Below are positions 1 through 35,148 of a stretch of DNA of 35,148 nucleotides, one piece after another. The stretch is from Alphaproteobacteria bacterium. Lineage in GTDB: Bacteria; Pseudomonadota; Alphaproteobacteria; 16-39-46; JABJFC01. Numbering within the stretch: the stretch's first letter is position 1; the number at the start of each line of letters is the position of its first letter. Position numbers and translations under genes: made by a program. Where the stretch lies: contig JABJFC010000058.1 of NCBI GenBank assembly GCA_018662925.1, positions 1 to 35,148 on the forward strand, written 5' to 3'. The notes under the pieces are model-generated. The model was not told the DNA's origin. It did not search any database and saw nothing but the letters and a program-made list of their open reading frames with translations.

Positions 1-767
1 ACTTTTTCTAAAGCACTCCAAAAACCCATAGCTCCATCCCCTATGGCCAATTTGGGTGGAACAGAAAGCCCTCGGGCTTTAAGGTCTAACAAAAGCTCAC
101 TCCAACTTTGCGTGCTTTCTCGATAGCCATCAATAAAACCTACCAATTCCTTCTTACCCTCAGGTGTCGCTCCTATGATAACCAACATACACGTCTTGTC
201 ATCTTCCATACGAGCCTGGAGGTAAACGCCGTCTGCCCAGATGTACGCATAGTTCCGGCTATCCAATCGCCGCTTGCTCCAATGCTTTAATTCCTCTTTC
301 CAGTGCTGACGTAATCGAAGAACTGTATCTGCAGAAAAACCTACTGCATCCTTGCCGAGCAAAACTGGCATCACTTCAGAAAAGTCACCTGACGATATAC
401 CTTTCAAATACAGATATGGAAGCGCAGCTTCTACACTCTTACTGCGCCGAACATATGGGGGAAGCAACTGAGAGGCAAAACGGATAGAATCATCCACTCT
501 TTGCCCGTTACGATCTCTTGAGCGAGGAACCCTTACAGGAATGGATCCTATCCCTGTAATAACTTTCCTCTCTGGCAAATGCCCGTGACGTACGACTCTC
601 TTTCTACCATTCTTCAGCCGCTCGTGTGCATGACCGTCTATAAATGACGCAAACTCTGCTTCAATTGCTTGTAGTACCAGCCCTTGTGCTCCTTTGCGTA
701 GAACTTCTGTTAGCTGATCTTCAAATTCTCCTGGCTGTTTTAGATTTATTACGGTACTTTTCTTCAT
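1..767 (-). CDS. IS256-family (Mutator-like) transposase, 3' part cut by window edge
   Basis: An open frame runs leftward from an ATG at 765-767 to the window edge, giving 255 visible residues of a family that is usually about 400. It would encode the DDE transposase that cuts and moves an IS256-type element. The first catalytic aspartate is visible as WADGVYLQ (D179) and the second as AIGDGAMGFW (D244). The catalytic Glu would lie beyond the left edge. The N-terminal part carries the usual region starting MKKSTVINL and the arginine-rich KNGRKRVVRHGHLPER stretch. A ribosome-binding-like AAAGGA lies about 8 bases upstream of the start. No stop or frameshift interrupts the visible part, so it may be intact, but the 3' end and terminal repeats cannot be checked here. 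The family call is by motif recognition and I am confident of it. Confidence 0.88.
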   Translation of the reverse strand, partial: MKKSTVINLKQPGEFEDQLTEVLRKGAQGLVLQAIEAEFASFIDGHAHERLKNGRKRVVRHGHLPERKVITGIGSIPVRVPRSRDRNGQRVDDSIRFASQLLPPYVRRSKSVEAALPYLYLKGISSGDFSEVMPVLLGKDAVGFSADTVLRLRQHWKEELKHWSKRRLDSRNYAYIWADGVYLQARMEDDKTCMLVIIGATPEGKKELVGFIDGYRESTQSWSELLLDLKARGLSVPPKLAIGDGAMGFWSALEK

Positions 768-867
768 GGCGTATCATTCCTTTCTTTTGGACGTTGATGA
801 TTGTGGATTCACCAACACGATACGCCACATCTCTTTTTTTGTCCGTCACCAACTTTCGCGATTAACT

Positions 868-1377
868 CTATTTGTTTTGGCGAATTTCTATCTGCTGCCC
901 CTCGCTCAGTCCTTTGTTGATGCTATTCAATGCTGCCGTATTGCTTCCACTCTTGTCTATATTGACCTTTGTAGGAAGCCCATTGTTATTAATGGACTTC
1001 TTGAAAAAAGCCCTGGATGCTTTTTCATCTCTTCTTGCTCGCAGGAGAAAATCAATGGTATCCCCATATTTATCAACGGCCCTATAAAGATAAATCCATT
1101 TTCCATTAAGCTTGAGATAAGTCTCATCCATCCGCCAACTACCGTTTGCAGACCTTTTACGCTTGCGAACGCGTTTTTCGAGAAGAGGGACAAATTTCTT
1201 GACCCATCTTTGTAACGTTGAGTGGTCAATGGTTGCACCACGTATGGTCATCATTTCTTCTAAATCACGATAGCTCAGGGAGAATCGGCATTTCATGTAA
1301 ACAAACGTCATGATGGCTTCAGGCGACGAGCAAAATCCCTTGAAATGGGGCAGCAGTTTTGACGAAATTTGAAACAT
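868..1377 (-). pseudogene. IS6/IS26-family transposase, C-terminally truncated
   Basis: This frame encodes about 169 residues of an IS6-type DDE transposase, which is normally about 230-240. Diagnostic blocks are [18 protein letters not shown], an [13 protein letters not shown] helix-turn-helix, [21 protein letters not shown] (first D) and [12 protein letters not shown] (second D). The frame stops just after IEIRQNK, before the conserved segment that carries the catalytic Glu, so the protein should be inactive. I place the start at the ATG at 1375-1377 because GGAGGT sits 4 bases upstream. A GTG at 1387-1389 would add four residues and overlap that site. The element's outer end is seen at 1445, but no matching right end is found between 768 and 868, so the 3' part was deleted. 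It is inserted in or beside an IS1380-like fragment. Confidence 0.85.
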
Positions 1378-1426
1378 TTTTACCTCCACTGTTTGCGGAG
1401 AGAATATTCGTTTTACCCAAACTATT

Positions 1427-1445
1427 CAACAGACGCGACAGAACC
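1427..1445 (-). repeat. IS6-type terminal inverted repeat (single surviving end)
   Basis: On the minus strand this reads GGTTCTGTCGCGTCTGTTG. The first 11 bases resemble the GGxxCTGTxGC ends of IS6-family elements, and it lies about 50 bp upstream of the IS6 transposase start, where the left end should be. No partner copy is found on the far side of the truncated gene. The assignment is from remembered family ends, not from an alignment. Confidence 0.5.
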
Positions 1446-1446
1446 A

Positions 1447-1567
1447 GATAGTATCTTACTTCCTTTGATAGCCCTATCTTTTGGCAAAACTCTCCAAACA
1501 AAATAAGTCCAGAATTAGACGTTAACGTTTCTTTGCTTGATTTTAGGGAAAATGATGCTAGCTTCAT
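1447..1567 (-). pseudogene. N-terminal fragment of an IS1380/IS4-like transposase
   Basis: About 40 residues beginning MKLASFSLKSS and containing LTSNSGLILFGEFCQKIGL resemble the N-terminus of IS1380-type DDE transposases, where a 'LT...GGLxLLGE' block opens the protein. The similarity ends at about 1446, where the IS6 terminus begins. The gene was therefore probably split by IS6 insertion and its remainder lost. The frame runs on into IS6 sequence to 1319, but that part is a chance continuation. No catalytic residues are present. The family is tentative; that it is a transposase remnant is the safer part of the call. Confidence 0.45.
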
Positions 1568-1583
1568 AATTGTATTTCTTAAG

Positions 1584-1620
1584 AAGGGGTTACGTTTGCA
1601 CCTAATGAGTGTAACCCTTT
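1584..1620 (+). terminator. Possible stem-loop, terminator-like
   Basis: AAGGGGTTAC (1584-1593) pairs with GTAACCCTTT (1611-1620), giving ten pairs with one G-T wobble around a 17-base loop. Only four T follow, so Rho-independent termination is uncertain. The loop is also long for a terminator, and the arms could instead be remains of an IS end beside the transposase fragment at 1447-1567. Confidence 0.3.
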
Positions 1621-1828
1621 TCCTCTTCTTTTCCAGCTATTTCCTCGCACTCAGAGCTTTTTTGATTTCCTATCGCGGATCTTGGGTTCTCTGTCTCTCC
1701 AGATTTTCTTGATTACAGGCATAGTGGGATAGTTTATAAATGTTTTTGTGCAAACTTTTTATCTGCATAGTAGGTCTCCTTTGTTTTTTAGAACAAATAT
1801 ACTCTGGAGGCCTTCTTTATTTTTGACA

Positions 1829-1862
1829 AGCAGTAAGAGGGGGATATCCCCCTCTTACTGCT
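1829..1862. repeat. Perfect 34-bp palindrome without spacer
   Basis: The left arm AGCAGTAAGAGGGGGAT (1829-1845) is followed directly by its exact reverse complement (1846-1862). Pairing stops sharply on both sides. There is no T-run on either strand, so it is not a standard terminator. It sits upstream of the IS1595 remnant and about 250 bp before the NRPS operon. A miniature-element end, a protein-binding operator or a bidirectional transcript hairpin are all possible. Confidence 0.85.
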
Positions 1863-1948
1863 GTCTTCTCTGTCTCACATCTGTCTGGACTAGTACAAGT
1901 CTCAAATTTAACAAATCTCCGCCCCTGCCTTCTCTTTTTAAAAAAAAG

Positions 1949-2068
1949 GGGGAAAGTCCTGATGAAACTTTTATCTTGCATCTGAAGGAATGTGAGTTTA
2001 GATTTAATGATAGAAAAAATAATCTGTATGCTATCATGGTAAGAATTTTGAGGAAAAATCCTCTCTAA
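1949..2068 (+). pseudogene. C-terminal remnant of an IS1595-family (ISXO2-like) transposase
   Basis: The final 39 codons before the stop at 2066-2068 contain FILHLKECEFRFNDRKNNLY and end LRKNPL. This matches the C-terminal block of IS1595/ISXO2-type transposases, where an H-x-K-E-x-E-F-R-x-N-x-R motif carries the last catalytic Glu. The upstream frame back to 1748 does not look like transposase, so the rest of the gene is gone. The remnant ends only 45 bp before the first NRPS start and may now serve only as the operon leader. Confidence 0.7.
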
Positions 2069-2113
2069 AGTTCACCAGACCTTTCTTTTAGTTAAGTGTC
2101 TCCACAGGCTGTT

Positions 2114-5100
2114 ATGAAGAAAAAAGAATATGAAATGATGCAACAGGATAACGTAGCCTGCCGCAAAAAAAAATCTCTTCTTCCCTCTCCTGTTTTTCAA
2201 TATTTTGAACAGATTGCGCTAGATGATCCCAAAAAGTGTGCCGTTATTAACAAACAATCCAGCATAACATATGGAGACTTACTCAATGACGTTTTGCAAT
2301 TGAGTCATGCACTACAAAAAATCGGAGTTACTACTGGAAACACTGTTATTTCAACCCTAACACCTTCTCTCAACCTTATAAAACTACAGCTAGCACTTCA
2401 CCATTTGAGGGCCACTTATCTTCCTATAGACCCTTGCTTTCCTAAAAAACGAATTGAGTTTATTGTGAAAGAAGTAACCCCTATCCTTTTGTTTGCAGAG
2501 TCGAAAAACCTAGACAAATTTTTGGGAATCACCCCCAGCATCACTGTAGATCAAATCTTAAAAAATGAAAGAAGAACTCCTCTCAAGTTAGAGAAAAGAA
2601 AACCGGATAATAAGGTAGCATATATTTCATACACCTCCGGCTCAACTGGCACACCTAAAGGTGTTCAAGTGACATATAATAATTTTCTTAGCTTACTTCA
2701 CTCTGTAAAAGAGGAACTGCCATTTACTAGATCAAGCACCATGCTGTTTTTTTCAAAACCTTGGTTTGATATTACTAATGTGGAAATCTTCCTTCCACTG
2801 CTAAATGGAGCTAGCATAGCAATCCCGCCTAAAGAATCCTTTCTGAATGGAAAAAGTCTCTCAAAATTTTTGAACTCGACCAAAACAACTGTTATGCAAA
2901 CAACACCTTCCATATGGCATATTTTGATTGATTCTGGTCTAGAAAAGCATCCTCAAATTACTTCAATTTCCACAGGAGAAGAGCTAACACAAGAGTTAAA
3001 CCAATCACTTCACTCCCACTTCAAAAGAGTTTGGAATTTTTATGGCCCAACGGAGTGTACAATTTATGCGACAGCAAGTTGCACAGCACCTGGATCAAAG
3101 CCTTCTATAGGCACACCTCTTCAAAATACTCAGATTTTAATATTAACGCCTGAAGGAAAAGAAACAAAAAAAGGAGAAGCAGGAGAGATTTATATTGGAG
3201 GACAGGGAGTATCAGCAGGCTACCTTAAGAGACCCAAAGAAACAAAAGAAAAATTTACGACCCTAGAAACATTTAAAATGAAAGGTCATTTTTATAAAAC
3301 AGGAGATGTGGGAAAAATCTTACCAAACGGGCAAATCAGCTTCTTGGGTAGAAAAGACTCTGAGGTGAAATTCAGAGGGTACAGAATTGATCTTCGTGAA
3401 ATAGAGCATACAATTCGAAAAGTTTCTACTGTGAACAATGTTCTTGTGCGCCCTTTAAAAAAACAAAAAAACAGGCAAAAACTCTGTGCTTATATTATCT
3501 TGAAAAATGACTCCCTTTGCATCAACAAAAAAAAGCATGAAGAAATTGAGGTAAACAGATGGCAAGAAATATACAATAGTGTCTACAAGACAGAAGAGAC
3601 TTCTCTAGGAGAGACGTTCAATACTACAGGCTGGAGAGATAGCTATGAAGGAAAAGCTTTCAATCCTTTGGAGGTTGAGAATGCTACAAATAACATTGTA
3701 GACCGTATCTTATCATATAAACCCAAAAGAATTTTAGAAGTTGGCTGTGGAACTGGATTACTATTGTTTAAACTGGCTCCATTCTGCAAAGAGTACACTG
3801 GAACAGATATTGCTAAAGCTGGATTAGACTTCATACAGCAGAAGGCAAAAGAAAAGGGCTTATCAAACATCTATTTATTGAACCAGGAAGCCCGCTGTAT
3901 AACAGGCCTAAAAAAATCGTATGATGTTATTGTGATTAATTCCGTTATACATCATTTTCCAAGTGAATCCTATTTATCCGATGTCATGCTAGCACTAGAA
4001 CCTCTTCTTTCAGAGGAAGGAGTCATAATTGCTGGCGATATTCGCAATAGACAACTTATACGACACTATTACTGCTCTATTGCAATGCAAAGAGCAGAAA
4101 CCCATACGCCTTATCAAGAGATTCTCAAACAAATTAATGACTCTATCCATAAAGAAAAACAGCTCCTATTACCCCCCTCATTTTTCAAGAAATATTTTCA
4201 AGAGAGAGATGTGTTTCAGCACATTGAAATTTCCCCTAAAATTTCCGAAGACACAAATGAGATTACAAAATTTCGATATGATGTTGCTCTATCAAAAAAA
4301 GCTTTTTCGTATCACTCTCTTACATTGCACCAATGGATGGAAAAAACATGGACCTTAACCGCAATTGATTCAAAACTCAAAGCAGGAGAAAGTTTTCTTA
4401 TTAAGGGCTTTCCCAATGCAAAACTAAGGCATGAGAATACCTTTCTTTCAAAACTAAATGGAAGAAAAAACATGAAAAACTTCTTTGATCCCCATGAATT
4501 TAGCTCCTGTTCGAAAATAAACTACATAGACTTATACTCTCTTGAAAAAAAAGCTGTTCATTATGGGTATATTTTTGAAGCAAGTTGCTTGAACTCTGAC
4601 GAAAAAGGAACATGTGACATTTCCTTTATTAAAAATAATAGCCTCCCTAAGAAAGTGAATTTTCTAGGAATAGATTCCCGTTCAGATAAACCTGAAAAAT
4701 CCTTCGGTGAAGAGAAAGCCCAGGATCTTGCTAAAATAGAAATATATGATGAATGCAAGAAATTTCTCCCGGAATACATGATCCCTTCTAACTTTATTTT
4801 CCTAAACTCTTTTCCCTTAAACTCTAGTGGAAAAGTTGAAACAAAAAAACTTCCAGAGCCACACTACCATTCAAGAATACTCAAAGATGAATATGTTGAA
4901 CCACAGAATCAAATAGAAGAAAATCTTGTCAGTGTTTGGAAAACAGTCCTTAATCTAGACAAAATAGGCATTGAAGATAATTTTTTTCGTCTAGGGGGAG
5001 ACTCTATACTCTGCATGCTCATGATCAGAAAAGCAAAAGAGTATGGTCTTTTTATTGATTTTCAAACCGTTTTTTCAAAACCAACGATTCATGCTATTGC

Positions 5101-6487
5101 TCAAAACATACAGCATGAAAAAAACTCTCCTTTAGAGCGAGAATCTGTAGAGATAAAGGATGCTTCTACCGTCCCCCTAACACCCTCTCAGCAGCTTATG
5201 TGTTATCCCATGCGCAGCAATAAGAATGTTTACTGCCAACATGCTCTCTTGCAGGCAACAGACCATGACAAACTACCCGAAGCTATACAGAAAGCCGCAC
5301 AAGCTCTAATTGAAAAATATGATGCTCTACACTCAACTGTTTTAAAAAACACGCAGAGAAGGTTAGAGCTATCTTTTTCTCATCCAATAAAATCGCGCCT
5401 GATTTATAGAGAAACACATTTACCCCACAATAACGATATAGATAGAAAAGAAACACTTGAGAAACATGCACAAAGTATTTTCAACTCTTTAGATTTAGAA
5501 GAGGGGAAACTGATTGCGCTAAATTATATAAAAATTGGAACCGAAATTCGCATACTATTTGCAGTGCATTCTTTGGTGGCAGACAGTATTTCTTTTAAGA
5601 TTTTGCTCGAAGAGTTTAAAAAGAATACTATCCGTCTTCTCCTCCAAAAGAAAACAAACACTACTAAATCCAATTTTTCCTTTAAGAAATGGGGTTTGTA
5701 TTTGCAGCAACACAAGCAAAGTATTGTGAATGAGGAAGAGTTAGATTATTGGAAAAAAGTTGAAGAAAAAAAAATAATACCCCTTCTTTCCAGGCAAAAA
5801 AGCTCTACTGTTCTGGGGTTTAAAAGAGACTTCAATCCCAAATATACAACTATGCTATTAAACAAAATACAAAAGAATTCGCTTGAAACACGGTCGGCCC
5901 TAATGACCGCTTTTGCCTATACCTTACGCAATGAATTTGGAGATGAGACCGTTGAAATAGAGAGCCATGGTAGATACGATACTATTTTCTCGGATCAATT
6001 AGCCGATGCCATTGGGCAATTCTCAACTTACTTTCCTTTTAATGTTGAATTAACGAAAGGAGTGAATTTTTGGAAAAACGCAAAAACTTTAGAAAAAAAA
6101 ATACAACAAATCCCTTTTAGAGGAGCCCATTACCAATTACTTAAACTCTCTTCATTTCTCACACTACAGAATACACGCCCCAGAGTTGCTTTCAACTATC
6201 TGGGAAAGTGGGATAGCTCTGGAGACAAAACTATGGAAGAGTGCTCTCTTTTTATTTCTTCTGCACCAGAGAGAATAAAAAATACTCAATATGATCAGTA
6301 TGAAAATCTTGTAGGGCTTTCTGTTAACATTTTAAATATCAATGATGCATTCTCTTTTGCTTTTAAATATGATCCTTCTGTCTTTTCAGAGCCTCTGATT
6401 CTCAAATTTTCCGATGAACTTTTTTCTGCTCTAGAAAAAACAGCAGAAGGAAACCCACTTCTAATTCAAGAGAAAAAAATTGCCTAA
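2114..6487 (+). CDS. NRPS gene 1: A-MT-T-E module (N-methylating), no condensation domain
   Basis: A single-module synthetase of about 1457 residues. Residues below are counted from the alternative GTG at 2096. The adenylation domain (about 32-930) shows YTSGSTGTPKG (179), FYGPTE (316), YKTGD (400), FRGYRIDLREIE (426) and the catalytic Lys913 in SSGK. An N-methyltransferase (about 490-735) is inserted between motifs A8 and A10, with LEVGCGTGLL (546) and a downstream NSVIHHFPS block. The carrier domain has DNFFRLGGDSI with Ser970 for phosphopantetheine. A C-terminal epimerization-type domain starts near 1026, but its HHxxxDG reads HSLVADS (1158-1164), so the catalytic second His is Ser. The specificity code DIVQITFIYK is closest to glycine codes (5 of 10 positions). 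I prefer ATG 2114 because AGG lies just upstream, whereas GTG 2096 has no ribosome-binding site. With no C domain it can only start a chain. Confidence 0.93.
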   Translation: MKKKEYEMMQQDNVACRKKKSLLPSPVFQYFEQIALDDPKKCAVINKQSSITYGDLLNDVLQLSHALQKIGVTTGNTVISTLTPSLNLIKLQLALHHLRATYLPIDPCFPKKRIEFIVKEVTPILLFAESKNLDKFLGITPSITVDQILKNERRTPLKLEKRKPDNKVAYISYTSGSTGTPKGVQVTYNNFLSLLHSVKEELPFTRSSTMLFFSKPWFDITNVEIFLPLLNGASIAIPPKESFLNGKSLSKFLNSTKTTVMQTTPSIWHILIDSGLEKHPQITSISTGEELTQELNQSLHSHFKRVWNFYGPTECTIYATASCTAPGSKPSIGTPLQNTQILILTPEGKETKKGEAGEIYIGGQGVSAGYLKRPKETKEKFTTLETFKMKGHFYKTGDVGKILPNGQISFLGRKDSEVKFRGYRIDLREIEHTIRKVSTVNNVLVRPLKKQKNRQKLCAYIILKNDSLCINKKKHEEIEVNRWQEIYNSVYKTEETSLGETFNTTGWRDSYEGKAFNPLEVENATNNIVDRILSYKPKRILEVGCGTGLLLFKLAPFCKEYTGTDIAKAGLDFIQQKAKEKGLSNIYLLNQEARCITGLKKSYDVIVINSVIHHFPSESYLSDVMLALEPLLSEEGVIIAGDIRNRQLIRHYYCSIAMQRAETHTPYQEILKQINDSIHKEKQLLLPPSFFKKYFQERDVFQHIEISPKISEDTNEITKFRYDVALSKKAFSYHSLTLHQWMEKTWTLTAIDSKLKAGESFLIKGFPNAKLRHENTFLSKLNGRKNMKNFFDPHEFSSCSKINYIDLYSLEKKAVHYGYIFEASCLNSDEKGTCDISFIKNNSLPKKVNFLGIDSRSDKPEKSFGEEKAQDLAKIEIYDECKKFLPEYMIPSNFIFLNSFPLNSSGKVETKKLPEPHYHSRILKDEYVEPQNQIEENLVSVWKTVLNLDKIGIEDNFFRLGGDSILCMLMIRKAKEYGLFIDFQTVFSKPTIHAIAQNIQHEKNSPLERESVEIKDASTVPLTPSQQLMCYPMRSNKNVYCQHALLQATDHDKLPEAIQKAAQALIEKYDALHSTVLKNTQRRLELSFSHPIKSRLIYRETHLPHNNDIDRKETLEKHAQSIFNSLDLEEGKLIALNYIKIGTEIRILFAVHSLVADSISFKILLEEFKKNTIRLLLQKKTNTTKSNFSFKKWGLYLQQHKQSIVNEEELDYWKKVEEKKIIPLLSRQKSSTVLGFKRDFNPKYTTMLLNKIQKNSLETRSALMTAFAYTLRNEFGDETVEIESHGRYDTIFSDQLADAIGQFSTYFPFNVELTKGVNFWKNAKTLEKKIQQIPFRGAHYQLLKLSSFLTLQNTRPRVAFNYLGKWDSSGDKTMEECSLFISSAPERIKNTQYDQYENLVGLSVNILNINDAFSFAFKYDPSVFSEPLILKFSDELFSALEKTAEGNPLLIQEKKIA
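2189..6430 (+). other. Module 1 (A1-nMT-T1-degenerate E1)
   Basis: The adenylation code DIVQITFIYK shares D235, I236, Q278, I330 and K517 with glycine activators such as DILQLGLIWK. With the embedded N-methyltransferase, an N-methylglycine-like unit is the best guess, at low confidence. The E1 domain also departs from consensus outside the active site: EGHGRE reads ESHGRY, the GWFTSxYP block reads GQFSTYFP, and the PxNGxGYG block reads PFRGAHYQ. The FNYLG block is kept (FNYLGKWD). Confidence 0.75.
6473..6479 (+). other. Seven-A slippage tract at the gene 1/gene 2 junction
   Basis: Gene 1 ends GAG AAA AAA ATT GCC TAA. Gene 2 is in the +1 frame and its only available start is the TTG right after the A run. 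Removing one A gives GAG AAA AAA TTG CCT AAA, which joins both genes in one frame. The gene 2 frame is closed by TAA at 6462-6464, so no earlier start exists. Transcriptional slippage, translational coupling or a sequencing error would all fit. Confidence 0.6.
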
Positions 6488-9400
6488 AAAAGAATCCCCC
6501 CTCACTTTTTGTCTCATTTGCGAAACATCTCTAGGACTTGTTTGTGCAAAAAAAATCTTACACAGTGGACATAAAATATCTGCTGTCGTTTCACAAAGAA
6601 AAACTGTTGTGAAATGGGCTAAAGCAACCGAAATTCCCATATTATCAAATCTTCCAGAACTGCAACAACAGTACAAAGAGAAGTCCTTTAATTATATTTT
6701 AAGCATTGTAAACAACTCATTGCTAACCAATGACACTCTGAAGCTTGCAGAAAGGACTATTAATTTTCATGATGCTCCCTTACCCAAATATGCCGGAATC
6801 AACTCAGCCGCATGGGCTATTTTTAATGGAGAAAAAGAGCATGGAGTAACGTGGCATTTTGTTAACTCTAAAATAGATGCAGGCGATATTCTTGTACAAG
6901 AAACAATTCCTATTGAAAAAAATGACACCGCTCAAACTCTGCACCTTAAATGTTATAAGCTTGCAGCGGAAACTTTCGATGTATTATTGCAGAAAATCAG
7001 TAGAAACCAGCTGCATTCCCTAAAGCAAGATCTAAACAAGAGAACCTATTACGGGCGACATAAAAAACCTGCAACTTGCGGAATTATAAATTTTCAGCTT
7101 TCTAGCCATGAACTTTGGCAACAAGCCAAATCTTTTTTATACTGTGATTATCAAAATACATTTTGCTCATTGAAAGTAATGATAGGCAGTCATTTTTTTA
7201 GTTGTTCTGCAATTCCTGTTAGCTCCATTCTTGAAACAAAAGTTGCTCCAGGGAGAATTACTCTAGTTGAAGAAAATTCCCTACAGGTAAGTACTTCCGA
7301 TGGAGACCTTAAGCTCTCCAACTTCAAAACCTTAGACAATAGGCAACTGAACTTAGAAAATCTCCTTGCTACAAATAACTTATCTTTGGGGAAGAAGCTA
7401 AGAATTGTCACAAAAGACGATTTGAGTGAATTGCATTCATTTTATGAAGAAGAATCTAAAAATGAAGGATTTTGGATTAATGAACTTTCTACAGCAAAAC
7501 AAATTTCTTCTACAAATGTATCCAATCAAGAAAAAAACAAAGAGACCTTGACAGAAGATTGCTGGAAAATTGATCCAGACATATCAAGAAGCTTGCTAGC
7601 TCTGCTAAAAGAAACAGAAGCTGAAGACTTGCATTTTAAACTCTTTGCTCTGTTTATTTGGAAACTGTACGATTCTCCCTTAACCTTTGGATTTCCCTAT
7701 TATAGAAAAGATACTGCTCCAAATTTTAAGGGCCTTTTTTCAGAATTATTACCTCTTAACCTCCCAAAAAATCCGCCTATGTGCCTAAAAAAGGGCTACC
7801 AGGATATTAGTGAAGCTTTAAACACTCTGAAAGGAAGTGGGACATTTATTTCAGATTTACTAACTCGATATCCTAATTTATCTCCTCCTGTTTCTCACTC
7901 AATGATTTTAAATATCGCCAAGGAAGAAACAGTCTCTATAAAAAAGCATGGCCTTCTTATTGCCAATTTTAAAAAAAACCACATCACTTTAATGTGCTCA
8001 AATAAGAGCCTGCACCCGCACTTTAATTGGAAAAAATTCCATGTTTTTTTGAAAGAGATAGAAACAGCTCTCGTCAATCTAGATCAAAAACAATCCAAGG
8101 AAGATGCTCCTTTACCAACAAAGGAAGCAATCTATCCCAACGCCTTATGGAATAATACTCAAATAAATCATAATTCCCCTCTTTTACTACATCAATATTT
8201 TGAAAAACAAGCTCGAAAACACCCTGATCGTATTGCTATCGTTTTCAAAGACAAACATCTCTCATACCACTACCTAAACCAACAAGCTGATGCTCTTGCC
8301 TACTCTCTAAAAGAACAAGGAGTGGAATCTGAATCTTTTGTTGGGGTTCTCATGGATCGTAGCGTTGAGCTTGTTATTTCTCTTCTTGCTATTTTTAAAG
8401 CTGGAAGTGTTTATATGCCCTTTGAATCAAGCACACCTTTGGAAAGAATTAAAAGGGCGATATCCCAACTAAATTGCAAATTTTTACTCACAAATTCTCA
8501 ATTTCCAAGACTTACAGAAAAAACCATTTTTCTTGATAAAGTAAATTGGAGTGGGAATGATGCATTTTCCCTTTTTCATCCCATAGAAAAGAATCTATCT
8601 GCCCTCGCTTACATTATTCATACCTCTGGCTCAACTGGTACGCCTAAAGCCGCAGGCAACACTCATACGGGAATAGAAAACAGACTGCTGTGGATGAAAA
8701 AGCAATACACTATAGATCAAGCAACTATCATCCTACACAAGACACCAATTTCTTTTGATGTTTCTCTATGGGAACTCCTGCTCCCACTAATATGTGGATC
8801 AAAGCTAATTCTAGCACCTCCCCAAGCAGAAAAAGATCCAGAAAAACTCTGTGCACTAATGAAGAAAAATCATGTGACATTGTGCCATTTTGTTCCTTCC
8901 CTTTTATCTATATTTCAAAGGGACTCCCTCTTACAAAAGTGCACCTCTCTACGCCATGTCATTTGTAGTGGAGAATCCCTGTCCACAAAAAACGTAGAAA
9001 TATTTCACCAACAAAGCACTGCAAAACTCCACAACTTATATGGCCCAACAGAAGCCTCTATTGATGTAAGTCACTGGACTACACATCCTCCCAATCAATC
9101 ACAGTGCTCTGTCCCTATAGGGCGCCCTATCAGCAATACGAAAATTTATATTTTAAATAAAAATCTAGAGCAAATTCCCATTAGCTCTATTGGTGAAATA
9201 TATATTACAGGAGATGGACTCGCACGAGGGTATATCAATCAACCGGATCTTACGGCAGATAAATTCATTGCGAACCCTTTTGCTACCCAAGAGGATATCT
9301 GTACTTCTCAAAACCTCCGCCTCTATAAAACAGGGGACCTAGGAAAATATCTAGAAAACGGTAATATCGACTTCTGTGGCAGGGCAGATCAACAAATTAA

Positions 9401-12400
9401 AATTAGAGGATACAGGGTTGAGCTTGAAGAAATTGAATATAATCTTTTGTCATCTCCCTTAGTATGTGATGCAGTTGTCATTGCCCGTAAAGAAAGCAAA
9501 GAGCTTGTCGCCTACATTTCTATAGAGAAAAAAATCCTAAAATCATTGAATACCCCTTTGAATGCTTCTGATTCTACTCTTCTAATAGACCCTGCCCTAA
9601 ACGAAATATCTCAAACTCTTCGAGAATATTTGAGGGAAAAACTTCCCGATTACATGATCCCTCATCATATTGTTTTTTTAGAAAACTTTCCTCTCACCTC
9701 CAGTGGAAAAATCAACCGAAAAGAGCTCCCTGCTCCAAATAATACAAACCGTTCTATTAATCAAAATTACGCCCCTCCACGCAACAAAATTGAAAAAGAC
9801 CTTGTCCTAATTTGGCAAGAAATTTTAAATATCCATCCAATAGGCATTTATGACAATTTTATTAGTGCCGGCGGAGACTCCATCAGCAGCATTCAAATCT
9901 CTTCAAAGGCAAAAACTAAAAACTTTCATTTCAGTCCACGCCTTGTTCTTGAACACCAAAATATTGCCGAACTTTCTCAGTATGTCACACAAAAAGAAAC
10001 GACTCATACACAAAAGGCAACAACCTTCAGAAAAAAGAATTATGCTCTAACACCACTTCAATCAGGACTTCTTTTCAGGGAACTCTACAATAAAAGTATC
10101 AGCGGAGAATATATTGTCCAAACTGTTATCGAACTCCAAGGTAAAATAAATTTAGAGATTATCCAAATTGCCTGGCAAGAAGTGATCCAAGCCCATGACA
10201 TCTTGAGAATGGCTTTTGTTTGGGAAAACATGGGCATCCCCCTTCAATACACCTTAGATGGAGTTTTGTTTTCTTGTAAGTCTGAAGATTGGTCTAAATA
10301 TTCGAAAGAAACTATAGAGTCAAAACTAACATCTTTTCTAGAAAAGGATAGAAAAGCTCCTTTTGATCTTTCGGCTCCCCCATTATTCAGGCTAAGCCTA
10401 ATGACTTTACCAAATGAAACCTTCTACCTTATGTGGAGTTACCATCACATTATTCTTGATGGCTGGAGCAGCCGATTAATTCTAAATGATTTTTTTCATG
10501 TATACTGTGCCCTTATCAAAAACAAAAAGGCCCCTCTAAAAACATATTCTTATAAAACCTACCTACAGTGCCATGAAAAACAAAGAAAAGATAAAGCGCT
10601 GGATTTTTGGACAAAAAACTTACACTGTATAGAGGAACCATCCCTGTTGGTTCCCCCTCAAAAAAATTCAAAAGAACTGCACCAAAAGCGTTTACGTTCT
10701 TCTTTTTCTCAAAATTTCTGGAGGGAAGTGAAAAGATACTCTCAATCAAATAACTATACAATCAACACCCTAATACAAGCCTCAATCGGACTTGTCCTAT
10801 CCCAACTAATAAGTAAAAAAACATTATCTTACGGAATCACTATTTCTGGACGATCTGTTGATTTAGAGAACATAGACCACATACCAGGACTACTCATTAA
10901 CACCCTTCCACTTTCCATAGAAATCAAGAAATATCACTGCATCAAAGAGTATCTTGACTCCCTGCAAAAACAAACCCTCTCTATCAATGAACATTCATTT
11001 GTTTCTCTTGCAGAAATTCAAAAAATTGCACTCCCTAATGGTGATCCTCTTTTTGATACAATTCTCGTATTTGAAAATTACCCTTCATCCAGCCATAGTG
11101 AAACTAAAAAGGGTGAACTCTCTGTTAAGTCCATAGATAGCCATGAACAAAATGAATTTCCTCTAACTTTTGTCTTTTTCCCGGGGAAAACCCCCTGTCT
11201 TGAGCTCAGTTATAAATCTCCTCTTTTCACACAAAAAGAAATAGAACGTATTGCCGAGCTTTTTCGGGAAACACTAAAAAATCTGATCCAGCTTCATCCA
11301 TCTTCTCTTCTTCAAAAAATTTCTAGTTGTCCTAAGCAAGAGAAAGAAACGTTACTAACCAAGTGGAACCATTATGTTCCTCTTGTGGAGAAGAATTTTC
11401 TACTCCCCCATGAACTTTTTGAACAACAGGCAAGGAGTCTTCCCCACCGTATTGCTCTTATTTGCAAAAAACAACATATTACATATTATGAACTAAATCA
11501 GCGTGCCAATCGATTAGCATCTCATCTAAGAAAGCAAGGAATTGGACCCGAAGTTTGTGTGGCAGTTTCCCTAGAAAGGGATATAGATCTCGTTACCACT
11601 ATCCTCTCTATTTTAAAAACTGGAGGCACCTACCTTCCTTTGGATTTTTCTCTTCCTGAAAAGCGTCTTAATTTTATGATTAAAGATAGCGGTGCTCACC
11701 ACCTAATAACTCAAAATTTTTCCTCGAAAAAAATTTCCACTTCCGCAGGAAAACATATAGATCTGCAATCTATAGACCTTTCCAACGCCCCCGAATGCAA
11801 TTTAAAGTCAGAAATAAATTCCCATCACAAAGCACTTGCATATACTATCTATACATCTGGTAGCACAGGGCAGCCTAAAGGTGTTGGACTAACATATAAG
11901 AATCTTTCCTCCCTTTTATGCTCAGACAAACTAAAGATTTTAGATGTTACAAAAAACACAAGATCTATTTGGGTTTCATCATTGCTATTCGACGCATCTA
12001 TCTGGGAGCTCTTTGCTGCCTTATCAAGCGGAGGAACTCTTGTAATACCTCAAAACTCTCAGAACCTCGTCGCCGATGAACTTCTTGATAGTTTGAAGAA
12101 AGAACAAATTTCTTACCTGCCCATACCTGCCTCACTCCTCAGCTCAATCCCTCTAGATTTTTCTAATCAGATTAAAACTGCCGTTGTCTTTGGTGACGTT
12201 CCAAACAGAAGTGCTCTGGAAAAATGGTCTGGAAAATCTAAAATATTTAATGGATATGGCCCAACAGAAAATACAATTGCCTCTACGCTTTTTCTGTGCA
12301 CATCCCCCCTCTCCTCACCTCTTCCAATAGGCACCCCCATTAGTAATAGTAATATCTATGTTTTAGATGAAGCCCTACACCCCACCCCTATGGGAATCAT

Positions 12401-14603
12401 TGGAGAAATCTATATTGCAGGAGATGGTCTAGCTCGAGGATATATTAATCAACCTGCCCTTACAGCAGAAAAATTTATTGCCAACCCTTTTGCAACCAAA
12501 GAAAATGCAAAGCAATTACAAAATCTTCGCCTCTATAAAACAGGAGATCTAGGAAAATATAACCCTGATGGCAATATTGTTTTTTGCAACAGAGTAGATC
12601 ATCAAGTGAAAATTCGAGGATATCGAGTTGAACTTAGGGAAATTGAGCATAAGATTTCTAGCTCCCATTTAGTGCAAAATTCTGTTGTGTTAGTGGATAA
12701 AACAGCAAAAAACAATAAGCTGGTCGCCTATATTGAATTAACCGCAGAGGCTTTGAAAAACCTAGAGTTTCCAAGTTCTTCTTCCTCTATTTTATCTGGA
12801 TCAAAGATTGATCAGCTGAAAGATGTTTTTTCGTCAGATTTAAAAAATTCTTTGCCTAGTTATATGATCCCCTCTATCTTTGTCTTTTTAGAAAATTTTC
12901 CACTTACCTCTAATGGCAAGATCAATAGAAAAGCCCTCTCTATCCCAAACACATCCACACCCTCTTCAGAAAGCGCTTATGCCTCTCCTTGCAATGGAAC
13001 AGAAAAAAAACTCTGCCTTATTTGGCAAGAAGTTCTGGGGCTTGAAAAAATTGGAGTTCACGATAATTTCTTCGCCCTTGGAGGTGATTCTATTAGCAGT
13101 ATTCAAATCTCTTCAAAGGCAAAACAAATCGGACTCTCAATCACTGTGAGAGAGCTGTTTCAAAGCCCAACAATTTCCCAACTTGCAAAGGGAGGGAAGC
13201 TAGGTGCCTCTGAACAAGTGAACTTTATAGACAGAGAAGAAATTCCCTTCCCAGTAACCCCCATTCAAAAACGTTTTTTTGAAGAAAAATCAAATATGCT
13301 GCATACGTATACCCAGGACATAGTCTTTTGCAGCAAAAAACCTCTCACTATTTCAAGTATAAAAAAAATCCTAGAAGAACTTCAAAAGAAGCACAGGGTA
13401 TTTTCATTACGTTACACCTGTAGTTCCAAAAAGATTCCACATTGGACCCAATACTATACAAAAAAACAAAACATTCTTTTGCAAGAATTCGATTTATCTA
13501 GTGCCCCCACAGAGACAGTCGAAGAAAAAATTTCAGAAATACGACAAAATGCAAAAGCGCTAATTAATATTATAGATGGCCCGCTGTTTGTTCTATGCCA
13601 TCTTAAAAAAAATGGAAAAAGTGATCTGCTACTTATAGCTCATCACCTTATTATAGATGCTGTATCTTGGAAAATTCTCCTTGAAGATTTTGAGTGTGCT
13701 TATAGGCTAATTTCAGAAAACAACTCCTACAATTTTATGAATAAAACACATTCATTTCAATACTGGCAAAAATCTTTAGAAAGTTATGAAAAAAATATCA
13801 CTATCAAAGAAAAAGATTACTGGAAATCCTTAGAAGAAAAGATGGTTATATGCAAACCAGAAAAAGACTTAAAAACAGGTTATGTGACTGAAAAACTGAC
13901 AACTTCTACAACAATAAAACTACTTCGAGAATCCCACAAAAAATACAACACAAGCATTAATGATCTTTTGCTGACAGCCCTTTCTTGCTCTTTATCCAAG
14001 TGGGGAAAAGCAACTTCTATGGTTGTGGAGTTAGAGGGGCACGGAAGGGAAGAGGTCGAAAAAGGAATTGACCTATCGCACACTATAGGTTGGTTTACCA
14101 GCCTATATCCCTTTGATGTAAAAACAAACCAATTTGATAGCCTAGAAAACAAACTACTCATAATAAAAAAACGGAGGGAGAAAATTCCACTAAATGGAGC
14201 AGGGTATGGTATTTACAGATTAGGCATTTCAACCCCTCAACCTCAATCACAAATTTTATTTAATTATTTGGGACAATGGACAAAGCAAGACCAAAACAGT
14301 CACCGTATATTCCATTTTTCAAAAAGTGATGATATTGCAATGTTATATAATTCACATCAAGTCGCATTTCGCCATAAGATTATCATCAATGCCGTAAGCA
14401 TAGAGAACCAATTTCATGTTCATATAGCTTACAATCCAGATACATATGCAAAACATGACATCAAAAAATTGGAGAGATTGTTTCTAGATAATGTAGAAAA
14501 AATCATCGAGCATTGCTGTAAACATACAGTTCTTAAAAAAACAAACTCTATAAGCAACAAAAATAGAAAAAATGCTATAGCACAAATACTTAAAAAGGGT
14601 TAG
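6480..14603 (+). CDS. NRPS gene 2: formyltransferase-½C-A(Ser)-T-C-A-T-E
   Basis: A bimodular synthetase of 2707 residues. Residues 4 to about 315 form a formyltransferase of the Fmt/ArnA fold with the catalytic set N95, H97 (NFHDAPLP) and D133 (KIDAGDI). About 325-540 is the C-terminal lobe of a condensation domain without HHxxxDG. A2 (568-1080) has YGPTE and Lys1077; its code DVWHISLIDK means Ser. T2 carries Ser1134. C3 starts near 1188 with HHIILDG (His1322-1323). A3 (1644-2150) has code DAWLVFGIAK. T3 carries Ser2204. E3 starts near 2257 with an intact HHLIIDA (2388-2394), EGHGRE, GWFTSLYP, NGAGYG and FNYLGQW. The start is a TTG overlapping gene 1 by 8 bp, with no clear ribosome-binding site, so expression is probably coupled to gene 1. 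Domains F-½C-A-T can start a formylated chain, as LgrA does in linear gramicidin. Confidence 0.93.
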   Translation: MPKKESPLTFCLICETSLGLVCAKKILHSGHKISAVVSQRKTVVKWAKATEIPILSNLPELQQQYKEKSFNYILSIVNNSLLTNDTLKLAERTINFHDAPLPKYAGINSAAWAIFNGEKEHGVTWHFVNSKIDAGDILVQETIPIEKNDTAQTLHLKCYKLAAETFDVLLQKISRNQLHSLKQDLNKRTYYGRHKKPATCGIINFQLSSHELWQQAKSFLYCDYQNTFCSLKVMIGSHFFSCSAIPVSSILETKVAPGRITLVEENSLQVSTSDGDLKLSNFKTLDNRQLNLENLLATNNLSLGKKLRIVTKDDLSELHSFYEEESKNEGFWINELSTAKQISSTNVSNQEKNKETLTEDCWKIDPDISRSLLALLKETEAEDLHFKLFALFIWKLYDSPLTFGFPYYRKDTAPNFKGLFSELLPLNLPKNPPMCLKKGYQDISEALNTLKGSGTFISDLLTRYPNLSPPVSHSMILNIAKEETVSIKKHGLLIANFKKNHITLMCSNKSLHPHFNWKKFHVFLKEIETALVNLDQKQSKEDAPLPTKEAIYPNALWNNTQINHNSPLLLHQYFEKQARKHPDRIAIVFKDKHLSYHYLNQQADALAYSLKEQGVESESFVGVLMDRSVELVISLLAIFKAGSVYMPFESSTPLERIKRAISQLNCKFLLTNSQFPRLTEKTIFLDKVNWSGNDAFSLFHPIEKNLSALAYIIHTSGSTGTPKAAGNTHTGIENRLLWMKKQYTIDQATIILHKTPISFDVSLWELLLPLICGSKLILAPPQAEKDPEKLCALMKKNHVTLCHFVPSLLSIFQRDSLLQKCTSLRHVICSGESLSTKNVEIFHQQSTAKLHNLYGPTEASIDVSHWTTHPPNQSQCSVPIGRPISNTKIYILNKNLEQIPISSIGEIYITGDGLARGYINQPDLTADKFIANPFATQEDICTSQNLRLYKTGDLGKYLENGNIDFCGRADQQIKIRGYRVELEEIEYNLLSSPLVCDAVVIARKESKELVAYISIEKKILKSLNTPLNASDSTLLIDPALNEISQTLREYLREKLPDYMIPHHIVFLENFPLTSSGKINRKELPAPNNTNRSINQNYAPPRNKIEKDLVLIWQEILNIHPIGIYDNFISAGGDSISSIQISSKAKTKNFHFSPRLVLEHQNIAELSQYVTQKETTHTQKATTFRKKNYALTPLQSGLLFRELYNKSISGEYIVQTVIELQGKINLEIIQIAWQEVIQAHDILRMAFVWENMGIPLQYTLDGVLFSCKSEDWSKYSKETIESKLTSFLEKDRKAPFDLSAPPLFRLSLMTLPNETFYLMWSYHHIILDGWSSRLILNDFFHVYCALIKNKKAPLKTYSYKTYLQCHEKQRKDKALDFWTKNLHCIEEPSLLVPPQKNSKELHQKRLRSSFSQNFWREVKRYSQSNNYTINTLIQASIGLVLSQLISKKTLSYGITISGRSVDLENIDHIPGLLINTLPLSIEIKKYHCIKEYLDSLQKQTLSINEHSFVSLAEIQKIALPNGDPLFDTILVFENYPSSSHSETKKGELSVKSIDSHEQNEFPLTFVFFPGKTPCLELSYKSPLFTQKEIERIAELFRETLKNLIQLHPSSLLQKISSCPKQEKETLLTKWNHYVPLVEKNFLLPHELFEQQARSLPHRIALICKKQHITYYELNQRANRLASHLRKQGIGPEVCVAVSLERDIDLVTTILSILKTGGTYLPLDFSLPEKRLNFMIKDSGAHHLITQNFSSKKISTSAGKHIDLQSIDLSNAPECNLKSEINSHHKALAYTIYTSGSTGQPKGVGLTYKNLSSLLCSDKLKILDVTKNTRSIWVSSLLFDASIWELFAALSSGGTLVIPQNSQNLVADELLDSLKKEQISYLPIPASLLSSIPLDFSNQIKTAVVFGDVPNRSALEKWSGKSKIFNGYGPTENTIASTLFLCTSPLSSPLPIGTPISNSNIYVLDEALHPTPMGIIGEIYIAGDGLARGYINQPALTAEKFIANPFATKENAKQLQNLRLYKTGDLGKYNPDGNIVFCNRVDHQVKIRGYRVELREIEHKISSSHLVQNSVVLVDKTAKNNKLVAYIELTAEALKNLEFPSSSSSILSGSKIDQLKDVFSSDLKNSLPSYMIPSIFVFLENFPLTSNGKINRKALSIPNTSTPSSESAYASPCNGTEKKLCLIWQEVLGLEKIGVHDNFFALGGDSISSIQISSKAKQIGLSITVRELFQSPTISQLAKGGKLGASEQVNFIDREEIPFPVTPIQKRFFEEKSNMLHTYTQDIVFCSKKPLTISSIKKILEELQKKHRVFSLRYTCSSKKIPHWTQYYTKKQNILLQEFDLSSAPTETVEEKISEIRQNAKALINIIDGPLFVLCHLKKNGKSDLLLIAHHLIIDAVSWKILLEDFECAYRLISENNSYNFMNKTHSFQYWQKSLESYEKNITIKEKDYWKSLEEKMVICKPEKDLKTGYVTEKLTTSTTIKLLRESHKKYNTSINDLLLTALSCSLSKWGKATSMVVELEGHGREEVEKGIDLSHTIGWFTSLYPFDVKTNQFDSLENKLLIIKKRREKIPLNGAGYGIYRLGISTPQPQSQILFNYLGQWTKQDQNSHRIFHFSKSDDIAMLYNSHQVAFRHKIIINAVSIENQFHVHIAYNPDTYAKHDIKKLERLFLDNVEKIIEHCCKHTVLKKTNSISNKNRKNAIAQILKKG
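6489..7430 (+). other. N-terminal formyltransferase domain fused to the NRPS
   Basis: Folate-dependent formyltransferases use an N-x-H pair and a downstream Asp. All three are present (N95, H97, D133), in the blocks NFHDAPLPKYAG and GVTWHFVNSKIDAGDILVQ. The AP(L)PKYAGINSAAWA form is the NRPS-associated subgroup rather than tRNA formyltransferase. In LgrA such a domain formylates the first aminoacyl-carrier before elongation. Here the likely substrate is seryl-T2, but an upstream N-methylated unit cannot be excluded. Confidence 0.8.
7450..8120 (+). other. Half condensation domain (C-lobe only)
   Basis: The stretch from EGFWINELS through FALFIWKLYDSPLTFGFPYYRK and LFSELLPLNL follows the order of the C-terminal lobe of condensation domains (FWxxxL, ...TxxGxPxxxR, ...NTLPL). 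The N-terminal lobe with HHxxxDG is missing, and the formyltransferase occupies its place. It should not form peptide bonds and probably serves as a structural bridge to A2. Confidence 0.55.
8181..10000 (+). other. Module 2 (A2-T2), serine
   Basis: The code DVWHISLIDK differs at one position from the classical serine code DVWHLSLIDK. FDVSLWELL (D760), CHFVPS and LYGPTEASID give the residues. Core motif A3 reads HTSGSTGTPK with His in place of the usual Tyr. The carrier motif is GGDSI (Ser1134), a form usual before epimerases, but a C domain follows instead. Confidence 0.8.
10041..14500 (+). other. Module 3 (C3-A3-T3-E3), D-configured residue of unknown identity
   Basis: C3 (ALTPLQSGLLF, HHIILDGWS), A3 (FDASIWELF, code DAWLVFGIAK), T3 (ALGGDSI, Ser2204) and an intact E3 follow in order. 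The code starts like Phe/Leu/Val activators (DAW) but position 301 is Phe, which I do not recognise. A hydrophobic side chain is likely. All epimerase motifs are present, so this residue should be passed on in the D form to C4 at the start of gene 3. Confidence 0.75.
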
Positions 14604-14612
14604 AAATGCCCT

Positions 14613-17600
14613 ATGTCTGATATTGAAACTTTATCCATATTATCCCCGCTTCAAGAAGGCTTGCTTTTTAGAGAGCTATACACAAAAGGGGCTGGAGGAG
14701 AGTATATTGTCCAAACTGTTATACACCTCCACGGTAAAATCGACTCAGAAGCTGTACAAATAGCATGGGAAAAAATCACACAAGCCCATGATATTTTGAG
14801 AACTGGCTTTGTCTGGGAGAATGTAGACCACCCCATTCAATATACATTAAACAAATCTGATCTTTTTTTTAGCACTGAGGACTGGTCTAAACTCTCCGAA
14901 AAATCCATTGGTTCAAACTTATCCTCATTTTTAGAACAAGATCGAAGCACCCCCTTCAATCTCTCCTCTCCTCCACTTTTTAGGGTAAAATTCCTCAAGC
15001 TCCCGAAGAATTCTTATTATATTGTATGGACTTGCCACCATATCCTCCTTGATGGCTGGAGCAGTCGACTGATTCTAAATGATTTTTTTAGTGCGTACTG
15101 TGCCACTTTAGAGAAAAAACAACCTAACTTAGCCGTAGACTCTTACACAAGTTATCTCCAATGGATTGAAAAACAAGACAAGGATTGTGCTCGTGATTTT
15201 TGGGTGAAAAACCTACAAAATATAGAAGAACCATCTTTGCTAAAGCTTTCCCAGGCAACAGAAAAAAAGACAAGCCAAAGAAATTTTATCTCTCCCCTTC
15301 CCGAAACGCTTTGGGAAAACGTTCAAAAATATGCCCAGTTAAACAACTACACAATTAATACTCTCGTACAGGCAACCATAGGACTCGTTCTTTCTCAATT
15401 AATGAACAAAAGAAATATTTCCTATGGAGTGACAATTTCTGGACGTTCTATTGATTTGAAAAATGTTCAGAACATCCCTGGTTTATTAATCAATACACTC
15501 CCACTTTCTATAGGAATAGATAGAACGCGCTCAGTAAGAACGTACCTTGACTCTCTCCAACTGCAAACACTTTCTATTAACGAGCATTCTTCTATCTCTC
15601 TTGCAGAAGTTCAAAAAAACTCCTTTCCTGGCGAAAAGGCTCTTTTCGATACAATTCTCGTATTTGAAAATTATCCCTCAAGTAACCACAGTCAATTTGA
15701 AAACTATGGATTTTCCATTAAATCTATAGACATATATGAAAAAAATGAATTCCCCCTTACCTTTGTTTTCTTTCCAGGACAGTCCCCTTATCTAGAGCTA
15801 AACTACCAAACCTCCCTCTTCTTAATAAATGAGATAGAGCGGATATCTGAACTTTTTCAAGAAACACTCAAAAATCTAATCAGCGTCCCTCCATCTTTAC
15901 TTCTACAGGAAGTCTCTAGCTTCTCTGATAAGGAAAAAGAAAAAATACTTTCTACGTGGAATAATTTTAAGATTGTTCCTCAAAAAGAAGATCTATTGAT
16001 CCACCAAATTTTCGAACAACAAGCAGAAAAAAAACCTGACCGTGTTGCCCTATTGCATGAAGGTCAACATGTTACATATGCCCAACTGAACCAGCGAGCC
16101 TACCAACTAGCTCACTATTTAAAAGAAAAAGGTGTAGGCCCAGAAACTTTTGTTGCTGTTGGTTTAGAAAGGGGCATACCTCTTATTACATCTATTTTGG
16201 CTATCTTAAAAACAGGAGGAGCTTACGTTCCCTTAGATTTATCCTTACCAAAAGAACGTCTCAAGTTCATTCTCAATGATAGCAATGCATGCTGCTTAAT
16301 TACGGAAAAAAAATACTCTGAATATCTTCTTGATTTCTCGGGAACATGCATAGATTTTCTGTCCATTCCTTTTTCTTCTCTCCCCAATAAAAACTTACCG
16401 GACGAAGTTCATTTAGACAGTAGCATCTATCTTACCTATACGTCGGGTACTACTGGAACCCCTAAAGGGATCATTAATTCTCAAAGAGGGCTTCTAAATC
16501 GATTTCTTTGGTCCCTTTCATACTACAATATAAATCAAACAGAAATTTTTTTGCAAAATGCCTCCATAGGTTTTGATATTTCATATTGGGAACTTGTCTT
16601 GCCACTACTTGTGGGATCAAAGCTTGTGATCCCCACAGATAAAAAGGCTAAAGACCCCCTACATCTTTATCAGTTGCTGATAAAAGAAAAAGTGACACTC
16701 TCTCACTTTGTTCCCTCGTTACTCAGTCAGCTTCTAGAATTTTCAAAAAAAAATACGCAACATCGATTTTTAAGAAAACTCATATGTGGAGGAGAAGTAG
16801 TCCCAAAGGAAGACCTTAACCAATTTTTAACTCTCTTCCCTCAAGCCCATTTTCATCATGCTTATGGACCAACGGAAGCTGCCATAAGCGTTACATACTG
16901 GGACATAAAGAAAGGGCCCTACTTAGAACCAAAACTTCCCATTGGACGCCCTATTAATAAGACAAAAATCTATATTTTAAATGAAGCCCTGAACCCTGTT
17001 CCCATTGGAATTATTGGAGATATTTATATCGCAGGCGATGGGCTTGCTCGAGGATATATTAATCAGCCTGACCTCACAGCGGACAAGTATATTGCAAACC
17101 CCTTTGCAACTCAAGAAGATGTAAATAATTTCCAAAATCTTCGCCTCTACAAAACAGGAGACTTAGGAAAATATCTTTCAGATGGAAATATCGATTTCTG
17201 TGGCAGAATAGATAGCCAAGTTAAAATTAGAGGATACAGAATTGAGCTTGGTGAAATTGAGCATGCACTTTCTGCTTCTTCTCTAGTGCATCAAGCAATC
17301 ATTTTGGCTCATAAAGAGGCGAAACACCAGGAACTCATCGCATATCTTCTATTAACACCCCAAACTCTAGAAAAATTCTCTTTTCCAGAAAATGCGTCCT
17401 TCTCTGTTCTCACTAGTCCTTCCATCGGAAAAATCACAAAAGTCCTTCGCCTAGAATTAGAAAAATCTCTTCCCGACTATATGATTCCTGCTCATTTCAT
17501 TTTCTTGAATGAATTTCCAATAAATTCTAACGGAAAGATTGACCGGAAAAGACTCCCCACTCCTGATAAATCAAGACGCACTCTAGAGCAAAACTATGTA

Positions 17601-20600
17601 GAACCACGCAATGAGATAGAGCAAGACCTTTGTCTTATCTGGCAAGAAATTCTAGGGCTCAATAAAATTGGAATCCACGACAATTTTTTTGAAATTGGTG
17701 GCCATTCACTTTTAGCTACACAAATTATTTCTCGCCTCCGTTCACAGTTCCAATTGGAACTTTCTCTGCGGGATATCTTTGAATATCCCACTATTTCAGT
17801 CTTCGCTACGCTGATCACCCAATCCCTTAGAAACCCAAAGGACCTAAATGTTCCCCCCATTTTACCAGCTACCCCCCAAGACCTCTTTCCTCTGTCATTC
17901 GCCCAACAACGTCTTTGGTTTTTAGAAGAACTAACTCCTAATTCTTCGGTTTATAATATTCCTATGGTATTTGAATTATCTGGGCCTCTTAATATTTTAG
18001 CACTACATAAGGCTTTTCAAAAAATCATCCAAAGACATAGTAGCCTTAGAACTTTTTTTATAAAAAAAGATGGAGTGCCCTTTCAAAAAATTCTAGCAGA
18101 TCTGGACCCTTTCGAGTTAGTTGATCTCAATGATACAGAAAATCTAGAAGATCATCTCTCTAGCATAAAGCATAAACATGCCCACATAAGGTTTGACCTT
18201 TCTAAAGGACCCCTTCTGCAGCTCACACTCTTAAAAGCAGGTCCAGAAAAAAATTTCCTCTTTATTACTATGCATCATATTATCAGTGATGGTTGGTCCG
18301 TTGGAATCTTCAATCAAGAACTTTCAATTCTCTATAGGGCCTATATTTCAGACCAAGATATAGAATTGCCTTTACTAGCTATTCAATACACAGACTTCAC
18401 CCTCTGGCAACACGCTTGGCTCCAGGGAAAAACTCTGCAAAAACAACTTACATATTGGCAGGAAAAGCTAAAAAACCTACCCGACTCGTTAAACCTTCCA
18501 GCAGACTTTCCTCGACCAAAAACTCTTTCTTACAAGGGAAAAAGATACCAGCATCTCCTCAATAAAGATCTTAGCTTAAAGGTCAAATCCCTCTGCCTAG
18601 AAGAAAATGTTTCCACCTATATGTTCCTGCTCACTACATTTAATGTGCTACTTCATAAATACAGTGGGGATGAAGATATTATTGTTGGATCCCCCATTTC
18701 TAACCGCACCCACAAAGATATCGAAGGTCTTATTGGATTCTTTGTAAACACTATTGTCTTTCGATCTAAGATATTATCCCATAGCATCTTTTATAATTTG
18801 CTGCTTGACCTGAAAGAACAATCTCTCACAGCTTACCGGTATCAAGATATCCCTTTTGAACAGCTTGTAGATCACCTAAACATTGAACGCTCTCTAAACA
18901 AAAACCCTATATTCCAAATGCGATTTGTTTATCAGAAGCAATCAGGAGAAACATTAGACCTTGAAGGAATTTCTTCACAGCCTATTCACACAGATTACGA
19001 AGCTTCTAAATTTGACCTCTTGCTACATATTTATGAGAAAAAAAACTCTGATTTTTCCATTTCTGTTGAATACATGTCAGATCTCTATAAAGACGAAACT
19101 ATTAAGAGATTTGCACATAACTATGAAGCTCTTCTGGAAAGCATTGTCTCAGACCTACACACACCTATTCATAGGTTAAATATATTGCCTCAAAAAGAAC
19201 AAAGCTTACTTTTCAATACTTGGAACAACACGTCTAAAAAACATGATGAATCTCTATTCGTTCATAATCTATTTGAAGAACAGGTACAAAAAAATCCTGA
19301 CCGTATTGCTCTTGTTTTTAAAAACCAGCACGTCACATATGAACAGCTCAATCAATGGGCGAATAAATTATCCCACTACTTGAAAGAACAGGGAGCAGCA
19401 CCAGAAACCTTTGTCGCCATCCTAATGGATCGAAGTATTGATTTTGTTGTCTCACTAATCGCCGTCTTAAAAACAGGCGGCGCATACCTTCCTCTTGATC
19501 CTAGTTTACCACCCCAGAGACTCAGTTATATTTTAAATGATTCAGCTCCTAGCCTGATTCTTTCTAACAAAGAACAACCTTCTTATATCCAAGAAAATAC
19601 CTTTGTAAATATTTCTACATTAAATCTTACAACCGAGCCCAATAACAACCCTCTCCATCAATTGCATCACCATAACCCCATCTATCTTATTTATACATCA
19701 GGCACGACTGGAAAACCAAAGGGAGTTATAGTTTCCCATGGAGCCTTGTCCAATTATGCTAAGGCAATTCTTAAGAAAATATCAGCTGCCTCTCAGATAG
19801 GTTATTGCAGCAACCCCTCTACCGATCTCGGAAACACCACCCTCTTTGCAAGCCTCATAGGAGGGAAGACCCTTCATATATTCTCTGAAGGAGAAGAGTT
19901 AGATTCCCAAATTTTCTTAGAAAAAGTGCTTGAAAAACGTCTTAATCTTATAAAGCTTACACCTTCCCATCTCCAGATTCTTTCTGAAAAATTGTCCAGT
20001 GCAACTTCTCATGCAGCACAATACTTTAAAAATAATATGCTCTGCGTTGTTGGAGGAGAAGCTCTAAGTCCCAGTCTTATTAACGCAAGGGATACAATTA
20101 ACCATTATGGCCCCACCGAAACTTCCGTGGGCGTTACAACCTATGCCTGCAAAACAGAAGAGCTTGGGGGGGGAGTTCCCATTGGAAGCCCCCTACAAAA
20201 CATAAAAATCTATCTCCTTGATAGTGCCTCAAATCCTGTTCCTATAGGTGCTATCGGAGAAATTTACATTGCAGGAGATGGTCTTGCTCGAGGGTATCTC
20301 AATCAAGCTAGCCTCACAGCAGAAAAATTTATTGCTAACCCTTTTGCAACTCAAGAAGACATTAATACTTGCCAGAACCTCCGCCTCTATAAAACAGGAG
20401 ACTTAGGGAAATATCTCCCTGATGGAAACATCACTTTCTGTGGAAGAACGGATCATCAAGTTAAAATTAGAGGACATAGAATTGAGCTAGATGAAATTTC
20501 ATCACTCCTTCAAAATCATGAAGACTTACAAACCTGTACTGTAAAAATCCTAGAAGATGGCTCAATTGCGGCATATATAATCCCAGGAAGCTTTGAACCT

Positions 20601-23600
20601 ACAGAAACAGAACTTACAACCTATTTAGAACAGTTTCTCCCTAATTACATGGTTCCTTCCTCCTTCATTTTTTTGGATTGCTTCCCCCTCACTACTAGTG
20701 GAAAGATTGACTACAAAAAGCTTCCAACTCCAGACAAAGCTGGACATTCTTTAAAAGAAAAATATGTGGCTCCTCGCACTGAAATTGAGCAAGCCATTTG
20801 CCTCATTTGGCAAGAAGTTCTCGAACTGAAGCAAATTGGTGTTCATGATAACTTCTTTAAAATTGGTGGGCACTCTCTCTTAGCAACACAAATCATATCC
20901 CGCATTCGATCTCAGTTTCAGCTAGAGTTGCCCTTGCGGGACATTTTTGAATACCCCACTATCTCAACCTTCTCTACCCTTATTACTCAGTCCCTTAGAA
21001 ACCCAAAGGACCTAAACGTTCCACCAATTTTACCAGCACCACATCAAGCCCTCTTCCCCTTATCCTTTGCCCAGCAACGTCTTTGGTTCTTAGAAGAGCT
21101 TGATCCTAATGTTTCAGCGTACAATATTCCCATGGCACTTGAAATCTCTGGCCCCCTTAACATTCAAGCCCTTTCCAAAGCTCTAAAAGCAGTTATTCAA
21201 CGACACAATAGCCTAAGAACCGTCTTTATAAAAAAAAATGGAGTCCCTTTCCAAAAAATTCTCCCAACTATTGATTCTATTGAAACCGTAGAACTTACTG
21301 ATGCAAACGACATAAAAAATAGGCTCTCTCATATCAAGAAAGATCATGCCCATACAAAATTCAACCTTTCAGAAGGTCCCTTAATCCGAATCACCTGCTT
21401 AAAGGCCTCCTCAGAAAAAACATTCCTTTTTATTACACTGCACCATATTATTAGTGATGGATGGTCTATTGGAGTCTTCAACCAAGAACTCTCTTCTTTC
21501 TACAAAAAATATCTTCAAAAAAAAGACCCAGAGCCATTCTCCCTACCTATCCAATACACAGACTTTACTATCTGGCAACATTCTTGGCTTCAAGGAGATC
21601 CCTTGCAAAGACAATTGTCTTATTGGAAAAGCAAACTAGATTCTTTGCCAGATTCATCAAATTTTCCAACTGACTTCCCTCGGCCAAAGACGCTTTCTTA
21701 TAAGGGGGAAAGGTATAGATATGCCCTTAATAAAGAACTAAGTCTAAAAATTAAAAGTCTTTGCTTAGAGGAAAACATCTCTATCTATATGTTCCTCCTC
21801 ACTGCCTTTAATGTTCTTCTGCATAAATATAGCGGGGATGAAGATATTATTGTAGGAACACCCGTTGCCAACCGAAATCACAAAGACATTGAAGGACTGA
21901 TAGGATTTTTCGTAAATACTCTGGTTTTTCGATCCAATATCTCCCCACATAAAATTTTCTATGACCTGCTTCTTGATTTAAAAGAACAATCTCTTACAGC
22001 TTATCAGTACCAAGATGTTCCCTTTGAACAACTTGTAGACCATCTCAATATTGAGCGTGCCTTAAATAAAAATCCCATATTTCAAATCATGTTCATGATG
22101 CAAAATGCTAATGAATCCTCTCGGTTCCTAGAGCTTGGAGGGACAGAAATTTCCTATATGAGTCATGAGGAAAATATTGCTAAGTTTGACTTAGAAATCA
22201 TCGCTCATGAAGATCCAAAATCACAATGCATTGGCCTCACTATTGAGTACATGACAGATCTCTACAAGAGTGAAACTATTGAAAAATTTGCGGGTCATTA
22301 TAAATCCCTTTTAAAAGAAATCACTTTGAACCTGCAAGCGCCCGTCCACACCTTAAACATACTGCTTCAAAAAGAACAAAGCTTACTGCTCAATACCTGG
22401 AATGATACTAATGAAGAGTATGGTGAACTCCCTTTTGCACATAAACTATTTCAACAGCAAGCACAGAAAAATCCTGATCGTATTGCTCTTGTCTTTGATG
22501 GTAAGCACGTTACATATGAACAACTTAACCAACAAGCCAATAGATTAGCTCACTATCTAAAAGCAGAAGGAGTTGGTCCAGAAACCTTTGTAGCTGTTTT
22601 GATGGATCGAAGCGTTGATCTTATAGTATCCTTTCTAGCTATTCTCAAATCAGGAGGTGCCTATGTCCCTCTTGACCCTAATACACCAGTCACAAGAAAT
22701 TTATGGTTTCTTGAACAGGTAAAGCCTTCTGTGCTGATTTTAGGAGAAAATTACAGGAAAACATACACAGGAAAAATCAAAACGCCTGAAATATTTGCCA
22801 CTCAATTTCATCATAAAGAAAGTTTTGATCCCTCATTTAATGAAAATTTAAATCTTCTCCTTAACCCTCTTCACATAGCATATGTAATTTATACCTCAGG
22901 ATCAACTGGAACCCCCAAGGGGACAGCAGTCCATCACCTTGGCATGCATAATCATATCAAAAGTAAAATCAAAGATTTAAAAATTACAGCCCAAGATACG
23001 ATTGCTCAAACATCAACTCAAATTTTTGATATCTCAATTTGGCAAATGCTTACCTCCTTAACCCTTGGTGCAAAAGAAGTGATTTTTTCACAAAATGAAA
23101 TTCTTGATATTAAAATCTTTTCAAAGGTTTTTTCTCTAAGCAAAATCTCCATTTTAGAGCATGTGCCATCATATACAATTCTCTTCTTAGAAGAGTTAAA
23201 AGACAAAACAAAAAAAAGTCCTTTTCGCTATTTAAAACACTACATCGTAACAGGAGAAGCCTTAACGCCCCTTGTATGCAGCACATTGCTTGATACAGAT
23301 AAAAAACTGTGTATTGTAAATGCCTATGGACCAACAGAATGTTCTGATGACGTAACCCACTACTTTCTCACTTCCCACCCTGGAAAAGAATTTTCTATCC
23401 CCATAGGAAAGCCTATTAACAATACAAAGATCTATATCCTAGATAAGGCTCTAAGCCCTGTTCCCATTGGGATAGTTGGAGAAGTTTATATCGCAGGAAA
23501 TGGCCTTGCTAGAGGATATCTCAATCAACCTGATCTCACAGCAGATAGGTTCATTGCAAACCCTTTTGCCACTCAAGAAAATATCAATAACCCCCAAAAT

Positions 23601-26600
23601 CTTCGCCTCTACAAAACAGGAGACTTGGGAAAATATCTCCCAGATGGAAATATAGACTTCTGTGGCAGAATAGACCATCAGGTCAAAATCAGAGGATACA
23701 GAATTGAGCTGGGTGAAATTGAGCATGCACTTTCTGCTTCTTCCCTAGTACATCAAGCAATTGTTGTGGCTCACAAAGACACGAAAAATCAGGAGCTTCT
23801 CGCATACATTCTATTAACCCCCAAAACCTTAGAAGAACTCTCTCCTCTAGATAATAACAATTCCTCTGCTCTCACTGGCTCCTTAATGGGAAAGATCACA
23901 AAAGACCTTCGCCTGGAATTAGAAGCAACACTTCCTGACTATATGATGCCTGCCCATTTCATTTTCTTGAATGAATTTCCACTAACTTCCAATGGAAAAA
24001 TTGACCGAAAAAAACTTCCTGTTCCTGACAAATCAAAGCGAACTCTAGAACAAAACTATGTAGAGCCACGCAATGAGATAGAACAAAATCTTTGTCTTAT
24101 TTGGCAAGAAGTTCTAGGGCTCAATCGCATTGGAATCCACGACAACTTTTTTGAAATCGGTGGTCATTCTCTTCTAGCTACACAAATTATTTCTCGCCTC
24201 CATTCTCAGTTCCAATTAGAATTACCTCTACGGGATATCTTTGAGCACCCTACCATTTCGGCATTTTCTACACTCATCACCAAAGCCCTTAGAAACCCAA
24301 AGGACTTAAATATTCCGCCAATTTTACCCGCTAGCCCCCAAGATCTCTTTCCTCTGTCATTCTCTCAACAACGCCTTTGGTTTTTAGAGGAACTGACTCC
24401 TGATGCTTCAGTCTATAATATCCCCATAGCACTTGAACTATCGGGACTTATTGACATTCAAGCACTCACAAAAGCCTTCAAGAAGGTCATTCAACGGCAT
24501 GATAGCCTAAGAACCATCTTTATAGAAAAAGATGGAGTGCCCTTCCAAAAAGTTCTTCCTACCATTGACCCTATTGAAACAATAGAGTTGACTGATAAAA
24601 AAGACCTACAGAAGAAAATTTCTCAGACAAAAAAAGACCATTCTCAGACACGTTTTAATCTTTCTGAGGGGCCCTTAATTCGCATTACCATCTTAATGGT
24701 CTCTCCTGAAAAAACATTCCTCTTTATTACTATGCACCACATAATCAGTGATGGCTGGTCTATTGGAATTTTTAATCAAGAAATTTCAACTCTCTATAAA
24801 TCCTATCTGCTAAATCAAGAACCGGAATTGCCTCTATTAGCTATTCAATATACAGACTTTACCCTCTGGCAGCACACTTGGCTCCAGGAAAAAACTCTAC
24901 AAAAGCAACTCACATATTGGCAAGATAAGCTAAAAAATCTACCCGACTCTTTAAATCTTCCAACAGATTTTCCTCGCCCAAAAACCCTTTCTTATAAGGG
25001 AAAAAGATTTAAATACCCCCTCAATAAAGACCTTAGCTTGAAGATAAAATTCCTCTGCTTGGAAGAAAATGTTTCAACCTATATGTTCCTGCTCACTGCC
25101 TTTAATGTGCTTCTTCATAAATATAGTGGTGATGAAGATATTATTGTAGGAACACCTATTGCCAATCGAGCTCAAAAAGAACTCGAGGAGCTCATTGGTT
25201 TTTTTATAAATACCCTAGTATTTCGATCCAACGTGTCACCCCATAGAACTTTTCATGGTTTATTGCAGGACATAAAGGCACAGTCTCTCTCAGCCTACCA
25301 GTATCAAGATGTTCCTTTTGAGCAACTTGTAGATCATTTAAATATTGAGCGATCTCTAAACAAAAATCCTATATTCCAAGTGCGTTTTGTGTATCAAAAA
25401 CAAACTGGAGACAACCTAACATTTGAAGGAACTTCTTCACAACCTATTCACACAGAGCATGAGTCTGCTAAATTTGATTTTTTGCTACACATCTATGAGC
25501 AAACTGATTCCTCCTTTTCTATTTCTGTTGAGTACATGACAGATCTCTATAGAGACGAAACTATTACCCAGTTTGCACAACACTATGAAACTCTCCTAAA
25601 AAGCATTGTCTCAGAACTGCACACACCTATTCATAGGTTAAATATATTGCCTCAAAAAGAGCAAACCTTACTTCTCAACACATGGAATAATACCGCTAAA
25701 AAGCATGGTAATTTTCTATTCGTTCATAAACTATTTGAACAACAAGCACAGAAAAATCCTGATCATATTGCTCTTGTTTTTGAAAACCAGCAGATCACAT
25801 ATAAACAGCTCAATCAGCGGGCAAATAAATTATCCCATTACCTGAAAGAACAGGGAGCAGGGCCAGAAACTTTTATTGCCATCCTAATGGATCGAAGCAT
25901 CGATTTTTTTGTCTCGTTAATTGCCACCTTAAAAGCAGGCAGCGCATATATTCCTCTTGACCCTAACTTACCACCCCAGAGGCTTGCTTATATCTTAAAG
26001 GACAGCAATCCTCACCTGATTCTTTCTAACAAAGAACAGCCTTCTTATATCCAAGAAAATACCTTTGTGAACATTTCCACTTTGGGCCTTAGAACCCAAT
26101 CTCATGAATCTCCCTTGGTTCCACTGCATCCTCACAATCCCATCTATCTTATTTATACATCAGGCACGACTGGAAAACCAAAAGGAGTTATAATTTCCCA
26201 TGAAGCCTTATCCAATTATACTGAGGCAATTCTTAAGAAAATATCAGCTGCCTCCCAGGTAGGTTACTGCAATGCTCCTTCTACCGATATCGGAAACACG
26301 ACTCTCTTCACAAGCCTCACAGGAGGAAAAACACTTCATATATTCTCTGAAGGAGAAGAGTTAGACTCCCAAATTTTCTTAGAAAAAGTGTTTGAAAAAC
26401 GTCTTGATCTTCTAAAACTTACACCCTCCCACCTCCAGATTCTTTCTGAAAAACTTTCCAGTGCGACTTCCCTCATGACAGAGTATTTTAAAAAGCATAT
26501 GACCTGCATTATAGGAGGAGAGGAACTAAAATCCAGCCTCATCCACGCAAAGAAGACAATCAACCATTATGGCCCCACCGAAACTTCTGTAGGTGTCACG

Positions 26601-29600
26601 ACCTATGCCTGTAAAGAAGAAGAAACTGGGCAAATAATACCCATTGGAAATCCCTTACAAAACACAAGGATTTACCTTCTTGATATTTCCCTGAATCCTG
26701 TTCCTATAGGTGTTATCGGAGAAATTTATATTGCAGGAAATGGCCTTGCTCGAGGATATCTTAACCAACCCAATCTCACAGCAAAAAAATTTATTGCTAA
26801 CCCTTTTGCAACTCAGGAAGACATTGGCACTTGCCAGAACCTCCGCCTCTATAAAACAGGAGATTTAGGGAAGTACCTCCCTGATGGAAACATTACTTTC
26901 TGTGGCAGAATGGATCATCAAGTTAAAATTAGAGGACATAGAATTGAGTTAGGGGAGATTGAATCTCTCCTCCAAAGTCATGAAGACCTGAAGGCCTGCA
27001 GTGTAACAGCCCTAGAAAATCGCTCAATTGCAGCATACATAATCCCAGGAGATTTTGAGCCTACAGAAACAGAACTCATATCTTATTTAGAGAGTAAGCT
27101 TCCTGCCTATATGGTGCCTGCCCATTTCATCTTCTTAAGTGAGTTTCCCCTAACTTCTAGCGGAAAAATTGATTACAAACGACTTCCAAACCCAGATAAA
27201 TCAGAGCGCTCTTTAGAGGAAAAATATGTAGCCCCTCGCAATGAAGTTGAACAAGAGCTTTGTCTCATCTGGCAAAAGGTTCTCAAACTGAGGCAAATTA
27301 GCATTCACGATAATTTCTTTAAAATCGGCGGGCATTCTCTCTTAGCAACACAAATAATTTCTCGCGTCCGATCCCAGTTTCAAGTGGAATTACCTCTGCG
27401 AGATATTTTTGAATACCCGACCATATCAACCTTCTCCACGCTCATTAGTCAGTCTCTTAGAAACCCAAAAGACCTAAATGTTCCACCAATTTTGCCAGCA
27501 CCCTCTCAAGAGCTCTTCCCCCTGTCCTTTGCCCAGCAACGCCTTTGGTTTCTAGAAGAGCTGAGCCCTGATGTATCAGCTTATAACATTTCCATGGCAC
27601 TTGAAATCTCTGGCCCTCTTAATATTCAGGCCCTTGCCAAGGCTCTGAAGGTAATTATTCAAAAACACAATAGCTTAAGAACCGTCTTTATAAAAAAAGA
27701 CGGAATCCCCTTCCAAAAGATTCTAGAAGATATTGATCCTATTGAAACCATAGAACTGACTGATACAGATGACATAAAAAACAGACTGTCTGAAGTAAAA
27801 AGAGAACATACCCATATAAAATTCAACCTTTCAGACGGACCATTAATCCGTATTACTATCTTAAAGGCTTCTCCAGAAAAAACTTTTCTCTTTCTTACCC
27901 TACACCATATTATTAGTGATGGATGGTCCATTGGAGTATTCAATCAAGAACTATCTTCTCTCTATAAAAGCTATCTTCAAAAACAAAATTTAGAATTATC
28001 TCCACTACCTATCCAATATACAGACTTTACTATCTGGCAACGTTCTTGGCTCCAAGGGAAATCCCTGCAAAGGCAATTGACTTACTGGCAAAATAAACTA
28101 GATGGTTTGCCAGACTCTTCAAACCTTCCAACCGACTTTCCTCGACCTAAAACACTGTCCTATAAGGGAGGAAAATATGGCTATAAAATTAATAAAGACT
28201 TGAGTCTGAAAATTAAAAAACTTTGTTTGGAGCAAGGCATCTCCACCTATATGTTCCTCCTCACTGCTTTTAATGTACTGCTTCATAAATATAGTGGGGA
28301 GGAAGACATTATTGTGGGAACTCCTATTGCCAATCGAAACCACAAGGATATCGAAGAACTCATTGGATTCTTTGTGAATACTCTAGTGTTTCGATCTAGT
28401 GTGTCACCTCACAAAACCTTCCATGACTTGCTTCTTGATTTGAAAGAACAATCCCTCACAGCCTATCAGTATCAAGATGTTCCCTTTGAGCAACTTGTAG
28501 ACCATCTCAATATTGAGCGTGCCCTAAATAAAAATCCCATATTTCAGGTCATGTTCATGATGCGAAATGCCAACGAATCCTCTCGTTTCTTAGAACTTGA
28601 AGGAACAGACATTTCCTATCTAAATCGTGAAGAAAATATTGCTAAGTTTGACTTAGAAATTACGACCCATGAAGACCAAAAGTCACAATGCATTGGCCTA
28701 TCTGTTGAGTATATGACAGATCTCTATAAGCACAAAACAATCGAGAGGCTAACTCAACACTATGAAACTCTCCTGAAGGACATTGTCTCAAATATACAGG
28801 CTCCTGTTCATACCTTAAATATACTGTCCCAAAAGGAACAAATTTTCCTTCTGCACGCTGGGAATAATACTGCTGAAAAGTATGATGAATATCCTTTTGT
28901 ACATAAAATATTTGAACAACAGGCACAAAAAAATCCTGATCGAATTGCCCTTGTCTTTGATGACCAACACATTACATACGCACAGCTTAATCAACGCTCA
29001 AATCAATTGGCTCATTATCTAAAGGCACAAGGAGTTGGACCTGAAAAATTTGTGGGCATTCTAATGGAACAAAAAATTGATTTGATAGTTTCCTTGCTAG
29101 CCACGATCAAAGCAGGAGGCGCCTATGTCCTCCTTGACCCTAAATTACCGCCTCAAAGGCTTAACTATATATTGAAAGATGCGACTCCCCTTCTGATCCT
29201 TTCTAATAAAGAACGCCCTTCACACCTACAAGAAGGTGAAGTTGTAAACATTTCTACCTTAGACTTCTCAGCTCAACCTAATGAAATTCCCTTGATTCAA
29301 CTACACCCCCACAACCCCATTTATCTTATCTATACATCAGGCACGACTGGAAAACCAAAGGGAGTTATAATCTCCCACAGAGCTCTTTCCAATACAATGT
29401 GTAGCAAGAGCTTTAGAGAGGCAATAAAAAACTCAAAATCCATCTTAAATATTACAAATCTTTCTTTTGATATTTTTAATTTAGAAATCTATCTGCCCCT
29501 TATATATTGCAAAAAATTGCTTCTTCACAATAAGAACAAGGAGGCCCTTGAATCAATAATTACAAAACAAAAAATTGACTTCATTCAAATCACACCCTCC

Positions 29601-32600
29601 CATCTTCAATCTCTTGCGGAAAATATTTCCTCAAAAAGTTTGAAAAAAATATCTATTTTATGTGGGGGAGAAGCCGTCACAAAATCATTACGGAAAAATA
29701 TCCTAAACTCCCTTTCTTCTATAGTCTATGGACCAACAGAAACGACAATTTGGTCAACTAAAACACAGGACAACTCCATCTCTGAGAACAATGCTATAGG
29801 AAAACCTATTAGTAATACGAAGGTCTATATATTAGATAAACATCTGAATCCTGTCCCCATTGGAGTGGTTGGAGAGATCTATATTGCCGGAGTTGGACTA
29901 GCCCGTGGGTATGCAAATCAACCTGATCTTACAGCAGATAAATTCATTGCAAACCCTTTTATAATCGAAGAAGACATCAAAAATTCTGAGAACCTACGCC
30001 TCTATAAAACAGGCGACTTGGGGAAATATCTTCTAGACGGCAGTATGGAGTTCTGTGGTAGAGTAGACGATCAAATAAAAATTAGGGGTCATAGAATAGA
30101 GCTTGGAGAAATCGAGCACGCCATTTCTGCTTCCTCTTTAGTGAGCCGAGCAATTACTCTCTCCCCTCAGGATAACAATAACCAAAAGCTCATTGCCTAT
30201 CTAACCTTAACTCAAGAAGGCCTAAACTCTCTCTCTCTTCCAAGGGGAACAACGCCCTATATTCTTACCGGCCCCTCCATTGGGAGATTAGCAGATACAC
30301 TACGCATGGAATTAAAACAATCTCTTCCCGACTATATGATTCCTAGCCACTTCATTTTCTTGAGGGAATTTCCCCTAACTCCTAATGGAAAAATTGACCG
30401 AAAAAAACTTCCTGTTCCTGATAAATCAATGAGCTCTCTAGCTCAAGAATATGTAGCCCCTCGCAATGAGATAGAACAAACTCTTTGTGCTATCTGGAAA
30501 GAGGTATTAGGACTCAACCAAATTGGCATCCATGATAACTTCTTTAAAATCGGTGGCCATTCGCTTTTAGCTACACAAATAATCTCCCGAATCCAGCCTC
30601 ACTTTCAGGTGGAGTTGCCCCTCCGGGATATCTTTGATAACCCTAACATCTCAAGTCTTTCCTCCCTTATTACCCAATACCTTAAAGACTCAAAGAAATT
30701 TCAAATCCCTTCTATTGTCCCTGCACCACCCCAAGAGCTCTTTCCTCTTTCCTTTGCCCAGCAACGACTTTGGTTTCTAGAAGAATTAAACCCTACTGTT
30801 TCAGTTTATAACATTCCCATGGTACTAGAAATATCGGGAAGTCTTGATGTTCAAGCCCTTACTAAGGCCTTAAAAATAATTATTCAAAGACATGATTCCC
30901 TCAGAACTGTCTTTATAAAAAAAGATGGTATACCCTTCCAGAAAATTCTTCCCACTATTGATCCTATTGAAATAATAGAAATCACTGATACAAATGATCT
31001 GAAAAAGAAAATTTCTCAAACTAAAGAAGATCATTCCCCTACACGATTTAATCTTTCTGAAGGCCCTTTGATTCGCGTTTCCATCTTAAAAGCCTCCCCA
31101 GAAAAAACCTTTCTCTTCATCACCCTCCACCATATTATCAGTGATGGCTGGTCTATTGGAGTTTTCAATCAAGAACTCTCATTTCTCTACAAAACCTATC
31201 TTTTAAAAAACAACCAAAAATTACCCGCCCTTCCTATTCAGTATACAGACTTTACTATCTGGCAAAATTCTTGGCTTCAAGGCTCTCCTCTGCAGAAACA
31301 GCTTTCTTATTGGAAAAACAAACTAGACAACCTACCAGACTCATTGAATCTTTTAACTGATTTCCCTCGACCAAAAATTCTTTCCTATAAAGGAAAAAGA
31401 TATAGATGCATTCTTAGCAAAGAACTGAGCGCAAAAATCAAAACTCTCTGTCTAGAAGAAAGTATCTCCACCTATATGTTTCTATTCACTGCCTTTAATG
31501 TGCTTCTTCATAAGTATAGTGGAGACGAAGATATCATTGTGGGGACGCCCATTGCTAACCGGACTCACAAAGATATTGAAAGCCTGATTGGATTCTTTGT
31601 AAATACATTGGTATTCCGATCTAATGTATCCCCTTACAAAACGTTCCATGAATTATTGCTTGATTTAAAAGAACAATCTCTTGCAGCCTATCAGTATCAA
31701 GATATTCCTTTTGAGAAGCTCGTTGACCACCTCAATGTTGAGCGCTCTCTAGATAAAAATCCTATCTTTCAAGTCATGTTTATGATGCGAAACGATAGAG
31801 ACTTTGCCCAACCCTTAGTTCTTGAAGGAACAAATGTTTCTTATATGCATAATGAAAATAATATTTCTAAATTTGACCTAGAAGTCGTTGCCCATGAAAA
31901 TCCAGAATCACAATGTATTGGTTTGACTTTTGAATACATGACAGACCTGTACAAAGATGAAACAATTGAAAGGCTCTCGCAACACTATGAAACTCTCCTA
32001 AAAAATACTATCTCCAACCTAAAAACACCAGTTCATTCCTTAAGTGTCTTGCCTCAGAAAGAACAAGCCTTAATTCTCAAAACCTGGAACAACACTATTG
32101 AAAATTATGCTGGACCAGCCTTCATCTACGAGATTTTTGAACAACAAACCCTAAAGACCCCAGATCGCATTGCTCTTGTCTTTGACAATCAGCATATCAG
32201 TTACACTCTATTAAACGAGAAGGCAAATCAACTGGCTCATTATTTAAAAGAGCAAGGAGTTGGACCAGAAATCTTTGTAGCTGTCCTAATGGATCGAAGC
32301 ATTGACCTTGTAATCTCCTTGTTGGCAATCCTCAAGGCAGGAGGTGCCTATGTTCCCCTTGACCCTAATCTGCCACCCCAAAGACTTAACTATATCTTAA
32401 AGGACGCATCTCCTCTCCTGATTCTTTCAAATGAGAAATGCCCCCCTCACATACAAGAAAGTATATTTATTTCTACTCCTTCCCTAAATCTGGAAAAGTA
32501 CTCCAAAAAAAATCTACCCACTCTGCTGAATCCACAAAACCCCATCTATCTTATCTATACATCAGGCACGACTGGAAAGCCCAAAGGTGTAGTAGGAGTG

Positions 32601-34691
32601 CACTCAGCAACAACCCAACGTTTTTTATGGCTTCTACATCGCTATCCATTCGACCCTGAAGACACATGCTGCTTTAAAAAAGAATTTAGTTTTGTTAGCG
32701 CTGTTTGGGAACTGTTTGGGCCACTCTCAAGCGGCATAAAAACTATTATCCTGAACAAAGAAGATGGAAAGGATATATATAACTTTAACAAACACATTGC
32801 TAAAAATGTGATTACAAGAATAGAAGGAGCCCCCTCTTTTATTCAGGAGCTATTTAATCTCGTTAACGCACCCGTTTTAAAAAAGCTAAACTATATTAGT
32901 ACTAGTGGAGAACCCCTGAGCAACAACCTACTCGAACTTATTAAGAAAAAATGCCCTAGCACAAAACTGCTGAACCTTTATGGGCCAACAGAGTATGCGT
33001 CAGATGTTACCTATTATGAAGCTGATTCTACAAAAGAAAGAAACATGGCATTAGCCCCCATAGGAAAACCTATTAGCAACACAGGAATCTACATTCTGAG
33101 TAAAAATTTACACCCTTCCCCTATAGGAGTAGTTGGAGAAATTCATGTTTCAGGAGAAGGGCTCGCTCGAGGATATATAAATCACACTGACCTTACAGCA
33201 GATAGATTTATTGCCAATCCCTTTGCAACAAAAGAAAGTATACAAAAATCTCAGAATCTCCGACTTTATAAAACAGGCGATCTGGGTAGGTATCTACCAG
33301 ATGGGAATATTGAGTTCTGCGGCAGGATAGACCATCAAGTTAAAATCAGAGGATACAGAATAGAACCTAGTGAAATTGAACAGGCCCTTTCTACTTCTCC
33401 TCTTGTTTATCGTTCCATCACTTTAGCTCATAAGGATGATACTACTCAGGCACTCATTTCTTATATTGAATTAACTCCAAAAACCCTAGAATCACTGGCA
33501 CTTCCAAGAACATCTTCTCCTATTCTCACAGGCTCCCTCATTGGAAAAATCACAAAAGACCTTCGTATGGAGTTGGGAAAATCTCTTCCTGATTATATGA
33601 TTCCCTCCCGTTTTATCTTCTTAAGAGAACTCCCCTTAACCCCCAATGGGAAAATCAATAGGAAAAAACTACCAACTCCTGACAAATCAATACGAACTTT
33701 AGAAGAAGATTACGTCGCCCCTCGCAATGAAATTGAAAAGGAACTATGCTTCATCTGGCAAGAAGTTCTAGAGGTCAGTAAAATTGGAATTCATGATAGC
33801 TTTTTCAGTATTGGAGGGGACTCCATTAAAACGGTTAGAGTAATCTCAAAATGTATAGAGAGAGGCTTTAATTTTCAGGTAAGAGAAATGTTTGAGTATG
33901 TTACGATTGCCAAAATGGCTGAATCCCTATCTATGAATCATGACAATCATTGTTTCCCCATAGAAGTCCCAATTTCAAAGAAAATAAATAAAAACAATAT
34001 AGATCCTAAAATATTTATTATACACCCTGCAGGCGGGCTTGCTTATGAGTATTTGAGGTTACGTCCATACCTTGAATCCTATGATGCGATAGGCATTAAC
34101 AACCCCTACTTCCTCTCTCCTGAATGTTTTTCATCTGTTGCTGAAACAGCAAAAAAATATGCACAATACATAGAAAACACAGCCTCTACTAATCCTCTTA
34201 TTATTATCGGATATTCCTATGGAGGGCTTATTGCCTACGAGTTGTCCAAGTATCTTCCTGTAGAACAGGTTAAAGCAATAATATTTATTGATACAAAATT
34301 ATTTAATACATCTCACATGGCCCCTATAGAACATACCATGCATAAAGACTCAGTGATTAATGATTACCTCAACAAAAATATGCAACAAGCTAGTACACTA
34401 GCAAGCCAATATTCTCTTCAAAAAAATTCTCTGCCTATATGGCTATTAAGAGCAGAAGAAGAGAAGAAAAAGAGGCAGGCAGATGCAGGATTTTCTCAAA
34501 TTTTTTCTAAGGGAAACTATCTTCTTATACCAGGGAATCACAACAATCTTTTTTCTGACCATATTGAAAGCACCGGACAAATTTTGAGAAAAATAATCAA
34601 TGAGATTCTAGAAAAGAAATTGTCGTCTTACTCAATCAAAGGAAATCCACAATCCACGCCTGGCACCATACAAAAAGCTAGCAATGAGTGA
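14613..34691 (+). CDS. NRPS gene 3: six C-A-T modules plus thioesterase
   Basis: A giant synthetase of 6692 residues with the order (C-A-T)x6-TE. It starts at an ATG 9 bp after gene 2; AAAAAGGG lies about 13 bases upstream, so translation is probably coupled. All six C domains keep HHxxxDG (His pairs at about 142, 1221, 2277, 3375, 4431, 5506). C4 (SPLQEGLLF) resembles C3 and suits a D-residue donor. C5-C9 (FPLSFAQQRLWF) are of the LCL type. Carrier serines lie at about 1032, 2088, 3186, 4242, 5317 and 6404; the first five are GGHSL and the last GGDSI. Codes are DIWHIGAISK, DLTKVGHVGK, DIWEITADDK, DITKIGHVGK, DILQLGVIWK and VSWESSLSDK. The terminal thioesterase has GYSYGG (Ser6535), Asp6560 and His6643 and should release or cyclise the peptide. 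The 3' end overlaps an antisense oxygenase fragment by 64 bp. Confidence 0.95.
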   Translation: MSDIETLSILSPLQEGLLFRELYTKGAGGEYIVQTVIHLHGKIDSEAVQIAWEKITQAHDILRTGFVWENVDHPIQYTLNKSDLFFSTEDWSKLSEKSIGSNLSSFLEQDRSTPFNLSSPPLFRVKFLKLPKNSYYIVWTCHHILLDGWSSRLILNDFFSAYCATLEKKQPNLAVDSYTSYLQWIEKQDKDCARDFWVKNLQNIEEPSLLKLSQATEKKTSQRNFISPLPETLWENVQKYAQLNNYTINTLVQATIGLVLSQLMNKRNISYGVTISGRSIDLKNVQNIPGLLINTLPLSIGIDRTRSVRTYLDSLQLQTLSINEHSSISLAEVQKNSFPGEKALFDTILVFENYPSSNHSQFENYGFSIKSIDIYEKNEFPLTFVFFPGQSPYLELNYQTSLFLINEIERISELFQETLKNLISVPPSLLLQEVSSFSDKEKEKILSTWNNFKIVPQKEDLLIHQIFEQQAEKKPDRVALLHEGQHVTYAQLNQRAYQLAHYLKEKGVGPETFVAVGLERGIPLITSILAILKTGGAYVPLDLSLPKERLKFILNDSNACCLITEKKYSEYLLDFSGTCIDFLSIPFSSLPNKNLPDEVHLDSSIYLTYTSGTTGTPKGIINSQRGLLNRFLWSLSYYNINQTEIFLQNASIGFDISYWELVLPLLVGSKLVIPTDKKAKDPLHLYQLLIKEKVTLSHFVPSLLSQLLEFSKKNTQHRFLRKLICGGEVVPKEDLNQFLTLFPQAHFHHAYGPTEAAISVTYWDIKKGPYLEPKLPIGRPINKTKIYILNEALNPVPIGIIGDIYIAGDGLARGYINQPDLTADKYIANPFATQEDVNNFQNLRLYKTGDLGKYLSDGNIDFCGRIDSQVKIRGYRIELGEIEHALSASSLVHQAIILAHKEAKHQELIAYLLLTPQTLEKFSFPENASFSVLTSPSIGKITKVLRLELEKSLPDYMIPAHFIFLNEFPINSNGKIDRKRLPTPDKSRRTLEQNYVEPRNEIEQDLCLIWQEILGLNKIGIHDNFFEIGGHSLLATQIISRLRSQFQLELSLRDIFEYPTISVFATLITQSLRNPKDLNVPPILPATPQDLFPLSFAQQRLWFLEELTPNSSVYNIPMVFELSGPLNILALHKAFQKIIQRHSSLRTFFIKKDGVPFQKILADLDPFELVDLNDTENLEDHLSSIKHKHAHIRFDLSKGPLLQLTLLKAGPEKNFLFITMHHIISDGWSVGIFNQELSILYRAYISDQDIELPLLAIQYTDFTLWQHAWLQGKTLQKQLTYWQEKLKNLPDSLNLPADFPRPKTLSYKGKRYQHLLNKDLSLKVKSLCLEENVSTYMFLLTTFNVLLHKYSGDEDIIVGSPISNRTHKDIEGLIGFFVNTIVFRSKILSHSIFYNLLLDLKEQSLTAYRYQDIPFEQLVDHLNIERSLNKNPIFQMRFVYQKQSGETLDLEGISSQPIHTDYEASKFDLLLHIYEKKNSDFSISVEYMSDLYKDETIKRFAHNYEALLESIVSDLHTPIHRLNILPQKEQSLLFNTWNNTSKKHDESLFVHNLFEEQVQKNPDRIALVFKNQHVTYEQLNQWANKLSHYLKEQGAAPETFVAILMDRSIDFVVSLIAVLKTGGAYLPLDPSLPPQRLSYILNDSAPSLILSNKEQPSYIQENTFVNISTLNLTTEPNNNPLHQLHHHNPIYLIYTSGTTGKPKGVIVSHGALSNYAKAILKKISAASQIGYCSNPSTDLGNTTLFASLIGGKTLHIFSEGEELDSQIFLEKVLEKRLNLIKLTPSHLQILSEKLSSATSHAAQYFKNNMLCVVGGEALSPSLINARDTINHYGPTETSVGVTTYACKTEELGGGVPIGSPLQNIKIYLLDSASNPVPIGAIGEIYIAGDGLARGYLNQASLTAEKFIANPFATQEDINTCQNLRLYKTGDLGKYLPDGNITFCGRTDHQVKIRGHRIELDEISSLLQNHEDLQTCTVKILEDGSIAAYIIPGSFEPTETELTTYLEQFLPNYMVPSSFIFLDCFPLTTSGKIDYKKLPTPDKAGHSLKEKYVAPRTEIEQAICLIWQEVLELKQIGVHDNFFKIGGHSLLATQIISRIRSQFQLELPLRDIFEYPTISTFSTLITQSLRNPKDLNVPPILPAPHQALFPLSFAQQRLWFLEELDPNVSAYNIPMALEISGPLNIQALSKALKAVIQRHNSLRTVFIKKNGVPFQKILPTIDSIETVELTDANDIKNRLSHIKKDHAHTKFNLSEGPLIRITCLKASSEKTFLFITLHHIISDGWSIGVFNQELSSFYKKYLQKKDPEPFSLPIQYTDFTIWQHSWLQGDPLQRQLSYWKSKLDSLPDSSNFPTDFPRPKTLSYKGERYRYALNKELSLKIKSLCLEENISIYMFLLTAFNVLLHKYSGDEDIIVGTPVANRNHKDIEGLIGFFVNTLVFRSNISPHKIFYDLLLDLKEQSLTAYQYQDVPFEQLVDHLNIERALNKNPIFQIMFMMQNANESSRFLELGGTEISYMSHEENIAKFDLEIIAHEDPKSQCIGLTIEYMTDLYKSETIEKFAGHYKSLLKEITLNLQAPVHTLNILLQKEQSLLLNTWNDTNEEYGELPFAHKLFQQQAQKNPDRIALVFDGKHVTYEQLNQQANRLAHYLKAEGVGPETFVAVLMDRSVDLIVSFLAILKSGGAYVPLDPNTPVTRNLWFLEQVKPSVLILGENYRKTYTGKIKTPEIFATQFHHKESFDPSFNENLNLLLNPLHIAYVIYTSGSTGTPKGTAVHHLGMHNHIKSKIKDLKITAQDTIAQTSTQIFDISIWQMLTSLTLGAKEVIFSQNEILDIKIFSKVFSLSKISILEHVPSYTILFLEELKDKTKKSPFRYLKHYIVTGEALTPLVCSTLLDTDKKLCIVNAYGPTECSDDVTHYFLTSHPGKEFSIPIGKPINNTKIYILDKALSPVPIGIVGEVYIAGNGLARGYLNQPDLTADRFIANPFATQENINNPQNLRLYKTGDLGKYLPDGNIDFCGRIDHQVKIRGYRIELGEIEHALSASSLVHQAIVVAHKDTKNQELLAYILLTPKTLEELSPLDNNNSSALTGSLMGKITKDLRLELEATLPDYMMPAHFIFLNEFPLTSNGKIDRKKLPVPDKSKRTLEQNYVEPRNEIEQNLCLIWQEVLGLNRIGIHDNFFEIGGHSLLATQIISRLHSQFQLELPLRDIFEHPTISAFSTLITKALRNPKDLNIPPILPASPQDLFPLSFSQQRLWFLEELTPDASVYNIPIALELSGLIDIQALTKAFKKVIQRHDSLRTIFIEKDGVPFQKVLPTIDPIETIELTDKKDLQKKISQTKKDHSQTRFNLSEGPLIRITILMVSPEKTFLFITMHHIISDGWSIGIFNQEISTLYKSYLLNQEPELPLLAIQYTDFTLWQHTWLQEKTLQKQLTYWQDKLKNLPDSLNLPTDFPRPKTLSYKGKRFKYPLNKDLSLKIKFLCLEENVSTYMFLLTAFNVLLHKYSGDEDIIVGTPIANRAQKELEELIGFFINTLVFRSNVSPHRTFHGLLQDIKAQSLSAYQYQDVPFEQLVDHLNIERSLNKNPIFQVRFVYQKQTGDNLTFEGTSSQPIHTEHESAKFDFLLHIYEQTDSSFSISVEYMTDLYRDETITQFAQHYETLLKSIVSELHTPIHRLNILPQKEQTLLLNTWNNTAKKHGNFLFVHKLFEQQAQKNPDHIALVFENQQITYKQLNQRANKLSHYLKEQGAGPETFIAILMDRSIDFFVSLIATLKAGSAYIPLDPNLPPQRLAYILKDSNPHLILSNKEQPSYIQENTFVNISTLGLRTQSHESPLVPLHPHNPIYLIYTSGTTGKPKGVIISHEALSNYTEAILKKISAASQVGYCNAPSTDIGNTTLFTSLTGGKTLHIFSEGEELDSQIFLEKVFEKRLDLLKLTPSHLQILSEKLSSATSLMTEYFKKHMTCIIGGEELKSSLIHAKKTINHYGPTETSVGVTTYACKEEETGQIIPIGNPLQNTRIYLLDISLNPVPIGVIGEIYIAGNGLARGYLNQPNLTAKKFIANPFATQEDIGTCQNLRLYKTGDLGKYLPDGNITFCGRMDHQVKIRGHRIELGEIESLLQSHEDLKACSVTALENRSIAAYIIPGDFEPTETELISYLESKLPAYMVPAHFIFLSEFPLTSSGKIDYKRLPNPDKSERSLEEKYVAPRNEVEQELCLIWQKVLKLRQISIHDNFFKIGGHSLLATQIISRVRSQFQVELPLRDIFEYPTISTFSTLISQSLRNPKDLNVPPILPAPSQELFPLSFAQQRLWFLEELSPDVSAYNISMALEISGPLNIQALAKALKVIIQKHNSLRTVFIKKDGIPFQKILEDIDPIETIELTDTDDIKNRLSEVKREHTHIKFNLSDGPLIRITILKASPEKTFLFLTLHHIISDGWSIGVFNQELSSLYKSYLQKQNLELSPLPIQYTDFTIWQRSWLQGKSLQRQLTYWQNKLDGLPDSSNLPTDFPRPKTLSYKGGKYGYKINKDLSLKIKKLCLEQGISTYMFLLTAFNVLLHKYSGEEDIIVGTPIANRNHKDIEELIGFFVNTLVFRSSVSPHKTFHDLLLDLKEQSLTAYQYQDVPFEQLVDHLNIERALNKNPIFQVMFMMRNANESSRFLELEGTDISYLNREENIAKFDLEITTHEDQKSQCIGLSVEYMTDLYKHKTIERLTQHYETLLKDIVSNIQAPVHTLNILSQKEQIFLLHAGNNTAEKYDEYPFVHKIFEQQAQKNPDRIALVFDDQHITYAQLNQRSNQLAHYLKAQGVGPEKFVGILMEQKIDLIVSLLATIKAGGAYVLLDPKLPPQRLNYILKDATPLLILSNKERPSHLQEGEVVNISTLDFSAQPNEIPLIQLHPHNPIYLIYTSGTTGKPKGVIISHRALSNTMCSKSFREAIKNSKSILNITNLSFDIFNLEIYLPLIYCKKLLLHNKNKEALESIITKQKIDFIQITPSHLQSLAENISSKSLKKISILCGGEAVTKSLRKNILNSLSSIVYGPTETTIWSTKTQDNSISENNAIGKPISNTKVYILDKHLNPVPIGVVGEIYIAGVGLARGYANQPDLTADKFIANPFIIEEDIKNSENLRLYKTGDLGKYLLDGSMEFCGRVDDQIKIRGHRIELGEIEHAISASSLVSRAITLSPQDNNNQKLIAYLTLTQEGLNSLSLPRGTTPYILTGPSIGRLADTLRMELKQSLPDYMIPSHFIFLREFPLTPNGKIDRKKLPVPDKSMSSLAQEYVAPRNEIEQTLCAIWKEVLGLNQIGIHDNFFKIGGHSLLATQIISRIQPHFQVELPLRDIFDNPNISSLSSLITQYLKDSKKFQIPSIVPAPPQELFPLSFAQQRLWFLEELNPTVSVYNIPMVLEISGSLDVQALTKALKIIIQRHDSLRTVFIKKDGIPFQKILPTIDPIEIIEITDTNDLKKKISQTKEDHSPTRFNLSEGPLIRVSILKASPEKTFLFITLHHIISDGWSIGVFNQELSFLYKTYLLKNNQKLPALPIQYTDFTIWQNSWLQGSPLQKQLSYWKNKLDNLPDSLNLLTDFPRPKILSYKGKRYRCILSKELSAKIKTLCLEESISTYMFLFTAFNVLLHKYSGDEDIIVGTPIANRTHKDIESLIGFFVNTLVFRSNVSPYKTFHELLLDLKEQSLAAYQYQDIPFEKLVDHLNVERSLDKNPIFQVMFMMRNDRDFAQPLVLEGTNVSYMHNENNISKFDLEVVAHENPESQCIGLTFEYMTDLYKDETIERLSQHYETLLKNTISNLKTPVHSLSVLPQKEQALILKTWNNTIENYAGPAFIYEIFEQQTLKTPDRIALVFDNQHISYTLLNEKANQLAHYLKEQGVGPEIFVAVLMDRSIDLVISLLAILKAGGAYVPLDPNLPPQRLNYILKDASPLLILSNEKCPPHIQESIFISTPSLNLEKYSKKNLPTLLNPQNPIYLIYTSGTTGKPKGVVGVHSATTQRFLWLLHRYPFDPEDTCCFKKEFSFVSAVWELFGPLSSGIKTIILNKEDGKDIYNFNKHIAKNVITRIEGAPSFIQELFNLVNAPVLKKLNYISTSGEPLSNNLLELIKKKCPSTKLLNLYGPTEYASDVTYYEADSTKERNMALAPIGKPISNTGIYILSKNLHPSPIGVVGEIHVSGEGLARGYINHTDLTADRFIANPFATKESIQKSQNLRLYKTGDLGRYLPDGNIEFCGRIDHQVKIRGYRIEPSEIEQALSTSPLVYRSITLAHKDDTTQALISYIELTPKTLESLALPRTSSPILTGSLIGKITKDLRMELGKSLPDYMIPSRFIFLRELPLTPNGKINRKKLPTPDKSIRTLEEDYVAPRNEIEKELCFIWQEVLEVSKIGIHDSFFSIGGDSIKTVRVISKCIERGFNFQVREMFEYVTIAKMAESLSMNHDNHCFPIEVPISKKINKNNIDPKIFIIHPAGGLAYEYLRLRPYLESYDAIGINNPYFLSPECFSSVAETAKKYAQYIENTASTNPLIIIGYSYGGLIAYELSKYLPVEQVKAIIFIDTKLFNTSHMAPIEHTMHKDSVINDYLNKNMQQASTLASQYSLQKNSLPIWLLRAEEEKKKRQADAGFSQIFSKGNYLLIPGNHNNLFSDHIESTGQILRKIINEILEKKLSSYSIKGNPQSTPGTIQKASNE
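14625..17830 (+). other. Module 4 (C4-A4-T4), substrate unassigned
   Basis: C4 receives the chain from E3 and has the PLQEGLLF opening and HHILLDGWS. The A4 code DIWHIGAISK is drawn from FDISYWELV (D655), LSHFVPS, KLICGGE and HAYGPTEAAIS. It has the DxWH start of Ser/Glu-type pockets, but Gly301, Ala322 and Ser331 match no code I know. From about 16938 on, the DNA is in register with module 6. Confidence 0.7.
16938..22680 (+). repeat. Two-module tandem duplication, copy 1
   Basis: From the A5/A6 region of module 4 through the N-terminal part of A6, the DNA aligns to 23400-29142 at a constant offset of 6462 bp (2154 codons). I checked the register at eight points: 16938, 17041, 17581, 17883, 19741, 20881, 22081 and 22440. 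All gave the same offset with no net indel. The matched stretch covers T4-C5-A5-T5-C6. Confidence 0.85.
17880..21010 (+). other. Module 5 (C5-A5-T5), aspartate
   Basis: The code DLTKVGHVGK comes from STDLGNTTLF (D1738), IKLTPSHL, CVVGGE and NHYGPTETSVG. It differs from the Asp code DLTKVGHIGK by one conservative change. The A8-A10 region is short, with no insertion. This is the first Asp of the predicted Asp-X-Asp-Gly. Confidence 0.85.
21050..24290 (+). other. Module 6 (C6-A6-T6), 2,4-diaminobutyrate-like
   Basis: The code DIWEITADDK comes from FDISIWQML (D2806), LEHVPS, YIVTGE and NAYGPTECSDD. Glu278 and the paired acidic Asp330-Asp331 suit a basic side chain. The code is close to the Dab code DIWELTADDK as I remember it. 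No epimerase follows, so an L residue is expected. A6 shares its outer parts with A4 and A8 but not its substrate pocket. Confidence 0.7.
23400..29142 (+). repeat. Two-module tandem duplication, copy 2
   Basis: Second copy of the 16938-22680 segment, covering the end of A6, T6, C7, A7, T7, C8 and the start of A8. A5 and A7 are near copies throughout, including the Asp pocket. C5 and C7 share the FQ(M/V)RFVYQKQ tail, and C6 and C8 share the FMM(Q/R)NANESSRFLEL tail. Confidence 0.85.
24340..27470 (+). other. Module 7 (C7-A7-T7), aspartate-like
   Basis: The code DITKIGHVGK comes from STDIGNTTLF (D3892), LKLTPSHL, CIIGGE and NHYGPTETSVG. The three differences from the Asp code DLTKVGHIGK are all conservative. 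His322 favours Asp over Asn, whose code has Glu there. It is the duplicate of module 5. Confidence 0.8.
27510..30690 (+). other. Module 8 (C8-A8-T8), glycine
   Basis: The code DILQLGVIWK comes from FDIFNLEIYL (D4953), IQITPSHL, ILCGGE and IVYGPTETTIW. It differs from the glycine code DILQLGLIWK only at position 322. It closes the Asp-X-Asp-Gly series encoded by modules 5-8. Confidence 0.88.
30730..33940 (+). other. Module 9 (C9-A9-T9), beta-amino-acid-like substrate
   Basis: A4 of this domain reads FSFVSAVWELFGPL, so position 235 is Val6028, not the Asp that holds the alpha-amino group in ordinary NRPS domains. The code VSWESSLSDK shares V235, W239, S301, L322, D331 and K517 with the beta-alanine code VDWVISLADK. 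The upstream RFLWLLHRYPFDPEDTCCFKK block also resembles beta-alanine activators. Glu278 could bind an extra amine. Confidence 0.65.
34000..34620 (+). other. Type I thioesterase domain (chain release)
   Basis: An alpha/beta-hydrolase domain of about 205 residues begins at KIFIIHPAGG. It has the nucleophile motif GYSYGG (Ser6535), the acid FIDTK (Asp6560) and GNHNNLF (His6643), so the triad is complete. About 24 tail residues follow. Ring closure or hydrolysis cannot be told from sequence. Confidence 0.9.
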
Positions 34692-35050
34692 CGCTTCTTA
34701 GAAACCTTAGACACAAAGTGCGGTGTTGGATCCATCTTTATACCTGCTAATCTTAGAGCATTTCCTGGAAAGATAATTCCATTGGTATAGATTTCATTGT
34801 TCAAAAGGTAAGTGGATTTTTTATAGGGATTATAGAAGTGATCACCATCTCTTGAGAAAGGAGCCAAGTTCAAGCAAGGTTCTCCAATATCATCATTATG
34901 AAAAATTATTGTGAATCCAGACCAATCAAGATGCTTTCTCTCCGCAACACGATCCTCCCCTTCATGTACACAAATTTTTACGTAGCTTATGAACTCTTTT
35001 TTTTTCTCATATACCCTTCGTGAATAAAAGTATGGACTTTTAGGAGGCAT
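34628..35050 (-). pseudogene. Fe(II)/2-oxoglutarate oxygenase (IPNS-like), N-terminal half missing
   Basis: The 140-residue frame matches the C-terminal catalytic half of isopenicillin N synthase-like oxygenases, which are usually about 300 residues. The HxD iron ligands are HLD in RKHLDWSGFT (codons near 34925-34933). The distal His is in PTPHFVSKVS (near 34718-34720), and the 2-oxoglutarate-binding RxS is RHS (34685-34693). Everything before about YVKICVHEG is absent, and an IS630 gene starts 20 bp upstream in the opposite direction, so insertion or deletion has removed the front half. The frame stays open upstream of the ATG at 35048-35050 into IS630 sequence. It may be a remnant of a tailoring hydroxylase, but its original function cannot be read. 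Confidence 0.7.
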
Positions 35051-35069
35051 TACCTTATAAGCTATTGTT

Positions 35070-35148
35070 ATGAAGACGTTTTTAAGCCAATCAGAAGAAG
35101 AACAGCTAAGAAAGCAGCATAGGCGAGAGAAAAACGGTCGAGTTCGAG
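35070..35148 (+). CDS. IS630-family transposase, N-terminus only (cut by window edge)
   Basis: The 26 visible residues begin MKTFLSQSEEEQLRKQHR and continue REKNGRVR. This matches the opening helix of IS630-type transposases (a 'LSxxExxxLxxxHRxERDxRVRDRIK' pattern), ahead of the helix-turn-helix and DDE domain. The start is the ATG at 35070. The rest lies beyond the window, so whether the gene is intact is unknown. The element abuts the truncated oxygenase gene. Confidence 0.72.
   Translation, partial: MKTFLSQSEEEQLRKQHRREKNGRVR

What the first reader, a model, noticed from the sequence alone, without database searches (positions are those of the whole stretch)
17880..30690. Four consecutive modules predict Asp-X-Asp-Gly, the calcium-binding motif of calcium-dependent antibiotics
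A5, A6, A7 and A8 codes read DLTKVGHVGK (Asp), DIWEITADDK (Dab-like), DITKIGHVGK (Asp-like) and DILQLGVIWK (Gly). Asp-X-Asp-Gly is the conserved ring motif of daptomycin, CDA and friulimicin-type lipopeptides, which come from high-GC actinobacteria. Here it appears in an AT-rich, IS-ridden genome, without a lipid-starter C domain and with a formylating start. The codes are read directly; the calcium role is inference. A siderophore using Asp and Dab is the main alternative.
Basis: partly seen in the sequence, partly recalled or inferred. Interest (0 to 1): 0.85.

Follow-up and report, generated by a model that had tools for sequence, protein, structure and literature searches.

The report
Asp-Dab-Asp-Gly peptide synthetase in intracellular bacterium
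An energy-scavenging, probably intracellular alphaproteobacterium carries a large, intact peptide-making enzyme whose code predicts the order Asp-Dab-Asp-Gly; this order arose by copying one two-module block and lacks the other hallmarks of daptomycin-type calcium antibiotics.

Summary
The reading of the codes is right: anchored on GrsA, A5-A8 give DLTKVGHVGK, DIWEITADDK, DITKIGHVGK, DILQLGVIWK (Asp-Dab-Asp-Gly). The step to calcium-dependent antibiotics is not supported as membership. The line has 8-9 modules, but canonical Asp-X-Asp-Gly antibiotics all have ten-residue rings. X should be L (no E domain; C7 is LCL type), whereas in the canonical members I could check X is D or Gly. There is no lipid-starter C domain; the start is a formyltransferase. 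Asp-X-Asp comes from a local tandem duplication (16938-22681 and 23400-29143, 80.8% identical, dN/dS about 0.17). Elsewhere in the 1.83-Mb genome lie three NRPS-type TauD hydroxylases, two operons resembling 4-hydroxyphenylglycine synthesis, a Sfp-type PPTase, and two ATP/ADP translocases, the mark of an intracellular energy parasite. Its only TonB receptor sits in a mercury-type operon, which weakens the siderophore reading. Best reading: a live synthetase for a formylated, acidic, probably hydroxylated octa/nonapeptide that is exported; target unknown. Metal binding (Ca or Fe) is open. The surprise is less the motif than such a synthetase, with hydroxyphenylglycine-type genes, in an energy-parasite genome.

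The parts
2096..6487 (+). NRPS 1: A1 (DIVQITFIYK) - methyltransferase - T - E-type domain whose second active-site His is Ser (HSLVADSIS, probably inactive)
   Evidence: Pfam; motif read; code
6480..14603 (+). NRPS 2: formyltransferase - degenerate linker - A2 (DVWHISLIDK, Ser) - T - C3 (DCL type) - A3 (DAWPVFGIAK) - T - E (HHLIIDAVSW intact)
   Evidence: Pfam; codes; C typing
6480..7469 (+). Formyltransferase domain (formylating start; NFH...D residues present)
   Evidence: PF00551 E 9.7e-19; NCBIfam formyltransferase models; 35-40% identical to F domains of L054 and L086
14613..34691 (+). NRPS 3: C4(DCL type)-A4-T-C5-A5-T-C6-A6-T-C7-A7-T-C8-A8-T-C9-A9-T-TE, 6692 aa, no stop
16011..17579 (+). 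A4, code DIWHIGAISK, core nearest to Ser-type cores; substrate unassigned
17877..19211 (+). C5, LCL type (LPADFPRP)
   Evidence: LPxDxxRP rule from PMC1894796
19272..20747 (+). A5, code DLTKVGHVGK = Asp (same code as the characterised beta-OH-Asp module of tistrellabactin)
21051..22388 (+). C6, LCL type
22449..24041 (+). A6, code DIWEITADDK, Dab-like; core nearest to L162 DIWEVTADDK
24339..25676 (+). C7, LCL type: its donor is Dab, hence predicted L
25734..27209 (+). A7, code DITKIGHVGK = Asp-like; 80% identical to A5
27507..28850 (+). C8, LCL type; 81% identical to C6
28911..30434 (+). A8, code DILQLGVIWK = Gly
30732..32075 (+). C9, LCL type
32136..33695 (+). A9, code VSWESSLSDK, no Asp235; closest core is L032 VDWVTSLADK (beta-alanine-like code)
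33963..34688 (+). Thioesterase (GYSYGG), release or cyclisation
   Evidence: PF00975 E 2.9e-11
16938..22681 (+). First copy of the two-module duplication (end of A4 - T - C5 - A5 - T - C6 - start of A6)
   Evidence: blastn self-match 80.8% over 5758 bp to 23400-29143; sharp edges inside A domains and dS 0.75, dN 0.13
23400..29143 (+). Second copy of the duplication (end of A6 - T - C7 - A7 - T - C8 - start of A8)
3..1389 (-). Transposase remnants (IS256/Mutator family and IS6/IS240 family) bounding the cluster on the left
   Evidence: Pfam; blastn
34992..35148 (.). Repeated sequence shared with the ends of contigs C16, C84 and C90 (IS630-like by my reading), bounding the cluster on the right

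Best explanation
A working three-protein non-ribosomal assembly line in an intracellular, energy-scavenging alphaproteobacterium. It starts with a formyltransferase rather than a lipid-loading domain. Predicted product: formyl-Ser, a D-residue (A3), an unassigned residue (A4), then Asp-L-Dab-Asp-Gly, then a beta-alanine-like residue (A9), released or cyclised by the thioesterase; the place of the N-methylated A1 residue is unresolved. The Asp-X-Asp arrangement came from an in-frame tandem duplication of one Asp-containing block; the A6 and A8 cores lie outside the copied block and differ (Dab and Gly). The two Asp are probably beta-hydroxylated by the NRPS-type TauD enzymes elsewhere in the genome, and a hydroxyphenylglycine-type residue may fill an unassigned position. 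The peptide is probably exported by an MsbA-like ABC transporter encoded beside the tailoring genes and acts outside the cell, on the host or on competitors. Shown: domain order, codes, duplication, purifying selection, C-domain types, presence of the tailoring genes. Inferred: substrates, hydroxylation, link of the other contigs to this synthetase, export, role.
For: Codes. All C-superfamily domains and all NRPS-type A domains found in the genome lie on this contig, so the tailoring genes have no other synthetase in the assembly except an F-domain fragment at the end of contig C65. Duplication with dN/dS about 0.17. LCL signature LPxDxxRP in C5-C8 and its lack in C3/C4, PDB neighbours agreeing. 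TauD x3 with 42-46% identity to the TauD beside a siderophore receptor and Asp modules in G054, and a TauD + type II thioesterase + F-NRPS set in the related genome G002. Sfp-type PPTase next to TauD. HPPD/HmaS-like + FMN dehydrogenase + aminotransferase operons x2 with ABC transporters. Two ATP/ADP translocases, none in 14 control genomes.
Against: No product is known. The E domain of the first protein lacks its catalytic His and that protein has no C domain, so part of the line may be decayed. C3 is DCL type although module 2 has no E domain. The tailoring genes lie on other contigs (IS-broken assembly), so their link is by exclusion only. A1, A3, A4 and A9 substrates are unassigned; A4 could not be shown to be a hydroxyphenylglycine domain. 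The Asp code can also accept Asn (PMC12283262).
Confidence: 0.6

Rival explanations
1. A beta-hydroxyaspartate siderophore: A5 and A7 Asp are hydroxylated by the TauD enzymes and chelate Fe(III).
For: A5 code is identical to the OH-Asp module of the siderophore tistrellabactin (PMC10391617). A5/A7 cores group with Asp cores of the G054 cluster, which has a TauD and a receptor above the NCBIfam siderophore-receptor cut-off. Three related TauD genes in this genome.
Against: The only TonB receptor of the genome is below the siderophore-receptor cut-off (165 against 223.5) and sits with TonB, MerT, HMA and DUF3179 genes. No hydroxamate or catechol ligand gene was seen near the NRPS-type genes. The T domains after A5/A7 are GGHSL, not the GGDSI named for the tistrellabactin system. 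Core-tree support for the G054 grouping is only 0.68.
Confidence: 0.22
2. A true calcium-dependent antibiotic, reached by convergence: the acidic peptide folds round Ca2+ through Asp-X-Asp-Gly and binds a cell-envelope lipid.
For: The motif itself. Proteobacterial calcium-dependent octapeptides with OH-Asp exist (empedopeptin, PMC8069584). Hydroxyphenylglycine-type genes are in this genome; CDA also contains that residue (own knowledge).
Against: Canonical Asp-X-Asp-Gly members all have ten-residue rings (PMC12650660), lipid initiation, and D or Gly at X in the members checked (PMC9113097); here 8-9 modules, no lipid loading and L-Dab at X. Empedopeptin also has a lipid starter domain.
Confidence: 0.12
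3. A decaying synthetase, no longer making a product.
For: IS elements at both ends; inactive-looking E domain in the first protein; truncated PPTase and F-NRPS fragments on other contigs.
Against: Three full-length ORFs including 6692 aa without a stop in an AT-rich genome; dN/dS about 0.17 between the duplicated blocks; catalytic motifs otherwise intact.
Confidence: 0.06

Closest known systems
Daptomycin-family calcium-dependent lipopeptides (daptomycin, A54145, CDA, friulimicin, laspartomycin)
   Same: Predicted Asp-X-Asp-Gly run; final thioesterase; acidic peptide; CDA also uses hydroxyphenylglycine (own knowledge)
   Different: Formyl instead of lipid start; 8-9 instead of 11-13 modules, so no ten-residue ring; L-Dab at X; Asp modules made by local duplication; alphaproteobacterial
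Beta-hydroxyaspartate siderophores of alphaproteobacteria (tistrellabactin type; the G054 cluster here)
   Same: Identical Asp code; related TauD hydroxylase; A5/A7 cores nearest (weak support)
   Different: No siderophore receptor with the cluster; no second and third ligand type recognised
Formylation-domain synthetases (LgrA of linear gramicidin; F-NRPS of rhizobial plasmids and Legionella lytica; Photorhabdus F-NRPS)
   Same: Formyltransferase fused before the first A domain
   Different: Different peptide; degenerate linker between F and A; Asp-rich second half
Empedopeptin/tripropeptin-type calcium-dependent octapeptides of proteobacteria
   Same: Proteobacterial, about eight residues, OH-Asp likely, dioxygenase tailoring
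   Different: Lipid starter C domain and no Dab or Gly there; dual C/E domains there, separate E and LCL domains here

Membership tests
Calcium-dependent lipopeptide antibiotics (canonical Asp-X-Asp-Gly) | Asp-X-Asp-Gly in the peptide | tested here: met
   Predicted by codes A5-A8; not shown chemically
Calcium-dependent lipopeptide antibiotics (canonical Asp-X-Asp-Gly) | Ten-residue macrocycle | tested here: not met
   Nine A domains in all, eight if the first protein does not feed the chain; ring size rule from PMC12650660. Module iteration cannot be excluded
Calcium-dependent lipopeptide antibiotics (canonical Asp-X-Asp-Gly) | D-amino acid or Gly at X (as in the members read in PMC9113097) | tested here: not met
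   Dab by code; no E domain in protein 3; C7 has the LCL signature LPTDFPRP and LCL neighbours
Calcium-dependent lipopeptide antibiotics (canonical Asp-X-Asp-Gly) | Lipid initiation (FAAL/ACP with CIII, or starter C domain) | tested here: not met
   Formyltransferase at the start, no complete C domain before A1 or A2; the three AMP-binding proteins outside this contig are not beside NRPS-type genes as far as read
Calcium-dependent lipopeptide antibiotics (canonical Asp-X-Asp-Gly) | Common descent of the Asp modules | tested here: inconclusive
   A5/A7 nearest each other; whole-domain tree puts A2-A9 in one clade (0.987); core tree nearest G054 siderophore-type Asp cores (0.68); best of 395 actinobacterial genomes 338 bits against 528 for A8 of the same protein. 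All this speaks against common descent, but named daptomycin/CDA synthetases were not in hand
Calcium-dependent lipopeptide antibiotics (canonical Asp-X-Asp-Gly) | Calcium-dependent activity | not testable with these tools
   Needs the compound
Beta-OH-Asp siderophores | Asp module plus Asp beta-hydroxylase | tested here: inconclusive
   Code met; TauD relatives on other contigs; their substrate is unknown
Beta-OH-Asp siderophores | Cognate TonB-dependent siderophore receptor | tested here: not met
   One TonB receptor in the genome, below the siderophore cut-off and in a MerT/HMA operon; the assembly is 96.7% complete, so a missing gene is possible
Formylation-domain NRPS | Formyltransferase domain fused N-terminal to the initiating A-T | tested here: met
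   catalytic N-H-D read
Formylation-domain NRPS | N-formylated product | not testable with these tools
   Needs the compound

The most novel reading that the evidence does not exclude
A non-lipidated, formylated, hydroxyaspartate-containing peptide that binds calcium through a convergently evolved Asp-X-Asp-Gly, made by an intracellular energy parasite as an antibiotic or host-directed effector: a calcium-motif peptide outside the free-living lipopeptide producers, arisen by one module duplication.
Probability: 0.1. Interest if true: 0.85.

Novelty: new member of a known kind. Interest (0 to 1): 0.5.

Why it matters
It shows how an Asp-X-Asp-Gly prediction can arise by a single tandem module duplication, so the code run alone should not be taken as proof of a calcium-dependent antibiotic. 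It also places a live, nine-module synthetase with hydroxyphenylglycine-type and hydroxylase genes in a 1.8-Mb genome with ATP/ADP translocases, a lifestyle from which large natural-product lines are rarely reported (own knowledge; a Holosporales review searched has no mention of NRPS or polyketides, though this genome is not known to belong there). If a product is found, whether it serves the symbiont, the host or the killing of rivals becomes testable.

Tried and rejected
The 16S search gave nothing, so class was set by rpoB; the first rpoB run used wrong-strand ORFs of GC-rich genomes and was redone. Genome contigs found only 29-39% identical relatives, many of them Photorhabdus: no orthologous cluster. 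A close search of 385 alphaproteobacterial genomes at E 1e-110 found only this contig. I considered that the linker after the F domain is the C-terminal lobe of a C domain: the relative L054 matches weakly (i-E 5e-5), the window does not, so I do not claim it. I considered A4 as a hydroxyphenylglycine domain from code likeness; its core groups with Ser-type cores, so it is left open. Contig-end matching gave no join of C65 to this contig. No Rfam family in the window. No structure was predicted: it would not settle the substrate or metal question.
Full report
What is there. The window is a whole contig (G000:C58) of a 1.83-Mb, 91-contig genome. rpoB places it in the Alphaproteobacteria, nearest to two 1.9-Mb genomes of the same order at 73%. 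Two ATP/ADP translocases, absent from all 14 control genomes, point to an intracellular energy parasite. Three ORFs on the + strand, overlapping by 8 bases and then 9 bases apart, form one synthetase operon bounded by IS remnants. Protein 1 is A-MT-T-E, protein 2 F-A-T-C-A-T-E, protein 3 six C-A-T modules and a thioesterase.

The codes. I anchored the nine A domains on the GrsA phenylalanine domain, whose fragment was checked against PDB 1amu. A5's code is the one of the characterised OH-Asp module of tistrellabactin, a siderophore of Tistrella (PMC10391617). It is also found in some Asn domains (PMC12283262). In a tree of the specificity core, A5/A7 group with the Asp domains of the G054 cluster (support 0.68), A6 with a Dab-coded domain (0.93), A8 with Gly domains, and A9 lies next to a beta-alanine-type code. 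A1, A3 and A4 stay unassigned.

Origin of the motif. Positions 16938-22681 and 23400-29143 are 80.8% identical over 5758 bases. Identity falls sharply at both edges, which lie inside A domains, so the block carries one Asp module and its flanks but not the cores of A4, A6 and A8. dS is 0.75 and dN 0.13, so both copies have been under purifying selection. C5/C7 are 73% and C6/C8 81% identical, A5/A7 80%. Asp-X-Asp is therefore a local duplication, and Gly after it is the only further coincidence needed.

Stereochemistry and start. C5-C9 carry the DFPRP form of the LPxDxxRP motif described for LCL and absent from DCL domains (PMC1894796); C3 and C4 lack it. PDB neighbours agree: C7 is nearest to Txo, TycC and fuscachelin-type domains, C3 to McyB, PvdL, surfactin and TycB domains (the LCL or DCL roles of those proteins are my own knowledge). 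Protein 3 has no E domain, so Dab should be L. Only A3 is followed by an intact E domain; the E-type domain of protein 1 has Ser for the second His. The start is a formyltransferase domain; there is no lipid-starter C domain.

Against the calcium family. Canonical Asp-X-Asp-Gly antibiotics have exclusively ten-residue rings (PMC12650660). The members read in PMC9113097 have D-Ala, D-Lys or Gly at X and lipid initiation. These three features fail here. Among 395 actinobacterial genomes the best match to A5/A7 is 338 bits, against 528 for A8 of the same protein. One actinobacterial locus (L147) shows the contrasting layout: Asx, X with E domain, DCL-Asx, Gly. Named daptomycin or CDA synthetases were not available, so descent was tested only against this sample. 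A convergent calcium binder is not excluded: empedopeptin is a calcium-dependent octapeptide of Massilia with hydroxylated Asp (PMC8069584).

The rest of the genome. TauD-family genes lie on C16, C65 and C90. The C65 and C90 copies are 84% identical, and all three are 42-46% identical to the TauD of the G054 cluster, which neighbours a receptor above the siderophore cut-off and Asp modules. In G002, a relative of the same order, a TauD, a type II thioesterase and an F-NRPS start lie together, so the association is older than this genome. C16 and C65 each carry an HPPD-like protein, an FMN-dependent dehydrogenase and an aminotransferase, with an ABC transporter. This trio matches the known hydroxyphenylglycine pathway HmaS-Hmo-HpgT (own knowledge). 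At the C-terminal position where HPPDs have Phe (GFGxGNF) the two proteins have Ile and Val. S. coelicolor Hms has Phe350, Gly351, Ser352 and Ile355 in its gate (PMC3720870), which fits the Ile. This supports, but does not prove, hydroxymandelate synthase. C90 also holds a Sfp-type PPTase and a type II thioesterase.

Siderophore or not. For: Asp code, TauD relatives, core grouping. Against: the one TonB receptor of the genome lies with TonB, MerT, HMA and DUF3179 genes and is below the siderophore cut-off. I put the siderophore at 0.22 and calcium-dependent action at 0.12.

Unexplained. Protein 1 has no C domain and an inactive-looking E domain, so where its N-methylated residue goes is unknown. 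C3 is DCL type although module 2 has no E domain. The F-NRPS fragment at the end of C65 has no continuation in the assembly.

Verdict. The more unusual facts are the setting and the accompanying genes.

Noticed in passing
L085:3944-8249 (G000:C16) and L086:502-6681 (G000:C65): Two operons with HPPD/HmaS-like, FMN-dependent dehydrogenase, aminotransferase and TauD genes, resembling 4-hydroxyphenylglycine synthesis, in an intracellular-type alphaproteobacterium; Phe-to-Ile/Val at a C-terminal position that differs between HPPD and hydroxymandelate synthase.
   Followed up: partly
L086:8810-9679 (G000:C65): A second formyltransferase-NRPS start, cut by the contig end, with no continuation found in the assembly.
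   Followed up: partly
L054:5086-11473 (G002:C62): TauD, type II thioesterase and F-NRPS start together in a relative of the same order.
   Followed up: partly
L089:334-4831 (G000:C25): Two SagB-like dehydrogenases (one above the TIGR03605 cut-off), a TauD-like protein and an ABC transporter: possible RiPP cluster.
   Followed up: no
L090 (G000:C41): The only TonB-dependent receptor of the genome lies with TonB, an HMA protein, MerT and DUF3179.
   Followed up: yes
window 5165-6451: E-type domain of protein 1 reads HSLVADSIS, lacking the second active-site His.
   Followed up: yes
L147 (actinobacterial G534:C19): NRPS with Asx, X plus E domain, DCL-Asx, Gly across two ORFs: a possible calcium-antibiotic-like line.
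   Followed up: no
window 1829-1862: Perfect 34-base palindrome upstream of the operon (self-complementary match), possibly a terminator or operator.
   Followed up: no
G054:C1:1276000-1312000 (L040, L041): Siderophore-type NRPS cluster with TonB siderophore receptor, TauD and Asp, Gly, Ser modules; nearest cores to A5/A7.
   Followed up: partly

Follow-up and report, generated by a model that had tools for sequence, protein, structure and literature searches.

A probable β-alanine-type pocket core with an unusual glutamate in the last adenylation domain of an alphaproteobacterial NRPS

Introduction

In adenylation (A) domains for α-amino acids, the α-amine of the substrate is held by Asp235, and in VinN-type domains the same Asp (VinN D230) holds the β-amine (PMC11253843). 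A9, the final A domain of a 6692-aa NRPS from an alphaproteobacterium, has Val at this position, which raises the question of what residue it places at the end of the peptide. We examined A9 within the 35,148-nucleotide stretch that carries it (the window), which makes up the whole of contig C58 in a metagenome-assembled genome (MAG) of 1.83 Mb.

Results

The NRPS genes of the window lie on the forward strand. The first (2096-6487, +) encodes A1-MT-T-E, the second (6480-14603, +) encodes formyltransferase-A2-T-C-A3-T-E, and the third (ORF 14613-34691, +) encodes six C-A-T modules (A4-A9) followed by a thioesterase. The terminal module comprises a condensation domain with an HHIISDG motif (30732-32075, +), A9 with all of its motifs A1-A10 intact (32103-33680, +; residues about 5831-6356), and the last carrier (T) domain with a GGDSI motif (33741-33923, +). 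It is followed by a C-terminal type I thioesterase (34008-34691, +; PF00975) with GYSYGG and Ser6535, a domain order that agrees with the initial annotation in making the A9 residue the last before the thioesterase. The donor residue ahead of A9 is supplied by A8 (28875-30419, +; code DILQLGVIWK), which, from general knowledge of codes, we take to be Gly-like. A6 (22434-24026, +; code DIWEITADDK) is of the Dab/Dap type, close to PvdL and SulM-A3, and served as the in-protein comparator for Glu278. The cluster is flanked by insertion sequences, and at its left end transposase genes of the Mutator and IS240/IS6 types were seen (3-767 and 868-1389, -). A stretch resembling, by eye, a degenerate condensation domain lies between the formyltransferase and A2 (gene 6480-14603, protein residues about 330-560); Pfam makes no call on it.

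A9 is an NRPS adenylation domain by its motifs, its fold and its TIGR01733 score (401 bits, against a cut-off of 317). Code positions were assigned using a PheA fragment, confirmed identical to 1amu, as a ruler. The alignment gave the code VSWESSLSDK, with V6028 at position 235, S6029 at 236, W6032 at 239, E6071 at 278, S6096 at 299, S6098 at 301, L6122 at 322, S6130 at 330, D6131 at 331 and K6347, the catalytic Lys of motif A10 (33651-33653, +), at 517. In a second, independent alignment, to 9n1u, the Val of A9 faces the Asp of FDVSVW and its Glu faces the Glu of ILEVVP. An AlphaFold2 model (pLDDT 90) placed V6028 (model residue 198) at the start of a helix (198-209) and E6071 (model residue 241) within a strand (239-242), as expected for positions 235 and 278. 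Both alignments thus bear out the code and the absence of Asp at 235 given in the initial annotation, and A9 does not have the hallmark of an α-amino acid A domain. Residues V6028 and S6029 (32694-32699, +) leave no acid at either the Asp235 site of α-amino acid domains or the Asp236 site of β-alanine-type domains. Acidic residues are found instead at E6071 (32823-32825, +) and at D6131, which follows S6130 (33000-33005, +).

A link to β-alanine activators had been drawn from six shared code positions. The count is right, as A9 and VDWVISLADK are identical at six of the ten positions, but the match argues little for β-alanine because serine codes reach the same number (DVWHISLIDK also shares six positions with VDWVISLADK). 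The link is backed far more by phylogeny and by the mosaic structure of the domain than by these six letters.

Searches with the pocket core led to a clade with the motif FVDSVWE, found mostly in cyanobacteria and also in Chloroflexota, Acidobacteriota, Paenibacillus, Bacteroidota and Proteobacteria. From published predictions and general knowledge, we take this clade (codes VDWVISLADK, VDWIISLANK and VDAxxSIADK) to consist of β-alanine activators. Codes of this type, for example VDATVSIADK, have been assigned to β-Ala, the assignment being itself a prediction (PMC3777966), while VDWVISLADK and its like were not found in open-literature text. A9 nested within the FVDSVWE clade (support 100/96) and stayed with it when set against Ser-type domains (100/100). 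After removal of the code columns it still lay beside two Granulosicoccaceae domains, L028 and L029 (83/95). The nearest kin, L028, is likewise in a terminal C-A module, with a hydrolase domain after it. The branch of A9 is long (2.4-4.3 changes per column), and the exact sister of A9 is uncertain. It shares with the clade Val235, Trp239, Ser301, Leu322, Asp331 and a CC before motif A4. The A9 pocket very probably belongs to the FVDSVWE clade.

A genome scan with the A9 pocket core, using patterns that excluded positions 235, 236 and 278, yielded 76 relatives. Val or Gly at 235 together with Asp236 occurs in 75 of them, and the combination of Ser236 and Glu278 occurs in A9 alone. The missing Asp235, taken by itself, is therefore ordinary within the clade, to which A9 conforms in having Val at 235. 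It departs from the clade by the change of Asp236 to Ser and of a neutral residue (V/I/L/T) to Glu278. The loss of Asp236, absent from the initial annotation, is a larger departure than the missing Asp235, and because Asp236 is replaced by Ser6029 we class A9 as a variant of the FVDSVWE clade and not as an ordinary β-alanine domain. Glu278 and Asp331 had both been taken as acidic residues beyond what plain β-alanine explains. This holds for Glu278, a residue missing from all 76 relatives; Asp331 is nothing unusual in the clade, position 331 being Asp in 22 relatives and Asn in 53.

The likeness to the clade is confined to the pocket core. Near motif A4, the mean sliding identity of A9 is 0.42-0.46 to the clade versus 0.12-0.33 to the paralogues, whereas for its flanks identity to the closest paralogues in sister modules rises as high as 0.75-0.88. 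The foreign segment (32583-33002, +; residues about 5991-6130, with approximate borders) runs from motif A3 to just past motif A5. At motif A5, A9 reads YGPTE where the clade has mostly YGSSE or YGSTE, which fits an exchange border near this motif. With a core from a foreign clade and flanks from sister modules, A9 has the makeup of a natural Acore subdomain exchange as read from its sequence, and such exchanges have been described as the main route of NRPS diversification (PMC8097286).

Asp236 is also missing from two other members of the FVDSVWE clade. L128 (code VAWFTSFSN) has no pocket acid at all, and pAMDE1-96-A2 (A2 of gene 96 on the Alteromonas plasmid pAMDE1; code IRWVFSLSDK, published as 'unknown') has Arg at 236. 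Both resemble A9 in the lost Asp236 and in Ser330, and differ from it in having no Glu278. A shared origin of the three domains was considered and rejected, as their grouping vanishes once the code columns are removed; the three losses look independent. L128 and pAMDE1-96-A2 indicate that loss of the acid can accompany a changed specificity.

We compared the pocket with those of known amine-binding domains. SulM A3, solved with 2,3-diaminopropionate (PDB 9n1u), and the Dab-type A domain of PvdL (PDB 9up2) have Trp239, Glu278 and Asp331 in the same columns as A9. Both keep Asp235, which A9 does not, and the rest of their pocket core differs. A9 thus has two of the three Dap/Dab residues (Glu278 and Asp331, without Asp235), and in the tree it does not group with A6, the Dap/Dab-type domain of the same protein. 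VinN-type domains (VinN, IdnL1, CmiS6 and HitB) activate β-amino acids, and VinN S299 corresponds to Ser at PheA position 301, as in A9. However, these domains have an equivalent of Asp235 and a shortened β13-β14 loop (PMC11253843), and A9, with Val235, has no Asp in the place where they hold the β-amine.

The genome was also examined for maturation and monomer supply. It encodes two PPTases and two MbtH-like proteins, which together with the intact A9 motifs suggest that the assembly line is probably active. The MAG (96.7% complete) yielded neither panD (PF02261) nor a decarboxylase of family PF00282, so an own route to β-alanine is not evident, and uptake or another route is possible. A search for PF00202 in the MAG identified an ornithine-aminotransferase-like gene and another with sugar/glycosylation-like neighbors; the former is split over two reading frames and lies next to an arginase gene (L139, G000:C75 near 26574-27712). 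On each of two further small contigs of the MAG, C65 (L155) and C16 (L156), an MbtH-like gene is accompanied by genes for a 4-HPPD-family dioxygenase, an FMN α-hydroxyacid oxidase, a class I/II aminotransferase, a TauD-family dioxygenase and an ABC exporter. By annotation these would form the set expected for 4-hydroxyphenylglycine, present in two versions in the 1.8-Mb genome. A formyltransferase-like start was noted in three NRPS genes: that at 6480-14603 of the window, one at the end of C65 (L155, 8897-9679) and one at the end of a contig of G002, a genome of the same order (L142, 9437-11473, G002:C62). The latter two are cut by the contig ends, so the assembly of the window's genome lacks at least one more NRPS gene. 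In G002, where an equivalent of A9 was sought, the NRPS with the formyltransferase start breaks off at the contig end.

Discussion

Among candidate substrates of A9 we put β-alanine, or a small α-substituted β-alanine, first, with a probability of roughly 0.45; that the substrate carries no α-amine is, as a separate matter, probable. In the clade with Val235 and Asp236, the latter would serve as the amine anchor. In A9, alignment suggests that the ω-amine is probably held by Glu278, helped by Asp331 and Ser301, the amine-holding acid having crossed from the A4 helix to the strand opposite. The activated residue would then be loaded onto the last carrier and joined to the presumably Gly-like residue of module 8, after which the thioesterase would free the chain, and the C-terminal residue of the peptide is probably β-alanine or a close relative. 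Acids of this kind have a precedent for moving, since in ornithine domains the amine-binding Glu may stem from either the third or the fourth code position without a change of substrate (PMC10522769). For an ω-amine held by Glu278/Asp331, the most economical reading would put β-alanine first, ahead of GABA or a small substituted β-amino acid; the pocket could take a diamino acid but does not demand one.

The long branch of A9 points to a diverged pocket, and its substrate may have changed. Glu278 in place of Asp236 might define an undescribed pocket type that chooses another C-terminal ω-amino acid, such as GABA, isoserine or a small diamino acid, although we regard this as rather unlikely. 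Relocation of the acid from 236 to 278 could leave a pocket one carbon longer, suited to GABA, hydroxylated GABA or another 4-amino acid. GABA is Dab without the α-amine, Val235 takes away the α-amine anchor, and Trp239, Glu278 and Asp331 are common to A9 and Dab-type PvdL. However, the same three residues occur in the SulM Dap domain, whose substrate carries the amine on Cβ, so they do not fix the chain length, and the glutamate decarboxylase family (PF00282) is among those not found in the MAG. A 4-amino acid is an unlikely substrate.

It is quite unlikely that the pocket contacts no amine at all and accepts a carboxylic acid such as an α-hydroxy acid, or an α-amino acid without use of Asp235, as in McyG with Val at 235. 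Both McyG and α-hydroxy-acid domains do have small aliphatic residues at position 235 (PMC11253843), and within the clade L128 has no pocket acid, but A9 retains acids at 278 and 331, an arrangement that would make little sense with an uncharged substrate.

The initial annotation had suggested a β-amino acid bearing two amines, for example a diamino acid linked through its distal amine. The presence of Glu278 and Asp331 in Dap/Dab domains, and of such a domain (A6) in the same protein, speaks for this proposal. Nevertheless, Dap/Dab domains retain the Asp235 that A9 has lost, and A9 gained one acid and lost another, with no net second anchor; no dedicated diamino-acid genes were recognized among the genes examined. 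Glu278 may be read as a stand-in for the lost Asp236, which would keep one anchor, and we do not prefer the second amine, which we consider highly doubtful. Decay of the pocket, leaving the domain inactive or promiscuous, would fit the long branch and the flanking insertion sequences but is very unlikely given the ten intact core motifs, the intact reading frame and the PPTase and MbtH-like genes in the genome.

Substrate predictors read codes position by position. With its amine-binding acid apparently shifted between two walls of the pocket inside a well-defined clade, A9 offers a clean case in nature for asking which of the two, code or clade, predicts the substrate. A pocket core that has been exchanged naturally between diverged A domains would also be useful for NRPS engineering.
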